Part shown: positions 1 through 64,000 of the stretch, piece by piece | How the letters are laid out: every line of letters starts with the position of its first letter | Position numbering within the stretch: the stretch's first letter is position 1 | NCBI GenBank assembly: GCA_040289475.1 | Contig: PSLF01000003.1 | Coordinates: forward strand, 1 to 64,000 | Direction: 5' to 3' | From: Acidimicrobiia bacterium | GTDB taxonomy: Bacteria; Actinomycetota; Acidimicrobiia; ATN3; PSLF01 | Length of the DNA: 64,000 nucleotides | Made by a program: the position numbers and the translations under genes | Notes under the pieces: model-generated | Seen by the model: only the letters and a program-made list of their open reading frames with translations | The model's database searches: none | What the model was told of the DNA's origin: nothing

Positions 1-111
1 ATCCATCGAAGACTGCGTAGCATAGGATAACTACGGTGAACGTAGCAGGCTTGCAATTCAAAAGCTGCCAAACATCGTGCTATTCAGCGCTCAAAATGGG
101 CGGGAGGAACT

Positions 112-2166
112 TTGGCTAATAGACTCGTTGACTCGACCAGTCCTTATCTTCTCCAACATAAAGACAACCCGGTCGACTGGTTCCCCTGGGGTCCGGAACC
201 CTTCGAGGAAGCACGTAGGCGAGATGTTCCTGTGCTCGTCTCGGTCGGTTACTCCTCGTGCCACTGGTGCCATGTAATGGCGCATGAGAGCTTCGAGGAT
301 CCCGAGACGGCAAGCATCATGAACGAGCGGTTCGTCAATGTCAAAGTTGACAGGGAGGAACGTCCAGACGTCGACGAAGTGTACATGACAGCCCTTCAAG
401 CAATGACAGGTCATGGCGGATGGCCCATGACTGTCTTTTGCACCCCAGAAGGAAAGCCTTTTTTTGCAGGGACGTACTTCCCTAAAACAGAGCGCGGAGG
501 ATTGCCGTCTTTTAAGGACTTGTTGATTGCTATCTCCGAAACTTATGCCAAGAACAGAGGAGAGGTCGTCGAGCAAGCCGAAAAACTCGCAAAACTACTC
601 GAACCTCCAACCCTAGATGCGAAGAAAAACGAAGGTCTTGAGCTCAAGCGAGTCCGCGACTTAATCGAAACAGCTTTCGAGGCTTTATTTGCCAACTTCG
701 ACGAGGAGTTCGGGGGATTCGGGGGAGCCCCTAAGTTTCCTCAGGCGCCCAACTTAGAATTCATCCTAAGGTACCACTGGGCGAGCAGCGACCCCAGAGC
801 CCGACGCGTTTTACGATCTACCTTGGATGCCATGGCTCTGGGAGGTCTGTACGACCAGATCGCAGGTGGCTTTTTTAGGTACTCGGTTGACCGGCGGTGG
901 GTCATTCCGCACTTCGAAAAAATGCTGTACGACAATGCGCAGCTAGCGCGGGTGTACCTGTGGGCCGGGCAGCACTTTGGATCGACGTTTTACCGCCGGA
1001 TCGCGTGCGAAACCGCAGACTTTGTAATCGACACCCTCACAGATCCACAGGGAGGATTCTGCTCAGCCTTGGACGCAGACACCTATGGGGTCGAAGGAGG
1101 TACGTACACCTTCAGCTACGAAGAGCTCAAGGAAATCCTTCCCGAGAACCACCTTGACTTCGCCGTCAATTACTTTGGAGTATCCAGAGAAGGTAACTTC
1201 GAAGGAACCAACCACCTCAGGGCTCGCGTACCTGCAGAAGATCTCTCAGAAACAGATCGGCAAACGCTACAGCAAATACGCCAGGTACTTCTCGAAGTTC
1301 GAAAAAACCGTTCTCAACCTAACTGCGATGACAAAGTGATCGCATCGTGGAACGGCCTCGCAATCCATGCCCTCGCCGACATCGGGCGAGCGACTGCGAA
1401 CACAAAATATTTAGATGCTGCCGTGTCATGCGCCACGTTCATCAAAGAGAAAATGGTAGGTCCGTTGGGATTGGTGCACACATGGAGGAAAGGGAAGACA
1501 TCTCCTCAATGCTTCTCGACCGACCTCGCTTCGGTTGGTCTTGGCTGCATAGCAGTGTTCGAAGCAACTGGAGATTGGGGATGGGCGTGTTACGCTCGAG
1601 ACCTTGCTTTATCGATCGTCGAAAACTTCATAGATACGAAAGACGGTCTAGTATTCCTCACCCCTGAGCACGATGTGGTCGAGTCGGGCCTCATCTCTAG
1701 ACCCAAACCCTTGCTAGACAATGCCGAGCCCGGTCCCAACTCTTTGTCCGCAATGCTCTTGTTTAAGCTAGCTCGCCTCTTTGATGACGCCTCGCTACAG
1801 GACGCCGCTAACCGTATCGTCCACGCCCTATCTCCTGTTGCGGGGCGCCATCCGTCCGCTTTCGGCGGCTTTCTTTCAGCCGTGCTCTTCAACTCTCGTC
1901 CTCCAGCTGAAATTGTGATCGCTGGGGAAGTTTCCGAAGAAATGCGCGCCCAGGTTCTCTCGAGCTATCTTCCCGATGTCACCTTTGTATCGGGAATAGA
2001 TAAGGCGCCAGAAGGCCTACCGTTAATAGAAGGAAAGCAAAGAACGAGCGGACAAGGCGCGGTTTATGTCTGCTCTAACTACGTGTGCGAGGAGCCGTCG
2101 ACCGAGCCGTCGGCCCTCAGGAGGGCCATTGCAAATCTATCCGCTCGCGAAATGACAGTCGCGTAG
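112..2166 (+). CDS. DUF255 thioredoxin-fold protein (YyaL/SPATA20 family)
   Basis: 684 aa, the usual length for this family. The N-terminal part (about residues 1-165) is a thioredoxin-like domain with the family signature [14 protein letters not shown], including a CxxC pair, near residues 48-61. The rest resembles the (alpha/alpha)6 barrel of N-acyl-glucosamine epimerase-like proteins. The biochemical role of the family is unsettled; redox or sugar-related functions have been proposed, so no function is assigned. The TTG start is supported by GGGAGGA at 102-108, a few bases upstream. Cytosolic; no signal peptide seen. It is followed after about 100 bp by the nicotinamidase gene on the same strand. 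Confidence is high for the family and low for any specific role. Confidence 0.9.
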
Positions 2167-2271
2167 CGACTCTAAAAAGCCGGTTTCCGCACGGCTACTG
2201 ATCGGATTTGCGAGCACACGTGCATTAGAGAGTTAGACGAAGTGCAACACGGGCAAAGGAGGGTGGCGCAA

Positions 2272-2811
2272 ATGGGAAATAAGGCATTGCTCGTCATCGA
2301 CGTCCAAAATGACTTTGTTCCTGGGGGGGCTCTAGCTGTACCGGGAGGCGACAAGGTCGTCGACGAGATAAACGAAATGATGCCGTCTTTCGACAGAGTA
2401 ATCCTTACACAGGACTGGCACCCCCCTGACGACCCATCGTTCCAGGCGTTCGGCGGTCCCTGGCCCCCACACTGCATTCAGGGAACCGAGGGAGCGGAGT
2501 TACACGCCCGGCTCTCAAAAGACAAGGCTCACCATCTAGTGAGGGCAAGCGTCAACAACAAAACGTCGGGGACCGACCTTGCAGAGTACTTGAACAACAA
2601 CGACGTCGATGAAGTGACGGTCGCAGGTCTAGCCTTAGATTACTGTGTGAGAGAGACCGCTCTCGCCCTCGCTGACAAGGGTTTCAAGGTTAAAGTGCAC
2701 TTGCCGGCGACTCGGGCAATCGCTGCTGACACCGCAGCGAGAGCGCTAGAGGACTTCAAAGCCGCTGGCATCGAAACCGTCGGCAGCCTTGAGGACGCGT
2801 TGGCCACCTAG
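2272..2811 (+). CDS. pncA: Nicotinamidase (isochorismatase-fold amidohydrolase)
   Basis: 179 aa. It should hydrolyse nicotinamide to nicotinate for NAD salvage in the cytosol. Visible family features: the LLVIDVQNDF strand with the catalytic Asp; the metal-site Asp/His in QDWHPPDD followed by the second His in PWPPHC; and the nucleophilic Cys in LDYCVRETAL. The DWH and PPHC pair distinguishes nicotinamidases from other isochorismatase-like enzymes. The ATG at 2272 is chosen because AAAGGAGGG (2255-2263) sits 8 bases upstream. An in-frame GTG at 2242 would add ten residues but lacks a ribosome-binding site. The catalytic triad looks complete. Confidence 0.92.
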   Translation: MGNKALLVIDVQNDFVPGGALAVPGGDKVVDEINEMMPSFDRVILTQDWHPPDDPSFQAFGGPWPPHCIQGTEGAELHARLSKDKAHHLVRASVNNKTSGTDLAEYLNNNDVDEVTVAGLALDYCVRETALALADKGFKVKVHLPATRAIAADTAARALEDFKAAGIETVGSLEDALAT

Positions 2812-3164
2812 GAGACCTTGCAAAAAAGCTCCTGCAGGCCCCGTAAAAAAGCAGTCTCCCTGAGTGGGTCGTGAGCCTTGAAAGAAGTAGAAGAATTTGG
2901 AATTGGTGCTCTAGATCACTCAAAAAATTGAAACTCAAGGCTAATGATATTGTTATCTGGGACGATAGATTGTTTAGGACCGCTGGAGTGTTTAGCGACG
3001 TCCCCTAAACAGGGACAGTCGCAAGCATCTGCACTGTTATAAATGAAGGGTTCGGCAGCAGGGCAATGGAGGATGGGCGTCAGCTGGTCCTCTGCAAAGA
3101 GGGGTCCTTGCTCCAGCGCATTAGGTAGCCGAAGTAGCAGACAGAGTATCAGCGGGAGGGCTGA
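2812..3164. other. Intergenic region before the sigma factor gene
   Basis: 353 bp with no convincing gene. It contains a promoter-like element (2928-2956). Shortly after the pncA stop, GGAGAC and GTCTCC arms lie about 37 bases apart (2811-2859), enclosing the palindrome CCTGCAGG at 2831-2838; there is no U tract, so this is not a clear intrinsic terminator. A short hairpin (GTCCC, 7-base loop, GGGAC, 3000-3016) falls inside the predicted leader of the sigma factor mRNA. No riboswitch class is recognised. Confidence 0.5.
2928..2956 (+). promoter_or_regulatory. Predicted sigma-70 promoter for the sigma factor gene
   Basis: TTGAAA (2928-2933), a 17-base spacer, and TGTTAT (2951-2956): five of six consensus bases at -35 and four of six at -10, with ideal spacing. 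Transcription would begin near 2963, giving a leader of about 200 nt before the ATG at 3165. Assigned by eye only. Confidence 0.5.
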
Positions 3165-4106
3165 ATGGCGAGAGTACGCAAAGAGGCTCTCGAGAGTGAA
3201 GATCTTCTAGGTCAATACTTAAAAGAGATTGGACGTCACACCCTCCTGACACAGCGAGACGAGGTGGAGCTCGCCAAAGCGATCGAAGCCGGTGTCGAAG
3301 CCAAAATGAAACTTGAGTCGTCCGACAAGAAACTTTCCAAAGAAGAACGGATAAAGCTGCAGAGGCTAGTGAGAGAGGGCGAAAAGGCCCGCAAGCGATT
3401 CTTGGAATCGAATCTCCGTCTGGTAGTTTCGATCGCCAAAAAGTACACCAACTCCTCGGGAATGCCGCTTCTCGACCTCATTCAGGAAGGTAACCTCGGC
3501 TTGATGAGGGCTGTAGAAAAGTTCGATTACCGACGCGGATTTAAGTTTTCCACCTACGCAACTTGGTGGATAAGGCAGGCAATCACCCGTGCTATAGCCG
3601 ACAAGTCGCGAGTAATTCGCGTCCCAGTGCATATGACAGAGGTCGTAACCAAGCTAAATCAGGCACGCCAACGGCTTGAATCGGAGCTTGGCAGAAGACC
3701 ATCAGATTACGAACTGGCCGAAGCGACACAGCTTCCAATAGAAAAGGTACGCCTGGCATTGGAGTCAATCTACGACGTTGCATCACTTCACGAAACCATT
3801 GGCGAGGACGAGGAGACCGAGCTGGAGGACTTCATAAAGGACTCCGATGCTCCCGACCCAGAACACGACGCTTTGCGAGCCACTTCCAAAGACGAGATTC
3901 GCAGGATCCTCCAGGTCCTAAAGCCGAGAGAAAGAGCCATCCTTGAGTTGCGTTTCGGTCTCGACTCTGGGGAAGAGCGTACTTTAGAAGAAGTCGGAAA
4001 AGAGTTCGGGCTTACGAGGGAGCGTATACGCCAGATAGAGGCGAAAGCTTTGTCAAAGCTTCGCCATCCCTCAATGGGAACGCTAGTCGTAGAACAGGCG
4101 TCCTGA
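3165..4106 (+). CDS. RNA polymerase sigma-70 factor, group 1 or 2 (RpoD/SigA/HrdB-like)
   Basis: 313 aa. It directs RNA polymerase to promoters. Regions seen in order: 1.2 (about residues 11-45, [20 protein letters not shown]), 2.1-2.4 ([12 protein letters not shown] through [19 protein letters not shown] and IRVPVHM), 3 (about residues 175-235) and 4 with the helix-turn-helix ([15 protein letters not shown] to [17 protein letters not shown]). Region 1.1 and the long acidic N-terminus of many actinobacterial primary sigma factors are absent, so it may be a compact primary factor or a group 2 paralogue. The ATG is preceded by GCGGGAGGG. A zinc-ribbon membrane protein gene follows on the same strand. 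Confidence 0.93.
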
Positions 4107-4139
4107 GCTCTGGTAGCGAAGGTATCGACCGGGTTAGTC

Positions 4140-4147
4140 GGGGAGGT
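4140..4147 (+). promoter_or_regulatory. Strong Shine-Dalgarno sequence in front of a CTG codon
   Basis: GGGGAGGT lies 6 bases before CTG at 4154. No ATG, GTG or TTG follows at a suitable distance in the reading frame of the downstream zinc-ribbon gene, so this site decides the start of that gene. Confidence 0.5.
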
Positions 4148-4153
4148 CCGACA

Positions 4154-4948
4154 CTGCCTGGATGTACGTTTTGCGGGCACGCTAATCCACCGGACACGAC
4201 TCGGTGCGAGTTGTGCGGTCAAGACCTCATACTCCCGCCGAGCCAAAGCATGGGGTTTCCGCAGACAGAGACTCCCTCGGGCGCTCAAGGAGGCGGCGCG
4301 GACCCCGGTTTTCTTGCGGGGACCCCTAGGGGCGCTACCCAAGAACTTTTTGACGCACGCGACGCGGCACCGTCTCGGTACGACATTACCCCGCCTCAGA
4401 CTCCGAGTTCTCAAGAATCACTTCCTCCTCCTGGCTGGGGCCCGAAAGGATCGACTACCTCATGGAGCATTGCCAGTGGCCAATCCCCCACACCCGTAAT
4501 CCCACCGGCCAAAGTTAAGAGAAAATCGGCCACTAAAAACCTGTGGAAGGAGTTACAGGGATATCTGAAGGTCTTGGCCATCCTGGCGGTGGCAGTCGCC
4601 GGAGTCGTCCTCTACTTACAGTCAAGGGCTAATTCTGCTGACCTCAAAGTCACGATTTTCGGGCCTCCAGAAGGCAAAATATCCGGCTCACTCGTCGTCA
4701 AAGATTCCGCTGGAGAACAGCTCGGTAGAAGAGAAGTCTCGGAAACTGGAGCCCGTTGTACCTTTTACAAACGGGTCGACCTAACCATCAGAGCTAAGAA
4801 GTCAAGCGACTACTACTTTGAATGGGACGGTGTGACGGGTAATTCGCTCTCCGACGGAGAACTTCGTTCCAAAGGATATGCGCTTGTTTTAGACATTCGG
4901 CGAGGGACGCCGTACGTTACAGCGGGAGCCCCCTCCCAAGTGTGCTAG
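4154..4948 (+). CDS. Membrane-anchored zinc-ribbon protein of unknown function
   Basis: 264 aa if read from a CTG start. Layout: a Cys4 zinc ribbon (Cys4, Cys7, Cys18, Cys21; CTFC...CELC), a Gly/Pro/Ser-rich linker to about residue 125, one transmembrane helix (about 138-156, LKVLAILAVAVAGVVLYL), and an outside domain of about 100 residues with two Cys. The topology resembles bacterial zinc-ribbon proteins with a single helix, but the outer domain is not recognised. The only ordinary start, TTG at 4211, would cut off most of the ribbon and lacks a ribosome-binding site; the frame has no ATG/GTG/TTG between the sigma factor stop and that TTG. Hence the CTG behind GGGGAGGT is preferred. The gene converges on a Ser/Thr kinase gene 44 bp away. 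Confidence 0.7.
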   Translation: MPGCTFCGHANPPDTTRCELCGQDLILPPSQSMGFPQTETPSGAQGGGADPGFLAGTPRGATQELFDARDAAPSRYDITPPQTPSSQESLPPPGWGPKGSTTSWSIASGQSPTPVIPPAKVKRKSATKNLWKELQGYLKVLAILAVAVAGVVLYLQSRANSADLKVTIFGPPEGKISGSLVVKDSAGEQLGRREVSETGARCTFYKRVDLTIRAKKSSDYYFEWDGVTGNSLSDGELRSKGYALVLDIRRGTPYVTAGAPSQVC

Positions 4949-4992
4949 CCGAGGTCGAGTCTTAAGCCCCAGCATGCCTCCTATTCCAGGCA

Positions 4993-6222
4993 TTAGCGGA
5001 TGGCTGCCTGCAATAGCCACAGTGCCAGGATTACAACAACTATAAAGGCTGCGATCCCACCGCCGAACAGAAGCCATTTCGGGACTTGACTCCGAGAAAT
5101 TCCTGCGGTTGGGCTCGCAGTTACAGGGCCATGAGAAGTAGTAAGCACACCTGATGGGGGAAGCGTGGAGGCGACTTTTGGCGGAGGAGGCAGTGTAATT
5201 CTTCCAGCCGCCAAAGCATCGGCGGCAGCCGTACTAGGGGATGCCCGCCCGCCAAGCGATGACGATGTAGCCGGCGCGCTCGCCTGGCTCCGAGATACCG
5301 GTCCTGTAGTACTTGGCGCACTGTCATATACAGCAATGCCTGGGACAGACACCCCACTTTCAAGTTGACCCGAGGAGGCCGCCGTGAAGAAATCTGCATA
5401 TCGGTCCGGTGCCTCGGTCCTTCCAAGCTCCATAGCGGCTGCAAGTTCCTCGGCTGTCGGCCTTTCTTTTGGATCTTTTGAGAGGGCCCTCGTAAGGACT
5501 GGACGCAGAGATGCTCCCACAGGAATCTGGGAGAGGTCGGGGTCTTCCTTCATGACCTTGGTGAGGATTTCTTTGACGTCCGATCCCTCAAAAAGATCCC
5601 GTCCGATAAGGGAGAAAACAAATACACAAGCCGTGGCAAAGATGTCACTAGCCGGTGTGGCTTCCTGGCCAAGAATTTGCTCGGGAGCCATGTAGCCAGG
5701 CGTCCCTAACACAGGTTCCTTCTTTATCGCGCCTCTCAGCTGCTGCAACTGAGCGAGTCCGAAATCCAAAATCTTTGTTTTGTCGCCAGCGATGATCACG
5801 TTCTCTGGCTTGATATCGCGATGCACCATCCCTAAGGAGTGCGCTGCTTGCAGTCCTCTGGCAACCTGGGCACAAACATCGCAAGCTTTGGAAAGCTCGA
5901 ACGGGCCATTCGCCTCGACCAGATCTCGTACCGTCTTACCGTCGACGAACTCCATGACAATGTATGGGGGCTTGGCGTCCACTACGTCGTAGAGAGTTAC
6001 AACGTTAGGATGTGCAAGCTTGGCTGCAGCACGAGCTTCGATCAGAAATCGCTGAATAATCAGACTGGCCTCCATCCCACCTGCGTCGACGAGCTCGCGG
6101 GATATCATTTTTATAGCGACAGGACGGTCCAATAGCGTGTCATGAGCCTTTACGACGACCCCCATGCCGCCGCGGCCTAACTCCCCTTGAATGCTAAAGC
6201 GTTCATCAAGAAGACGTTCCAT
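4993..6222 (-). CDS. Ser/Thr protein kinase, tail-anchored (PknB family catalytic domain)
   Basis: 409 aa. Residues 1 to about 270 form a complete Hanks-type kinase domain: glycine loop GELGRGGMGVV, ATP-binding Lys38 in VAIKMI, catalytic HRDIKPEN (about 134-141), DFG (153-155) and GTPGYMAPE. A Pro/Ser/Thr-rich linker of about 100 residues follows, then a C-terminal membrane helix (WLLFGGGIAAFIVVVILALW) only about five residues from the end. It therefore has no PASTA or other outside sensor, unlike PknB, and should sit on the inner face of the membrane. The ATG at 6222 is preceded by AGGTAGGG. Substrates are unknown; the neighbouring zinc-ribbon membrane protein is a possible partner by location only. 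Confidence 0.92.
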   Translation of the reverse strand: MERLLDERFSIQGELGRGGMGVVVKAHDTLLDRPVAIKMISRELVDAGGMEASLIIQRFLIEARAAAKLAHPNVVTLYDVVDAKPPYIVMEFVDGKTVRDLVEANGPFELSKACDVCAQVARGLQAAHSLGMVHRDIKPENVIIAGDKTKILDFGLAQLQQLRGAIKKEPVLGTPGYMAPEQILGQEATPASDIFATACVFVFSLIGRDLFEGSDVKEILTKVMKEDPDLSQIPVGASLRPVLTRALSKDPKERPTAEELAAAMELGRTEAPDRYADFFTAASSGQLESGVSVPGIAVYDSAPSTTGPVSRSQASAPATSSSLGGRASPSTAAADALAAGRITLPPPPKVASTLPPSGVLTTSHGPVTASPTAGISRSQVPKWLLFGGGIAAFIVVVILALWLLQAAIR

Positions 6223-6354
6223 CGCCCTACCTGTGGTATTTTTGACCTGTCCCCAGACCCTTCATCTCGGCAAGTTCATTCTACCCGGATGAGTGCGCGT
6301 ACTCCGAGATCTGCTGTTAGTGCACTTCTGGTTTCGGCATCCTACATCGCAGTA

Positions 6355-6387
6355 TTGACATATCCTTTTTTGTGCAGTGAAGATAAT
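6355..6387 (+). promoter_or_regulatory. Predicted promoter for the TPR/COG1478 gene
   Basis: Perfect TTGACA at 6355-6360. The -10 is less clear: GAAGAT at 18 bases, or the better hexamer GATAAT (6382-6387) at 21 bases. Either places the transcript start 25-35 bases before the TTG start at 6423. Confidence 0.45.
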
Positions 6388-6422
6388 CGAGCTCACGAAC
6401 AGCCGATTCTGAGGAAGGATCA

Positions 6423-7907
6423 TTGCGCTTCACTCGATCCCCCGTCTACATGCTGAGTACGCGATTGAGATTCGGTAAGCTTTTGAGATCGTCGGTCACA
6501 AGAACACTCGCCTCGAGCTTCGAACCACGCGAGAGTAAAGGTATCTCCGAACAGATCCGTGGCAGAAGAATATCGTTCTCGAACATACTTCGCATTTTTG
6601 AACAACTCGGCGACCCAGGGGTTGAAGCATGGTTCGCTCTCGCCGTAGACGGCGATTACGAGTTAGCAAAGAACCGAGCCGAAGATGCCCTGGCCCGTGA
6701 TCCATCCTCTAGATTCGCACACAGCGCTCTCGCTGAGATCGCTGTCTTCAGCTCCCGGTTTGACATAGCCGCCCAACACATCCAAAAAGCTATTTCTTAC
6801 AACCCTCACAACAAGTGGCTCCGCCTGACCCTAGCAGACATCTATATAGAGGGCAAGGAGCTGGAAAAGGCCATAAGTCTGCTCGAGGAATCTCAAGATA
6901 TTCCGGGGCTGGAGCGCCACGTGTATAAACGCTTGGCACGGCTCTATTACCGTATAGGCAATCTACCTGCCTCGTTGTTTTGGCAAGAAAAATTGGTGGG
7001 GCTTGCTCCCGACTACCTCGTTTATGCCTCCGATTACCTGTTGCTGGCATGGCTGCAACTGCGCGTCATAGCCGACGCTGATCAAGCCCTCGACACTCTC
7101 AAAGCTGCTGCTCAGATCTATAAACGTAATCCTCGAATAAAAGAAGCGATTCTTTGCCTGGAGAAATCCACAGCCTTAGAGACCCAAGATCGAGCTCTCT
7201 ATTTCGGAGAGGACACAGCGAAGTCTTTCCTGCCTCAGCTTTCATCCACTCAAGCCTTGAAAGTAGAGGGTTTTCCCAAAGTGTCTTGCATACCTGTACA
7301 TACGCCGCTGGTTACCATGCACACCGACATCATTTCACTCATAGACGCGGCTACTGGCACAACGAGAGAGGCGGATGACACCGTGGCGATCTCGGAGTCG
7401 GTTCTAGCCATAGCTCAGGGACGGGCGATACCACTGGAACTAGTAGACCCCGGCCCGATATCTCGATTCCTATGCAAGTTCGTGGGGAAGGAAGGACCTC
7501 TTCACAGCCCCGAGGGCATGCAAGGCGCGGTGTTCGAAGCCGGAGCCGTCAAGATTGTTGTCGCAGCAACAGCTGGTGGACTTGCAAGGCTATCCGGCAG
7601 GAAAGGTGTCTTTTACAAAATCGCTGGCCCCCGATGCGCGATGATCGACGATGTTGCCGCTTGCATGCCGCCCTTCGATCACCACCTCATACTTGGACCT
7701 TCCAATCCCGATAAGTTTGCCGAGATCGCAGCAGCGACATTGGGGTGCAGGGTGTGCGTTGTCGACGCAAACAACAAGACTGGGGCATGGGTAGTAGGTG
7801 CATCCAAAGGGGTAAATAGGACTTCGTTAGAAAAAGTATTACGTAACAACCCCGCCGGCAACGAGGACGAACAGACGCCCGTAGTTCTTATAAAAGGGTT
7901 CAAATAG
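6423..7907 (+). CDS. TPR protein fused to a COG1478 (F420-0:gamma-glutamyl ligase-like) domain
   Basis: 494 aa. Residues about 75-270 are helical tetratricopeptide-type repeats (for example AKNRAEDALARDPSSRFAHS and AAQHIQKAISYNPHNKWLRL). Residues about 285-490 look like the CofE/COG1478 fold: the start IPVHTPLVTMHTDIISLI, then DDTVAISESVLAIAQGR, LHSPEGMQ, and the late VVDANNKTGAWVVGASKGV, which parallels the VxDANDLGVxVLGAS pattern. CofE adds glutamate to coenzyme F420; here the domain may be a non-catalytic or differently specific relative. The TTG start follows GAGGAAGGA with a short 3-base gap; ATG at 6450 is an alternative. The gene stands alone between a kinase gene and the UbiA operon. 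Confidence 0.72.
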   Translation: MRFTRSPVYMLSTRLRFGKLLRSSVTRTLASSFEPRESKGISEQIRGRRISFSNILRIFEQLGDPGVEAWFALAVDGDYELAKNRAEDALARDPSSRFAHSALAEIAVFSSRFDIAAQHIQKAISYNPHNKWLRLTLADIYIEGKELEKAISLLEESQDIPGLERHVYKRLARLYYRIGNLPASLFWQEKLVGLAPDYLVYASDYLLLAWLQLRVIADADQALDTLKAAAQIYKRNPRIKEAILCLEKSTALETQDRALYFGEDTAKSFLPQLSSTQALKVEGFPKVSCIPVHTPLVTMHTDIISLIDAATGTTREADDTVAISESVLAIAQGRAIPLELVDPGPISRFLCKFVGKEGPLHSPEGMQGAVFEAGAVKIVVAATAGGLARLSGRKGVFYKIAGPRCAMIDDVAACMPPFDHHLILGPSNPDKFAEIAAATLGCRVCVVDANNKTGAWVVGASKGVNRTSLEKVLRNNPAGNEDEQTPVVLIKGFK

Positions 7908-7962
7908 CCAAAAGACTACCTCTATAGAGTTGGCTCAAGTCGTCCTGTGATATATAGAAGAC

Positions 7963-9309
7963 TCAGCCAGAAAAGTACGCTGAGGCGAAGTAAGCCATTG
8001 TTAGAGCCGTACCGACGAGCCCATGAAGAGCAATGTTCTTGCTCATAGCGGGCATCAGTCCGTACGGACTGTCGTAATTGTCCCGCATCCCTCTGTACAC
8101 GACTATAGCCAAGGGCGCGGGCAACAAAGATAGAAGAGCCAACGTTGGCATCAGTCCGATGGCGACACCGATTACAACCGATAAGAATGCAGCTGCGGCC
8201 GCAATCGCGTACCCCCGAAGAATTGCTTCGCGAGAAAACCGCACAGCCACAGTATTTTTGCCCGCCAGCGCGTCGGCATTCCGATCTGGGACTTGATTCA
8301 CGTAGAGAATCAGCATCACCAGAATCGCAACTGGTATCGAGGCATAAAGAGCCTCAATTGATAGCTTGCGGGCAACCACATAATAGGACCCTGCGACGAC
8401 GATCGGTCCGAATCCCGTTGCCACAGCAAGATCACCAAGACCCCGATAGGCCAACCTGAGCGGCGGCGCGGTGTAAAAAAAGGCCAGTAAAACTCCGATA
8501 CCACCTATCGCCAGCAAAGCGGGGCCTCTAAAGACCGACAATACCACTCCGATTACACACCCCGCTACCATCAGCCCGGCCCCCCACCCCAGCATCGCTT
8601 TCTCAGATACCAGACCGTACTGTAGCACCCTTGACCCTCCGCTGTATGGGGTAGGGGTCACATTCATCTGATCCGCTCCTGAGACGCTATCGAAGTAGTC
8701 GTTGAGCATGTTCAGCCCGATATGAACCAGAGACGCACCGATCAGAGCTACAGCAGTGAACCACGAAGCCGAGTATCCCTGCCAGCGGGCGACGGCAGCT
8801 CCAAGGAGCACTGGTATTACTGTTGCCGTAAGGAACGGAGCTCTGGTGGCGAGAAACATTTTCCATAGAAGAGGAAGCCGGGGCTGAATCTCCTTACCCT
8901 CCGTACGCGACAGCGACTCGAGATAAGCCCGGCCTCGACCCACTGAACGCTCGCAGTATTCGAAGAAGGGCACGACCGATTCGTCCCACCCACTAATTCG
9001 CTCGGCTTTGACTTCGAAGACATCCCCCTTCGGCTCGAGCCTGCCCTCTACAGTCAGGTATCTTCTGTCGACGTAGCCAAAGTCTTCGACGGGCTTTATG
9101 TGACTGAAAATGACAGTCACGCGGCGCCCTGGGTGCATATCCGGCGGCCTGGAAATCGGATCCAGGACTACCGAGGCCTCGGAGTCTCCCGAACGAAAAT
9201 CGGCTGGTACGCTCATCGGGTAGTCGTCATCGTCAATGTAGGTGACTATCGCCTTGGCGTACCCTTCCAAATCGATTGCGTGCGATCTAGAAGGCGCTTC
9301 CACCATCAT
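7963..9309 (-). CDS. UbiA-family prenyltransferase (MenA-like) with N-terminal FMN split-barrel domain
   Basis: 448 aa. Residues 1 to about 140 resemble the pyridoxamine-5'-phosphate oxidase-like split barrel (AIVTYIDDDDYPMSVPADFR, YLTVEGRLEP). From about 155 onward is a UbiA membrane enzyme with eight or nine hydrophobic segments and both Asp-rich motifs: NDYFDSVSGAD and DRNADALAGKNT. The closest functional group by motif is 1,4-dihydroxy-2-naphthoate polyprenyltransferase, a menaquinone step. Start: ATG 9309 makes an ATGA overlap with the upstream stop; GGAGGG lies just ahead. ATG 9306 and GTG 9324 are alternatives. Last gene of a three-gene coupled operon. The fusion is unusual, and the actual prenyl acceptor is uncertain. 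Confidence 0.85.
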   Translation of the reverse strand: MMVEAPSRSHAIDLEGYAKAIVTYIDDDDYPMSVPADFRSGDSEASVVLDPISRPPDMHPGRRVTVIFSHIKPVEDFGYVDRRYLTVEGRLEPKGDVFEVKAERISGWDESVVPFFEYCERSVGRGRAYLESLSRTEGKEIQPRLPLLWKMFLATRAPFLTATVIPVLLGAAVARWQGYSASWFTAVALIGASLVHIGLNMLNDYFDSVSGADQMNVTPTPYSGGSRVLQYGLVSEKAMLGWGAGLMVAGCVIGVVLSVFRGPALLAIGGIGVLLAFFYTAPPLRLAYRGLGDLAVATGFGPIVVAGSYYVVARKLSIEALYASIPVAILVMLILYVNQVPDRNADALAGKNTVAVRFSREAILRGYAIAAAAAFLSVVIGVAIGLMPTLALLSLLPAPLAIVVYRGMRDNYDSPYGLMPAMSKNIALHGLVGTALTMAYFASAYFSG

Positions 9310-9776
9310 GACTCCCTCCGCCACACGAACACGCGTTTCGGCGTGATTTCAATGATCGCCCGCTCCCAAAAGAGCGGCATTGCAAAGCGCTTCTTCAGAA
9401 ATACGTCAACAGAGGGTTCCTTCTGCCTCCACAGCGGTAGTAGCCTCATCCATCCTTCGTGAAGGTCATCGTCGATCACCGCCGCCTCTCCCTGGATTGT
9501 TGCTCCAGCAAGCTCGGTCCCAGATACAGCGCTTGGATCAGAGATGCTTACGGCCACCTTTGGGTTAGCTTTTATATGCTCCAGTTTTTTGCTGAAAAGG
9601 ACGCTAGAAGTCATATAGATCTTCTCGCCGTCAAAGAGAGGAATCAGCGGGTACGAAACAACGCGTCCTCCTCCGGCTATCACCGAGAGCTCCGCCACGA
9701 GAGCTCGTATCAGCAGGTGTTCCACTTCCGGCGAAACCTCTGATAGCCGGGTCGGAGAAACGGTCTCGTCGTTCAT
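9306..9776 (-). CDS. Pyridoxamine-5'-phosphate oxidase-like FMN-binding protein
   Basis: 156 aa. Split-barrel fold of the PNPOx/F420-dependent reductase superfamily: VVSYPLIPLFDGEKIYMTSS, LEHIKANPKVAVSISDP and ATIQGEAAVID are the typical strands. Such proteins bind FMN, F420 or haem and often carry out reductions; the true substrate cannot be read from the sequence. The ATG at 9776 follows AAGGAGGTG with 8 bases between, and overlaps the stop of the regulator gene upstream (ATGA). An upstream in-frame extension lacks a ribosome-binding site. Its neighbour UbiA carries a second, diverged split barrel, suggesting the two act in the same pathway. Confidence 0.85.
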   Translation of the reverse strand: MNDETVSPTRLSEVSPEVEHLLIRALVAELSVIAGGGRVVSYPLIPLFDGEKIYMTSSVLFSKKLEHIKANPKVAVSISDPSAVSGTELAGATIQGEAAVIDDDLHEGWMRLLPLWRQKEPSVDVFLKKRFAMPLFWERAIIEITPKRVFVWRRES

Positions 9777-10345
9777 TTGCCCGACACCTCCTTGTTCGGT
9801 CGGGATTGCTGATCCCGCGCTCTGCGGGAGTGTATCGACACCACAGCCCCGGCTCGTCGCGCCTCGTCTGGCTCCCACGTTTTTCCTGAACTGAATGCTG
9901 CCATCCCGCTCTCGACGGCGGATGCGAACTGTTCGAGAGCCTCTACTTTCGCCCTGATTTGATCGGAGTATGAGCTTTCCTCCAGAGCACGCTTAGTCTC
10001 TTCGACGGTGGCAATAACCTGGCGCAAGTTCCACCTAAAGCGCCTCTCGACGATTTCCTGGAGAACTCGCCAAAAGTCCGAAGCTCCCTCGTAGTGATCC
10101 TTTCTAGAACCGGGGACAGCAACCCGTCGGACAAGCTGCCATTCGAGAAGGGGCTTCATGTTGACCGAGACGCTACTTTTGGCAATTTGAAGAGATTCAG
10201 CGATCTCTTCAAGGTCCACTGGGGCTTGTCGCAAGTAGACGAAGGCGAATAGTCTCCCTTGCGCTTGAGTAAGTACGCCAGAGGTCGCCGCGGCCACTCC
10301 TATCCCGTCAATGAAAACTTTTTCAGCTCGGGACAAAATCGCCAC
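9773..10345 (-). CDS. GbsR/MarR-type winged-helix transcriptional regulator
   Basis: 190 aa. The N-terminal half has a winged helix-turn-helix of the GbsR type (LTQAQGRLFAFVYLRQAPVDLEEIAESLQIAKSSVS...WQLVRRVAVPGSRKDHYEG), where the conserved GSRKDHYE wing is the clearest family mark. The rest is a long alpha-helical region (about residues 85-150) probably used for dimerisation, then a charged tail. The GTG at 10345 is preceded by GGAGGTGA. It heads the FMN-protein/UbiA operon by ATGA overlap, so it probably controls its own operon. The ligand is unknown. Confidence 0.85.
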   Translation of the reverse strand: MAILSRAEKVFIDGIGVAAATSGVLTQAQGRLFAFVYLRQAPVDLEEIAESLQIAKSSVSVNMKPLLEWQLVRRVAVPGSRKDHYEGASDFWRVLQEIVERRFRWNLRQVIATVEETKRALEESSYSDQIRAKVEALEQFASAVESGMAAFSSGKTWEPDEARRAGAVVSIHSRRARDQQSRPNKEVSGK

Positions 10346-10471
10346 GCCTAGGTCACCTCCGTTCGCAAGCTGAAGCCTTCATCTCTCCAAGATCTTCAAT
10401 CTGGGTGCGTTCCGTCTGCTTAGCCCTTCGAGAGCCTTAGAGATAATTTGTTAATTTCAGAAGATTCGAAA

Positions 10472-10501
10472 TGTTTAGAACATACAGCACTCTTCGGTCA
10501 A
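10472..10501 (-). promoter_or_regulatory. Predicted promoter of the GbsR-FMN-UbiA operon
   Basis: On the minus strand TTGACC (10501-10496) is followed by TCTAAA at 16 bases or TAAACA at 18 bases. The region around it (about 10440-10480) is clearly more AT-rich than its surroundings. The leader to the GTG at 10345 would be about 120 nt. Confidence 0.4.
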
Positions 10502-10595
10502 ATTCCCCATGCCGATCGAAAGCGAGAGGACTCCCTACACAATCGAGTCTCGCTCTCCTCGACTGGTGTATGGCAGTTTCTATGCAGTTCTTCAC

Positions 10596-11990
10596 CTATC
10601 GGCGTAAAATCTCTGCTGCGACTTCTCCGACCATCTCCAACGCGGAGCCGGACAGCCCCTGGTGTACAGGGATGCCCAAGAGCCTTTCCCTTGCCGCTCG
10701 AGTATCGCTTATGAATTGCTCCGGGGTTGACCGATGTGGTACAGGCCATACCTCGACTACCCTTACTCCCCTCTCGAAAAAAGCCGCGACTGCCGCTCTT
10801 CGGTCAGGGCACTCCACCGGCAGAAAGAGCGGAACTGTCCCCGGTGGCAACTCGTGCAAGCCCTCTGGAACGAACTCACCTAGGTCAAATTCCCAAACGA
10901 GCCTGGTGTAGTTGCCGCGACGCGCCGCTGCTACAGCAGATGGCCACTGGCCCGCGAGCACAAAATACGAGAGCAGAGCCGCCCGAGAAGCAGCCGATGC
11001 CAAAGCGGATTCCGAAATAGTCCATGCGCCCTCGTTTTCATCGACAGCGAATATGGCTCTGGACAACTCGCCGTCCAATGCTGCTTTCTCCGACCTCGAC
11101 AACTGTGACACTGCTCGGGCAGCAACGGTGGCTATCCACCGATCCCCTCCGGCAATAGAGAGAAGTAATTGAGAAGCCAAGGTACGGGCGTTGGCCACCG
11201 AGAATGTGCGCGCACGTCCGAGCGGCGCCGCTGCAGCACCCACCTTGCCGTACAGCCACAGCGCACCTCCATCGAGAGTTCCTAAGCTCTTGCGGATCGA
11301 AAAGATTGCTGCTGTGCCTTTGGACCCAATTGCCGATCCATCTGGATACTTTGAATACAGGGCTTGAGCAGCGTCTTCAATTACCATCCCAAGGCGCGTC
11401 GCCCCGCCACCGAATACGCCTCCTTGCTCGGTGCCCAACTCGTCTAGACGGACACCATCTCGAGCATCAGAATCGCTTCCCGACTCGACTCGACCGTTCT
11501 CTGGCGGAGGCCATATCCCCTCTACTATCGGGGGAAACCCGAAAAAGGAAACGACATAGCAAACGCACGACCGGCAGGAAGATTCGTAAAAACTCTCGCA
11601 ATCCACTGTCAGATCTGGCTTCACCCGGTAGAAGTTAGGCTTTAGACCAGCGCGCAGCAACGCCTCTATTTCGGAGCCACAGTGATATGACGGTACCGCC
11701 ACCGAGTGCGGACCACCACAGCGACAATTCAAAGCAAGAGCACGGCCCGCTAGGTAGACAGCCCCGCGTCCAAGATGTAGTAGGTACGAGTTTCCGCGGA
11801 ACTCGGGGACTCGCACGTTGTCAGTGAGATCGTAAAAGTGGGAGCGACCAAGGAGAAGCTGCGGATCAATGGATCCGCGCTCGAAAAAGCCACACAGGGC
11901 CTGGGGTTGGATCAGCTGAAGAAAGGCTCCCCGCAGCGCCGATCTCACGTCAAATGGGGGGTATGTGGTGACGAGCGAGGCTTGTCTCAA
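10596..11990 (-). CDS. DegT/DnrJ/EryC1-like PLP aminotransferase
   Basis: 464 aa. Fold-type I PLP enzyme resembling sugar aminotransferases: the cofactor segment VIEDAAQALYSKYPDG has the Asp that holds the pyridine nitrogen, and FSIRKSLGTLDGGAL carries the likely Schiff-base Lys followed by the glycine run. The N-terminal part (SVAVPSYHCGSEIEALLRAG) matches the substrate loop. It is longer than the usual 370-400 residues because of a hydrophilic Gly/Asp/Glu-rich insert (about 167-205). The start overlaps the murJ stop (ATGA), so it is translated together with the lipid II flippase. A role in making an amino sugar for the envelope is an inference; the substrate is unknown. Confidence 0.8.
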   Translation of the reverse strand: MRQASLVTTYPPFDVRSALRGAFLQLIQPQALCGFFERGSIDPQLLLGRSHFYDLTDNVRVPEFRGNSYLLHLGRGAVYLAGRALALNCRCGGPHSVAVPSYHCGSEIEALLRAGLKPNFYRVKPDLTVDCESFYESSCRSCVCYVVSFFGFPPIVEGIWPPPENGRVESGSDSDARDGVRLDELGTEQGGVFGGGATRLGMVIEDAAQALYSKYPDGSAIGSKGTAAIFSIRKSLGTLDGGALWLYGKVGAAAAPLGRARTFSVANARTLASQLLLSIAGGDRWIATVAARAVSQLSRSEKAALDGELSRAIFAVDENEGAWTISESALASAASRAALLSYFVLAGQWPSAVAAARRGNYTRLVWEFDLGEFVPEGLHELPPGTVPLFLPVECPDRRAAVAAFFERGVRVVEVWPVPHRSTPEQFISDTRAARERLLGIPVHQGLSGSALEMVGEVAAEILRR

Positions 11991-13747
11991 CCCGAGACTC
12001 GGCGTCCCACTGGGGCCTCTTCGACGTCTGCGAAGAGTTCCTTAGGATTTAGAATCCTTTTGATTATCGCTAGGTCTTCCATTCGCGTAACCACTCCCCA
12101 CAAAACAAATGCGGCCAAAATGGCAGCGCCGCCCACCGATAGCTCGACAATTCTCGACAAGCTAACATCTCCAATAGCTTCGATCCACGGGCGGAGCTTA
12201 GCCAAAACGATCCATCCCGCCGCAGCGCAGAGCGCGCCCGCAAAGAATATTTGCAACAGGGGAGTTGCCAGCCGCCTGCCGACCTCCCTCTGATGTAATC
12301 GGCGAAACAACACCCAGCCCGACACTGCCGAACCTATGAAGTAGCCCAAGCTGTGCGCCAACGCTAGACCGGCAATCTGAAAACGCGGATACAAAACAAA
12401 GTCGAGAGCCACTGTGACGCCGACTTCTAGCAAATTCAACACAAAGGGGGTTTTCGAGTCGTGAATCGCATAGAAGCATCGAACTGTCAGCACCCAGAGC
12501 GAGAAAGGGATAATCCCGACCGCGAAAGCAGCCAATGTCGAAGCGACCAGTTGAGAAGAGTTCGCAGACATGACGCCCCGCTCCAATAACAGGGCGACAG
12601 CCGGGCGGCCGAGCACCAAATAGGCAGCGGTCATCGGCGCCAACAAAACGCTCACTGCCCTTACTGCGCGGACCAGCCGTCGGGCTAAAAGATTGACCCG
12701 TTTCTCCACCCACAATCCCGCGATGCTCGGCACGACGGCTGTGATTATGGAAATCGCAACCAACCCGATAGGAAGCTGAAAGAAAGCGAACGCAATGAAA
12801 TAGGCCGTAGGTCCGCCTTGCACTCCGTTGGCGAGCACCAGCGCGATCGCGAATCCGATTTGATTGGTAACGACAAAACCGAAAATCCACGAAGAGAGGC
12901 GCAACAGCTTGGGCCAAGAGCTTTGCCCGAGGTGCGCGAATCCCCGTCGAATACTTATCGAAAGTGGCAATCTTTTTACAGCAGGCCACTGAGCCGCCGC
13001 CATCGCAGCAACTCCGCCAGCAGTACCCAGAGCCATGATGAACATCCCGAGTGGCGGCGGCGTTCCGGCAGCAGCGATTTGTTTCGGCGTGATCTTGGCA
13101 AAAACTAGGAAAGTAGCAATCACCACTATGTTGTTGGCAATCGGCGAAAAGGCCGTCGCGACAAAACGGTGATAAGAATTGAGCAGTGCCGCTGTTACGG
13201 CTGTGTATCCGTAAAAGACGATCTCTGTAGCGAAGAACCTAAAGAAAAACGTCGCTTGATACTTTTGCACTTCCCTCGTGTCTTCTCGGAGTCGAAACGC
13301 GAAAAGATTTATCAATAACGGGGCAGCAACGATTGCTACGAAAGTGACGAGTAGGAGAGCTCCCATGGTTCCGACAAAAAGCGACGAGACTCGAGCCGAT
13401 GCCTCTTGATCGTCGCGAGCAGTCTTTATGTCTTCGACAAGAACAGGGATGAAAACGGATGTGAGCACTCCTCCCAAGATCAGCTCGTAAACCACGTTGG
13501 GCAATGTGTTGGCTATGTTGAAGGAGTCAGCAAGCCTGCTTTCTGCTACCCCAATCGCGTAAGCCATTGCTGCGAGGCGACCCAAACCCGTGACACGCGA
13601 AAGGAAAGTTCCCACAGCCATTATTAGGGCGGGACGGCTCAGCGATCCCTTCCTCGAAGGCTCTGGCCATGCCGAAGGCGATGAATCGGTCGTCGAGGCC
13701 AGTTCGACAACTCTCTTTTCATCTATTGAAGGTGTGCCATTCAGCAT
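11987..13747 (-). CDS. murJ: Lipid II flippase MurJ/MviN
   Basis: 586 aa. It moves lipid II across the membrane for wall synthesis. The MviN pattern is clear: GTFLSRVTGLGRLAAMAYAIG, ADSFNIANTLPNVVYELILGGVLTSVFIPVL, and 12-14 hydrophobic segments up to about residue 555. The first about 35 residues are polar and Ser-rich, and a short cytoplasmic tail ends the protein. No actinobacterial C-terminal pseudokinase is present, unlike mycobacterial MviN. The ATG at 13747 has no good Shine-Dalgarno sequence. It is coupled to the downstream aminotransferase-like gene and divergent from the thiolase-like gene. Confidence 0.93.
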   Translation of the reverse strand: MLNGTPSIDEKRVVELASTTDSSPSAWPEPSRKGSLSRPALIMAVGTFLSRVTGLGRLAAMAYAIGVAESRLADSFNIANTLPNVVYELILGGVLTSVFIPVLVEDIKTARDDQEASARVSSLFVGTMGALLLVTFVAIVAAPLLINLFAFRLREDTREVQKYQATFFFRFFATEIVFYGYTAVTAALLNSYHRFVATAFSPIANNIVVIATFLVFAKITPKQIAAAGTPPPLGMFIMALGTAGGVAAMAAAQWPAVKRLPLSISIRRGFAHLGQSSWPKLLRLSSWIFGFVVTNQIGFAIALVLANGVQGGPTAYFIAFAFFQLPIGLVAISIITAVVPSIAGLWVEKRVNLLARRLVRAVRAVSVLLAPMTAAYLVLGRPAVALLLERGVMSANSSQLVASTLAAFAVGIIPFSLWVLTVRCFYAIHDSKTPFVLNLLEVGVTVALDFVLYPRFQIAGLALAHSLGYFIGSAVSGWVLFRRLHQREVGRRLATPLLQIFFAGALCAAAGWIVLAKLRPWIEAIGDVSLSRIVELSVGGAAILAAFVLWGVVTRMEDLAIIKRILNPKELFADVEEAPVGRRVSG

Positions 13748-13841
13748 GTCTTGGTTACCATCAAGTAACTAATTTAGTAGCGCGTCCGTCGTGCAGATAC
13801 CGATTCCAGCCACAAGCATGCACTCTCTCGAGGAGGGTTAT

Positions 13842-15356
13842 ATGAATCCTCGGCAACCGGTCATTGTGGGGGTGGGTCAAATCACTAATCGCCCGAAAAG
13901 CCCCCAAAAACTCGTAACTCCAATGGAACTGATGGAATGGGCAGCTCGGGCTGCGCTTGGAGATACAGGAGCTGCCAACCTTCACCGCAAGATCGATACC
14001 GTCTTTGTCGTCAACATAATCTCCTGGACATACTCGAATCCTCCCGGAGAACTCGCCCGCCGTCTAGAAGCCGAGCCCAAGCTCACCGGTTATACAGCGA
14101 TCGGAGGTAACTCTCCCCAATGGCTCATGAACAAGGCGTGCTCCCTAATTTCCAACGGTAACAGCGATGTTGTTTTGATAGCTGGTGCCGAAGCTTTCGC
14201 ATCTGGAGCGCAGGCCCGCAACTTCGGAGTCAAGCTAGACAGAGGAGATCGATCTAGCCAACCCGAAACCATAGGCGACGCGAGGCCAGGTCTTTCGCCA
14301 GAAGAAATGTCGATGCAACTAGTGACCCCTGGGCAAATTTACCCAATCCTCGAAAACGCATTTCGGGCCTCCTTGGGACGTCCAATCGACGCCCACCAAA
14401 AGGAGCTTGGACGCTTGTTCGAGTCGTTCAATGAGGTCGCAAGGTCAAACCCTTTGGCATGGTTCTCTGAGCCAAGGACAGCTGAAGAGATCGAAAAGCC
14501 AAGCATCAACAACCGAGTTACCGCTTTTCCATACACCAAATATATGAACGCCGTCATAAAAGTTGATCAAGCAGCTGCCCTAGTCGTCACCTCGGTTGAG
14601 GCCGCCGAGGCTTGTAGGATTCCCAAAGACAAGTGGGTGTTTCCGGTCGCAGGCGCCGACCTGAACGACGTCTGGTTTTTCTCGAGGCGTCCCGATATCG
14701 CTAGGTCGCCGGCAATTCGTGAGTGCGGCAAGGCAGTCTTTGAAGCAGCGGGTGCGGGCCCCGACGACATCGAATTCGTAGACCTTTACTCTTGCTTCCC
14801 TGTAGCAGTGGAGATCGCCTCGCTAGAGCTAGGATTGACTGCGAGCTCAGACCGCCCGCTAACACTCACTGGCGGTCTCCCCTATTTTGGAGGCCCAGGA
14901 AATAACTACACTTCTCATGCCATAGCTCATGCCGTAGAGCGGCTGCGCCAAAGCGAGACGGCTTTGGCACTTTGCACCGGGCTTGGCTGGTTCGTCACCA
15001 AGCACTCACTCGGCATATACTCCGCCAGTCCTCCCCAAAACCTGTTCATCCACCCAGACCTCTCCCGACATCAGCAGCGGATTGACTCGACCGAGATACC
15101 ATGGATAGCGGGCGAGGAACGCGTGGATGGGAAGATTATCGGCTATACAGTACTCTACGACCGCGCTTCAAATCCCGAAAGGGCACCAGCAATCATAGAG
15201 ACCCTTGAGGAACAACCCCGGCGAGCGCTAGCCGATATCCCCCTCGAGTACATAGAAGACCCTTGGAGTCAGGAAATGGTAGGGGTAATAGGAGTTCTAG
15301 ACCCGGTCGCCAAGCCTCGGCCTCAGTTTGTCCCCGGAGACACAGGTGTCACCTGA
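13842..15356 (+). CDS. Thiolase-like acyl-CoA C-acetyltransferase family protein
   Basis: 504 aa. Thiolase fold: an N-terminal half starting PVIVGVGQI, ISNGNSDVVLIAGAEA in the centre, and a C-terminal half with DLYSCFPVAVEIA, GGPGNNYTSHAIAHAVERLR and CTGLGWFVTKHSLGIYS. It resembles the long thiolase-like group in which the classical nucleophile region is altered: here it reads PQWLMNKACSLI, and it is unclear whether the Cys is in the catalytic position. Expected role is acyl-CoA or sterol/fatty-acid side-chain breakdown, by family only. The ATG at 13842 follows GAGGAGGG by a few bases; the frame extends upstream to TTG/ATG-type codons without a ribosome-binding site. It overlaps or abuts the following crotonase gene. 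Confidence 0.82.
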   Translation: MNPRQPVIVGVGQITNRPKSPQKLVTPMELMEWAARAALGDTGAANLHRKIDTVFVVNIISWTYSNPPGELARRLEAEPKLTGYTAIGGNSPQWLMNKACSLISNGNSDVVLIAGAEAFASGAQARNFGVKLDRGDRSSQPETIGDARPGLSPEEMSMQLVTPGQIYPILENAFRASLGRPIDAHQKELGRLFESFNEVARSNPLAWFSEPRTAEEIEKPSINNRVTAFPYTKYMNAVIKVDQAAALVVTSVEAAEACRIPKDKWVFPVAGADLNDVWFFSRRPDIARSPAIRECGKAVFEAAGAGPDDIEFVDLYSCFPVAVEIASLELGLTASSDRPLTLTGGLPYFGGPGNNYTSHAIAHAVERLRQSETALALCTGLGWFVTKHSLGIYSASPPQNLFIHPDLSRHQQRIDSTEIPWIAGEERVDGKIIGYTVLYDRASNPERAPAIIETLEEQPRRALADIPLEYIEDPWSQEMVGVIGVLDPVAKPRPQFVPGDTGVT

Positions 15357-16152
15357 TCCCAGCCCAAACACCAAGAACTCATACTGGAGATCGGAGATCA
15401 AAGAAGGCTCGATTCTTCTGGTGCGTTTCGAGAGACCGCCCGCTAACAGACTCAATGCTGAGTCGCTCCGAGAGCTTTCAAAGCTACTGGACAAAACCGA
15501 GGCAGACACTTCACTCAAGTGCGTGGTGATCGCCTCTGGAGTCGACGGCTATTTTATATCTGACACCGAAGACAGCGAGTGGGAGAAGATCAGATCGTCC
15601 GAGAGCCCTCAAACAGAGCTGGTTCCCTGGCACCGAGCGTGCTCAAGACTGGTATCGCATCCCCTTCCGACCATAGCAGCTATCGATGGAGTGGTGTCAG
15701 GAGCCGGCATCGACATTGTCCTATGTGCTGACATCCGAGTGGCAGGGCCACAAACCCAATTGGACTTTTCGGAGTACGCCTCAAGAAGAACTATCCCCTA
15801 CAGCGGTGCAACCCAACGCTTGCCACGGCTAGTTGGTAAGGCCAGAGCGCTCGAGCTGATCATCGGAGGTAGCAGCGTTTCGGCGAACGACGCCGTCGCT
15901 TATGGGCTAGTTCAGAGAGTGGCCGATTACTCCGCTCTAGAGGAGGCCCTTGGCCTTGCAAGAGCAGTATCTACTTTGGATCGGCAGATGGTGACGGCTG
16001 CTAAAACAGCCGTCTTTAGCTCCGAAGTACCAATAGCCGAGGGCCTGGCGCTCGAGTCCCGCCTTGCGGTATCTCTCATAGCAGCCCGCGCAAGGACTAG
16101 CCCAGAGGCAACAGGGATAGACAATGCCGACACGAATTCGAAGAACCTCTAA
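15346..16152 (+). CDS. Enoyl-CoA hydratase/isomerase (crotonase) family protein
   Basis: 268 aa from GTG 15346 (an in-frame TTG at 15328 would add six residues). Crotonase features: FERPPANRLN, TIAAIDGVVSGAGIDIVLCADIRVAG with the oxyanion-hole glycines, FSEYASRRTIPYSGATQRLPRLVG with one acidic residue where the catalytic Glu usually lies, and ALELIIGG. The active-site segment deviates enough that hydratase activity is not assured. The gene overlaps the end of the thiolase-like gene by about 11 bp (29 bp with the longer start), so the two are co-translated and probably serve the same CoA-ester pathway. Confidence 0.85.
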   Translation: MSPDPSPNTKNSYWRSEIKEGSILLVRFERPPANRLNAESLRELSKLLDKTEADTSLKCVVIASGVDGYFISDTEDSEWEKIRSSESPQTELVPWHRACSRLVSHPLPTIAAIDGVVSGAGIDIVLCADIRVAGPQTQLDFSEYASRRTIPYSGATQRLPRLVGKARALELIIGGSSVSANDAVAYGLVQRVADYSALEEALGLARAVSTLDRQMVTAAKTAVFSSEVPIAEGLALESRLAVSLIAARARTSPEATGIDNADTNSKNL

Positions 16153-16192
16153 ACGTGAGAGGCACTCCGGTACCGATCTCGCACATATCGAC

Positions 16193-16219
16193 TTGGATAG
16201 AGCCGTTTGTGACTAAAAT
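16193..16219 (+). promoter_or_regulatory. Possible promoter of the ABC exporter operon
   Basis: TTGGAT (16193-16198), a 15-base spacer and TAAAAT (16214-16219). The -10 is good, the spacing short. It lies in the 97-bp gap before the first adaptor gene, 31 bases from its ATG. Confidence 0.3.
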
Positions 16220-16249
16220 CCATGGGATTTGTAACCAGCCGCAGACACG

Positions 16250-17233
16250 ATGACCGAAACCAAAAATGTCTTCAAAGCCAAGAACGCCAGCGATGCGAGA
16301 GAGTCTTTTGTGGCTGGAGATTTTGACTGGGAGTTGAATTCCAAAAAATCGAAGAGAAGACCGATCGCCATAGTCACAGTAGCAGTAGTCGCTGCGTCGG
16401 TCCTTTTGTTCGCACGCTTAGCCTCATCAGACTCAGGCAAAATCAAAACCGTTCGCGCTGACAACGGAACCGTTGAGCGGCGCCTATTGCTGGAGGGTAG
16501 AGCAAAGCCTGCCCAGACCTACTCACTCAGCTTTCCGATTCCCGCCGCAGACGACAACGTCGGTCCAAACATCGCAGAAGTTCTTGTAAAGGCTGGTGAC
16601 CGTGTGTCCTCGGGTCAAATTCTCGCCCGGCTAGAGGGAGAACACGTCGAGTCTGCTCTAGTGCGCTCACCAACCGACGGCGTCGTTGTAGAAGTAAGAG
16701 GAGCTGCGGGGGCTCCGCCCCCAGCGGGAGCTGTCGTGGTCGTAAGAACCCTTGATCTAGTCGCCGAGTTCGAGCTTACTGAGGCGAATCTGTCTGAGCT
16801 GAAGGAGGGAATGGAAGCGACCATGACCGTCCCGGTTCTTTCGCAGTCGATTCCTACGGTGATCGAAAAACTCCCCCAGGACCCGAAGAGCTCCGTCCCC
16901 TTCTCGGTGTCATTGGGCTCTGCTCAGGGAGGAGGAACACAAAGCGGCTCAGACCAAGCCCTCAACTACCCTCTAGAAATCCCGCTCCCTCGCATCGATG
17001 GGCTGAGGCCTGGGATGACAGTAGACCTCGATGTCTTGGTGGCTCGAAAGACAGATGTTCTGGTAGTCCCACAAACAGCCATACGCTATGACCAAGATGG
17101 AGCGTTCGTGGAGGTCGTGGATGGTCGTAAAACACATCCCGTGAGAGTCAAAACAGGTCTTTCCGATCAGTCTAATATCGAGATATTGGAGGGACTGAGT
17201 GGCGGCGAAAACGTGGTCATCCAAGGGAACTAG
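16250..17233 (+). CDS. HlyD/MacA-type membrane fusion protein (adaptor 1)
   Basis: 327 aa. A basic cytoplasmic start, one membrane helix (about residues 43-62), then an outside part with the biotinyl-lipoyl-like barrel-sandwich (IAEVLVKAGDRVSSGQILARLEG and VRSPTDGVVVEVRG), a beta-barrel (ELTEANLSELKEGMEATMTV) and the membrane-proximal domain (DVLVVPQTAIRYDQDGAFVEVVD...VRVKTGLSDQSNIEILEGLSGGENVVIQG). The coiled-coil hairpin found in Gram-negative adaptors is absent, as in many Gram-positive relatives. It is the first gene of a row with a MacB-type ATPase, a permease and a second adaptor; the exported substrate is unknown. Confidence 0.88.
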   Translation: MTETKNVFKAKNASDARESFVAGDFDWELNSKKSKRRPIAIVTVAVVAASVLLFARLASSDSGKIKTVRADNGTVERRLLLEGRAKPAQTYSLSFPIPAADDNVGPNIAEVLVKAGDRVSSGQILARLEGEHVESALVRSPTDGVVVEVRGAAGAPPPAGAVVVVRTLDLVAEFELTEANLSELKEGMEATMTVPVLSQSIPTVIEKLPQDPKSSVPFSVSLGSAQGGGTQSGSDQALNYPLEIPLPRIDGLRPGMTVDLDVLVARKTDVLVVPQTAIRYDQDGAFVEVVDGRKTHPVRVKTGLSDQSNIEILEGLSGGENVVIQGN

Positions 17234-17287
17234 TAGACCTGAGCCGATGCTTCGACAGGTCTAGGAGTTGAACAAAAAGGCGGACAT

Positions 17288-18070
17288 TTGGCCGAAGAAA
17301 GCGTCATCTCCCTAGAAGCGGTTAGAAAAATCTATGGTAGAGGACGCGCGGCCGTAGAAGCTCTGCGGGGCATCGACTTTCAGGTGCGAAAAGGGGAATA
17401 CGTAGCGGTTGTCGGGCCCTCTGGATCGGGTAAGTCCACGTTGATGAACATCATCGGATGTTTGGACCGACCGACCTCTGGAGTCTATCGACTTGGAGGC
17501 CTTGAAGTTCAGCGCCTCTCAGACGATGTGTTAGCGAGGGTCAGAAACCACCAGATTGGTTTTGTATTCCAGAACTTCAACTTGCTTCCGCGGGCTACGG
17601 CCATAGAAAACGTCGAACTTCCGCTTGTCTATCGAGGCATGCCACGGCGCAAGCGCCATTCTCTTGCAATCGAGATGCTCGAAAGAGTCGACCTGGCAGA
17701 CAGAATTAACCACACCCCGGCCCAACTGTCAGGTGGCGAACAGCAGCGAGTAGCAATTGCCCGAGCCTTGGTTACCAATCCGCTAATAGTGCTTGCAGAC
17801 GAACCGACAGGTAACTTAGACACCGCTCGATCAGCCGAGATATTGAAAATCTTCGACGAGCTGCATGCCGAGGGTCGGACTATCGTGATGATCACGCACG
17901 AGCCTGACGTAGCAGCAAGAGCACACCGCAACGTCCGTATCCGAGACGGAGAGATCATATCCGACTCGTCATTGGGTGGCGACAATGACGAAGAAAAAAT
18001 CATAGACCCTCGGTCATCTTTGGGAAATCGGACGCATTCGGCTGATCACTCGAGTGGGGGACGCCAGTGA
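17288..18070 (+). CDS. ABC transporter ATP-binding protein (MacB/LolD type)
   Basis: 260 aa. Complete nucleotide-binding domain: Walker [11 protein letters not shown]-loop [18 protein letters not shown], signature [15 protein letters not shown], Walker [12 protein letters not shown] and the switch His in MITHEPD. The family energises mechanotransmission permeases of the MacB/FtsX kind rather than classical channels. The TTG start follows AAGGCGG. The stop overlaps the GTG of the permease gene (GTGA), so the two subunits are made together. About 30 polar residues after the domain are not conserved in the family. Confidence 0.93.
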
Positions 18071-19305
18071 GGTTTTATCAGGCGGTTCCGTTGGCTGTCG
18101 ATTTTGTACGCCGCAACAAGATGCGGGCCGCGCTCACTGCCTTGGGAATAGTCATAGGGATAGCCTCCGTCGTTGCCCTGGTATCATCGGGTCAGGCCGC
18201 TCAACGCTCAGTGATCGGCCAGATAAGCTCTCTGGGACCGGACCTTGCATTCATACTTCCGTTTCCGCCGGTGAAGGTGCGGCGCCTCCAGGGTCCGCCG
18301 GCGATAGCGAGAGCGGGATCTTTAGGCTCCCTCACCCTCCAGGACGCATACGCAATAAGAGACTCCGTTCCCGGGCTTCGAGGGGTCGCGCCGGAAATCC
18401 AGGCAAATGTACCAGTCACCTCAGGGGATGTACGCCTTCAGGCTCGAGTGCTGGGGACGACAGCGGAGTACGAGACAATCCGTAACGCAAAGGTGACAGC
18501 TGGACGGTTTTTCTCAAGCCGTGAGGAACGCCTAGGTCAGAACCTTGCAGTGATTGGTCCTGATATAGCCTCGCAGCTAGGTCCCGCTGGAGTACCAGGA
18601 GGCGAGATTACTATAGGTAGCCGTCCGTTCCGCATAGTAGGCGTCCTCGGTGCGAGGGGAACCATGGGGGGTGTCAACTTAGACGAGATGGTGATCGTTC
18701 CTGCACCAGCCGCGAAGGCGCTTGTAGTCGGAGACGACAGAGTGGTAGTGATATCGGTGTCAGTAGCAGGAGGAGGCACCTCACCTCAAGGAAAAGCTAC
18801 TCTCGAAAGAATCGCCGCTTTGCTTCGAAGCAGACACAACATCCAACCCGGTAGTACCGACGACTTCAACATCACGACTCAAGAGGACATCCTTCAGACA
18901 GCACAGTCGATAACCACAATCATGACAGTACTGTTAGGGGCTATTGCCTCGATCTCGCTTTTAGTGGGTGGGATTGGGGTGATGAACATAATGTTGGTCT
19001 CGGTCACCGAGCGCACTAGAGAAATCGGACTTCGCAAAGCAATTGGTGCAAGAAGGAGAGACATTCTCCTCCAGTTTCTAGCTGAATCGGTCGGGCTCAC
19101 CGTAGTAGGAGGAATAGTAGGAGTACTTATAGGCTCAGTCGCAGCCGTCGCAATAGTTCGAAGCATGGAACTGCAAGGGGGCGCCTCCCCAATGGCCATT
19201 TCAATGGCATTCATCGTGTCGGCAGCGGTAGGTATCTTTTTCGGCGTCTACCCCGCTTACAAGGCTTCAAAGCTAGAGCCTATCGAGGCACTGAGGTACG
19301 AATGA
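18067..19305 (+). CDS. MacB-type ABC transporter permease (FtsX-like)
   Basis: 412 aa. MacB topology: one N-terminal membrane helix (MRAALTALGIVIGIASVVALV), a periplasmic-type core domain (about 45-270), then three membrane helices within about 280-400 (TTIMTVLLGAIASISLLVGGIGVMNIMLVSV, VVGGIVGVLIGSVAAVAIV and AISMAFIVSAAVGIFFGVYPAYKAS). TERTREIGLRKAIGARRRDIL is the strongly conserved coupling motif of the family. It works with the ATPase just upstream (GTGA overlap) and its stop overlaps the second adaptor's ATG (ATGA). Functional prediction: export of a small molecule, peptide or lipid from the outer leaflet. Confidence 0.93.
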   Translation: MRFYQAVPLAVDFVRRNKMRAALTALGIVIGIASVVALVSSGQAAQRSVIGQISSLGPDLAFILPFPPVKVRRLQGPPAIARAGSLGSLTLQDAYAIRDSVPGLRGVAPEIQANVPVTSGDVRLQARVLGTTAEYETIRNAKVTAGRFFSSREERLGQNLAVIGPDIASQLGPAGVPGGEITIGSRPFRIVGVLGARGTMGGVNLDEMVIVPAPAAKALVVGDDRVVVISVSVAGGGTSPQGKATLERIAALLRSRHNIQPGSTDDFNITTQEDILQTAQSITTIMTVLLGAIASISLLVGGIGVMNIMLVSVTERTREIGLRKAIGARRRDILLQFLAESVGLTVVGGIVGVLIGSVAAVAIVRSMELQGGASPMAISMAFIVSAAVGIFFGVYPAYKASKLEPIEALRYE

Positions 19306-20648
19306 GCACAATTCGGGTTGGGACTGGGCGATGGCGGCGGTTCTGCGCGGTAGCAATCTCTCTGTCGGCTACCCTAGGAGCCTTTCTGTGTCTGTTACCA
19401 TCCCCTGCCTTGGCGGTTCCCGTGCTGACTCCAGTGATCCGCACCGACCTATCCTCCTCCGCACTAGTTGGTGGAGTCGTAGTTCCAGAGGTGTCTACTC
19501 CGCTCTACTTCTCTCCCTTGGCTATATCAGCAGGCGCCGGCAGATCGCGGAGAGTAAAGGCGGTTCATGTAAGAGCAGGACAAGTCGTTTCCCAGGGAGC
19601 TGTACTTGCCGAGCTGGACGGCGACGACCTTTATCAGCGCCTCGACCAGGCTCGGAGCGCGTTGGCTCGAGCCCAAGAAGCACAGCGCCAGGCCGAGGCT
19701 GCCAGAAGGGCTCAAGAGGCCCGTCTCGCTCAGTTAGGCGAGCAACTCTCGCAGGCACAGTCCACAGCTGAGAAAGCTTCAGTTACGGCCGGACAAACCC
19801 AGAGTCGCTGTGTTTTGCTGGCTACGTCCCTTGTCGCCAACGCTATAGAGGAGTCCGCGTCGCTACCGCCACCCCCACCCTCTCCTTCCTTGGACGCTAT
19901 GCCAAAGACCAAGGCCGCACTCGCCGCGCTCGAGCAGTGCCAAGCAGACCTTGCCAAGGAGTCGACTACATTGGGAGCGTCCACAGCCACGGCGCAACTT
20001 CTTCAGGCACAGCTATCGTCGCTCTCGTCATCTCGCAGCCAGGTGTCTGCACTAGCAGGACAAGTTTCCGCCGCCAGAAAAAACGTCGAACAAGTGCAGC
20101 GCCTCATCGACGCTCTCGCAATTTCTGCTCCCTACGACGGAGTCGTCTCGGCCGTCAACATAAAAGAGGGCGGAAATTTGGAACAAGGCATACCGGCGTT
20201 CGAGTTTCGAACCACCAAGTTGGTCGCCAGGGCCGACCTGGCGGAAGGAGATCTATTAGGAGTAGTTAGAGGGTCCTCGGCCTTAGTCTCTATTAGGTCT
20301 GCCCAGATCGAATTCACAACGACCGTAAAGTCGATTTCTGAGGATCCGCGAGGCTCCCGAGGGGGACCTGTGTCCTACCCTGCTTTCTTCGATCTTCCCC
20401 CCAATCCCTCCATAAAACCTGGGCAACTCGTACGAGTCAAGATAGTCGTGGAGACCCGAAGGGGGGTGCTGGTAGTACCCTCGAGTGCCGTCACTGAGAG
20501 CAAGGGACTCTACTACGTATTGGTATCAAAGGACGGGAGGGACGAGCCTAGACGAGTCGTTCCAGGACTAAGTGACGAGAATCTGACAGAGATAGTCCAG
20601 GGTCTGGAAGAAGGAGAAATGGTGCGCACACTCGCGCCAAAGCTGTAG
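19302..20648 (+). CDS. Secreted or anchored membrane fusion protein (adaptor 2) with coiled coil
   Basis: 448 aa. The N-terminus has a long hydrophobic segment typical of a signal peptide or anchor (about residues 12-40, ending ALAVP). Then a first lipoyl half (VKAVHVRAGQVVSQGAVLAELDG), an Ala/Gln-rich alpha-hairpin (about 105-265, with long heptad-like stretches), the second lipoyl half (ISAPYDGVVSAVNIKEGGNLEQG), a beta-barrel and a membrane-proximal domain (GVLVVPSSAVTESKGLYYVLV...VVPGLSDENLTEIVQGLEEGEMV). Unlike adaptor 1 it keeps the long hairpin. Two adaptors for one ATPase/permease pair is unusual for a single-membrane bacterium. ATGA overlap with the permease. Confidence 0.87.
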   Translation: MSTIRVGTGRWRRFCAVAISLSATLGAFLCLLPSPALAVPVLTPVIRTDLSSSALVGGVVVPEVSTPLYFSPLAISAGAGRSRRVKAVHVRAGQVVSQGAVLAELDGDDLYQRLDQARSALARAQEAQRQAEAARRAQEARLAQLGEQLSQAQSTAEKASVTAGQTQSRCVLLATSLVANAIEESASLPPPPPSPSLDAMPKTKAALAALEQCQADLAKESTTLGASTATAQLLQAQLSSLSSSRSQVSALAGQVSAARKNVEQVQRLIDALAISAPYDGVVSAVNIKEGGNLEQGIPAFEFRTTKLVARADLAEGDLLGVVRGSSALVSIRSAQIEFTTTVKSISEDPRGSRGGPVSYPAFFDLPPNPSIKPGQLVRVKIVVETRRGVLVVPSSAVTESKGLYYVLVSKDGRDEPRRVVPGLSDENLTEIVQGLEEGEMVRTLAPKL

Positions 20649-20779
20649 CTCTGCCTCCCGCACCTCCTCGACACACACATTGTCGCGACGCCGCGAATTC
20701 TTGCCGATTCATTACTGTGCTATTCGTTGCTCAAGATCGAGCGGTGACTTTGTCGATACCGGAGGAAGGAGGTGGCACA

Positions 20780-21703
20780 ATGGTTGAATTATCGCCCGCC
20801 GTATCTACACTCGGCCAAAACTCGGATGCAAAAGTCGGCTGCCTTCCTCCACCCCTTGTGCCCGTCGTACCCTATCTTCCGCCGCTGCTACAAGGTGAGC
20901 AACCCTACTACCACCACCTGATCACCGTAAAGCCGGCCGAGGGCGCCACCGCGGCCAGAGTAGTTCTGAGGCGATATGCTTGGACGGCTTCTTCGGAGGG
21001 GAACAGATGGGAACTGATGGAAATCGACCCTCTAGAACTACATGTACAAGAGTCGACGCCGTTCATTGTTGCGGGTCCTCTCGCACTAAACCCCGAGTGT
21101 CCGCAACTGTGGACACTGCAAGAGGCACGGGCTGCCTCCATTTCGATTTCGTCTATACCTAGGCAGCCAGGTCTGCCCACTTTGCAGCTTATGCCAGGCG
21201 TGTCACCTCCGGAGAGAGCACCTTATGTTCTCGCTCTGCACCCATCGATGGCATTACCCAGAACCGATCAACCCTCTGCGTGCCGCATTGAGGTGTACCC
21301 TCTAACTTCGTCAGCATCGTTTGCCTTCCGACTTCGCCTCTATTCTCGAGGAGAGACCAAGGGAGAGACGCCGTTTCTTTTTCAGGCCGCGGTGCGCCAG
21401 CCCAAAGCATGGGAGATTTCTCACGGACACAGGATTTCAGAGGTCGATCCTTCCACCGGCACCTCATCGCAAGTCGTGGAGGCAACCTATGAGTCAGGGG
21501 ATATGAGCCCCGTTCTAACGGTCTTTTCCGGCCGGTTGCTGGCCGTATTCATGTGGAAGCCTGCCCAGAATTTAGCGGTCACCAACGCAGCTGCCCTGAT
21601 TCCCGAGGATCTTCCCCAAGACCTCCCTATCCTTCGCCAGCTCTCGCTTTCCGACTTCGCCCGCGAAGGTTTTCGTTCAGGGTATGCCACGGGTTACAGC
21701 TGA
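20780..21703 (+). CDS. Protein of unknown function
   Basis: 307 aa. Not recognised. No signal peptide or membrane helix is apparent. The composition is rich in Pro, Ser and Leu, with alternating polar/hydrophobic stretches that suggest beta-structure (for example SASFAFRLRLYS and LLAVFMWKP). The ATG is well supported by GGAGGAAGGAGGT at 20761-20773, one of the strongest ribosome-binding sites in the window, so the gene is probably well translated. It lies 131 bp after the exporter operon on the same strand and 109 bp before a thioesterase gene; it may or may not belong to the exporter. Confidence 0.75.
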   Translation: MVELSPAVSTLGQNSDAKVGCLPPPLVPVVPYLPPLLQGEQPYYHHLITVKPAEGATAARVVLRRYAWTASSEGNRWELMEIDPLELHVQESTPFIVAGPLALNPECPQLWTLQEARAASISISSIPRQPGLPTLQLMPGVSPPERAPYVLALHPSMALPRTDQPSACRIEVYPLTSSASFAFRLRLYSRGETKGETPFLFQAAVRQPKAWEISHGHRISEVDPSTGTSSQVVEATYESGDMSPVLTVFSGRLLAVFMWKPAQNLAVTNAAALIPEDLPQDLPILRQLSLSDFAREGFRSGYATGYS

Positions 21704-21812
21704 AAAGGCTTCGTCTTACTTTTTTTCCCACCGAATCTACTAAGATCTCCGCTACGTCCAGGTACGATCTGCTTCCGACTAGTGCAACCTTTGGGCGAGG
21801 TGAAAAGACGAG

Positions 21813-22256
21813 ATGCGAGAAGTGAAAACCACATATCCGGTTCGAGTGCCTCTCCAGACACGCTTCTCTGACACAGATGCATCCGGACACATCAACAACG
21901 TCGCTTTGATGGCCTACTTTGAGCTGGGGCGGGCGCATTACTTCAAGGCGCTAAAGGGCGAGTTCAATAGCCGTGGTAGAGGATTCATCCTCGGCAGCAT
22001 TGAAGCAACTTTCAGAAAACAAGCATTCTTTGGGGACGATCTTGAGGTAGAAGCGGGTATATGCGGCATCGGCCGATCTTCTTTTAAGATCTCATGCCGC
22101 ATAGTCAACCGAAAGACCGGTCATCTCATTGCTGAATCGGAAGCGACCGTGGTGAGCTTTGATTTTTCAAAGGGGCGCACTACCCCTCTGTCCGAGGAAT
22201 GGAAGCGGCTTGTCGCAAAGCTTGAGGGAGTGGAGCTTGAGGAGCCCACACAGTAA
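21813..22256 (+). CDS. Acyl-CoA thioesterase, 4-hydroxybenzoyl-CoA thioesterase (YbgC) family
   Basis: 147 aa. Hot-dog fold with the diagnostic N-terminal pattern TRFSDTDASGHINNVALMAYFELGRAHYF, containing the catalytic Asp and the following His-Asn-Asn. Such enzymes hydrolyse acyl-CoA or aryl-CoA thioesters in the cytosol. The gene is preceded by GAGGTGAAAAG and ATG at 21813. It converges with dnaE, 19 bp away. The specific substrate cannot be told. Confidence 0.9.
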   Translation: MREVKTTYPVRVPLQTRFSDTDASGHINNVALMAYFELGRAHYFKALKGEFNSRGRGFILGSIEATFRKQAFFGDDLEVEAGICGIGRSSFKISCRIVNRKTGHLIAESEATVVSFDFSKGRTTPLSEEWKRLVAKLEGVELEEPTQ

Positions 22257-22275
22257 CACTTTCAGCACCAGTGAT

Positions 22276-25200
22276 CTAGTGATGACCTAGTGACCTAGAA
22301 AAACGGGATTGCTCAAGGGAGATCGCTGGTCCCAACTCCGAGACCAGCTCCGCCTCGAAAGCAGGAGTGGGATTCACCCACAAGCGCTGATCAACTCTGT
22401 AAGCACTGCCGATCGACCCGCCGGCACAGACCCTTATCACCACTGGAGTATCGCCCCGGTGGCGCATCAGCACGCTTTTCAATCGCTTTATGCAAGACTC
22501 CACTTCTTCTGCCCCCACGTTCTCAGCGTCCACTCTGATCTGTACCGAGGACGTTCCATTAGGAGGACCGGTTTGCACAGGTAACACTGAACGTCTTTCT
22601 TCATCATCGAAGAGGTCCTGTGCGTTTGAGTCCAGCCCCATACTCAGACAATCCCGGTCGTAGCTGCCGTCGATTTCCAAAAACGCCGTTTCATTAGAGA
22701 CAGCGTCTGTACCGGCACTAACAGCTCCGCCGTCGGTTAACTTCTCGTTGTCAACCTGCCCTACCTCTCTCGACAGCTCTGGCGAATCGAGATCGAGAAG
22801 CGCCTCGGCCACCAGCACGCGCCCGTCCTCTCTTGCCTCCAACCGCCCTTTGACAACTACAACTGCGTGTTCTTCTATGCGGTTATGGTAGTCCCTCGCT
22901 ACCTTCGGAAAGCAGACAACCTCGATAGAGCCGGTCAGGTCTTCCAACACAAAGCTGAACATCTGCTCGCCCTTTCTGGTGAAGCGAGGCCGAAGCGCAG
23001 TAAGGCACCCAGCAACAGCGTACCGACCGTCCGGAGCCTCCATGAGGTCTGCGATCGTCACCCTAAAGACCTCTTTTATCTTTGCCTGGACCTCCAAGAG
23101 CGGATGATCGCTCACATACAGTCCCAGCATTTCCCTTTCATAAGACAGCTTGGTTTCGCGATCCCATTCTTCGTTACCCACTCCGTGGTTGTGTTTGAAT
23201 GCTGGCCCCGAAGGCACCTCAGCGAAAAGCGAGTACTGGCCTTCTTGCTCCATGCGCCGGCGTGCTACCACCTCTTCGACGATGGCGAATGCTCGCTCCA
23301 GTAAAGACTTTCGGGCATATCCCATCGAGTCGAAAGCGCCTGCTTTGATCGCTGCTTCCAAGATGCGCTTGTTGAGTACCGAGATATCGACTCGCTCGCA
23401 AAAATCGACAAAACTCTCGAATAGGCCCGCCTCTCTCGCCCTGAGAATCAATTCGCCCGCAGACTCGCCGAGGTTGCGGATCGCCGAGAGGCCGTAGATA
23501 ATTTCTCCATTCTTTACGGTGAAGTCGATATCGGAAAAATTTACATCTGGCGGTCTCACTGTAATCCCCATAGACCTGCACTCGGCCAGGTACCTAGCTG
23601 TCTTGTCTTTGTCGTCCTTTACAGAGCTAAGCAGAGCGGCAAAGTACTCGGCAGGAAAGTGAGCTTTGAGGTACGCGGTTTGGTAGGAGATCATCGCGTA
23701 CCCGAAGGCATGGGACTTGTTGAAGCCGTAATCCGCAAATGGCTCTATGAGAGCAAAAAGCGACTCTGCGAAAGACCTGTCGTATCCCTGTGCCACGCAA
23801 CCTTCGATAAACTCGTCTCTTTGAGCTGCTACTAGCTCGGGGATTTTCTTACCCACCGCTTTTCGGAATGCATCAGCTTTGGCGAGGCTGAAGCCTGCGA
23901 TCCGGGACGCGATCTCGATGACACTCTCCTGGTACACCAGAACACCGTAGGTTTCTCGCAATATGGGCTCGAGGTCTGGATGTGGATAGTCGATAGGCTC
24001 CCGTCCGTGCTTTCGATCCACATAGCGAGGAATATTGGCCATGGGACCCGGACGGTAAAGAGCAATAACCGCCGCTATTTCCTCTAGCGACGACGGCCGC
24101 AGGCTTCGCAGCAAACTGCGCATCTGGGATCCTTCGAGCTGAAACACACCCGCGGATTCGCCGCGCTGGAGCATCGCAAAGGTTTTTTCGTCGTCTAACG
24201 GAACAGCATCGACATCGATGTCTATACCCGTGGAAGCTCGTACTAGCTCCCTCGTCTTTTCGATAACCGACAGATTTCTCAGACCCAAAAAGTCGATCTT
24301 TAGTAAACCGAGCCGTTCTACGGCATCCATGTCGTACTGGGTGACGATCTCGACGTCCTCGCCCTTGCGCTGAACGGGCACTCTCTCAACCAAGGGCTCC
24401 GGACTTATCACCACGGCGGCAGCATGAATGGAGTCCTGCCTGCGAAGGCCTTCGAGGCCGACAGCGACGTCGACCACCCGCTTGACGTCCGGGTCACTTT
24501 CTACTGCCCCTCGTAGAGGAGCTGCGATTCTGTAGCTGTCCTCGAATCCAGGAGTTTCTTCTAGACAGGCCTTGAGCGGAGTCGACCTTCCCATCACTAG
24601 AGGAGGCATCATCTTGGCAATCCGGTCCCCCAGACCGTACGGATATCCCAGTACTCGAGCCGCGTCCCGCACGGCTGCTCGTGCCTTGATCGTCGAGAAC
24701 GTGATGATCTGGGCTACGTGATCATGGCCATACTTTTCCGATACGTAGCGGATCATCTCCCCCCTATAACGCTCGTCGAAGTCCATGTCTATGTCGGGCA
24801 TCTGGCGGCGGCCTGGATTCAAGAATCTCTCGAAAATCAGCCCGTAGCGCATGGGATCGATCTGGACAATCCCCAAACAGTAGGCCACGAGGCACCCCGA
24901 AGCCGATCCACGCCCTGGTCCTACCCTGATTCCCTTTTTCCGCGCGTAAGACACCAAATCCCAAACGATCAAGAAATACGAAGAGAAGCCCATCTCTGCT
25001 ATAACTTCTAGCTCGTACTTCAGTCGACGACTTACTGCTTCGGAAAGCGGATCCCCATACCGTCTTACAGCGCCTTCGAATGCGAGCTTTCTGAGGTAGG
25101 AGTTTTCGTCGTACCCCTCGGGCACATCGAACTTGGGAAGCAGGTGTTCCCCAAACCCTATATCTATACCTACGCGCTCCGCAATCTCCAAAGTGTTGTC

Positions 25201-25992
25201 GCACGCCTCTGGTAAGTCTCGAAAGAGCTGGCGCATCTCCTCGGCAGACTTCAAGTAGAACTGGTCTGTCTCGAAGCGCATACGGTCGGTTTGATCGACA
25301 GTGGCACCTGTCTGGATGCAGAGCAAGACGTCTTGAATTACCGAGTCTTCCCTGCGGGTGTAATGACAGTCATTGGTAGCTACCAATGGAATTCCTAAAT
25401 CTGTCGCCAAAGCCACCAGTTTTTTGTTCAGGCGGCGTTGGTCAGGAAGACCGTGGTCCATAACTTCTACGAAGAAATTTTCAGCACCAAAGATGTCTCG
25501 AAGCTCTGCGGCCTCTGCGACAGCTGCTTCGTACTCACCCTCGAGCAGTAGCTGTGGGACTATTCCTTTCAAACACCCAGTAGTTGCCACGATCCCCTGG
25601 TGATACTCGGACAGTAGCTCTTTGTCGATGCGTGGCTTGTACCAGTAACCGTCCAAGAACCCGCGGCTGGTCAGCTTCATGAGGTTCTTGTATCCGGTAT
25701 TGTCTGTAGCCAATAGTGTCATGTGGTTGTAGCGGTGCCAATCTTCGCCTCTCCCCCGATCAAAACGGGAATTGCGCGCCACGTAAGCCTCCATCCCGAT
25801 GATGGGCTTGATACCTGAGAACTTAGCCTCTGAATAGAAATCGATTGCGCCGTAAAGGACTCCGTGATCGGTAATAGCGATGGCTGGTTGCCCATCGCGG
25901 GCTGCCGCCCGGACAATCTCTGAAACTCTCGACGCCCCGTCGAGTAACGAGAATTCGGTATGTAGATGCAGGTGAACAAATGAAGAAGTCAT
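22276..25992 (-). CDS. dnaE: DNA polymerase III alpha subunit
   Basis: 1238 aa. Replicative polymerase subunit. The PHP domain at the N-terminus keeps its metal ligands (FVHLHLHTEFSLLDGASR and AITDHGVLYG), which suggests an active proofreading-type PHP site as in other actinobacterial DnaE1. Polymerase catalytic Asp residues occur in PDIDMDFDERYRGEMIRYV, with GPGRGSASGCLVAYCLGI before it and the FNKSHAFGYAMISYQTAYLK segment after. An OB-fold domain (FTRKGEQMFSFVLEDLTGSIEVVCFP) is near residue 1010. The C-terminal about 150 residues are poorly conserved. ATG start behind GCGGGG. Divergent from a kinase-like gene. Confidence 0.97.
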   Translation of the reverse strand: MTSSFVHLHLHTEFSLLDGASRVSEIVRAAARDGQPAIAITDHGVLYGAIDFYSEAKFSGIKPIIGMEAYVARNSRFDRGRGEDWHRYNHMTLLATDNTGYKNLMKLTSRGFLDGYWYKPRIDKELLSEYHQGIVATTGCLKGIVPQLLLEGEYEAAVAEAAELRDIFGAENFFVEVMDHGLPDQRRLNKKLVALATDLGIPLVATNDCHYTRREDSVIQDVLLCIQTGATVDQTDRMRFETDQFYLKSAEEMRQLFRDLPEACDNTLEIAERVGIDIGFGEHLLPKFDVPEGYDENSYLRKLAFEGAVRRYGDPLSEAVSRRLKYELEVIAEMGFSSYFLIVWDLVSYARKKGIRVGPGRGSASGCLVAYCLGIVQIDPMRYGLIFERFLNPGRRQMPDIDMDFDERYRGEMIRYVSEKYGHDHVAQIITFSTIKARAAVRDAARVLGYPYGLGDRIAKMMPPLVMGRSTPLKACLEETPGFEDSYRIAAPLRGAVESDPDVKRVVDVAVGLEGLRRQDSIHAAAVVISPEPLVERVPVQRKGEDVEIVTQYDMDAVERLGLLKIDFLGLRNLSVIEKTRELVRASTGIDIDVDAVPLDDEKTFAMLQRGESAGVFQLEGSQMRSLLRSLRPSSLEEIAAVIALYRPGPMANIPRYVDRKHGREPIDYPHPDLEPILRETYGVLVYQESVIEIASRIAGFSLAKADAFRKAVGKKIPELVAAQRDEFIEGCVAQGYDRSFAESLFALIEPFADYGFNKSHAFGYAMISYQTAYLKAHFPAEYFAALLSSVKDDKDKTARYLAECRSMGITVRPPDVNFSDIDFTVKNGEIIYGLSAIRNLGESAGELILRAREAGLFESFVDFCERVDISVLNKRILEAAIKAGAFDSMGYARKSLLERAFAIVEEVVARRRMEQEGQYSLFAEVPSGPAFKHNHGVGNEEWDRETKLSYEREMLGLYVSDHPLLEVQAKIKEVFRVTIADLMEAPDGRYAVAGCLTALRPRFTRKGEQMFSFVLEDLTGSIEVVCFPKVARDYHNRIEEHAVVVVKGRLEAREDGRVLVAEALLDLDSPELSREVGQVDNEKLTDGGAVSAGTDAVSNETAFLEIDGSYDRDCLSMGLDSNAQDLFDDEERRSVLPVQTGPPNGTSSVQIRVDAENVGAEEVESCIKRLKSVLMRHRGDTPVVIRVCAGGSIGSAYRVDQRLWVNPTPAFEAELVSELGPAISLEQSRFSRSLGHH

Positions 25993-26152
25993 CTATTACC
26001 CCGCAGGAGAAAAAGCCTGGAACGCCTCCGGTTGGCTGCAAATTTCGCCCTGAAACCACTTTTATTAGGCGTACCTAGCCCACTGGCGATGAGAATACCA
26101 CTTACGGAATTGCAGTCGGGGAACCGGCGAAAAACTCGTGACTGAAGTACGC

Positions 26153-26181
26153 TTGAGCAAACAAGGCCTGATAGCGATATG
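26153..26181 (+). promoter_or_regulatory. Predicted promoter of the histidine-kinase-like gene
   Basis: TTGAGC (26153-26158), a 17-base spacer and GATATG (26176-26181). Transcription would start near 26188, about 6 bases before the ATG, so the mRNA would be nearly leaderless. This fits the lack of a Shine-Dalgarno sequence there. Confidence 0.4.
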
Positions 26182-26194
26182 ACACTGGCTTAGG

Positions 26195-27217
26195 ATGGAA
26201 TCTCACTACTTCAAAGACATCGCCCCCAAAATGTCTCTCTTGGCATCGGCCGACAGCTCTGAAGAGGCCATTGCGGTTCTCAAGCAAATCATTGCTTCGC
26301 TGGGCTATGAAAGCGAAGTTGTGAGCGGACCCGAGCTCCCTCACGAAGGTTCCAATGTCACGTTTCGCATCGCGCCGTCGGCAGCGCCACACTGGACAAT
26401 AGAAGCAAAGATGGCGGGAGGCATTGCTCGCGCCCACAGCCCCGAGGCTGAAGCCTTGGCCCGGATTGCATGTGAACTTTTCGGTGCAGTAGTCGCAGCT
26501 GTCGAGTTCCGCTCGCGAGTTGCCGCTCTGGATGAGCAACTGCGGGCTGCTATCTCGACTCTCCATCACGACATCAGAACACCGCTCACGTCAATAGCGG
26601 GCATGGCCCAAACTCTTCTGATGCGCCCAGGGGTGGAAGACGCCGTCAAAACGGAGTTCTTAGAGCGCATCGAAACTTCGGCAGAGGCTATCACAGCAAT
26701 GACAGATGAGTTTCGCGCGCGAATCGATGCTCTGCTCACCGTAGCAAATCTACCACCCGAGACAACGCGCTTAGACGAAGCGTTCAAAAGCGCTATCGCA
26801 AAAGCTGTCTCTAAGGGTGCCGAAATTACTGTCGTGTCCGCGCCTCAAGGAAGCATCTCGGTTCGGACGCCACCCAACGTCGTCGATGAGATTCTGGATG
26901 GGGTTTTCGCACACTTCACAGCCGTTTTGGCCGGGAGAGCCGTGGCGGTTCTACGCGAGGAGAGCACGCGCGCCCCAGCCAGATCTGACACGAATCCCGT
27001 AGCTAGAGCAATTCTGAAAGGGCCCGCGTATCCGGGTTACTCACTGCCCTCAGACCTTTCCAAAATTTGGGTACCCGAGGGGGCGCTGCTCTCCAGCGAG
27101 CAACCCGAAAAACTCGCTCGCCCCTATCATCTTTGCCAAGCAGCAGGCGGATCGTTGCAAGTGTATAAAGACAGGGACGAACTCGTATTGGAAATCGAGC
27201 TCCCCATGTCGGCATGA
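26195..27217 (+). CDS. Histidine-kinase-like protein with degenerate ATPase domain
   Basis: 340 aa, no membrane helix. Residues about 1-120 are a GAF-like or uncharacterised input region. A HisKA-type helix follows with the phospho-acceptor motif LHHDIRTPLTSIAGMAQTLL (about 128-147). The C-terminal part aligns loosely with HATPase_c (VVDEILDGVFAHFTAVL in the place of the N-box; HLCQAAGGSLQVYKDRDELVLEIELP at the end), but the N-box Asn and the DxGxG loop are missing. It may accept phosphate from another kinase, or act as a scaffold or phosphatase. No response regulator gene is near. Probably leaderless. Confidence 0.72.
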   Translation: MESHYFKDIAPKMSLLASADSSEEAIAVLKQIIASLGYESEVVSGPELPHEGSNVTFRIAPSAAPHWTIEAKMAGGIARAHSPEAEALARIACELFGAVVAAVEFRSRVAALDEQLRAAISTLHHDIRTPLTSIAGMAQTLLMRPGVEDAVKTEFLERIETSAEAITAMTDEFRARIDALLTVANLPPETTRLDEAFKSAIAKAVSKGAEITVVSAPQGSISVRTPPNVVDEILDGVFAHFTAVLAGRAVAVLREESTRAPARSDTNPVARAILKGPAYPGYSLPSDLSKIWVPEGALLSSEQPEKLARPYHLCQAAGGSLQVYKDRDELVLEIELPMSA

Positions 27218-27275
27218 GAGAAGCGATCTGCCACCAGGTACGCGAGTCAAAAAAGACGCGTTCTCTGCAGCGCCG

Positions 27276-29519
27276 TCACTTGATGATCACAACGTCTAAG
27301 GGACCCTCCCTCTTGAGTACGTTCACGCCCACATCATCTTGATGCCGTGAGAAAAGCAAGGTAGCCGAGGATCCGCCGCATCTGAGACCCGAGATTTTGA
27401 CCGAGTCTAAAAACGAGGGTAGAGCAGGACGCTCCAAGATTATCCTCCCAGCAACGGCATCTACTTTCAGTCCAAGGCACGCCTTCAGCAACAAAAATAC
27501 GCTCCCAGCAGACCAGGCCTGGGGATTGCAGGCCACTGGGTATAGAACTGGTTCTTCTTCTACGATCCGGTCGAAACCACAGAACAGCTCGGGCATCCTC
27601 ATATGGCCGAAATGCCGGACGGCATCGAACAGTCCCCGGGTTATTCGCAAAGCACCTTCCTTGAAACCATAGACAGCCATGCCCTGCGCAATTATCGAGT
27701 TATCGTGCGGCCATACAGAGCCGTTGTGATACGCGATTGGATTGTAGAGAGCCTCTCCGCGGGCAACTGTGCGGACTCCCCATCCGCTGAAGAAGTCGGG
27801 CGACATGAGGGAGTGGAAGATCTTAGCCGCCCGACTTCTGCCCGCTAGTTCTCCTAACAAAACATGGCCCGCATTCGAACTCCTTACCGCACATTGGCGC
27901 TTACGTCCGTCTAGGGCAAGGGCATACATTCCGATCTCATCGCACCAAAAAGCGTCATCGAACCGCTTTTTCAGGTCGGCTGCAGCTGTCCGCTGGGACT
28001 TGGCAAAATCTCGTTCGCCAAGCTCATCTGCAATAGCCGCTGCAGCCAGCCGGGCGGCATACGCGTAGGCCTGGACTTCTACAAGGGCTATTGGGCCCTG
28101 GGGGATACGCCCATCTGCGTGAAAAACTGCGTCCTTTGAGTCTTTCCATCCCTGATTTTCCAAGCCGTTGCCCTTGTGCCCCTCGTACTCGATCCATCCA
28201 TCCCCGTCCCTGTCGCCGTAGTTGTCTAGCCAACAGGCTGCGGCATGTATATTTGGCCAGATGCGTTTTATAAACTCGATGTCGCCCGTGTGCCGTAGGT
28301 ACTGACCGGCGAGCCATACGAACAGTGGAGTGGCGTCGATCGAACCGTAGTACCGCCTGAACGGCACTTCTCCCAGGATCGACATCTCTCCCAGTCTCTC
28401 TTCGTGAATGATCTTACCTGGCTCGGCCTGAGAGTAGTCATCTTCGGAAGTCGCCTGAGTAGCCGAGAGATACCCGAGGACTCCTCTAGCCAAGGATGGA
28501 TTGACGAGCAGAAACTGATAAGCCGTTATGCATCCATCGCGCCCGAAGGGGGCTGAGAACCATGGGATTCCAGCGTAAGGGTAGAAACCGGTCGGCAGAG
28601 TCGACGTGAGCGTGCGAATGTCGGCCAGCGAGCGATGAAGCCACGCATTGAACTGCTCGTTGGAGGTGTCTATCTCTGTATCCTCATTCGACATCTCAAG
28701 GAGCTGGCCTCTAATCTTCGAGCGAGCTTGCTCGAAAGTAGCCACTACAGGCTTGGCTCGGGATTCACAAGCTACGGCCACCGCAAGTTCGATTTCTTCT
28801 TTCGGGCGCATCGCAAAGTAAAAAACCGGCCCCGATTCCGATACGCTATCGGCCACAGGTGTCCAGGTAATCTCTGTTGCCCTTTCCCGCCCATCGAGGC
28901 CCAGGTACGAAAAGCGCATCCTTTTGGTAGAGAGGAGCGGGGCGCGCAACTCGCCCCGGGACTCTCTTTTTACTCCGCGAACTTCAAAAATGTCCGAGAA
29001 GTCTGCGTCGAAATTCAGGCTTATGACAATCTCGACCGGCTCTGTACCAAAGTTGCAGACCTTTGTAGATTGGTAGCACACAGCATCCCATAGGACCTTT
29101 TGGCGACCTATGTGAACCGTTCCATGCGGTAGTGCCAGCTCTTCGTCCAAATAAATGTCCGGGTTGGTTAGGTCTACGATCACTGTGGAGCCATCCGAAC
29201 TCACCGCCGAAGACAGGAGCAGGAGGGGCTGTCCATTCAAGAGCATTCGTTCGTGACAGAGAAAACGCGTTCCTTCGTGGTACACCCCCTCGTATCCCTG
29301 GCTAGGCGTGTGGCCAACCCCGATATCGCCATACTCATCGAAGACGGCAAAGGATTCCCGGTGTTTGAGAACCAAAGTATCGGCAGTGACCCTGGGCGAG
29401 GTCGTAGTGATATAGAAATCGTTGATTCTCCAGGCCCTGCGGGTCCGACCCCCAGCCATAAAGTGCGACTCGCTCGCTTCAGTCATGCGATCGGTATACT
29501 TCTCTTCTGCACATGACAT
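27276..29519 (-). CDS. Amylo-alpha-1,6-glucosidase-like glycogen debranching enzyme
   Basis: 747 aa. The N-terminal third matches the bacterial glycogen-debranching N-domain (SFAVFDEYGDIGV, EGVYHEGTRFLCHERMLLNGQPLLLLSS). The rest is an (alpha/alpha)6 catalytic barrel with GFYPYAGIPWFSAPFGRDGCITAYQ, the DGDGWIEYEGHKGNGLENQGWKDSKDAVFHADG segment with acidic catalytic candidates, and NGSVWPHDNSIIAQGM. The family removes alpha-1,6-linked glucose; some members act on other glycans. The first ATG (29519) has no ribosome-binding site; internal starts at 29486 or 29459 are possible. TATAAC lies at 29528-29523, only a few bases upstream, which favours an internal start or a leaderless mRNA. Divergent from a glycosyltransferase gene. 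Confidence 0.88.
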   Translation of the reverse strand: MSCAEEKYTDRMTEASESHFMAGGRTRRAWRINDFYITTTSPRVTADTLVLKHRESFAVFDEYGDIGVGHTPSQGYEGVYHEGTRFLCHERMLLNGQPLLLLSSAVSSDGSTVIVDLTNPDIYLDEELALPHGTVHIGRQKVLWDAVCYQSTKVCNFGTEPVEIVISLNFDADFSDIFEVRGVKRESRGELRAPLLSTKRMRFSYLGLDGRERATEITWTPVADSVSESGPVFYFAMRPKEEIELAVAVACESRAKPVVATFEQARSKIRGQLLEMSNEDTEIDTSNEQFNAWLHRSLADIRTLTSTLPTGFYPYAGIPWFSAPFGRDGCITAYQFLLVNPSLARGVLGYLSATQATSEDDYSQAEPGKIIHEERLGEMSILGEVPFRRYYGSIDATPLFVWLAGQYLRHTGDIEFIKRIWPNIHAAACWLDNYGDRDGDGWIEYEGHKGNGLENQGWKDSKDAVFHADGRIPQGPIALVEVQAYAYAARLAAAAIADELGERDFAKSQRTAAADLKKRFDDAFWCDEIGMYALALDGRKRQCAVRSSNAGHVLLGELAGRSRAAKIFHSLMSPDFFSGWGVRTVARGEALYNPIAYHNGSVWPHDNSIIAQGMAVYGFKEGALRITRGLFDAVRHFGHMRMPELFCGFDRIVEEEPVLYPVACNPQAWSAGSVFLLLKACLGLKVDAVAGRIILERPALPSFLDSVKISGLRCGGSSATLLFSRHQDDVGVNVLKREGPLDVVIIK

Positions 29520-29678
29520 GAGGTTATATCACCGGCCCACAAAATCGGTTTATCTCGTCGCTCCCAAAGAATTTTGTTCTCGGGAGAAGGCACGAGAAAA
29601 GCTCCAGAGTGAACGATTCGAGCATTCAGCGGCTCGGGTTCTTCAAATCCACAAGTGGGCCGCGCCAGGATCCTTAGA

Positions 29679-30752
29679 ATGCAGCACATGACACCCCGCG
29701 CAGACACCACCCTTTCCATTGTTTTGATCGCGCCCCCGTGGCTCCCGGTACCGCCAAAAGGATACGGAGGAATAGAGGCGGTAGTTGCTTCGCTTGCCCG
29801 ACAGCTCGCTCTTAGCGGACACAGCGTTACTTTAGTGGCGTCAGGTGACAGTCAGGTCAACGGAGCAAAGCTAGTAGCGCCTTTCGATCGATCTCAGCGA
29901 GACGTCTGGGAGGACTTTCACGTAGAGATGATCCATGTTCTCGAAGGCGTTGCAGATCTCGAAGGCGATGTGTTCCACGACCACTCCCTCATGGGGGCAT
30001 TGGCATGGGGCGGTATCAAAGAGCCGTTGGTCCATACGATGCATGGTCCTGCTACCGGTAAAATGGGCCGGCTTTATCGAGCGCTCGCCAGAAAAGTCCC
30101 GTTGCTAGCCATTTCGCGTCAACAAGCCAAAGATCTGGGTACGGGAGTGTTGGATGTGGTGTACAACTGCGTCGACACCGAGAGATTCCGCCCGTCCACG
30201 CGCAAATCCGAGTACGTAGCATTTCTCGGGCGGATTTGCTACGACAAAGGTCCAGACGACGCCGTCAAGGCGGCTCGTAAAGCGGGGGTGCCCATAAAAC
30301 TAGCAGGCAAGATAGCGAATGCAGAAGAACAAGATTTTTACTCCTCTGTTCTCGAAAGCATGCTCGGTGGCGACGCCGAGTACCTAGGAGAGATTTCCGA
30401 AGATGAAAAAGTACAGCTTTTAGCAGAGGCAAGGGCACTGCTGGTGCCAATCAGATGGCCGGAGCCTTTCGGACTCGTGATGGCAGAAGCCCAAGCGTGT
30501 GGGACTCCGGTCATCGCCTACCCCAACGGAGCAGCCCCCGAGCTCGTAGAAGACGGAGAGACCGGATTTCTCGTTGACGACGTAGAGGAGATGGCCTCGA
30601 AGATACATGCCGTAGAGAGCATTTCTGCTGAGGCATGCCGGAACCGGGCTGTATCGCTCTTCGGGCCCGAACGTATGGCACAAAAGACCGAGGAAGTCTA
30701 CAAGAGCCTGCTCGATCGACCAGCGAAGGTTCGCGCGGCTGCGGGTAAGTAA
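29679..30752 (+). CDS. Glycosyltransferase family 4 (GT-B fold)
   Basis: 357 aa. N-terminal acceptor domain begins with a Rossmann strand and the GT4-like glycine loop PPKGYGGIEAVVASLARQLALSGHSV. The C-terminal donor domain has GRICYDKGPDDAVKAA and the E-x7-E region PEPFGLVMAEAQACGTPVIAYPNGAAPELVEDGETGFLVDD. Retaining transfer from a nucleotide sugar is expected. Closest by architecture are glycan or glycogen-related GT4 enzymes; the substrate is unknown. ATG at 29679 with AGGATCC six bases upstream; ATG 29688 is an alternative. Located next to glycogen debranching and alpha-galactosidase genes. Confidence 0.88.
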   Translation: MQHMTPRADTTLSIVLIAPPWLPVPPKGYGGIEAVVASLARQLALSGHSVTLVASGDSQVNGAKLVAPFDRSQRDVWEDFHVEMIHVLEGVADLEGDVFHDHSLMGALAWGGIKEPLVHTMHGPATGKMGRLYRALARKVPLLAISRQQAKDLGTGVLDVVYNCVDTERFRPSTRKSEYVAFLGRICYDKGPDDAVKAARKAGVPIKLAGKIANAEEQDFYSSVLESMLGGDAEYLGEISEDEKVQLLAEARALLVPIRWPEPFGLVMAEAQACGTPVIAYPNGAAPELVEDGETGFLVDDVEEMASKIHAVESISAEACRNRAVSLFGPERMAQKTEEVYKSLLDRPAKVRAAAGK

Positions 30753-30823
30753 AATCCTCCAAGGCCTACCTCGCCTCCGCTGAGAAGAGGACTAGAAGTC
30801 AGCACCACCGAGAAACAGCTAGC

Positions 30824-32455
30824 TCACTCGAGTCTGAGCTTTACAAGTTCGTCCCGGAGCTCGTCGGCCAGCTGGGTTAGCTCGGATGCTTTCTGGGCCA
30901 ACTCCTTCGAGCTAGAAAGGTATTCCCTCGATCCGTCTGCTACCTGAGCGATAGCGACTACGACCTGATCACTAGCCGACCGTTGCTGGGCAGTCGAGAC
31001 CGAGATTTCCTTTGTTGCAGAAGAGGTCCACTCCGCAAATCGAGTAATCTCGTCGAGCCGCTCCGCGGCCTCTTCGCCAAGCTTCCCTGCTGCAACAACT
31101 TCTCTCGTACCCTCCTCAGTGGCGAGGATTGTCGTGTTGGTCTCAGACTGGATCTCCGATATTAGGCTTCGAATGTCCTCGGTGGCCTCGACACTTCGCT
31201 CCGCTAGTTTCCGAACCTCGTCTGCAACCACCGCAAAACCTCGGCCATGCTCACCGGCTCGTGCCGCTTCAATAGCAGCGTTCAAAGCCAAAAGGTTGGT
31301 TTGGTCCGCAATGTCAGTGATTAGTTCGAGAATACTGCCAATCTCTTGAGACAGTTCGCCCAACCGTAAGGTCTGCGATGCAATGTACTCGACCTTTTTC
31401 GCAATACGGTCGCGGGTCTCCCCCCATCTGTCGACTGCGTCCTTTCCTCGCAGAGCAGCCTCAGAAGTCTTCTCCGCGAGACCTGCTACGCTCTCGGTTA
31501 GTTCAGCGATCTGCTTGGCCGCGGCGGCAAGCTCTTCGATGGTCGACGAAGTCTCTACTGCCGCCGACGACTGTTCAGCAGAGAGGGCAGCCTGAGAGTC
31601 CGAGGCGACTCTGAGGCTCTGGGCCGTGTCGCTCAACATGTCGGCGTTGCGTCTCAGCCGCAGCGCGAGGGCTCTCCAGTTCGCCACCGCAGTGATGAAG
31701 TGAGCGATAACCGGCCGAAGCTCTTCGGGAACCCTGTACGATTCCTCTTCAATCGCCTGGAGTGACTCGAACGTGAGATCGCCCTCGCTGACCCGCCTGA
31801 ACACCGACGCGAACTCCTCTAGGACCCCCCCTCCTCGCGACTCGAGCGACGTGACTTCGGATGGCAGTCCTCCCGCACGCGCTCCCCCTTCAGTTCCCAC
31901 TAGTGCAGACGCTAGGCCAGCGATCCAAACCAAAAAAACAGCGGCACCGATGCTACCACCGCCGCCGCGCCCAAAAGCTCCAGAGGCGGCAAGGCCGCCA
32001 GCGACCAGCACAGCCGTCGAGGTGGCAACCCCCGCGCCGAGCTCCCTGCCACACAAGCGCCCACTCAACACGGCCGTAGCCGCAGCAGCTCCAACAGCAA
32101 GTCCAGGTCTGTCCGCTCCTAGCCCCAAAGCAAGAAGTGACGGACCTAATCCCATCCCTGCACATGCAGCCACAGAGACTTCCGGGGGAACTTGGCTAAG
32201 TCGAAGCCCAGCTGTGACTACTGCAGCACAAACCAGGAAGATTGCTACTGATATCAAGACCAGCAGGGGACGATGAAGTCTAGAGCGTTCGACGAATGCC
32301 GCTATAAGAACAGAAACAGGAATCGACCAAGCAACAGCCTGCGCAGATAGAACGGCATTTAGAGGGACGTTTACAGCTGAGCCAGTTGTTACGGCACGTC
32401 GTCGCCCGCGAGAGGAATCGAGTCCCCCTCCCTCGTCTACCACTTCCCCTTTCAT
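30824..32455 (-). CDS. Methyl-accepting chemotaxis-type receptor with polytopic membrane front
   Basis: 543 aa. Residues about 30-200 contain five or six hydrophobic segments instead of the usual two helices around an outside sensor. Next comes a HAMP-like linker ([15 protein letters not shown]), then a long cytoplasmic helical hairpin with the highly conserved tip [38 protein letters not shown]. The C-terminus lacks a CheR-binding pentapeptide. No che genes are in the window. The membrane part may sense a lipid-soluble or membrane-state signal (inference). ATG 32455 follows a GTG and GGGGTG. Convergent with the GT4 gene. Confidence 0.88.
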
Positions 32456-32506
32456 CACCCCAACAAGCCTTCTGCCATCTCTCGGCTCTTCTAAATCATA
32501 AAGTTC

Positions 32507-34291
32507 TCAAATGCTTTGCTCATTCTGTTCCAATGATCGTCCGTAGGAGGCTAGGTGGAGAAAATCGGGTGCTCTCGATGGGGTACCGGCAGGAACATCA
32601 TTTGCTCTCGCCGTATTTACCAGCTCGCGAACAAAAGCAAACTCAGAGGTGCCATATAACGAGAGGTCATCTGAGACTATAACCATCTGCCCGAGCGCTG
32701 CTGTCAGCTTTCCCCACTCTTCTGCAATGGATGGATCAAGGGAGGTTTGGGTTTTCCTGAGCATTACACAGTCTGGATCGTTCACCCAAAACTTTCTATG
32801 CATCGGAGCGCGAGCAATCGTATTTCTCCATGCATTAGCAAGTGCGGGTAACGAATCGGTGAGACCATGTACTCGCTGTTGGGGCAAGAAGGTCGGTGCC
32901 ACATCCGGTCCTATCCGAGCTCCGTCCAGAAGACCGACCACTGGCCACAAGGGGATTCCACACCCCAGCAAAAACACGTCCTCTCCCAATCCCCGTCGGA
33001 GCGCTTGAACCCCTAGAACTAGCGCTTCCGCTCTCCCTCGGGGGGTTGCAGATAGGCCGTGCATAGATGCCGCATAACAGAAGTCTATTTTGATGTATCT
33101 ATAACCAGCCTCTCTCACCCCAGCCCCTAAACGCTCCAACCACTCCAATACTTCAGGGTGAGTGCAGTCGAGAGCGTACGCGAGACCGTTGCCCCCCCAC
33201 GCAAAATTCAGCATGGCTGGCACTGGAGATCCGTTTGGAAGTTTGAGAAACCAATCAGAGTGGCCTTTATACACCGAAGAATCGGTAGTTGCGACAAAAG
33301 GAGCAATCCAAATCCCAGGTATGAACCCAGCCTCTTCGATTTTTCGTGCAATTCCGGCAACTCCAGATGGAAACCTGTCGTTGGTTTCCAACCAGTCTCC
33401 AATTGCTCTTTGATAACCATCGTCAAGCTGAAAGACGTCCAGAAAGTGAAGATGCTTCTCCGCTAACGAGAGGTTTTTCAATAGTTCTGCCTCGGAAATC
33501 GACGAAAAGTACTGATACCAGGTGCACCAGCCGGAATAGAGCGGAGCTGAGGCCCGAGCGCCTTTCAGTAGCGCCGATGCACCCAAGAGTCGGTCAATCA
33601 ATGAACGACGTCGATCAAGCTCTGTGGTCGTCAGCGCAACAACGTCGAGGATGTCGCTGCCGAGGGAAGAACTCGGTCTCGTAGAAAAAACTCTTTCCTT
33701 ACTCGAAGCGGCACTTCCTCCCTCGCTTTCACCTATTCTCGAAATATCGAAGGAGACCGCTAATGCGGTCGGCGTGCCGAAAAAACATGCTGGGGCACGC
33801 CGGCCGTCGAGGGTAGCTACTACGAGATCTTCTAGAGCCAGGATGCTCTCTGATTCGGCAAGTATGGGCCCTTTTACAGGGGGCTCTAGATGAGAAAAAT
33901 GCGACATCGCCGCCATGTCTATGCCGGGCCGCTCTATGGCCTCACCAGCGCGAGCTATTCCGGTAAAGGACCACGACTGGTACCCATTGCGCCAGTAACT
34001 TTCGCCATCCCGTACCGGACGGTCGAACTCTACAACTAGGTACCGCTTAGCAACAGCCATATCTCGAGAAACAGCGGTCCCAAACGATCCGCCAGAGCCG
34101 TTGTCAGTTGCACGCCGTCTTTGGTCTTGTCCTACCTGGCCAGCAGGGAGCCGTACTGCTAACCAGAGCTCCGACGGAGAGGAGTTGATCTCACTCAGCA
34201 CTTCGTCCGGAGAGACAGGAATCGGGTCCATCCCAGGAGTGGTGATATAAGCGGCCGTGGGCTCTGGCAACGGTGCAGCCGAAGCTGTCAT
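32507..34291 (-). CDS. Alpha-galactosidase-like glycoside hydrolase (GH36 type)
   Basis: 594 aa. GH36/GH-D clan signatures: GWCTWYQYF, FQLDDGYQRAIGDWLETNDRFPSG, the nucleophile strand YIKIDFCYA with the catalytic Asp, and KFWVNDPDCVMLR with the probable acid/base Asp. No signal peptide, so it probably acts on imported alpha-galactosides in the cytosol. The ATG at 34291 is supported by GGAGA seven bases upstream; the open frame extends to ATG 34357, which would overlap the dxs end and lacks a ribosome-binding site. It begins 28 bp after dxs and may be co-transcribed with it. Substrate specificity within the clan is not certain. Confidence 0.87.
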   Translation of the reverse strand: MTASAAPLPEPTAAYITTPGMDPIPVSPDEVLSEINSSPSELWLAVRLPAGQVGQDQRRRATDNGSGGSFGTAVSRDMAVAKRYLVVEFDRPVRDGESYWRNGYQSWSFTGIARAGEAIERPGIDMAAMSHFSHLEPPVKGPILAESESILALEDLVVATLDGRRAPACFFGTPTALAVSFDISRIGESEGGSAASSKERVFSTRPSSSLGSDILDVVALTTTELDRRRSLIDRLLGASALLKGARASAPLYSGWCTWYQYFSSISEAELLKNLSLAEKHLHFLDVFQLDDGYQRAIGDWLETNDRFPSGVAGIARKIEEAGFIPGIWIAPFVATTDSSVYKGHSDWFLKLPNGSPVPAMLNFAWGGNGLAYALDCTHPEVLEWLERLGAGVREAGYRYIKIDFCYAASMHGLSATPRGRAEALVLGVQALRRGLGEDVFLLGCGIPLWPVVGLLDGARIGPDVAPTFLPQQRVHGLTDSLPALANAWRNTIARAPMHRKFWVNDPDCVMLRKTQTSLDPSIAEEWGKLTAALGQMVIVSDDLSLYGTSEFAFVRELVNTARANDVPAGTPSRAPDFLHLASYGRSLEQNEQSI

Positions 34292-34319
34292 TTTGGGTCT
34301 CCGAGAAGACACACTGGTA

Positions 34320-36209
34320 TCAACTGCTAGCTGCGTCCGAAATCGGAGCACGCTCATTCAAGTAAGTCAGGACCCTACGGCAGATCCCCTCGGCATCCAT
34401 CTTGAGACGCTCAAACCAGCGGTCCTGCGAGGCATGCTCTAAGAATCTGTGAGGAACGCCAATTCTTATCAAATCAACATTCAAGCGTCGTTCGGCCAGC
34501 TCTTCGAGTACAGCCGAGCCGAAACCACCGGCAAGAACATTGTCTTCTAGCGTGAACACGGCATCACAGCCGCTCACGTACTCTGGAAGCGCAGGATCCA
34601 ACGGCTTTACAAACCTAGAATCTACAAGTCGTACCGAGACGCCGTTTGCTTCGAGCTTGTCCGCGGCCTCGGCCGCTATTGTGACCATCTTGCCCGTGGC
34701 CAAAAAACAGACATCGCTCCCGTCCCGTAAAACTTCCCAAGACCCAACGGGGATCTCAACGGGAGCTCTATGCCCGGATGAGGGAAGGCTTCCTTTAGGG
34801 AAGCGAATAGCGAAGGGGCCATCATGACTCAATGCAGTCGCTATTAGATCTCTTAGCGCCCACTCGTCTCGGGGAGCTGCAACGACCATGTTGGGCAGAG
34901 CTCGAAGATATGTGAGATCGAAGACCCCATGGTGAGAAGGCCCATCATCGCCGGTTATTCCAGCCCTGTCGATAACGAACAGCACGGGAAGATTGTGTAA
35001 ACAAACATCCATCATCAACTGGTCGAAAGCTCGCTGAAGGAACGTCGAGTAAATTGCGACTACCGGCCTAGCTCCACCCATCGCCAAACCAGCCGCAAAC
35101 ACAGTCGCGAACTGTTCTGCGATTCCGACATCGAAGACACGCTCGGGATACTTCTCTGCAAGCTTGGAAAGGCCTGTGGGAGAAGCCATAGCAGCAGTTA
35201 TGGCGAGGACGTCGGAGCGCCTCTCGGCAACCCTGCACAACTCCTCCGCAAACGCCGCTGTCCACGAGCGGGCCTTCGGCTTGGTAGGCTTTCCCGTCTC
35301 AGGATCGAAAGCCCCGAGCGCGTGAAGCTTCTCTACCTCGTCTTCGACAGCAGGGCCGTAGCCATGACCCTTTTCGGTGAGAACATGCACGAGGACAGGC
35401 CCTTCTACATCCTTGGCTAGATGTAGTGCTTGCTCAAGAGAGCCGAGGTCGTGACCGTCAATAGGACCCGCGTAGTAAAACCCCAAGTCTTCGAAGATAA
35501 CTTGGGGGGCTACAAGCTGCTTGATTCCTTGCTTCACCCGTCGAGCTTCGGCCGCGAGGGACTCGCCTACTCTAGGAATCGCCGTCAGAATGTTCTCAAT
35601 CTCTCGCTTTGCCCGTCGATACCGAGGGCTCAGCCGTAATCTAGAAAGATAAGAGGCAATGCTTCCTACAGTGGGTTGATAGCTTCTCCCGTTGTCGTTC
35701 AACACAACCAGGACGTCGAGTGCCATTGCCCCAATGTTGTTGAGAGCCTCGAGTGCTACCCCACCGGTCAGCGCACCGTCTCCCACGACAGCTACTACCT
35801 TGCCCTCAATTCCGGCCCTCCGCCGCGCCTCGGCCAGCCCAGCAGCGTACCCTAGCGAGACCGAAGCATGGGAGTTCTCCACAAGATCGTGTACGGACTC
35901 CGCCCTCGACGGATAACCCGAAAGGCCGCCCTCCTGGCGAAGGGTGTCAAAGCGGTGAGAGCGGCCAGTCACAATTTTGTGAACGTAGGCTTGATGACCG
36001 GTGTCCCATACTATGGCGTCCTTGGGGCTGTCGAAGACCCTATGAACGGCCAGCGTCAGTTCGACAACCCCGAGGTTAGGACCGAGGTGGCCACCCGTTT
36101 TCGACACCGAATCCACGAGGAACTTCCGAATCTCGGAAGCAAGTTCGTCTAGCTCCGCTCGGTCGAGAGTTTTTAGATCCGCAGGCGATTCGATTTTCTC
36201 CAGTATCAC
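34320..36209 (-). CDS. dxs: 1-deoxy-D-xylulose-5-phosphate synthase
   Basis: 629 aa, the usual length. Thiamine-diphosphate enzyme joining pyruvate and glyceraldehyde-3-phosphate, the first step of the MEP isoprenoid pathway. Seen: KTGGHLGPNLGVVELTLAVH, the ThDP motif GDGALTGGVALEALNNIG...VLNDN, DGHD, the transketolase middle domain with AEQFATVFAAGLAMGGARPVV, and the C-terminal transferrin-like domain. GTG start at 36209 behind GGAGGG. No riboswitch is recognised in the 235-bp gap upstream. Confidence 0.97.
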   Translation of the reverse strand: MILEKIESPADLKTLDRAELDELASEIRKFLVDSVSKTGGHLGPNLGVVELTLAVHRVFDSPKDAIVWDTGHQAYVHKIVTGRSHRFDTLRQEGGLSGYPSRAESVHDLVENSHASVSLGYAAGLAEARRRAGIEGKVVAVVGDGALTGGVALEALNNIGAMALDVLVVLNDNGRSYQPTVGSIASYLSRLRLSPRYRRAKREIENILTAIPRVGESLAAEARRVKQGIKQLVAPQVIFEDLGFYYAGPIDGHDLGSLEQALHLAKDVEGPVLVHVLTEKGHGYGPAVEDEVEKLHALGAFDPETGKPTKPKARSWTAAFAEELCRVAERRSDVLAITAAMASPTGLSKLAEKYPERVFDVGIAEQFATVFAAGLAMGGARPVVAIYSTFLQRAFDQLMMDVCLHNLPVLFVIDRAGITGDDGPSHHGVFDLTYLRALPNMVVAAPRDEWALRDLIATALSHDGPFAIRFPKGSLPSSGHRAPVEIPVGSWEVLRDGSDVCFLATGKMVTIAAEAADKLEANGVSVRLVDSRFVKPLDPALPEYVSGCDAVFTLEDNVLAGGFGSAVLEELAERRLNVDLIRIGVPHRFLEHASQDRWFERLKMDAEGICRRVLTYLNERAPISDAASS

Positions 36210-36444
36210 AGAGCGACCCTCCGACCTCTGGCTTGAGATAGTGCTACTAATGACATACTCGAGTGCCCTCGGGAATAGATCGCAAGATCTGTTCGTCCGC
36301 CCCAGCCGCCTCTGCCTTCTGGCAAGTCATGCGAACGCTCAAACTGACTCTAGGATACAGCCCGCGTGCTTATGGGGGGATTCTTGCATGACCTACATGT
36401 CCACTAACGCACTTTCCGAAAAACGCTGGTCGATATCCGCTGAC

Positions 36445-37704
36445 TTAGGCTTGGGAATGCTGAACAGCGTGGCGTCTCAGCAACTCCGCGACCTCTGGCC
36501 TCGTGAAGGACTCGGGGAGCGAACGGCCCTGGCGCAGATACTCTCGCACTCGGGTTCCCGAGAGGTGCCGGCGCTCAGACTCGGAATGACCGCAGGTTTT
36601 GGCAGTTGCCATCTGGTCACATTTGACGCAGTAAAAAGCATGCTCGAAAAAGAGGGGGACGATTCCTAACTCGGAGATGTCAAATGACGACACGAATTCC
36701 TGAGCCTCGTAAGTTCCGTAGTAGTTGCCAACTCCTGCGTGGTCCCGTCCGATGATGAAGTGCGATGCACCATAGTTTCGTCTCACCAATGCGTGGTGCA
36801 GAGCTTCCCGGGGCCCGGCATACCGCATAGGAGCTGGAAAGGAAGCAATCATAACGCGATCCTTAGGAAAGTAGTGCTCCACCAGTGCCTCGTAACAACT
36901 CATCCTCACATCTGCTGGGATGTCGTCATCCTTGGTAGTCCCAACTACCGGGTGGATGAGCAGTCCATCGGTGATCTCCAGAGCACACTTGCATAAATAC
37001 TCGTGGGCTCGGTGGATCGGATTTCGGGTCTGGAAAGCAACTACTTTCTTCCATCCAGCCTCAATAAATGCTCTGCGGGTTTCTTGAGGAGTAAATGCGT
37101 ATCCTGGGTACGGCGGATCAATCTTTTCTAACACCTTAACTCGACCCGCGGCGCGATACCGGCCGTCTTCGAAGAGCCTGGCCACTCCAGGATGGCGTTC
37201 GTCGTCGGTTTTGAAGACGGCCCGGGCCTCAGTAGCGAGATCTACTTCGAAGACATCTTGGAGCTCAATGATCGCAAGTGGTTTTCCCAACTCCGGACTC
37301 CACCACTGTTGCTCCGAGTAGGCGACGTTGCCCGCTGGTTCACCGGAGGCCACCAGAGCCACAGCGCCAACGCGCTCGGAAGCTACAGCATTGGCCTCTT
37401 CATCGTCGAAGGGCAATGAAATCGGTATGGCCCATAAAGCCCCGGACTCTAGGCGGCACTCCTGGAGAACGCAGTTGTAGTCTCGCTTCGATAGGTACCC
37501 CTCCAAAGGCGAGTATGCTCCAATTGCGAGCAACACGAGGTCCCAGTAGTGATGGTCCTGGATCCGTTTTACCATCACTTTCGTGCCCTTGAGGGAGTCC
37601 AGGTACGATACAACCTTCTCCTCGGAGGAGTCGCCCTGTGAGTCGTCGTAGAGTCTGAGATCTACGAGCTCTCCTCGGGGAGGAGAGGGGATCTCAGCGG
37701 GCAT
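36445..37704 (-). CDS. sat: Sulfate adenylyltransferase (single-chain Sat/ATP sulfurylase)
   Basis: 419 aa. Makes APS from sulfate and ATP. The N-terminal PUA-like domain and the catalytic domain are visible: VAFQTRNPIHRAHEYLCKCAL (HxxH ATP motif), HPVVGTTKDDDIPADVRM, YAGPREALHHALVRRNYGASHFIIGRDHAGVG, and a metal-site-like Cys/His run FYCVKCDQMATAKTCGH. It is of the Sat type, not CysDN. Start: ATG 37704, which overlaps the cysH stop by 11 bp. Upstream in-frame codons would run deep into cysH. No APS kinase gene is present, matching the APS-reducing CysH. Confidence 0.95.
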   Translation of the reverse strand: MPAEIPSPPRGELVDLRLYDDSQGDSSEEKVVSYLDSLKGTKVMVKRIQDHHYWDLVLLAIGAYSPLEGYLSKRDYNCVLQECRLESGALWAIPISLPFDDEEANAVASERVGAVALVASGEPAGNVAYSEQQWWSPELGKPLAIIELQDVFEVDLATEARAVFKTDDERHPGVARLFEDGRYRAAGRVKVLEKIDPPYPGYAFTPQETRRAFIEAGWKKVVAFQTRNPIHRAHEYLCKCALEITDGLLIHPVVGTTKDDDIPADVRMSCYEALVEHYFPKDRVMIASFPAPMRYAGPREALHHALVRRNYGASHFIIGRDHAGVGNYYGTYEAQEFVSSFDISELGIVPLFFEHAFYCVKCDQMATAKTCGHSESERRHLSGTRVREYLRQGRSLPESFTRPEVAELLRRHAVQHSQA

Positions 37705-38404
37705 GCAACCCGCACTCTGTCTTGGCGAACCCGGACCAGCGTCCCGCTCTGGGATCCTCTCCCTTGGCCACTGGTCTAGTGCATGGCGCACAACCTATGG
37801 ACGGATACCCCCTATCGTGGAGAGGGTTGTACGGAAGGTTGTGAGCGCGCACGTACTCCCACACTTGCTCGGAGTTCCAAGTTACTATGGGATTTGCCTT
37901 GTAGAGTCCAAAGGCTTCGTCGTATCCAAACACAGGAGCGTTGGCTCTAGTAGGTGATTGCTCTCGCCGAATGCCGGTGATCCAGCACGCGTATCCTTGG
38001 AGAGCTCTCTCCAGAGGCTGAACTTTGTTGAGCTTGCAACACAGGTCTGGGTCACGCAGATAGAGTTGTCTCCCGTACTGGCTGGCCTGCTCCATGATCG
38101 TGTGACCGGGCCTGATCGTCTCGAAGGGCAAGTTATAACGGGACTCTACAACCTTCTGTGTCTTCTCGGTCTCCGAGAAAAGAAACCCCGTGTCCAGCGA
38201 GAACACCCGGACCTCTTCGGAGATACGGGAGATCATGTCCACCAAAACGATGTCCTCTGCCTGGAAGGAACAGGCTAGGGTGACATTTGTCGCCCCGAAC
38301 GTCTCCACGACAAAACGCAAGATTTCCTCGGGAGGCTCACCTTCTAGGTTTCGGGCGATTTCAGCAGCATCGTGGGGAGTTATGCTCGTCTTAGCCGTGG
38401 ACAT
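37694..38404 (-). CDS. cysH: Adenylyl-sulfate (APS) reductase, Fe-S type
   Basis: 236 aa. Reduces APS to sulfite with thioredoxin. The PAPS-reductase fold has the sulfate-loop VTLACSFQAEDIVLVDM, LDTGFLFSET and GIRREQSPTRA. Two cysteine pairs (DLCCKLNK and GCAPCTRP) bind a [4Fe-4S] cluster, which in this family marks APS rather than PAPS as substrate. The C-terminal ECGLH carries the nucleophilic Cys. ATG 38404 sits right behind GGAGGTGAG. Coupled to sat; divergent from an Rrf2 regulator gene. Confidence 0.95.
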   Translation of the reverse strand: MSTAKTSITPHDAAEIARNLEGEPPEEILRFVVETFGATNVTLACSFQAEDIVLVDMISRISEEVRVFSLDTGFLFSETEKTQKVVESRYNLPFETIRPGHTIMEQASQYGRQLYLRDPDLCCKLNKVQPLERALQGYACWITGIRREQSPTRANAPVFGYDEAFGLYKANPIVTWNSEQVWEYVRAHNLPYNPLHDRGYPSIGCAPCTRPVAKGEDPRAGRWSGFAKTECGLHAR

Positions 38405-38446
38405 CTCACCTCCAGAACTAACATCGCAAGCAGTGTACACGGAACG

Positions 38447-38466
38447 TTTCGTTGTAGCCTTTCGTT
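38447..38466. repeat. Direct repeat TTTCGTT near the cysH start
   Basis: TTTCGTT at 38447-38453 and again at 38460-38466, 13 bp apart centre to centre. The first copy is part of AACGTTTCGTT, a short inverted repeat. Both lie in the probable promoter area of cysH and may be operator half-sites, or chance. Confidence 0.35.
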
Positions 38467-38480
38467 ACTAGCAACAGACT

Positions 38481-38493
38481 GCAATACGATTGC
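38481..38493. promoter_or_regulatory. Perfect dyad between cysH and the Rrf2 gene (candidate operator)
   Basis: GCAATACGATTGC: five-base arms around a 3-base centre, in the 201-bp region between the divergent cysH and Rrf2 genes. Position makes it a candidate operator for the Rrf2 protein; the binding sequence of that protein is not known. Confidence 0.4.
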
Positions 38494-38605
38494 GATGGCT
38501 CACACAATCGGAGTACGGCCGCCCTGAGATAGAATAAAAGCAAAGCCTCGAGAATGACTCGGGCCAATGGCAATCCCTGAGCCAGGTCTCGAAAGGTGGC
38601 TAACC

Positions 38606-39088
38606 GTGACTATGAAAATTTCTACAAAAGGGGACTACGCCACAAGGGCGCTACTTGCGCTGGCCTTGAGAGATGGGCCAGCCTCTGTGCGTGACATAGC
38701 CAAGTCCACCGGCCTGCCGCAGGCATACCTTGAACAGATCATGCTCGTCATGAAGGCCGCGGGATTGGTTGAAGCCAAGAGGGGGGTGCAGGGCGGATAC
38801 TCCCTGGCGAGGCCCGCAAATGAGATATCACTCAAAGAGATTGTAGAGGCAGCGGAGGGAAGCGTAGCTCCCCTGGGCTGTGCAGCTATCGAGCCTGACA
38901 CGAGCTGCATTGAAGAAGGGGAGTGCGCCTTGCAGCTAGTGTGGATAAAAGTCAGAGGCGCGGTCTCCGACATCCTCGACTCGGTCAGCCTAGAGGATGT
39001 CGCAGAAGATACGAGAAGAATCAAGGCTGCTCGTCGGCGGAGCAAGAGCCCGTTGGCTCTCTCGAGGATATCCCGCTCAGCAGTGTAA
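38606..39088 (+). CDS. Rrf2 family transcriptional regulator, probable Fe-S sensor
   Basis: 160 aa. Winged helix with the Rrf2 pattern MKISTKGDYATRALLALAL, VRDIAKSTGLPQAYLEQIML, AGLVEAKRGVQGGYSLARP. Three Cys (C-x8-C-x5-C, GCAAIEPDTSC to GEC) lie where IscR and NsrR hold an iron-sulfur cluster. It is divergent from cysH-sat, as with CymR-like regulators of sulfur metabolism, so control of sulfur or Fe-S genes is likely (inference). The GTG at 38606 is chosen because AAAGGTGG ends 6 bases before it; ATG 38612 is two codons further on. Confidence 0.9.
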   Translation: MTMKISTKGDYATRALLALALRDGPASVRDIAKSTGLPQAYLEQIMLVMKAAGLVEAKRGVQGGYSLARPANEISLKEIVEAAEGSVAPLGCAAIEPDTSCIEEGECALQLVWIKVRGAVSDILDSVSLEDVAEDTRRIKAARRRSKSPLALSRISRSAV

Positions 39089-39132
39089 AACTTTTTGAGT
39101 TGTCTGCGGATCTGGGCTCCATTTCCATAGCG

Positions 39133-39164
39133 ACTGGCCAACTGGGAGACTAGCCAACTGGGAA
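39133..39164. repeat. 16-bp tandem duplication
   Basis: Two adjacent 16-base units (39133-39148 and 39149-39164) that differ at two positions, sharing the core GCCAACTGGGA. They lie 45 bp after the Rrf2 gene stop, between convergent genes. No role is evident. Confidence 0.5.
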
Positions 39165-39211
39165 AGGAGTAGGGGCGCCGGCTTATGTATGGTGTTTTCA
39201 GGGGGGGCAGA

Positions 39212-40051
39212 TCACCCCAACGCTAGCCTGAAAGACACGTTCTCTGCCCGGACTCCCACAGGAGCCAGGTCCACCAATAGGACCGCCGAGTTTTGTTGTA
39301 GCTGCACAAGGCCGTCTTCGGGCCCGGAGACAATTGCCCCAAAAACAATGTTTCCATCTCTAAGCCTGGCGATAGCAGCGTCAACCGCGGCAGCCTCGTT
39401 TGTGTACCACTCTTTGGCAGGTGAAGGGGAAGGGGAGGCGGCGAGCGCAGCCGTAAGCCCTTTACGCTGGGTCTCTAAAACCTGCAATCGGTGCAATCTC
39501 CACTCTTCTACCGCGTAGTCAACCTTGTTGCCACCCTTGACCGATTCAGGAAGCGTTACGCCGTCACCAACTATCGCCTCCTCTAATTCGACCCCCGCAG
39601 GAAGCGAATACTCCGCGATGCGGGGTCCAGTGATCGCAGACCTGAATGTCACTACAGCCACCCGGATCTCGCGCCCTCCCGCTACGTCCTCTAAAGCTCT
39701 GCGACGGGTCTCGACATAGGCTTGAAGGTCCTGTCCTGGGGGAGGCCCCACGACTACAACAGACAACACGCGCCCGGGGCCGGGATCTACCGAAAGATAA
39801 ATGGCAAGTGCCGTGAGAAGTACGATGGTCGCCAAAAACACACCCGTCTCTACCTTGTGGCTACCAACCCATGCCCAGAGCGTGGCCGCCACCCCTCCCC
39901 CGTCGCGCTCCTCGGCGGTCGCGGCCATTCTCGCTCTTGCCTTTGAACGCCTTGGTTCGGGCACCTTGACGCTTATAGGCAATTCGTCGGATACAGAGCG
40001 GTGTGGCTCCGCTTGCTCGAGCCGCTTCAAGGGGTCGTCCGGCTCGCTCAT
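39212..40051 (-). CDS. Single-pass membrane protein of unknown function
   Basis: 279 aa. A cytoplasmic part of about 70 residues rich in Pro, Arg and Glu, a membrane helix (VETGVFLATIVLLTALAIYLSV, about 81-102) and an outside domain of about 175 residues with alternating strands and a helical middle (DYAVEEWRLHRLQVLETQRKGL). The domain is not recognised. ATG 40051 has AAGGAG seven bases upstream and overlaps the RluA-family gene stop (ATGA), so the two are translationally coupled. Confidence 0.75.
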   Translation of the reverse strand: MSEPDDPLKRLEQAEPHRSVSDELPISVKVPEPRRSKARARMAATAEERDGGGVAATLWAWVGSHKVETGVFLATIVLLTALAIYLSVDPGPGRVLSVVVVGPPPGQDLQAYVETRRRALEDVAGGREIRVAVVTFRSAITGPRIAEYSLPAGVELEEAIVGDGVTLPESVKGGNKVDYAVEEWRLHRLQVLETQRKGLTAALAASPSPSPAKEWYTNEAAAVDAAIARLRDGNIVFGAIVSGPEDGLVQLQQNSAVLLVDLAPVGVRAENVSFRLALG

Positions 40052-41028
40052 ATGGCTACTCCTTCTAAAGAGCCGAACACCGGGGTTCCAAGGGCAAAAA
40101 GAGCACTGACAAGATCGGGGGGTAAGGCCGACTCGAACACCAACCACTCTTTTGTGAAGGGGTGCTCAAATTCGAGTCGATAGGCGTGGAGAAACGGCCT
40201 CTCAAGGTAGCTCATGGCTTTTTGGATAGCGACTCGGTGGTTCCGAGAATTGCGGCGGCCATATATCGAATCGCCACACAGCGGATGGCCGATGGCTTGC
40301 ATGTGAACCCTTATCTGGTGAGTCCTTCCTGTATCGAGTTCGACTTCGGCCAGGGAGCACTCCTCCCAATACGCTAGCCGAGTATAATTTGTCGCCGCCG
40401 GCTTTCCTCCCAACACCACAGCCCTCTTAGTCGGATCGTGTGGGTCTCTCCCGATGGGCCCTTCGATCCTCCCTGTATCGGCCTCTAGAACACCTGCAGC
40501 CAAGGCTAGGTATTTTCGCGTGACTTTTTTCGACGAGAATGCAGATACAAGGAATGCGTATGCCTCGGAATCGAGAGCCACCACCATAAGACCCGAGACA
40601 TCTTGGTCGAGACGGTGCACTATTCCTGGCCGGTCTGGCTCGCCAACAGCCGTTATTTGCGGCCACCTTGCGAGCAATCCCGAAACGAGCGTGGGGCCGC
40701 TCACGCTCGACGCTGGGTGGACAGGTATACCTGCGGGCTTGGATACGACTCCCACGTGCTCATCCTCGTGAAGCACTTCGAGATCCATCTCTATTGGATG
40801 GACTCCCACATCGCTGTCTTCGAGCTCGGCAAAGGCTCGGTCCCCCACGCTAAGGCGTAGCGACGGAGCGACCCTCGCTTTATTGGCTACGCCTGCCTTG
40901 CCTTCCTTTATGAGGCTGGCTGCTTTAGCACGGGAGATGCCGGCCAGCGCAGAAAGTACCTGATCTAGCCTCAACCCGGACAAGTGCTCAGGAACTTCGA
41001 ACTCAACAGTACGTGATCCTCCTGCCAT
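40048..41028 (-). CDS. RluA/RluD-family RNA pseudouridine synthase
   Basis: 326 aa. Converts specific uridines in RNA, most likely 23S rRNA. An S4-type RNA-binding domain forms the N-terminus (GLRLDQVLSALAGISRAKAASLIKEGKAGV), followed by the catalytic domain with GIVHRLDQDVSGLMVVAL (catalytic Asp in HRLD) and ALAAGVLEADTGRIEGPIGRDPHDPTKRAV. ELDTGRTHQIRVHMQAIGHPLCGDSIYG is the conserved RluA motif. Weak ribosome-binding site. Lies 82 bp after lspA, a common pair in bacteria. Confidence 0.93.
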   Translation of the reverse strand: MAGGSRTVEFEVPEHLSGLRLDQVLSALAGISRAKAASLIKEGKAGVANKARVAPSLRLSVGDRAFAELEDSDVGVHPIEMDLEVLHEDEHVGVVSKPAGIPVHPASSVSGPTLVSGLLARWPQITAVGEPDRPGIVHRLDQDVSGLMVVALDSEAYAFLVSAFSSKKVTRKYLALAAGVLEADTGRIEGPIGRDPHDPTKRAVVLGGKPAATNYTRLAYWEECSLAEVELDTGRTHQIRVHMQAIGHPLCGDSIYGRRNSRNHRVAIQKAMSYLERPFLHAYRLEFEHPFTKEWLVFESALPPDLVSALFALGTPVFGSLEGVAI

Positions 41029-41110
41029 GGGCTACCCACACTCCCCTCGCCTCTTCAAGCTGTAACCGGACGACTGCATTTCCACTTCCTAAGTTGCGAA
41101 GAGAGCGAGG

Positions 41111-41614
41111 TCACGAAGCATCTCCACTGATCTCCGGAGATGTCTCTCGTGGCCAGCCCAAAAGTCTATGTATTACGAAAAGACTCACCCCCACTACCAT
41201 CGCGGAATCCGCCAAATTGAACGCAGGCCAAAACGAAAAGGCAATGAAGTCCGTAACTTTTCCAGCCGGAGCTACGAGTCGATCCCAGGAGTTACCGACC
41301 AAACCACCGAGCAATAACCCCGCAGATACTCGTTGTATTGGGTGCGCAGCTCTGGAAGACCAAACGAAAAGAGCTGCGCCAACCGGAATAGCCAATCCCA
41401 AAAACACCCAGCGGCCACCCTGCAGGATGCCGAAAGCAGCCCCCGTGTTGTATACCAGGCGAAGTTGGAAAAAGTCCCCTACGAGCTCGACCGATCGTGA
41501 AGACAGGGTAGACCTTGCCCACGCCTTCGACGATTGATCTAGTAACAAGATTACAGCGGGCAGCACGAGTGGCCCCGTCGGGGCCAAGAGAGCAGATAGA
41601 TTCCGCCGCCTCAG
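41111..41614 (-). CDS. lspA: Lipoprotein signal peptidase (signal peptidase II)
   Basis: 167 aa if it starts at CTG 41614. Four membrane helices; the aspartyl dyad is in NSWDRL and FNLADSAMVVG, and NTGAAFGIL is the conserved second-helix motif. It cleaves prolipoprotein signal peptides after lipidation. Start: CTG 41614 overlaps the upstream stop as CTGA and has GGGAGGAG 8 bases before it. Alternatives ATG 41641 and GTG 41650 have no Shine-Dalgarno sequence and would overlap the finger gene by up to 40 bp. The short start gives MRRRNLSALLAP ahead of the first helix, a normal N-terminus for this family. Confidence 0.9.
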   Translation of the reverse strand: MRRRNLSALLAPTGPLVLPAVILLLDQSSKAWARSTLSSRSVELVGDFFQLRLVYNTGAAFGILQGGRWVFLGLAIPVGAALFVWSSRAAHPIQRVSAGLLLGGLVGNSWDRLVAPAGKVTDFIAFSFWPAFNLADSAMVVGVSLFVIHRLLGWPRETSPEISGDAS

Positions 41615-42387
41615 AACCTGCGCTCCTCCCGCCGCTTGCATTCGATACACAGCTCAGCATACGGAAGGGCTTCTAGCCTCAAACGCTCTATTGGATTTCC
41701 GCAGCGTTCGCAGAGGCCATAGGTGCCCTTGGCAATTTTTTGCATCGCCCGCTCTACCTTTTCTAGCAACTCTCTCATTCTGATACTTAGCGACTCTTCT
41801 CGCTCTTGCTCGGCCAGAGTACTGGCGCCCTCTCCGGACTCCTCAGTGAATGCATCGTCTCGGTCCTCTCGATCCTCGGCTAAGATTTGTCTTTCTTTTT
41901 CAAGCTCTTCTATCTGAGCAAGTAGCCTTAGCCGTTCCTCTTCGAGCCTCTTGCGAGCAGTGGCGAGCAACCGAGCAGGGAGTTTGGCTCCACGCTTTTT
42001 CGAAGAGGCTTTTGGTTCAGCGGCTTTCCTGACCGATGACCTAGAAACCGTAGACCTTCTGGCGGCACTTGGTTGTTTGGTAGTTTGGGCCCTGCTTTTT
42101 GTTGTCGTAATCTGTTTAGCCTTTGAACCCGATACCTTTGCTCTACCAGTTCCCCCTTCTTCCTTGGCAGTCTTAGCTCTCTTTGTGACCGCTGACTTTG
42201 CCCCGGCACTCCTTCCGGACCGGGAGCTCTCCTTGGCGGTCGGCTTAACCTGAGTCTGCTTATCTGCTTTTGTGGCGGCTTTGGAAGCTTTGCTCTTTGT
42301 AGCGCGGGATCCCTGAGCTGATGTTTTCTTAGCGATCTCCTTTGCCGACGAGGTCTTCTTTGCGGTGTCTTTATTTTTTGTGGTCAT
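41611..42387 (-). CDS. DksA/TraR-type zinc-finger protein with histone-H1-like N-terminal tail
   Basis: 258 aa. Residues 1-130 are almost only Lys, Ala, Ser, Thr and Arg (KKTSAQGSRATKSKASKAAT and the like), as in histone-H1-like bacterial proteins. Residues about 135-220 form a coiled coil (RKRLEEERLRLLAQIEELEKER). The C-terminal zinc finger is of the DksA/TraR type: LCERCGNPIERLRLEALPYAELCIECK. The family can bind RNA polymerase through its secondary channel; the tail suggests DNA or RNA binding. Upstream leader of about 220 nt. Coupled to lspA through CTGA. Confidence 0.88.
   Translation of the reverse strand: MTTKNKDTAKKTSSAKEIAKKTSAQGSRATKSKASKAATKADKQTQVKPTAKESSRSGRSAGAKSAVTKRAKTAKEEGGTGRAKVSGSKAKQITTTKSRAQTTKQPSAARRSTVSRSSVRKAAEPKASSKKRGAKLPARLLATARKRLEEERLRLLAQIEELEKERQILAEDREDRDDAFTEESGEGASTLAEQEREESLSIRMRELLEKVERAMQKIAKGTYGLCERCGNPIERLRLEALPYAELCIECKRREERRF
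41623..41630 (-). promoter_or_regulatory. Shine-Dalgarno sequence that sets the lspA start at CTG
   Basis: GGGAGGAG on the minus strand, 8 bases before CTG at 41614. It lies within the last codons of the zinc-finger gene. No ATG, GTG or TTG is found at a suitable distance after it. Confidence 0.5.
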
Positions 42388-42699
42388 CTTTGCCGCCGCT
42401 TTACTCCACCTTGCTATCTATCGGTCGATCAACCTAACCACCTCGCCCCTGTCACTTTAGGCGACCAAGTTTTGGAAAGTTCCACTATTGAGGCGTTCGG
42501 AGTTGCGAATACAGCCTCTTCTTTCTGCCGGCCCTTTGAGGTGTCATACCGACCTTCTTTCGACGGATCCGTATCAGGGAAAGCGTTGATGCTACCTTGC
42601 AATAAGCGCAGCAACATAGCACAGGCCCCCCAGGGGGTCAATCGAATTGAATATGGCCAAGTCCGGCCAGACTGTAGGGAACTAGGAGGGCCAGGTGCC
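42388..42699. other. Gap between the DUF167 and zinc-finger genes
   Basis: 312 bp without a convincing gene. It holds a strong promoter-like element (42613-42641, minus). A minus-strand frame of 62 codons could begin with ATG at 42617, but that ATG overlaps the -10 and has no ribosome-binding site, so it is not called. Confidence 0.4.
42613..42641 (-). promoter_or_regulatory. Predicted promoter of the zinc-finger/lspA operon
   Basis: On the minus strand TTGACC (42641-42636), a 17-base spacer and TATGTT (42618-42613). Good match to the vegetative consensus with ideal spacing. The transcript would begin near 42606, giving a leader of about 220 nt. Confidence 0.5.
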
Positions 42700-43056
42700 T
42701 CACTTTCTCGAAGAACCGGCGCGGTGGAGAACGGACTCCAAGAGCTTGGCAGCCATGGAGCGGTCCGTACCTTCCACTGCCACCCGCTTTTTTCGGGCGC
42801 TGTGGCCAGATATGATCTTGACGCTAGAGAGTCCCACCCCCAGAGTTTTGGATAGAAACTGCACGAGTGCATCATTGGCCCGTCCTCCAACCGGAGGCGC
42901 GGCAACGCTTATCTTTAGGGCATCTCCATGACGGCCGAGCACTTTGGTCTTGCCCGCTGCTGGTTGTACATGGACATAAAACGCTATACCAGTTTCGGTC
43001 TCCTCTAAGAGCTCTTCTAATGAAGCCAAGCTGATTCCCCTTCGCTTTTGACACAT
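42700..43056 (-). CDS. DUF167 (YggU) family protein
   Basis: 118 aa. Small alpha/beta protein with the family pattern VHVQPAAGKTKVLGRHGDALKISVAAPPVGGRANDALVQFLSKTLGV and VKIISGHSARKKRV. Structures of YggU-type proteins are known but the function is not. ATG 43056 with AGGA about 8 bases upstream. Divergent from ileS, with 108 bp between the chosen starts. Confidence 0.9.
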   Translation of the reverse strand: MCQKRRGISLASLEELLEETETGIAFYVHVQPAAGKTKVLGRHGDALKISVAAPPVGGRANDALVQFLSKTLGVGLSSVKIISGHSARKKRVAVEGTDRSMAAKLLESVLHRAGSSRK

Positions 43057-43164
43057 GCGTAATTATCCTAGTAGCCGTCCGATTATGCCTAGAAAGCCGG
43101 CGTAGGCGGGAGATTCGGCCGCTCTAGGTTGCCACGCTGTCATTTGAAGTCCGCGGAGGCTCAG

Positions 43165-46100
43165 TTGTTCGATCCGGTGAGTCCCAGTGTCAATTTCAAA
43201 GAGTTAGAGGAGCGCATTCTCGACTCGTGGAAGCGCAATGGTGTTGTGGAAGAAGCCCTTGCTGAAAAGGAAGACAGGCCCCGTTTCGTTTTTTACGAAG
43301 GCCCTCCTACAGCCAACAATCGACCCGGCCTTCACCACGTTTGGGCAAGGGTGTTCAAGGACATCTATTGCAGATACAAAACAATGCGAGGGTTTTTCGT
43401 ACCCAGAAAAGCTGGCTGGGACTGTCATGGCCTCCCCGTAGAGCTGGAAATAGAAAAAGAACTCGGCATCGAGCGTAAAGCTGAGATCGAGACGTTCGGG
43501 ATAGACCGCTTCAACGCAAAATGTCGAGAGTCGGTTCAGCGTTACGTCGTCGATTGGGAAGCGCTTACCGAGCGAATCGGGTTCTGGCTCGATGTCGAAA
43601 GCGCTTACTGGACAATGCACAACGACTACATAGAATCGGTTTGGTGGCAGCTCGGACGTGTCTGGGACAAGGGCCTACTCTACAAAGACACTAAAGTCGT
43701 CCCCTACTGCCCCAGGTGCGGTACAGCGCTCAGCTCTCACGAGGTGGCCCAAGGGTACCAAGAGATCGAGGACCCCTCGGTGTACGTTCGATTCCCGATG
43801 ATCGAAGGCATGGGAGCAGGCTCTGCATCGCTGCTCGTGTGGACAACCACTCCATGGACACTAGTCTCCAACGTCGCCGTGGCGGCTCATCCCACAGAGC
43901 GGTATGTAGAAGTGGAGTACTTGGGCGAACGGCTAATCCTAGCCGAAGCACGTCTAGCAGCAGTATTCAAAGATGCAATCGATAACTGCAGGGTGCTGGC
44001 TAGCTTCGCCGGATCGGAACTGGCGGGCAGGTATGAACGTCCATTCGATTACCTCGAACCTGAAACATCAGAGGCTGCTTACACGGTCGTTCACGATGAC
44101 TTCGTAACCATGGAAGAAGGCACCGGGCTAGTACACCTAGCACCAGCATTTGGAGAAATCGACCGGGAGGTGGGAAAGCGGTACGGCCTCGGAGCACCTA
44201 ACCCCGTCGATGCTGAAGGGAAATTCGACGCGCGTGTAAAAGAACTGGAAGGGATACCGGTACGAAGCGCTAATACAGCTCTTATTGAAAAACTTGATCG
44301 CAGCGGTAGATTGTTCCGATCTGAAACCTATCGCCACAGTTATCCGCACTGCTGGCGGTGCAACACCCCGCTCATTTACTGGTCGACAGCGACCTGGTAC
44401 ATCCGCACAACTCAGTACCGCTCGGCAATGCTTGAGGAGAATTCCCGGATCGGATGGCATCCCGAGCACATAAGAGACGGCCGCTTTGGCGACTGGCTCG
44501 CCAACAACGTCGACTGGTCCCTGAGCCGGGATCGATACTGGGGTACGCCTTTGCCAATCTGGACGTGCGACAAGGGGCATGCGACATTCGTGGACTCCAA
44601 GGCGAAACTGGCTGAACTAGCAGGACGAGACCTAGGAGACCTCGACCTCCACAGACCTTACGTGGACGAGATAACGATCGAGTGCCCCCAATGTCCGCCG
44701 AACGATCGATCCCTTGCCCAGCGAGAGCAGGCGGTCCTTGACGCGTGGTTCGACTCGGGGGCAATGCCGGCAGCGCAGTTTGCCTATCCGTACACACCTG
44801 ACTCCAGCGAGCGCTTCGAGAAGAACTTTCCAGCTGATTTCATAGCCGAGGGAATCGACCAGACTCGGGGTTGGTTTTACTCGCTTCTCGCCATCTCTAC
44901 TTTGGTATTTGGACGTTCTAGCTACAAGAACGTCCTGTGCCTCGGTCACATCGTAGACGCCGAGGGCCGCAAGATGTCAAAGCGGCTGGGCAACGTCATC
45001 GATCCGTGGACAATCCTCGACAAACAAGGGGCCGATGCACTTCGGTGGTACTTCGTCTCCTCCGGTTCTCCATGGGTCTCGAGCAGAGTATCCATGGAAG
45101 CCATCGAGAAGTCCACCAGCCAGTTCTTACTTACCCTATGGAACACGTACTCGTTTTTCGTCACCTACGCAAGAGCGGATCGCTTCGATGGGAGCGGCGA
45201 TCCCCCGCCACTGTCAGAGCGCCCACTTTTAGACCGCTGGATACTGTCCCGCCTCTCTCAAACTGTCACCGACGTTACTGAGGCATTGGAGTCCTACGAT
45301 GCGCTCACCGCCTCGCGCAAACTCGAGGCTTTCGTCAAAGACGTTTCCAACTGGTACGTTCGTCGGAGTCGACGAAGATTTTGGTCAGCTAGGTCTGCCG
45401 TATCCGAAAAGGACAAGGAGGCGGCGTACCACACTCTCTTGGAAGTCTTAGTCACTGTGGCCCGATTGCTAGCTCCAATCTGTCCTTTCGTCTCCGAAGA
45501 AATCTATCTAAATCTGTCTTTGTCCGTTGAAGGCAAACCCAGAAGCGTCCACCTAGACAACTGGCCTGAGCCTTGCGTTGAGGCAGTTGACAACGACCTG
45601 GAAAAGGCTGTCGCGACTGTCCGGCGCCTCGTGACCCTCGGACGTGCGGCCCGTACGCAAGCCCGCATAAAGATCCGCCAACCTCTTCGCCGAGCGCTGC
45701 TCTCTGTTCCTTGGACCAATGCGGACTCTCCGTCGGAACGGTCGTTACAAAAGACTCACGCGGTTTTTTCGGAGTTGCTTGACTCCCTAAAAGAAGAACT
45801 CAACGTCGACTCCATCGAGTGGGCGGATCCGGCATCGATGCGAGCAATGGTGGATATCCGCCTCAAGCCCAACTACAAGAGCGTCGGCCCCAAGCTGGGG
45901 AAAGCGGCCAAGGCGCTGCCTGAGGCCCTTGCATCGATAGATGCACGAGAGGCCGCGGCTCACTTGGAACGTGGACAGACTGTTAGTGTCAATGTGGGTG
46001 GCACGGTTGTAGAACTAGACTCCGAGGACCTAATAGTTGAAAGGGTTTCTCCCAAAGAATTCGCTGTCGCCATGGAAGGCGACTTTGGCGTTGCCCTTGA

Positions 46101-46404
46101 CACACGCGTCGACGACGAGCTGAGAGCGAGAGGGCTTTTGCGAGAGCTGACACACAAGCTTCAAGACCTGCGCAAGCAAGCGCGCCTAGAGGTATCAGAC
46201 AGAATCGATCTCTGGCTTGTGGCACCTCATGACGAGCGATTGGCAGCAGTCATAAAAGGTAACGCTGCCGAGATCGCCAGCGAGCTTCTTGCCGTGTCCC
46301 TGATCGAAGAAACCCCACCCGAGGGCGACGTAGCGATCAAAAAAGAAATAGAGCTCGACGGCTCCAGCGTCATTGCTGGGTTGAGGCGCGCCACGGGCTC
46401 GTAG
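43165..46404 (+). CDS. ileS: Isoleucyl-tRNA synthetase, eukaryote-like (type 2)
   Basis: 1079 aa. Class I synthetase: ATP motif in GPPTANNRPGLHHVWARVFKD (HxxH variant of HIGH), KMSKRLGNV for the KMSKS loop, the editing domain (about 190-400, with WTTTPWTLVSNVAVAAHP) and the tRNA-anticodon domain. The LHHV variant and KMSKR point to the type 2 enzymes, found in eukaryotes and in many actinobacteria and often insensitive to mupirocin (family knowledge). TTG 43165 has GGAGG five bases upstream; further TTG codons at 43129 and 43144 lack one. No T-box is seen in the short upstream gap. Confidence 0.96.
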   Translation: MFDPVSPSVNFKELEERILDSWKRNGVVEEALAEKEDRPRFVFYEGPPTANNRPGLHHVWARVFKDIYCRYKTMRGFFVPRKAGWDCHGLPVELEIEKELGIERKAEIETFGIDRFNAKCRESVQRYVVDWEALTERIGFWLDVESAYWTMHNDYIESVWWQLGRVWDKGLLYKDTKVVPYCPRCGTALSSHEVAQGYQEIEDPSVYVRFPMIEGMGAGSASLLVWTTTPWTLVSNVAVAAHPTERYVEVEYLGERLILAEARLAAVFKDAIDNCRVLASFAGSELAGRYERPFDYLEPETSEAAYTVVHDDFVTMEEGTGLVHLAPAFGEIDREVGKRYGLGAPNPVDAEGKFDARVKELEGIPVRSANTALIEKLDRSGRLFRSETYRHSYPHCWRCNTPLIYWSTATWYIRTTQYRSAMLEENSRIGWHPEHIRDGRFGDWLANNVDWSLSRDRYWGTPLPIWTCDKGHATFVDSKAKLAELAGRDLGDLDLHRPYVDEITIECPQCPPNDRSLAQREQAVLDAWFDSGAMPAAQFAYPYTPDSSERFEKNFPADFIAEGIDQTRGWFYSLLAISTLVFGRSSYKNVLCLGHIVDAEGRKMSKRLGNVIDPWTILDKQGADALRWYFVSSGSPWVSSRVSMEAIEKSTSQFLLTLWNTYSFFVTYARADRFDGSGDPPPLSERPLLDRWILSRLSQTVTDVTEALESYDALTASRKLEAFVKDVSNWYVRRSRRRFWSARSAVSEKDKEAAYHTLLEVLVTVARLLAPICPFVSEEIYLNLSLSVEGKPRSVHLDNWPEPCVEAVDNDLEKAVATVRRLVTLGRAARTQARIKIRQPLRRALLSVPWTNADSPSERSLQKTHAVFSELLDSLKEELNVDSIEWADPASMRAMVDIRLKPNYKSVGPKLGKAAKALPEALASIDAREAAAHLERGQTVSVNVGGTVVELDSEDLIVERVSPKEFAVAMEGDFGVALDTRVDDELRARGLLRELTHKLQDLRKQARLEVSDRIDLWLVAPHDERLAAVIKGNAAEIASELLAVSLIEETPPEGDVAIKKEIELDGSSVIAGLRRATGS

Positions 46405-46490
46405 ACACCTCGGACCGGTAAGGAGGATTCGCAAACTCAGGCGCTCGACCTTGGAGCGATCAACGCCAGTCGAAGAACCCTCTAATTCCT

Positions 46491-47366
46491 TTATTGACCG
46501 GGAATATCCGGCGCCGTGGCCGGCCTAGGTGGCTCTGCATCACGGACTCCGAAGTCATCTATGACTCGGGTAGCCGAGGTGGGATGGCCACCCTCTCTTG
46601 GAGGAGCCACTCGGGGTTGAGGCGGAGGCGGAGGTTCTTGTCGGCTAGACTCTCGCTCTACCCCCCCAGACGGAAAATTGGGACGAGGGACAGCAGGCGG
46701 AACCATAGGTTCGGAAGGCTGTTGTGGTCGCGACTCTTCTGCGCCGCGTGATTCGGAGCCAGGCTGGCCGGGAGAGTGCGGTGCTTGAGCCACCACGGGG
46801 GGCGCAAGCGGTACGGGCGCTGCCTGGGTCGCTCTGAGGGATTGAGCGGACGGAGTGGGTGCTTGTGCCTGGGGTCGCTCTGAAGATATCGCTTCTGCCC
46901 GCTGCAATACTGCGAGAAAGTCGTTTATTACTTGGGCAATCTTGTCCGTGAAATCTTGGTAGTACTGACGCAGCGCTTCAATATCAGCCTCAATGAGCTG
47001 GCGCTGTTTTTGTAGGTGCAGCTCCATCTCTCTAACGCGTTCAGCTGCGCGCCTCTCAGTTTCTTGCGCCTGCGCCTCGGCACTCGCTACCAAATCTCTG
47101 GCCTTGGCCTGGGCTTCAGCCACGGTTTCGTCTGCGGTCCGCTGTGCGACTTGGAGGGTGCGCCGAATTATCGCCTCCGACTCGCGCTGCTCTGCTAGTT
47201 GCTCCTCCAACGACTCGTTGCGTGCGGCAAGCTGACGAAGGCGGGCATCCATGTTCCTCAATGTCGCCGCCACCCGATCGAGGAATTGGTCGACAACGTC
47301 CGGTTCGTACCCCTTGCGACCCTGTGGAAAGCGCACCTGTTCGACGTCAGAGGCAGTCACATCCAT
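46491..47366 (-). CDS. divIVA: DivIVA/Wag31 polar growth protein
   Basis: 291 aa. The N-terminal DivIVA lipid-binding domain (VEQVRFPQGRKGYEPDVVDQFLDRVAATL) precedes a long coiled coil (about 35-165), which forms oligomers at curved membrane. The C-terminal about 120 residues are Pro/Gln-rich and low in complexity. In actinobacteria this protein organises polar wall growth. Its place with yggT, sepF and ftsZ is the standard order. The ATG has only a weak ribosome-binding site. Confidence 0.93.
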   Translation of the reverse strand: MDVTASDVEQVRFPQGRKGYEPDVVDQFLDRVAATLRNMDARLRQLAARNESLEEQLAEQRESEAIIRRTLQVAQRTADETVAEAQAKARDLVASAEAQAQETERRAAERVREMELHLQKQRQLIEADIEALRQYYQDFTDKIAQVINDFLAVLQRAEAISSERPQAQAPTPSAQSLRATQAAPVPLAPPVVAQAPHSPGQPGSESRGAEESRPQQPSEPMVPPAVPRPNFPSGGVERESSRQEPPPPPQPRVAPPREGGHPTSATRVIDDFGVRDAEPPRPATAPDIPGQ

Positions 47367-47597
47367 TTCTGTCTACTCGCTATCCGTCTCTTCACTTTTC
47401 AATTAAGCACGGGCCAATTACCCCTCAGTACTCCGCCCGGAGAGATTCGACAAGAAGCCGCCCTAGAAAGAATACGACATACCGACAACTTATTAGTGAT
47501 AGACAATCCGAAATCCGAACGCACTGGCGTCTTGTCAGTCGGTAGAAGTTGTTTCCTCAGCTTTAGTAGTGTGACCTACAGACAGAACTGGAAATCG

Positions 47598-47873
47598 TTA
47601 GAAAAGACGCGAACAACCCAATATCGCAGGGACGACAACGGTGAGCACTAAAAGCGGAATCAGCACAGTAAAGTCAAAAGCCGCCTCGCCGATTCTAACG
47701 GGCTTGAACACCCTTTGAAGGGGGCGCATTATCCAACTCGTAGAAGCCTCGCAAAACTTCTGTACAGAATAAAGTCGAGAATCCGGACCTATTCTGAACC
47801 ATGAAAAAAAGATCCACGCGATGAAGATAAAGCTGTAGATCCGGCTAAAAGAGCAGAGAATTCTCACCGTCAC
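47598..47873 (-). CDS. YggT family membrane protein
   Basis: 91 aa with two hydrophobic segments (about residues 8-30 and 66-88) and the YggT-type middle, VQKFCEASTSWIMRPLQRVFKP, equivalent to the LxxxxxPxLxPxRrxxP stretch of the family. Between sepF (24 bp upstream) and divIVA (231 bp downstream), its usual place. The function is not clear; it has been linked to envelope or division processes. Confidence 0.88.
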   Translation of the reverse strand: MTVRILCSFSRIYSFIFIAWIFFSWFRIGPDSRLYSVQKFCEASTSWIMRPLQRVFKPVRIGEAAFDFTVLIPLLVLTVVVPAILGCSRLF

Positions 47874-47897
47874 TAGCTGCCTCTCTATTTTCCGACT

Positions 47898-48497
47898 CTA
47901 AACGTCGTACCCGCTTGCGCGTAGGCGGTCTTTTTCATCTTCGGGAATCGATGCATGAGCGGGGAGCAACAAAAAAGCGTGATCACCTATCTTTCGCATC
48001 CTTCCTCGAAGAGCAAAAGTCAGGCCGCTAGCGAAGTCCACTATCCTGCGGGCTGTGTCTCGCTCAACTTCGCTTAGATCGACTATGACAGGCTGGGACT
48101 GACGAAACCGTTCCCCTATCTCTTGTGCGTCGGCGAAACCCTCGGGTTCTATCACTTGTACTCGGGTGTCAGTGGGGGGAAGCATTCGCACTCCGCTACC
48201 CGGATCGAACCCGGCGGTTTCCACGCCAGAAGGTATATAAGTGGACGCAACATACTCGCTCGAAGAGGGCTCGGTGCGCACCGTTACTCTGGGGGGTTCC
48301 GTGTAGTGACCCGCCTCTCCGTAGCGAACGTCCTCCTTGCCACCATAGCCACTAACCTGACCAGCGGTGTCATAACCCCCGCCTAAAGTGCGAGCGTCAC
48401 CTGCCGATCCGGGGGGCTCGCCATAAGAAATGCCCTCCTCGGGCCCCTCGTCTTCGAGACCCAACCAGATCAAAGTTTTCTTCCAAAACGAGGACAT
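47898..48497 (-). CDS. sepF: Cell division protein SepF
   Basis: 199 aa. The N-terminal amphipathic anchor (MSSFWKKTLIWLGL) is followed by a Gly/Tyr/Glu-rich linker and the C-terminal DUF552 domain (VQVIEPEGFADAQEIGERFRQSQPVIVDLSEVERDTARRIVDFASGLTFALRGRMRKIGDHAFLLLP), which binds the C-terminal FtsZ peptide. SepF tethers FtsZ to the membrane in actinobacteria that lack FtsA. ATG 48497 directly behind AAGGAGGGAG; a start nine codons further upstream lacks a ribosome-binding site. Confidence 0.94.
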   Translation of the reverse strand: MSSFWKKTLIWLGLEDEGPEEGISYGEPPGSAGDARTLGGGYDTAGQVSGYGGKEDVRYGEAGHYTEPPRVTVRTEPSSSEYVASTYIPSGVETAGFDPGSGVRMLPPTDTRVQVIEPEGFADAQEIGERFRQSQPVIVDLSEVERDTARRIVDFASGLTFALRGRMRKIGDHAFLLLPAHASIPEDEKDRLRASGYDV

Positions 48498-48542
48498 TCT
48501 CCCTCCTTGCAAGGGCTGAGACAATGGCCCGAGTTCCAGCGC

Positions 48543-49361
48543 TTAGCTAGTATCAGGCTCGAATATAGCCCTTCCGATCCTAACCATGGTGGCGCCTGCA
48601 GATATTGCCACTTCGAAATCGTCGCTCATCCCCATGGATAGTTCGGATATGCACGGGTCTACAGTCTCGATTAGGTCGTCCCTGATTCGTGCCAGCTTTC
48701 CGAAGTACTTGGCGTGTTCGTCGGGAGTAGCACCCTGTTTGGACATGCACATCAGTCCTAGGGGTCGTATGCCGAGCTCTAACACTTTCTCAACGAATGG
48801 TCGGGTGGTTTCTGGTGCGATGCCATGCTTTTGTGGCTCACCGGTGACATTTACCTCGACGAGTATTCCCACAGAGCAACTAGATCCTTCGACGCTGAAT
48901 GGAAAAGTACTACCCTCCCTCTGAACGGAGGTCGTTCTTTTGGCGATGTCCTCTGCCAAAGCCAGAGAGTCCAGGCTGTGGATGTATCTCACGAACTCCA
49001 AAGCCTTTGAAACTTTGTTTCGTTGAAGGTGTCCTACCATGTGAAAGATCGGTATGTTTTCGTCGAGGCTCGCATCTTCTGAATATCGGTTTGTCGATGA
49101 CAAAGCGTTTCCTACACCGCTAGACAGCGCTTTCCACTTTGCGTGAGCTTCGAGGACTCTATTCTCTCCGATGTCAACAACCCCCTGCGCCAAGACGGCC
49201 TTGATTTCTTCCAGCCTTCTCCCTTTTGTTACTACGACTAGTCTTATCTCGTCCGGTTTCCTTCCAGCGCGAAAAGCAGCGTCCGCGATGCGAGCCTGGA
49301 CAGCAGCAAGTCCTCCTGTCACTCGCTCTACTGTGTTGGGCGAGAAAAACGTACGACCCAT
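48543..49361 (-). CDS. YggS/PLPBP family PLP-binding protein
   Basis: 272 aa. Alanine-racemase-like TIM barrel: IRLVVVTKGRRLEEIKAVLAQGVVDIGENRV with the PLP-binding Lys, FHMVGHLQRNKVSKALEFVRYIHSLDS, PLGLMCMSK and LSMGMSDDFEVAISAGATMVRIGRAIF. No racemase activity is expected; the family keeps PLP and amino-acid pools in balance. Typical neighbour of sepF and pgeF. An insert (about residues 85-100 and 150-162) makes it slightly longer than usual. Confidence 0.94.
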   Translation of the reverse strand: MGRTFFSPNTVERVTGGLAAVQARIADAAFRAGRKPDEIRLVVVTKGRRLEEIKAVLAQGVVDIGENRVLEAHAKWKALSSGVGNALSSTNRYSEDASLDENIPIFHMVGHLQRNKVSKALEFVRYIHSLDSLALAEDIAKRTTSVQREGSTFPFSVEGSSCSVGILVEVNVTGEPQKHGIAPETTRPFVEKVLELGIRPLGLMCMSKQGATPDEHAKYFGKLARIRDDLIETVDPCISELSMGMSDDFEVAISAGATMVRIGRAIFEPDTS

Positions 49362-49373
49362 GTCCGAGTATCT

Positions 49374-50174
49374 TTACTTCTCGTCGTTCTGTTTCTCCTC
49401 GACGATCCAGGCGATAAGAGCCTGGCGACCCGTTCGGGGGCCATCTCTTCGGTAAGAGTAAAGCTGATCTGAACAGGCCGTGCACGGCCCCAACGAGATG
49501 ACGCCTAGAGGGCGACGATTCCGAGATTCAAGCGCGCGGACCACGGCGGCGTGCATATCCAAGCTGGACCGGTTGCGATCTACGCAGTTGCGGCCAAACC
49601 GCTCTTCGAATAGGTCGAGCCTATCTTTTTCCACACGGTAACAACACGGCCCGATACTTGGACCGGCTATCGCCCAATCGATCCCTCCGGTTTTCTCTTG
49701 TAGTTGAGCTGCAGCTGCCTCCACAACTCCGCTCACAAGTCCTCGCCACCCTGCGTGGACCACGGCAATTCCCGGAGGATCGCAGCTTCCCATCGCAAGC
49801 GGAACACAATCGGCGACGAATATAGCTACCGGTGTCAAAGCAGCAGTGGTAACTATCGCATCGGCTTTGAGTCCTGCGAGATTTCCAAGCTTGCCTGGCT
49901 TTTCAGGGGCGGGAGCCGTAGAACACTTGAACCGCTGCCAATCTTTTGGCGCATCGGCGACGGCGTTTCCATGGACTTGGACTACCTCAAACCATTGGTG
50001 CCCCACACCTAGCTTTTGCGCGATCAGGTACCGGTTTTCCAAAACGGCTTCGGGCACATCTCCTACCCTAAATGAGAGATTTGCCCCACAGAACACGCTT
50101 CTGCCCGACCCGTCTCGCCGATCCGTATATACGACCCGTGCTCGCCCTATAGAAAACTCGTGCAGTACGGCCAT
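49374..50174 (-). CDS. pgeF: Purine nucleoside phosphorylase/laccase-domain protein (PgeF/YfiH)
   Basis: 266 aa. DUF152 fold with the zinc ligands VQVHGNAVAD (His), FVADCVPLA (Cys) and AVVHAGWRGLVSG (His). Family members phosphorolyse purine nucleosides or cleave wrongly built peptidoglycan precursors (PgeF). The latter suits its place between ftsZ and yggS. The start TTAGG-ATG at 50174 has no normal Shine-Dalgarno spacing and TAGAGT lies 9 bases ahead, so the mRNA may be leaderless. Confidence 0.9.
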   Translation of the reverse strand: MAVLHEFSIGRARVVYTDRRDGSGRSVFCGANLSFRVGDVPEAVLENRYLIAQKLGVGHQWFEVVQVHGNAVADAPKDWQRFKCSTAPAPEKPGKLGNLAGLKADAIVTTAALTPVAIFVADCVPLAMGSCDPPGIAVVHAGWRGLVSGVVEAAAAQLQEKTGGIDWAIAGPSIGPCCYRVEKDRLDLFEERFGRNCVDRNRSSLDMHAAVVRALESRNRRPLGVISLGPCTACSDQLYSYRRDGPRTGRQALIAWIVEEKQNDEK

Positions 50175-50358
50175 CCTAAGACACTCTAGGCCCTGTCCGA
50201 AGCCGTAGAGATCCGGACCCGGCGATAAGGTTCCATCTGTTTTTTGAAGGGGAATCCCAGCCCCTCATCTCCTTCACGATGAGTCCTGTACTGTAGCACC
50301 TGCCAGCACTGCAAATAACCAAGGCGCGCTGTCGAAAAATCGCTTCAAGGAAATGTTT

Positions 50359-51465
50359 TCAGCGAAGAAAAGAGGGGATGTCCAAGTCGTCGCCTGATAC
50401 GTCGTCGAATAGCTCGGAAAGTGCGCCCTTGGTCTCAGATTTGGCCTTGGGTTTACCCCTGTCCCTAGGACGATCCTCGGCGGCAAGTTCTGCTTTGTCT
50501 TTCGAGGAAGCTTGAGCCTCGAATCCAGCCGCGATTACGGTTACCCGGACCTCCTCGCCCAGCGCGTCGTCTATCACGGCGCCAAAGATGATGTTGGCAT
50601 CTGGGTGGGCTGTCGCCGAGACAATGTCGGCTGCCTCGTTGACTTCGAACAAACCGAGATCCGATGGGCCCGATATGTTCAACAGAATCCCTCTTGCCCC
50701 CTCTATCGAAGACTCTAGCAGAGGACTGGAAATCGCAGCCCTCGCCGCTGTCTGAGCTCTTCCCTCTCCGCCAGCCTGCCCAATGCCCATAAGCGCTGAT
50801 CCGGCGTTCGACATGATCATCTTAACGTCGGCGAAGTCCAGATTTATGAGGCCGGGCGTAGTGATGAGGTCAGTAATTCCCTGAACTCCTTGGAGGAGAA
50901 TCTCGTCTGCCATCCGAAAAGCAGAAAGCATCGACGTCTTCTCGTCCGCCACCTTGAGCAGGCGGTCGTTCGGTATAACTATGAGCGTATCGACTTTTTC
51001 TTTGAGTCGTGCTATGCCCTGCTCAGCTTGAACCGACCTCCGCCTTCCCTCAAAAGCAAAGGGTCTGGTGACCACTCCAATCGTGAGCGCCCCTAAAGAC
51101 TTGGCGATCTCGGCTACCACCGGTGCTCCGCCAGTTCCAGTGCCTCCTCCTTTGCCGGCAGTGATAAAGACCATGTCGGAACCCCGAAGGATTTCCTCGA
51201 TCTCGTCCCTGTGAGCCTCCGCAGCCTCGCGTCCGACCTCCGGATCGGATCCGGCTCCCAGACCCCGAGTAAGGTCTCGGCCAATATCCAGTTTTATGTC
51301 GGCATCTGACATCAAGAGAGCCTGGGCGTCGGTGTTGATTGCTATGAACTCGACCCCCCTAAGCCCGGCATCGATCATCCGGTTCACTGCATTGACGCCG
51401 CCACCGCCAATGCCCACGACTTTGATTACGGCGAGATAGTTCTGCAGAGTCGAACCCGATGCCAT
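50359..51465 (-). CDS. ftsZ: Cell division protein FtsZ
   Basis: 368 aa. Tubulin-like GTPase: [20 protein letters not shown], the T3 loop, tubulin signature [19 protein letters not shown], and [17 protein letters not shown]. The C-terminal conserved peptide [10 protein letters not shown], which SepF binds, ends the protein after a Lys/Glu-rich linker of about 30 residues. ATG behind AGGACTAGGA. Downstream of ftsQ with its own promoter in the 255-bp gap. Confidence 0.97.
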
Positions 51466-51632
51466 ATCCTAGTCCTCGCTTGTCCTACGACCCCCAGGCC
51501 TGCGCGCGTCAGACCCCGGGTGCTCCTAGTGCATTCGTTCTACGTTGTCAGATTACTTTCACCGCCCCTGGTAGAACCCTCAACTTCAGCTTGATGTTTA
51601 GAGTTATGTCAAGTTAACCTAATTGCTGAGAC

Positions 51633-51659
51633 TTTATACCCCGCAAACCCGCGTGTCAA
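51633..51659 (-). promoter_or_regulatory. Predicted ftsZ promoter
   Basis: On the minus strand a perfect TTGACA (51659-51654) and TATAAA (51638-51633), with a short 15-base spacer. The leader to the FtsZ ATG would be about 160 nt. A second TTGACA (51612-51607) follows without a good -10. Confidence 0.5.
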
Positions 51660-51720
51660 GCACCTCCCAACGTCCCATGAATCAAGCTGGTATCCAAACT
51701 ACCCATCGAAAAGTCAACGC

Positions 51721-52473
51721 TCACGCTCGCTCAAGGGCGGGGGCACGTGGAGCTACTACGTTGTATGTTTTAACGCGCCATCCCTCTGCTACAGCTCTCT
51801 CCTGCATTGCCCGTAGCGCCCTGCCCTTTTCCTCTAGATCCGATGTGTCCCCAACTCTTACCTCGCTGCCGACAGCGGTAACCAAAAACAGGATCCCTCC
51901 CCTTGCGCCGCCTAGAGTGAAAGCTTCTTTGCTCCACCGCCCCAGTACCCCAGCGCACCACATAACTTGGAAGGCATCTACCGAGGCCTCTCCCAAGGAT
52001 ACGGTCGATATCTCACCCGTGAGCTCCAGAATCCCAGGTGGCGGCAGGTCGGTAATTTCGAAGGGGACTCCTCTGACATCGAACAACGTAATGCCTCTTG
52101 GAGTCCGCACAAAGCCACCTGGGGACCGCCGAAAAACCTCGACCGTTAGCGATCTTCGGAAATAGTTTTTTCGTACCGCCACACGCTCCACCCACGCAAT
52201 CTTTTCAATCCGCTGGGCAAGCTTTCCAGAATCAGTCCACAGTATCGAAGAGCCGACCAAGTCGTGCACCCTATCGAGCTCGGGATCCACTTTCCCCTCG
52301 GCCCCCTTGACTTCCACGTCAGCTATACGAGCCAACGGACTGAAAGTTACACCAATGACAGCTAGCACCGCGAGGGATGAACAAATCACATACGTCAGCC
52401 GAAATCGTCGCTTGCGAGATAGCTCCTTTCTGATCTTTTCAGGCCTTGCAGGTTTTGGCGGACTCTTCGACAC
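51721..52473 (-). CDS. ftsQ: Cell division protein FtsQ (POTRA)
   Basis: 250 aa. Basic cytoplasmic N-terminus (about 28 residues), one membrane helix (LTYVICSSLAVLAVIGVTF), a POTRA domain (ADVEVKGAEGKVDPELDRVHDLVGSSILWTDSGKLAQRI) and the beta domain. It links early and late division proteins at the septum. GTG start after AGGGTGAG, 9 bp from the murB stop. Confidence 0.88.
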   Translation of the reverse strand: MSKSPPKPARPEKIRKELSRKRRFRLTYVICSSLAVLAVIGVTFSPLARIADVEVKGAEGKVDPELDRVHDLVGSSILWTDSGKLAQRIEKIAWVERVAVRKNYFRRSLTVEVFRRSPGGFVRTPRGITLFDVRGVPFEITDLPPPGILELTGEISTVSLGEASVDAFQVMWCAGVLGRWSKEAFTLGGARGGILFLVTAVGSEVRVGDTSDLEEKGRALRAMQERAVAEGWRVKTYNVVAPRAPALERA

Positions 52474-52482
52474 AGTTCTAGC

Positions 52483-53466
52483 TCACCCTAATTTCGGACG
52501 AGTAGACCACAGTTCGGCTGCGATGTCTCCGAAGTCCCCCACTAGTCGGATTTCTGGCTCTAGCAGCACTCCAAAGCGGTCAAAAACTCGCCGCCGCACC
52601 ATTACCATTAGCGCAACAACATCGGAAGATTTAGCACCCTCTGATGCAACGAAGAAGTTCGCGTGCTTAGAGGACACCTCAGCTCCGCCAACTCGCATTC
52701 CCTTGCAACCTGCTTCGTCTATGAGACGTCCAGCCGAGTTGCCTGGTGGATTTTTGAAGACAGAACCCGCACTCGGAATGCCCCCTGGCTGATTGTCCCT
52801 GCGCCACCTCGAAATCTCGTTCATGCGCTCTCGGATCTCGTCGGGATCCCCTCGACCGAGACTAAAGGTTGCCTCAATCACAATCTCTAGCGGGCTGAGC
52901 TTCGAAGTCCTGTAGGCAAGACCGAGATCGGCTACCTCGATATCTTTGGGTCCTGAATCGAGGTCGAACACCCGCGCCGAGGCGAGGACTTCTTTGATCT
53001 CGCTGCCATGTCCTCCCGCATTCATTCTCACGGCCCCACCCACACTGGCAGGGATACCGACGCCAAACTCAAGCCCCAAATAGCCTCGCTCTCCAGCCCA
53101 GCGAGCCAGCATCGGAAGAGCAACGACCCCACCCGCCTTCACGCCGCTTCTGTCGGAAAGCTCATTGAAATAGTTGAAGCCCTCCCCTAATCGGATCACT
53201 ACTCCGTTAATCCCGGCATCGGCGATCAAGACGTTAGACCCACGACCTAAAACAGTGACATTCATCCCGGAAAAGTGGAGCAAAGCTTCTCGGAGGATTG
53301 CCAGGTCTCTCTCAGACTCAGGCTGTACATAAACCTCCGCAGCACCTCCTAATTTGTAAGTGGTGTGGCGCGAGAGGGGATATGAGCCGGCCACCTTGCC
53401 AGTAAAATCGCCGGCGCGTCGGCGTGCTTCCAGTTCCAGCAGAAGCTCTTTTGCGCCCTTCCTCAA
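52483..53466 (-). CDS. murB: UDP-N-acetylenolpyruvoylglucosamine reductase
   Basis: 327 aa. FAD-dependent second step of UDP-MurNAc formation. FAD-domain patterns: PLSRHTTYKLGGAAEVYVQP, VTVLGRGSNVLIADAGINGVVIRLG, VGIPASVGGAVRMNAGGHG with the substrate-binding loop, and PSAGSVFKNPPGNSAGRLIDEAGCKGMRVGGAEVS with the catalytic Ser region. It is of the shorter type found in Gram-positives. TTG 53466 with GGGAG about 10 bases upstream; part of the coupled murC-murB-ftsQ run. Confidence 0.95.
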   Translation of the reverse strand: MRKGAKELLLELEARRRAGDFTGKVAGSYPLSRHTTYKLGGAAEVYVQPESERDLAILREALLHFSGMNVTVLGRGSNVLIADAGINGVVIRLGEGFNYFNELSDRSGVKAGGVVALPMLARWAGERGYLGLEFGVGIPASVGGAVRMNAGGHGSEIKEVLASARVFDLDSGPKDIEVADLGLAYRTSKLSPLEIVIEATFSLGRGDPDEIRERMNEISRWRRDNQPGGIPSAGSVFKNPPGNSAGRLIDEAGCKGMRVGGAEVSSKHANFFVASEGAKSSDVVALMVMVRRRVFDRFGVLLEPEIRLVGDFGDIAAELWSTRPKLG

Positions 53467-53472
53467 CGCGTG

Positions 53473-55071
53473 TTACTCCCTGCCTTTCGCAGAGTGACTC
53501 CTCGAATGCTTTCGAACGCTATCCAGCATGATCGGCACGGATGCGGTGACGTCACCTGCCCCCATAGTTACCACCACGTCTCCCATCTGGACCTCACGGG
53601 TCACAGCTTCGACGAGCTGACGCCTGGAGGGGACATACTGGACTCGCAACACAGCACTAATCGTTCTTGCTTCGTCAGCCACCAGTCGACCGGTTACGCC
53701 TGGAATTGGATCCTCCCGCGATCCGTATACCTCGGTGACGAAGGCAAGATCGGCCGCTGAGAGCGCGCTCGCAAAGTCACTACAGTAGCGAGCAGTACGC
53801 GTATACAAGTGGGGCTGAAATACCGCTACAACGCGTCCTCTTCGGGCTAACGCCAGTTCTCTAGCGGCCTCTAGCGTGGCTCTCACTTCTGCCGGGGTGT
53901 GTGCATAGTCGTCGTAAAAAGCCACGCCCGAGGCTTCACCCCTCCACACCATTCGCCGCTCGACCCCTTCAAATGCCTCTAGTGCCCGCCTCACGATCTT
54001 GAACTCGATCCCAAGTTCCGTTGCTACGGCTACGACCGCGGCTGCGTTGACAGCGAAGTGTCGCCCAATCAGCGGAAGACGCAGCTTATCCGGTTTTTGC
54101 GATTTAGAAATGCAAAACTCCGCCAGAGTTCCTTCCTCGGACACTTCGAGAGTTCGGACGCTAATCCCAGGACCCTCTCCTTCGCCGAAAAAGACAAAGC
54201 GGGGCACGAAGGTGCCGCCGTTCGAGTCGACAATCTGCGCATCCTTGAGCCCCAGAGCTTCCTCAGCAGACTCCAACGCCTTTATGCTCTGGCACACCTC
54301 CACAGCTACAGGATCAGAGCGGTTTAGCACCACAACCGACCTCGCCTTCGTCATAAACTCGGCGAAGGCCTCCTTGAGCCGGTCGAAGGATCCCGCCCAG
54401 TTCTCTAAGTGGTCTCTGTCGACGTTTGTAACGACAGCGATCTCTGTTTTCAACTTCAGAAAAGTTCCGTCAGACTCGTCTGCCTCTAAGACTTGCCACT
54501 CGCCGCTGCCCCAACGTGCATTCGTTCCTGCTTCGTTCAGTTCTGCTCCCACCATGAAAGATGGGTCCAGTCCAGCCTCCGATAGGACAAGAGCTAGCAT
54601 CGAGGATGTAGAAGTCTTACCGTGTGTTCCTCCGACGGAGATGGTCCTTTTCATTTCTGAAATGTGCGCGACGGCATCCGTCCTCTTGAATGTCGGAATC
54701 CCTTTTCTGTATGCCTCTTGCAGTTCGGGGTTGGATGGACGGACCGCAGCCGAGTAAATGACAGCGTCTGGAGACGCTATGTTGGAGGGGTCGTGCCCTA
54801 TCGCGCACGTCACCCCGATGCTGCGCAGACGAGTTATGACAGTGCTCTCCCTTAGATCCGATCCCGTAACCCGATAGCCTAGAGAAGCAAGGATACGGGC
54901 GATCGCGCTCATCCCCGCTCCGCCCACTCCGATCAGGTGTATAACCGATCCCGGTTGAGGAAAACGCTTCTCTTGGATACCGGGATCCGAGATCGTGCCC
55001 TCAACTCTAGGAGTAGAGTCAGAGGTTTCGGGTACTTCAGCTTTGCGCAATTTCTCCACCATCCAACTCAT
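53473..55071 (-). CDS. murC: UDP-N-acetylmuramate-L-alanine ligase
   Basis: 532 aa. Adds L-Ala to UDP-MurNAc. Mur-ligase features: GVGGAGMSAIARILASLGYRVTGSD, the P-loop SVGGTHGKTSTSSMLALVL, EADESDGTFLKL, ATP-contact NVDRDHLENW and the C-terminal domain with YDDYAHTPAEVRATLEAA and FQPHLYTRT. It runs about 60 residues longer than average, through an N-terminal extension of about 40 residues and a Ser/Lys tail. Start ATG 55071 overlaps the murG stop (ATGA); ATG 55062 is also in frame. Confidence 0.96.
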   Translation of the reverse strand: MSWMVEKLRKAEVPETSDSTPRVEGTISDPGIQEKRFPQPGSVIHLIGVGGAGMSAIARILASLGYRVTGSDLRESTVITRLRSIGVTCAIGHDPSNIASPDAVIYSAAVRPSNPELQEAYRKGIPTFKRTDAVAHISEMKRTISVGGTHGKTSTSSMLALVLSEAGLDPSFMVGAELNEAGTNARWGSGEWQVLEADESDGTFLKLKTEIAVVTNVDRDHLENWAGSFDRLKEAFAEFMTKARSVVVLNRSDPVAVEVCQSIKALESAEEALGLKDAQIVDSNGGTFVPRFVFFGEGEGPGISVRTLEVSEEGTLAEFCISKSQKPDKLRLPLIGRHFAVNAAAVVAVATELGIEFKIVRRALEAFEGVERRMVWRGEASGVAFYDDYAHTPAEVRATLEAARELALARRGRVVAVFQPHLYTRTARYCSDFASALSAADLAFVTEVYGSREDPIPGVTGRLVADEARTISAVLRVQYVPSRRQLVEAVTREVQMGDVVVTMGAGDVTASVPIMLDSVRKHSRSHSAKGRE

Positions 55072-56411
55072 GTACTAAGAACGGAGACAGGGCGAGCAGA
55101 TGTCAGGCCTGCCACCTCGGCGACAACCTCGAATGCAGCTCGGGGTACGGCAGCAGCTTGGAGACCTGCTTTGCGCATCTTGGAGAGTTTCTGGGGAGAA
55201 TCAAGCAACCGTTCTACCACGGACGGAACCAGACGGCACTGGGAATCGTGAACAATGACAGCACCCCCGAGGCGAGCGAGAGCTTCTGCATTCGACCGCT
55301 GGTGATCGGCCGGCACAAACGAGGAAGGTAAAAGAACACCGGGCGTTCCGGAAGCGGCAAGCTCTCCAACGGTAACCGCGCCCGCTCTTGCCACAACAAG
55401 ATCGCATGCTCCGTACAGGCGGTCCATCCGTGACACGTAGGGCACGACGATAAAACAAGGTTGCAGCCGTGCTACGAACACAGTGCCAGGTGATATGCCT
55501 AATGCTTCGGCTAAATTTCGAGCGAGTTCTTTTGCCGCTTCGGGATTCTCAGATACAGAGCCCTTGCCACCAGCGCGGCCGTGATCGCAACCCTGCCCGC
55601 TGCGATACCGCGAAGCCTCCATAATCCGCTGAACGCACTCGTCGAAGTATCGCTGGCCCGTAACTTGAATCACTCCAGCAGTTAAAGGCGAAGACACGGC
55701 CCCCCATCGACAAAAGGCCTCCCAGGCAGCTTCATTGGTGGGGCCAGCTCCCAAGCTCCCCCCCACGAAACCAACCAGAGGTGTAGCTGGCGCCAATCCG
55801 ATGTGTTTACGAGTCAGTGGCGGATTTCGGCTCTCCGCTAACTTTTCGATCTCTGGTCTGACACATGGCTTCACCAAAACAGGTGTGACCCCGCGCCGCA
55901 AAGCCGCCCGTCCCAGACGCGACATTTCGAAAGTTCGGCGGGAGGCCGGAAACGCTGTCGGGACCAATCGAGTCAGGTTGACACCCAAGCCATTGGCCAA
56001 TCCGAATACAGCGTCTACTTGCAACACAGTCACAGGAATTCCACTAAAGGCTCCCGCTAAAAGCAGCGGAAAGCTGGCATAACCCCCTATCCCCACCACT
56101 GCTCTTGGACCCAGATCGCGGAGCGAAACCAAAGCTTCGACAAAAGAGCGGGAAGCCCCGACCAGCCCTCCGATCGTGCCTTTTGGGGAGCGTCCCCGCA
56201 CAGGTGCTGCACCCTTCAGGGAGCGATATTGGAAGCCGGCCGCCTCGACCGCTTCTCGTCCCGACCCTCTCTCACCCCCAAAGAATACGACCCCTGCAGG
56301 ATCGAGCAATCCAGCAGCAACCAAATCCTCGGCGATCCTCACGCCTGGATAAAGGTGACCGGCTGTTCCACTGCCGGCAAATGCGATTGAGACAGAAAAG
56401 GACTCGGTCAC
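55068..56411 (-). CDS. murG: Lipid II-forming GlcNAc transferase MurG
   Basis: 447 aa. Transfers GlcNAc to lipid I at the inner membrane face. GT28 motifs: IAFAGSGTAGHLYPGVRIAEDL, VGFVGGSLGAGPTNEAAW, and VVARAGAVTVGELAASGTPGVLLP. Two things are unusual: length (most are 350-380), partly because of a 30-40 residue insert near 290-325 (RYRSGQGCDHGRAGGKGSVS). The start is the GTG at 56411, overlapping the ftsW stop as GTGA. The frame stays open upstream inside ftsW, but that stretch is low-complexity Arg/Ser sequence and is rejected. Confidence 0.94.
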   Translation of the reverse strand: MTESFSVSIAFAGSGTAGHLYPGVRIAEDLVAAGLLDPAGVVFFGGERGSGREAVEAAGFQYRSLKGAAPVRGRSPKGTIGGLVGASRSFVEALVSLRDLGPRAVVGIGGYASFPLLLAGAFSGIPVTVLQVDAVFGLANGLGVNLTRLVPTAFPASRRTFEMSRLGRAALRRGVTPVLVKPCVRPEIEKLAESRNPPLTRKHIGLAPATPLVGFVGGSLGAGPTNEAAWEAFCRWGAVSSPLTAGVIQVTGQRYFDECVQRIMEASRYRSGQGCDHGRAGGKGSVSENPEAAKELARNLAEALGISPGTVFVARLQPCFIVVPYVSRMDRLYGACDLVVARAGAVTVGELAASGTPGVLLPSSFVPADHQRSNAEALARLGGAVIVHDSQCRLVPSVVERLLDSPQKLSKMRKAGLQAAAVPRAAFEVVAEVAGLTSARPVSVLST

Positions 56412-57649
56412 GGCCTTTCTGTAGAACTCCTGCTTTGGGCGTTGCTTCCGGTCGATCCCGCTTTTACTGCGCACCCCCCTATTTCCCCAGACGCCGCCCG
56501 ATCTCCTTGACGGGCGATCGCCAACAAGATCCCACAAGCCGACAACACGGTCAGAAGTGCTGAACCTCCTGTAGAGATGAACGGCAGTGGAACTCCGGTT
56601 ACTGGAAGACGCCCACTGGTCACGCCGATGTTGACGAAGGCTTGAATCGAGATCCACCCCGTAATCGAGGCTGCGAGTACTCTGCCGAATCGATCCGGAG
56701 CTCTCAACGCAGTTCTCACGCCAAACAATGCAAACGCGCAAAACAGTAGTATCACCGCAACACATCCAACGAATCCCAACTCTTCCCCGATCACAGCGAA
56801 GACAAAGTCGGTGTGAGCATTGGGTAGGAACAACCACTTCTGACGCCCTGCTCCGAGCCCTACTCCAGTCCATCCTCCCGATCCAATTGCGAGCATTGAC
56901 TGGATAGCGTGATAACCGGCTGAGTCCGCGCTGGACCACGGGTCTACAAAAGAAAACAGGCGAGCCTTCCGATAATCTGCCGACAGGGCTAGCGCTACGA
57001 ACGCGCCACACGCTGTGCCTGCTAGCCAGCTGAGACTTCTGAGAGGAATGCCTGCGGCCCACAACACAACGAAGAAGACAATTCCCAGAGCTACTGTGGT
57101 TCCTAGATCAGGCTGAGCCATAATCAACCCAGTAAGCACCGCCATAACGGGAGCCGTCGGGAACAAAAAATCTTTCGTCGAGGTCGGTACCCTCTCTCTC
57201 TGCGTGAGGACGGAGGCCGCGTAGAGCACAAAAGCTAACTTCGCAAACTCAGAAGGCTGCACTCCGATGCTACCCCACCCGATCCAACGCGATGCCCCCC
57301 CTGCCTCTACTCCTATACCGGGCACCAAAACCAGCACTAGCAAAAGCGAGACTACCGCAAGAAAAGGGAATGCCAGCTTTCTGAGGCTGTGGTAGTCAAT
57401 ACCGGAGAGTCGCCACATAAGCAATGAGCCAAATATCGCAAAAAGCAGCTGCCTCGTGAAAATACCGAACGCTCCCTGTCCTTTTTCCATCGAGGCAACA
57501 GCACTAGAAGACATAACCATCACTAGGCCGAAGACTACGAGCGCTGCCACAGTCACAGCGAGCCCGCCCGCATTGGAACCCCGTGTTCTTTCCGTCGAAG
57601 GGGTTGCGGGCAGCCTGCGGGGCTGTTTTCGCAAGACCCATGATTTCAT
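56408..57649 (-). CDS. ftsW: Septal peptidoglycan polymerase FtsW (SEDS)
   Basis: 413 aa. SEDS family: about ten membrane helices; WIGWGSIGVQPSEFAKLAFVLYAA, MAQPDLGTTV, SGGWTGVGLGAGRQKWLFLPNAHTDFVFAVIGEELGF, and PLPFISTGGSALLTVLSACGILLAIAR are the hallmark segments, including the catalytic Asp region. ATG 57649 begins one base after the murD stop, with GGTGGATGA ahead; a GTG at 57658 is possible. Works with FtsI. Overlaps murG by GTGA. Confidence 0.95.
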   Translation of the reverse strand: MKSWVLRKQPRRLPATPSTERTRGSNAGGLAVTVAALVVFGLVMVMSSSAVASMEKGQGAFGIFTRQLLFAIFGSLLMWRLSGIDYHSLRKLAFPFLAVVSLLLVLVLVPGIGVEAGGASRWIGWGSIGVQPSEFAKLAFVLYAASVLTQRERVPTSTKDFLFPTAPVMAVLTGLIMAQPDLGTTVALGIVFFVVLWAAGIPLRSLSWLAGTACGAFVALALSADYRKARLFSFVDPWSSADSAGYHAIQSMLAIGSGGWTGVGLGAGRQKWLFLPNAHTDFVFAVIGEELGFVGCVAVILLFCAFALFGVRTALRAPDRFGRVLAASITGWISIQAFVNIGVTSGRLPVTGVPLPFISTGGSALLTVLSACGILLAIARQGDRAASGEIGGCAVKAGSTGSNAQSRSSTERP

Positions 57650-57650
57650 T

Positions 57651-59225
57651 TCATCCACCCATGGATCTCTCGCTGGAAACGCTCCGCGACGCCAATTCTC
57701 GAACGACGGCTTTGAAATGCTCGCCCCTCTCCTCATAGTTTCGATACCAGTCGAACGACGCGCACCCGGGACTTAAAAGAACTGTGTCGCCCGGAGCGCT
57801 CGACTCGAACGCTGCTTCTACTGCATTTTCCATAGAAGGGGCGAGTGATACCGAGACTCCTTGAGCTGAGAGCAAATAGAAGAGGTCGGGACCGGACTCT
57901 CCGATACACACGACACTCTTCACTCGCTTGCTGCCTGCTATAGCCGACGAAAAAGCTGAGAGGTCGATTCCCTTGTTGCGACCGCCCGCTATAAGCACGA
58001 CCCGGTCATAAGCGGACACCGCCGCAAGCACTGCGTGCGGATTCGTCGCTTTCGAATCATTCACAAATGTTCGACCGCACACTTCCTCCACCACTTCCAT
58101 TCGATGTGGGAGCGGTGCGAACGATTCGATCGCAGATAATGCCTGTGTGGGATCTATCCCTACGGCCAAAGCTGTTGCCACGGCAGCTGCCGCATCCTCG
58201 GCAGGGATATTGCTAGCGGCCGCGCCCCTAGCGTGCCTGCGGTCCTGGAACCGTGGCATTGCCAGGATCGATCCATCCGGCAATCGCAGCGAGCCGTCTT
58301 GTTCAAAGACTACGTCACCGGAAGTTTCTTGGGTGGAAGCGGTAGCGAAGGGGATTCGATGTACTTCCGGTGGAATGCGAGACGCTGCTATGTCGATAAC
58401 TGAGGAATCCGCGCAGTTGTAGATCGCGACATCCCCCTTGGACTGGTTCGCAAAAATCTTCGCTTTTGCTTCGGCGTAGTCATCTACATCGGGGTGCCAA
58501 TCCAAATGGTCCGGCGCAAAGTTCAAAAACACGGAAACGTCGGGGCGAAACTCATCGCACAAAGCCAGCTGGAAACTGGACACCTCAACTACAAGCCAGG
58601 AATCGGAAGGTGCAGAAAGCGCAGTTTCTATAAAAGGAACGCCGATGTTTCCGCATCCGAAGGCGGTTAGCCCGCAACTTCGGAGAAGGTGCTCGATCAG
58701 TCGCACCGTCGTTGTCTTGCCGTTCGTTCCTGTAACCGCAACCAGCGACAGGGTATCGCCCAAACGACGTCGTGCCTCGACGACTCTGTATGCGAGCTCT
58801 ACCTCTGACCAAACCAACCCGCATGCTTTTTCGCACACCTTCATCACCAATGAACTTTTGGGAACCCCTGGGCTGGGAACGACAAGACCCGCGCCCTCGA
58901 GGACCGAGTGGTCTAAAAGGGCAGCGCTACCAAGATGGGCCGCAAACGACACTGGAGCGCCCGAATCGGCTGCAATAGACTCGAGTTGCGCAGCGTTGGA
59001 TGCTTTCTTCGGATCGCTTGCCTCTTCTACAGCGACTACCGAGACTCCAGATGTCAAAAGGGTTGCCGCTACCGCCATACCCGTTTTTTCGAGACCGATT
59101 ACACATACTTTCGATGCAATACCGGCGCTCTGGAGCGCTAACAAGACAGCTTCTCTACCACTCGAAGTCGCCCTGTCGTCTTTCGAAGTTCTCTTCACCG
59201 ATCCAGCCCTTCGTCCGAGAACCAT
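57651..59225 (-). CDS. murD: UDP-N-acetylmuramoylalanine-D-glutamate ligase
   Basis: 524 aa. Adds D-Glu. Patterns: N-terminal CVIGLEKTGMAVAATLL, P-loop AVTGTNGKTTTVRLIEHLL, VEVSSFQLALCDEFRPDVSVFLNFAPDHLDWHPDVDDYAEAKAKIF and the C-terminal FVNDSKATNPHAVLAAVSAYDRVVLIAGGRNKGID. About 60 residues longer than the usual 450-460, with polar extensions at the start and an insert near 280-300. ATG 59225 with AAAGGAG unusually close upstream, six bp after the mraY stop. Confidence 0.96.
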   Translation of the reverse strand: MVLGRRAGSVKRTSKDDRATSSGREAVLLALQSAGIASKVCVIGLEKTGMAVAATLLTSGVSVVAVEEASDPKKASNAAQLESIAADSGAPVSFAAHLGSAALLDHSVLEGAGLVVPSPGVPKSSLVMKVCEKACGLVWSEVELAYRVVEARRRLGDTLSLVAVTGTNGKTTTVRLIEHLLRSCGLTAFGCGNIGVPFIETALSAPSDSWLVVEVSSFQLALCDEFRPDVSVFLNFAPDHLDWHPDVDDYAEAKAKIFANQSKGDVAIYNCADSSVIDIAASRIPPEVHRIPFATASTQETSGDVVFEQDGSLRLPDGSILAMPRFQDRRHARGAAASNIPAEDAAAAVATALAVGIDPTQALSAIESFAPLPHRMEVVEEVCGRTFVNDSKATNPHAVLAAVSAYDRVVLIAGGRNKGIDLSAFSSAIAGSKRVKSVVCIGESGPDLFYLLSAQGVSVSLAPSMENAVEAAFESSAPGDTVLLSPGCASFDWYRNYEERGEHFKAVVRELASRSVSSERSMGG

Positions 59226-59231
59226 GCTCCT

Positions 59232-60272
59232 TTACAACCCCGATCTGATGAGGAAATCGCCGTAGAAGATAGCCAGCCCCAAACCGACGAAGAGTCCACT
59301 GATAATCCAAAACCGCACGATCACCGTGAACTCAGGCCAGCCTTTTAGTTCGAAGTGATGGTGTACCGGAGCCATCAGAAAGACGCGCCTCTTGAACAAC
59401 CTAAATGCAATCACTTGGACGATCACCGATATAGTCTCCAACACAAAAAGACCGCCGAGGATAGGTAGCAAAAGTGGGGTCGATGTCATCATGGCGGAGG
59501 CTGCAATACCTCCTCCCAATGCAAGGGCTCCTGCGTCCCCCATGAAAATCTTCGCAGGAGCAGCGTTCCACCACAGGAACCCGATACATGCCGCGAACAT
59601 CGATCCGGCAAAAATCGCCATATCCAGTTGTGCGTCCAGAGCCTTTGTTGCTGGATAAAGATCGGTTGCCCTCTGATTGAATTGCCAGAAGGAAATGAAC
59701 ATATATGCCGCATACACCAATCCGGCTGCACCCGCAGCTAGGCCGTCGAGCCCGTCGGTCAGGTTTACAGAGTTGGAGCTTGCAGCGATCACTAAAAGGG
59801 CGAACGGCACGAACAACGCACCCAGCTCGATGCCCCCAGTAATAAAAGAGGCGGTCGTCGGTGCCCCAATGTGCATCGCGCCGCCCGCGAAAACACTAGC
59901 TATGGCTATCTGTCCTAAGAACTTGGTCGACTTAGAAAGGCCAGTCTTGCGAATCTGACGAGCCTTCGACCAGTCGTCCGCGACGCCCAAGGCCCCCATC
60001 GAGACAACAACGAAGTAACAAAGAATCGCTGGCCACGAAATGGGAACTGTACGCCTAAAAGGGAGATGAGCCACGGAGTATCCAAGAAGAGAGGAGATGA
60101 CGATCACCACTCCCCCCATCGTAGGCGTACCCCGTTTCGAAATGTGACGCTCGGGGCCATCCTCTCTGATCTCTTCACCGATCCCGTGCCGTCGAAGAAT
60201 ACGGATGAACAATGGGGTGATCAACATAGCCGACAACCCCGAAGCCCCAATTGCCAAGGCGAGACTTACCAT
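59232..60272 (-). CDS. mraY: Phospho-MurNAc-pentapeptide transferase MraY
   Basis: 346 aa. Forms lipid I. Polytopic membrane enzyme (about ten helices) with the family motifs RHISKRGTPTMGGVV, LGVADDWSKARQIRKTGLSKSTKF, SNSVNLTDGLDGLAAG and FMGDAGALALGGGIA, which contains the metal-binding Asp, plus MAPVHHHFELKGWPE. ATG 60272 behind GGAG, overlapping the murE stop by 7 bp. murF would normally lie between murE and mraY, but is absent. Confidence 0.97.
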   Translation of the reverse strand: MVSLALAIGASGLSAMLITPLFIRILRRHGIGEEIREDGPERHISKRGTPTMGGVVIVISSLLGYSVAHLPFRRTVPISWPAILCYFVVVSMGALGVADDWSKARQIRKTGLSKSTKFLGQIAIASVFAGGAMHIGAPTTASFITGGIELGALFVPFALLVIAASSNSVNLTDGLDGLAAGAAGLVYAAYMFISFWQFNQRATDLYPATKALDAQLDMAIFAGSMFAACIGFLWWNAAPAKIFMGDAGALALGGGIAASAMMTSTPLLLPILGGLFVLETISVIVQVIAFRLFKRRVFLMAPVHHHFELKGWPEFTVIVRFWIISGLFVGLGLAIFYGDFLIRSGL

Positions 60273-61945
60273 TGTGCGCTCCCTGGGCGAGCTTGGCGTC
60301 CTCGGAGAGCATGCAATGCCTCTCTTACGACCTCGCGATCGTCAAACGGTACCGTCTCGTCCTTGAAGATTTGCCCTGTCTCATGCCCCTTTCCCGCGAT
60401 GACCACAACATCTCCGGGACCAGCCATGGAAATCGCAGTATGTATCGCTTTCCGCCGATCGAGCTCTGTCATAAATCGTCCAACTGGTCTTTCCGCTTGC
60501 TCGGCCCCAGCCACAATCTGTTCGAGTATGGATTGAGGATCTTCGCTGCGAGGATTGTCACTCGTGAAAACAGCAAAATCCGCTTCCTCGACAGCCGCTC
60601 TACCCATCAGCGGCCGCTTCGCCCGATCACGATCGCCACCACAACCAACAACGACAATTACTTTCGCCGTCTCTGAACCCTTGAGCGCACGAGCAGATCT
60701 AAGCACTGCTTTTACCGATTCGGGGGTGTGTGCATAGTCAACGACAGCGAGGAAGTCCTGTCCCTTCTGGACTATCTCAAATCGTCCCGGCACCGGTGGT
60801 GCAGCCTCGAGCCCAGCCAGCACGTGTTCAAACTCAATGCCCATAGCTGTTGCACACGCCGCAGCTGCCAACGCATTCCAAACCGCGAATGTGCCAGCCA
60901 GAGGAATTTCCACCCGAGCTTTGTCGTGCGAGCCAGCTGACCGGAGTAAACCGCTGCTCACACCACCATTCTTGGCACCTTTGGTGTCACCGGCCCGTCC
61001 TCTTTCAACCTCATCCGCGCGAGCCTTGCAGTGAAGAACAAAAGAGGTAGAGCTGGCCCCAAAAACCACATCCTCTGCGTACACATCTGCACCATCCTCT
61101 TTTTTCCCAAAAGAGACCCAAGGAACTTCTAGGCGTTGGAGTAAGCGCTTACCCCATTCGTCCGAGACGTTGACTGCCGCTGAAGCGGTGTACTCCTTTG
61201 AGAAAAGAGAGGCTTTTGCCTCGAAATATGAGTCCATAGTGTGGTGGAAATCCAGGTGATCTTGGGACAGGTTCGTAAAAACAGCCGTTTTGAAACTACA
61301 GCCCCTTACTCGTTCCAGAGCAAGGGCATGAGAAGACACCTCTATTGCGCATGCTTTCAACCCTGACTCCAGCATTTCGGCGAGAAGCTTTTGCAAATCG
61401 GGGGCTTCTGGCGTCGTGCGCACGGAGGGAAGTCTGCGATCACCGATGCGCACCTCGACGGTGCCTATTAGACCGCAGCGCACTCCGCCAGCTTCAACAA
61501 TCGATGTCAAAAGCGATGCAGTCGTCGTCTTGCCGTTAGTGCCGGTGACTCCGATCAATGCAAGACCATTTTTAGATGGATCTCCGTAAAATGCCGCCGC
61601 CGCAATCCCCATTGCTTTGCGGGTCGAAGGGACTTCGATTACACAAAAACCCCTTTCGCGGTCAACACCGAGCCAATCAGGGTCGAAATGTTGGACAAAG
61701 ATCGCCCTGGCGCCTCGATTCAAGACGTCCTTTATGTACAGGTGTCCATCTGTCCTTTCTCCGCGGATTGCGAAGAACGCATTCCCGCGCGAAAGTCGCC
61801 TGGAGTCGTAAGCTACTCCGGTTACTTCGATCTTCTCGAGATCCCCAGCAGCTCGAAGGTTGAAAGGGATACCTGCTTTCTCCAGAGTACTCAAGAGCGT
61901 TACAAGCCTCACGGACCGGAAGGGTTCGGCATCTCCCTTGGACAT
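60266..61945 (-). CDS. murE: UDP-MurNAc-tripeptide synthetase MurE, meso-DAP type
   Basis: 559 aa. Adds the third peptide residue. Mur patterns: VAYDSRRLSRGNAFFAIRG, P-loop GVTGTNGKTTTASLLTSIV, VEVSSHALALERVRGCSFKTAVFTNLSQDHLDFHHTMDSYFEAKA, and the C-terminal DNPRSEDPQSI. The DNPR motif marks diaminopimelate as the substrate. Insert of about 40 residues near 305-345. The start is chosen as ATG 61945; GGAGAT lies 11 bases ahead, just after the ftsI stop, and a nearer ATT at 61951 would have better spacing. Confidence 0.95.
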   Translation of the reverse strand: MSKGDAEPFRSVRLVTLLSTLEKAGIPFNLRAAGDLEKIEVTGVAYDSRRLSRGNAFFAIRGERTDGHLYIKDVLNRGARAIFVQHFDPDWLGVDRERGFCVIEVPSTRKAMGIAAAAFYGDPSKNGLALIGVTGTNGKTTTASLLTSIVEAGGVRCGLIGTVEVRIGDRRLPSVRTTPEAPDLQKLLAEMLESGLKACAIEVSSHALALERVRGCSFKTAVFTNLSQDHLDFHHTMDSYFEAKASLFSKEYTASAAVNVSDEWGKRLLQRLEVPWVSFGKKEDGADVYAEDVVFGASSTSFVLHCKARADEVERGRAGDTKGAKNGGVSSGLLRSAGSHDKARVEIPLAGTFAVWNALAAAACATAMGIEFEHVLAGLEAAPPVPGRFEIVQKGQDFLAVVDYAHTPESVKAVLRSARALKGSETAKVIVVVGCGGDRDRAKRPLMGRAAVEEADFAVFTSDNPRSEDPQSILEQIVAGAEQAERPVGRFMTELDRRKAIHTAISMAGPGDVVVIAGKGHETGQIFKDETVPFDDREVVREALHALRGRQARPGSAQW

Positions 61946-61961
61946 CGAAATTGAGATCTCC

Positions 61962-63800
61962 TCATCCGCCAGAGCCCACGCGTGCACGTCCTCGGGCCGA
62001 GTTAGAAGCAGTCACAGAGTCTTCCAGAGTCTCAGTGCGAGACCCTTTTGCAAAAGCAGATTGATCCCCAGAAGGGGGGATGTCGTAGTGCCTCAGTACA
62101 AAGCCCATGACATCAGAAAATACCGGAGCAGCAGACAATCCCCCGTAGTACGGGACCGGCTCGTCGAGTACCACTGCGACAACGAACTTGGGGCGCTCCA
62201 CAGGAGCGAATCCGATGAAAGAGGCTACATAACGGTCGAGATACCCACCGCTTTCGGACGGCTTTCTCGCCGTTCCAGTCTTTCCGGCTACCTGGTAACC
62301 AGCGACAGCAGCCCGCTTTCCCGTTCCTTCCGCCACTACACCCGCGAGAATCTCGCGCAGCTCTTTCGCCGTTTCGGGTGAGACGACTCGGACCGATGCA
62401 GTCGTGGGTGCAAGCTCCTCGACTTTCCTGCCCTCGGGGTCTATCACTCGCGCTTTGAGAAGGCGGGGAGAAACCCGTACACCGTCGTTAGCGATGGTCG
62501 CATAGACCTGAGCCAACTGAACACCAGTTACAGCGATCCCTTGCCCTATTGGGATGGTGCCGATGGAAGTTGCCCACCATTTGTCCGCCGGCAGAACGAT
62601 ACCTTTAGCCTCCCCAGGAATGGGAAGCCCCGTAGGCGTTCCGTACCCGAACGCACGCAGATATTTGTCGAGAGTTTGCGCTCCCAAACGCTGGGCAATC
62701 TTTATAGTCCCGATGTTAGAGGAGTGAACCACGATGTCTCGTACGGTCCAAGACACAGGGGGGTGCTCCTCGGCATCTTTGAACTCTGCATCGGCGATGC
62801 GGTATCTGTTGGGAACCCCGATTTTTTCGTCGAGAGAAATCGCATGCTCTTCGAGGGCGGCAGCTGCAGTAATCACCTTGTTCGTAGAGCCTGGCTCGAA
62901 GACATCGGCAGTCAAGCGGTTTCTTCTAGACCAGCCATCTGCCTTCCAAAATTCGTTCGGGTCAAACGTAGGAAGATTAGCCATTGCCAAAATTTCACCT
63001 GTGTCGGCCTCCATCACGAGGATGGAGCCACCTTTAGCTTTGTAACGCTCGACCGCTGAGGCTAAAAACGACTCAGCGCGGTACTGGACATCACTATCGA
63101 TCGTCAGCATTACGTCCGAGCCCGCTACTGGCGGCTCAAAGTGATACTCCGCTTGAGGGATGGGGCGACCTTGGGGATCCTGCTCGACCGCGAAAGATCC
63201 TGGGATGCCAGCCAAAAGCTGCTCGGCGCCTTTTTCGAGCCCTTCCAGACCTTGGTTGTCTGTACCTACAAACCCCAGAACAGAGGCAGCGAGGCTTCCA
63301 CCGGGATATCGCCTGGTCGACTCCTCCACAAGGGTTATCCCGTCTAGCGACGCGGCTCGTATCTTCTCTGCCCTCGAGTAATCGATCTTACGAGCAACAT
63401 ATGCGAACTTCGAGTCTCCAGAGATACGTGCCAATACTTCGTGAAATGGAAGTTCCAAAATGCCGGAAAGGGTCGAGGCAACCTTTTCTTTGTCAGCGAT
63501 CGCAGATGGATTCGCCACAACGGTCATCGCTTTGACCGAAATTGCAAGGGACTTCCCGTTGCAGTCCAAGATGTCCCCCCTCGGAGTGGAAAGCTGTGCC
63601 ACTCGAAACCTTTGAGCAGTAGCCAGCTCCTTGAATCTGGCACCTTGAATTCCTTGTAACTGTACGAGTCTCGCTACCTCGCTAGCTGCAACAAGAAGAA
63701 TGACCGCCAACAGGCCTCCGATCCTCCTGCGTCCCGCCTTGTCCGCTGCTTTTGCGGCACTTAGAGCCGGGTGTTCAACCACAGGAGCACCGGAGTTCAT
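61962..63800 (-). CDS. ftsI: Septal transpeptidase FtsI (PBP3, class B)
   Basis: 612 aa. Crosslinks septal peptidoglycan with FtsW. One membrane helix near the N-terminus (about 28-45, GLLAVILLVAASEVARL), the PBP dimerisation/pedestal region, then the penicillin-binding domain with all three motifs: STNK (SxxK) near residue 303, SSN, and KTGT. The C-terminal tail is short and Ser/Arg-rich. The ATG at 63800 overlaps the stop of the upstream gene (ATGA). Followed by murE after 16 bp. Confidence 0.96.
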   Translation of the reverse strand: MNSGAPVVEHPALSAAKAADKAGRRRIGGLLAVILLVAASEVARLVQLQGIQGARFKELATAQRFRVAQLSTPRGDILDCNGKSLAISVKAMTVVANPSAIADKEKVASTLSGILELPFHEVLARISGDSKFAYVARKIDYSRAEKIRAASLDGITLVEESTRRYPGGSLAASVLGFVGTDNQGLEGLEKGAEQLLAGIPGSFAVEQDPQGRPIPQAEYHFEPPVAGSDVMLTIDSDVQYRAESFLASAVERYKAKGGSILVMEADTGEILAMANLPTFDPNEFWKADGWSRRNRLTADVFEPGSTNKVITAAAALEEHAISLDEKIGVPNRYRIADAEFKDAEEHPPVSWTVRDIVVHSSNIGTIKIAQRLGAQTLDKYLRAFGYGTPTGLPIPGEAKGIVLPADKWWATSIGTIPIGQGIAVTGVQLAQVYATIANDGVRVSPRLLKARVIDPEGRKVEELAPTTASVRVVSPETAKELREILAGVVAEGTGKRAAVAGYQVAGKTGTARKPSESGGYLDRYVASFIGFAPVERPKFVVAVVLDEPVPYYGGLSAAPVFSDVMGFVLRHYDIPPSGDQSAFAKGSRTETLEDSVTASNSARGRARVGSGG

Positions 63801-64000
63801 TTGATCTCCCCTGGCTTCGAGGAAACTCCCCCAGCATCGCCGTCATTGGTACTTTGAGCATCAAAGCGAGAAGGCGAGTTATCTGCTTTGAGCTCGGAGT
63901 TTGGCACCGAAAAAGAGCTGGGTCCAAAATCTCCGGTCCCAGGAGGTACCGAAGGTCCCATCTGAAGCGGTTCCTCTAGAGGAGCGTCCGAAAGGCCCAA
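63797..64000 (-). CDS. Partial gene upstream of ftsI, C-terminal end only
   Basis: The last 67 residues of a protein that continues past the window edge. They are hydrophilic and Ser/Pro/Gly-rich (FGPSSFSVPNSELKADNSPS), with no domain. The stop overlaps the ftsI ATG (ATGA), so it is the preceding gene in the operon. In actinobacterial clusters this place is held by an FtsL-like or unknown small membrane protein after rsmH; that identity is inferred only from position. Confidence 0.6.
   Translation of the reverse strand: MGLSDAPLEEPLQMGPSVPPGTGDFGPSSFSVPNSELKADNSPSRFDAQSTNDGDAGGVSSKPGEIK

Follow-up and report, generated by a model that had tools for sequence, protein, structure and literature searches.

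The protein encoded at positions 6423 to 7907 of the window, by which we mean the whole stretch of 64,000 nucleotides that was analysed, joins TPR-like helical repeats to a ligase domain with the fold of CofE, and this domain belongs to a family that is distinct from the F420 ligases, large and widespread in bacteria. The protein shows a known ligase fold in a new architecture and probably with a new substrate. The reading that we favour, to which we give slightly less than an even chance, is that of a two-module protein in which a TPR docking scaffold would hold an NTP-dependent amide ligase of the CofE fold acting on a carboxyl group of a cell-wall precursor. The coding sequence and its two modules are located as follows:

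6423 to 7907, forward strand: TPR-CofE coding sequence of 494 amino acids, with a TTG start, an alternative ATG at 6450, and an orthologue of the same architecture in a related genome (G001)
6570 to 7229, forward strand: TPR-like helical repeats, ORF residues about 50-269 (Pfam TPR families, DSSP helix pairs, structure matches)
7284 to 7904, forward strand: CofE-fold (COG1478-like) ligase domain, ORF residues 288-494 (Pfam, hhalign, AlphaFold, structure searches and PDB profile searches)

Six to seven TPR-like helix pairs precede the CofE (COG1478) fold. Pfam TPR families covered residues about 69-235 (TPR_19, E 4.5e-12), tandem 34-residue helix pairs were found by Pfam, DSSP and structure comparison, and residues about 48-263 of the predicted model, whose numbering is the ORF residue minus 9, matched the structures of OGT, PilF and consensus TPR proteins with Z of about 15 (Foldseek, VIA-align). 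For the C-terminal domain, the PF01996 (F420_ligase) match was weak, covering residues 292-347 with an E of 7.1e-5 and 22.9 bits (below the cut-off of 25), and the NCBIfam CofE model TIGR01916 gave the protein 14 bits versus a cut-off of 180.65. Nothing useful was obtained by BLASTP of the TPR-CofE protein against the genome's own CofE, and a single-sequence phmmer search of the PDB returned nothing meaningful; the relation to CofE was visible by profiles and structure and not by single-sequence searches. A PDB search with a profile of 33 relatives yielded A. fulgidus CofE as its sole match (E 2e-5, first 70 residues), and the alignment of 81 family sequences with 15 canonical CofE sequences by hhalign gave P 93.7% and E 1.9e-7. 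The AlphaFold model, built on the 81-sequence alignment (pLDDT 85.6, pTM 0.84), resembled CofE and the FbiB N-terminal domain (PF01996, TIGR01916; 2PHN, 7ULD) over the whole domain, its residues 276-485 superposing on A. fulgidus CofE (2phn_B) with Z 15.1 and an rmsd of 2.9 A over 183 residues (Foldseek, VIA-align). Other CofE structures gave Z 14.7 (7uld) and Z 13.3 (2g9i), with rmsd of about 3 A and 178-183 residues aligned. We regard the CofE fold of residues 288-494 as settled for practical purposes. The TPR-COG1478 fusion proposed by the sequence-only reading is real, as judged from the Pfam TPR match, hhalign and the superposition on 2phn, and the structure prediction which that reading had named as a check did return a match to CofE.

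Conserved residues are given here in domain numbering, to which 287 has to be added in order to obtain the ORF residue. Fourteen positions were invariant in 81 of 81 sequences (T7, G87, G108, F110, G115, D122, P139, D161, N163, N189, P190, G192, T198 and P199). The sites on which the comparison with CofE turns are the following:

7647 to 7649, forward strand: Asp409 (domain D122), invariant in 81 of 81 sequences and aligned with the invariant Asp of the CofE AGVD motif
7764 to 7772, forward strand: Asp448-Ala-Asn450 (domain D161 and N163), with the Asp and the Asn invariant in 81 of 81 sequences
7848 to 7880, forward strand: C-terminal motif NPAGNEDEQTP, placed by global profile alignment near the CofE GKxxxxP loop

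N163 aligned with the Asp of the CofE S/T-D-T/S motif and lay 41 residues after D122, the spacing that also follows the AGVD Asp in CofE; the invariant D161 precedes N163 by two positions on the same strand. We take the Asp residues of these two CofE motifs (D109 and D150 in A. fulgidus) to be metal ligands. By sequence, the family resembles CofE in the N-terminal 60-70 residues, in one Asp of the presumed metal site and in the spacing between metal-site motifs. In contrast, lysines K52 and K56 of QKxVSKxEGR, present in 15 of 15 canonical CofE sequences, are replaced in the family, as is the FGR-x-WR segment; relative to CofE, the family has a longer stretch ahead of the IDD motif and a shorter C-terminal half. 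Because the invariant lysines of CofE are lost, the nucleotide site is at least altered; in A. fulgidus CofE it is presumably K45 that contacts GTP. Part of the FGR-x-WR segment, G153-C155 in A. fulgidus, contacts F420 (PMC10861534). As to the ligand residues of CofE, which the sequence-only reading had proposed to check, acidic or amide residues at the presumed metal-site positions are invariant, and K52, K56 and the F420-contact segment are gone; the domain as a whole is strongly conserved among its relatives. The fourteen positions held over 81 divergent sequences, including D122, D161, N163 and N189, argue for catalytic activity, and we read the active site as one that may have been rebuilt for another substrate and not as that of a dead domain.

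Relatives of the protein were patchily distributed, being present in 14 of 247 genomes of the window's class and in 24 of 296 of its phylum. A scan of the collection confirmed 402 relatives, with Actinomycetota, Caldisericota, Dictyoglomota, Bacillota, Cyanobacteria, Eremiobacterota, Armatimonadota and WOR-3 among their phyla; the family falls mostly under the curated CofE cut-offs, and we found no curated model for the wider family. Among the best 80 of the 402, which were used for detailed comparison, the front module was TPR in 32 and a membrane-anchored domain without Pfam match in 23, the latter mostly from cyanobacteria. In Syntrophomonadales the membrane-anchored domain is encoded by a separate gene directly upstream, and in cyanobacteria it is fused to the ligase domain (loci compared: L068, 9429-9983, and L102, 9452-10624). 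Further loci had asparagine synthase (AsnB) as front module, as in two reverse-strand genes for AsnB with a C-terminal CofE-fold domain (L141, 7221-9899; L142, 7300-9921), or none. A tree of 63 rows placed the TPR fusions in a single clade (support 99/94) spanning Actinomycetota, Caldisericota, Dictyoglomota and Bacillota; with one origin and a spread over four phyla, the TPR fusion is a stable architecture. The statement that CofE-like domains normally stand alone or with CofD/FbiA was too narrow, since this branch includes fusions with TPR, AsnB or a membrane-anchored domain from many phyla. A Syntrophaceticus genome and Fermentithermobacillus had further COG1478 matches in addition to their family member (G527:C41:620-2112 and G525:C1:720329-720769), which shows that more than one CofE-like type can co-occur.

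The cell-wall part of our proposal comes from gene context, for which neighbours were named by homology to reference genes or by eye unless Pfam-based. In six of six Eremiobacterota-type loci the genes ran murF-[gene]-mraY, all on one strand. In the phylum of genome G541, where 133 of 148 genomes carry the family, this exact order was present in 26 of 40 newly fetched regions, a sample taken after the mur hypothesis had been written down and confined to a single phylum whose mur arrangement was known beforehand; the other 14 regions had no wall gene within 2.5 kb. Elsewhere the contacts were scattered: a transglycosylase-murT/gatD-[gene] order (G348), a convergent murJ 14 bp away (G472), an adjoining murJ (L109), ddl upstream (L096), a PBP gene upstream (L091), and AsnB with the family gene between sepF/ftsZ and divIVA (G465). 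No close peptidoglycan neighbour was seen in cyanobacteria, Caldisericota and the non-mur Armatimonadota genomes, the last sharing no wall gene among their neighbours. Of 28 lineages, 7 had a peptidoglycan gene within 2.5 kb and 2 had one at 5-7.5 kb, a comparison biased by the fact that some references were picked from these very neighbourhoods. Overall, the mur linkage is very strong in Eremiobacterota-type genomes, scattered elsewhere, and limited to MurJ synteny in the window clade. Neighbours that may supply amines or ammonia recurred as well, namely AsnB (fused or adjacent), class III aminotransferases, DegT-like proteins and Orn/Lys/Arg decarboxylases, with a pyruvoyl-dependent arginine decarboxylase in 15 of 15 Syntrophomonadales-type loci. 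In cyanobacteria (L108, 10974-12212, forward strand), the ligase gene is followed by one for a GNAT acetyltransferase, after which come ruvX, an unnamed gene and mltG.

In the window, the two neighbours that bear on the envelope are:

10596 to 11990, reverse strand: DegT/DnrJ-like PLP protein, a neighbour in 11 of 11 actinobacterial-type TPR loci examined
11987 to 13747, reverse strand: MurJ (lipid II flippase family), named by eye, adjoining the DegT-like gene in several lineages

Within the window clade, murJ lies beyond the DegT-like gene in L047, L054, L055 and L056, and the window's own genome (G000) has the same gene order with a MenA/PPOX/MarR block inserted. This synteny with MurJ, across about 4 kb and several genes, is the sole envelope link of the window gene. 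The inserted block (7963-10345, reverse strand) comprises MenA-like, PPOX-like and MarR-like genes and is absent between the TPR-CofE and DegT-like genes of the syntenic relative G001 (L006), for which reason it looks like a lineage-specific insertion. Its UbiA/MenA-type prenyltransferase gene (7963-9324, reverse strand) encodes the domain at residues 169-415, after about 150 residues without Pfam match, and its PPOX-like gene (9309-9878) reached at best 32 bits with TIGR03618, below the cut-off. Genes for division and the cell wall, identified by eye (DivIVA, SepF, FtsZ, FtsQ, MurB, MurC, MurD, MraY, a Mur ligase and FtsI), form a cluster at 46494-63800 on the reverse strand, nearly 40 kb from the TPR-CofE gene, which lies outside the cluster, unlike the family gene in Eremiobacterota.

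F420 is very unlikely to be the substrate, because K52, K56 and the F420-contacting segment are lost and many carriers have no canonical CofE. The genome of the window contains one strong PF01996 match (215.7 bits) besides the weak one of the TPR-CofE protein; it lies on another contig next to CofD-like and nitroreductase-like genes, and no F420 biosynthesis genes stand beside the TPR-CofE gene. The sequence-only guess that the substrate is not F420 was supported in this way, and the search for a true cofE elsewhere in the genome, which that reading had proposed, was successful. A second F420-0:glutamate ligase that varies tail length would agree with the shared fold, with the canonical cofD-cofE cluster, by which F420 may be made, and with the nearby PPOX-like gene, whose family includes F420-binding members; it is nevertheless highly improbable, as that block is missing from the syntenic relative, the contact residues are lost, and Eremiobacterota, Caldisericum, WOR-3, cyanobacteria, Fermentithermobacillaceae and other carriers have no CofE of canonical strength. 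Re-use of COG1478 outside F420 has, by analogy, a precedent in Chlamydia CT611 (FolC2, TIGR04132), a relative for carboxylate-amine ligation that complements an E. coli folC mutant (PMC1971073). A folate gamma-glutamyl ligase of that kind is hardly to be expected here: FolC scored above its cut-off in 12 of 12 carriers tested, the window's genome included, and on these grounds we rejected the folate role. Unlike FolC2, the window family showed no linkage to folate, with no recurring folate genes among the neighbours seen, and TIGR04132 missed the window protein and gave its relatives 18-19 bits against a cut-off of 350. The loss of the CofE lysines and of the F420-contact segment might also indicate a catalytically dead CofE fold kept as a ligand-binding or structural module, a reading that we consider improbable since fourteen positions, some of them acidic or amide residues at metal-site positions, are invariant across many phyla, a pattern not expected of a degenerate domain.

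Peptide binding is common among TPR domains, and the sequence-only reading had suggested that the ligase could modify a protein or peptide bound by the repeats. Isopeptide formation would be permitted by CofE chemistry, and the TPR part is fused in one conserved clade; however, in most lineages this domain, its invariant residues unchanged, occurs by itself or behind other front modules. Presentation of the substrate by the repeats was thus unsupported, the choice of substrate more probably lies with the ligase domain, and we consider this alternative unlikely. Somewhat better placed, although still rather unlikely, is an amide ligase for a soluble small molecule, for instance one forming gamma-glutamyl-polyamine or another amino conjugate, for which the mur locations would be incidental. 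It would account for the recurrent Arg/Orn/Lys decarboxylases, class III aminotransferase, DegT and AsnB and for the several lineages with no wall gene nearby, but not readily for the same-strand murF-[gene]-mraY order in 32 loci of one deep lineage, nor for the murT/gatD, ddl and murJ contacts in unrelated lineages.

An amide ligase acting on a wall precursor is the simplest common denominator of fold and gene context. With GTP and two metals, CofE converts a carboxylate to an acyl phosphate; attack by an amine then gives the amide (PMC10861534). On this model, the domain would bind a nucleoside triphosphate and a divalent metal and convert a carboxylate into an acyl phosphate, and an amine would attack it to form an amide. 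Gene context suggests that the carboxylate may be carried by a precursor of the cell envelope, for which the stem peptide of peptidoglycan or lipid II, on the inner side of the membrane, is the likeliest candidate. The amine could be ammonia or a small amine delivered by the enzymes found repeatedly as neighbours or fusion partners of the family, while the TPR part would dock the ligase on a partner protein. In the type of reaction proposed, which forms an amide on the peptidoglycan stem, the family would resemble the lipid II amidase MurT/GatD, whose folds, those of a Mur ligase plus a glutaminase, are unrelated. The window's genome has MurT, so that D-Glu amidation is not missing there. Of 22 genomes of the mur-linked lineage, 21 had no MurT, which carries little weight because, to our knowledge, most diderms lack it anyway. 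A general replacement of MurT/GatD by the family was rejected, as the window's genome, G001, Syntrophomonadales and others have both.

A homologue of COG1478, qimC of Streptococcus pyogenes, lies in a cell-wall modification operon and matches CofE closely in structure (0.97 A; PMC13059722). Likened to the present family by gene setting, it is a candidate relative and places a CofE-fold protein in a cell-surface polymer pathway. Polyamines are attached to the D-glutamate of Selenomonas and Veillonella peptidoglycan (PMC10628300), and the literature searched contained neither a described non-F420 CofE family nor a named gene for a polyamine-peptidoglycan ligase. A bolder and rather unlikely proposal is that of a new class of peptidoglycan-precursor ligase with the CofE fold. 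Its gene, lying between murF and mraY, would belong to the core set of an entire lineage, and the enzyme would add ammonia or small amines, possibly polyamines, to the stem peptide, with the TPR version as a scaffolded form.

If the cell-wall reading is true, a third ligase fold would join the Mur ligases/MurT and the AsnB-type enzymes in stem-peptide chemistry, and the family would provide a candidate gene for envelope amide modifications such as polyamine attachment. The interest lies mainly in the wider family, which is large and, in one lineage, forms a core gene linked to mur genes. The family is present in cyanobacteria, Caldisericota, Eremiobacterota/Armatimonadota, Bacillota and Actinomycetota, and its weak Pfam match carries the risk that it is read as F420 biosynthesis and that genomes without F420 are credited with a step of that pathway.

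The gene had also been credited with its own promoter on account of a perfect TTGACA. The hexamer is present at 6355-6360, but the scan yielded no promoter-like site with a -10 element at 16-18 nt, against 1.4 such sites expected by chance, and the promoter claim is thus unsupported. A single-sequence search revealed no viral relatives of the TPR-CofE protein, and PHROGs gave no match to it. The syntenic orthologue in G001, a genome of the same taxonomic order, was 60% identical in the CofE-fold domain and 43% identical in the TPR part.
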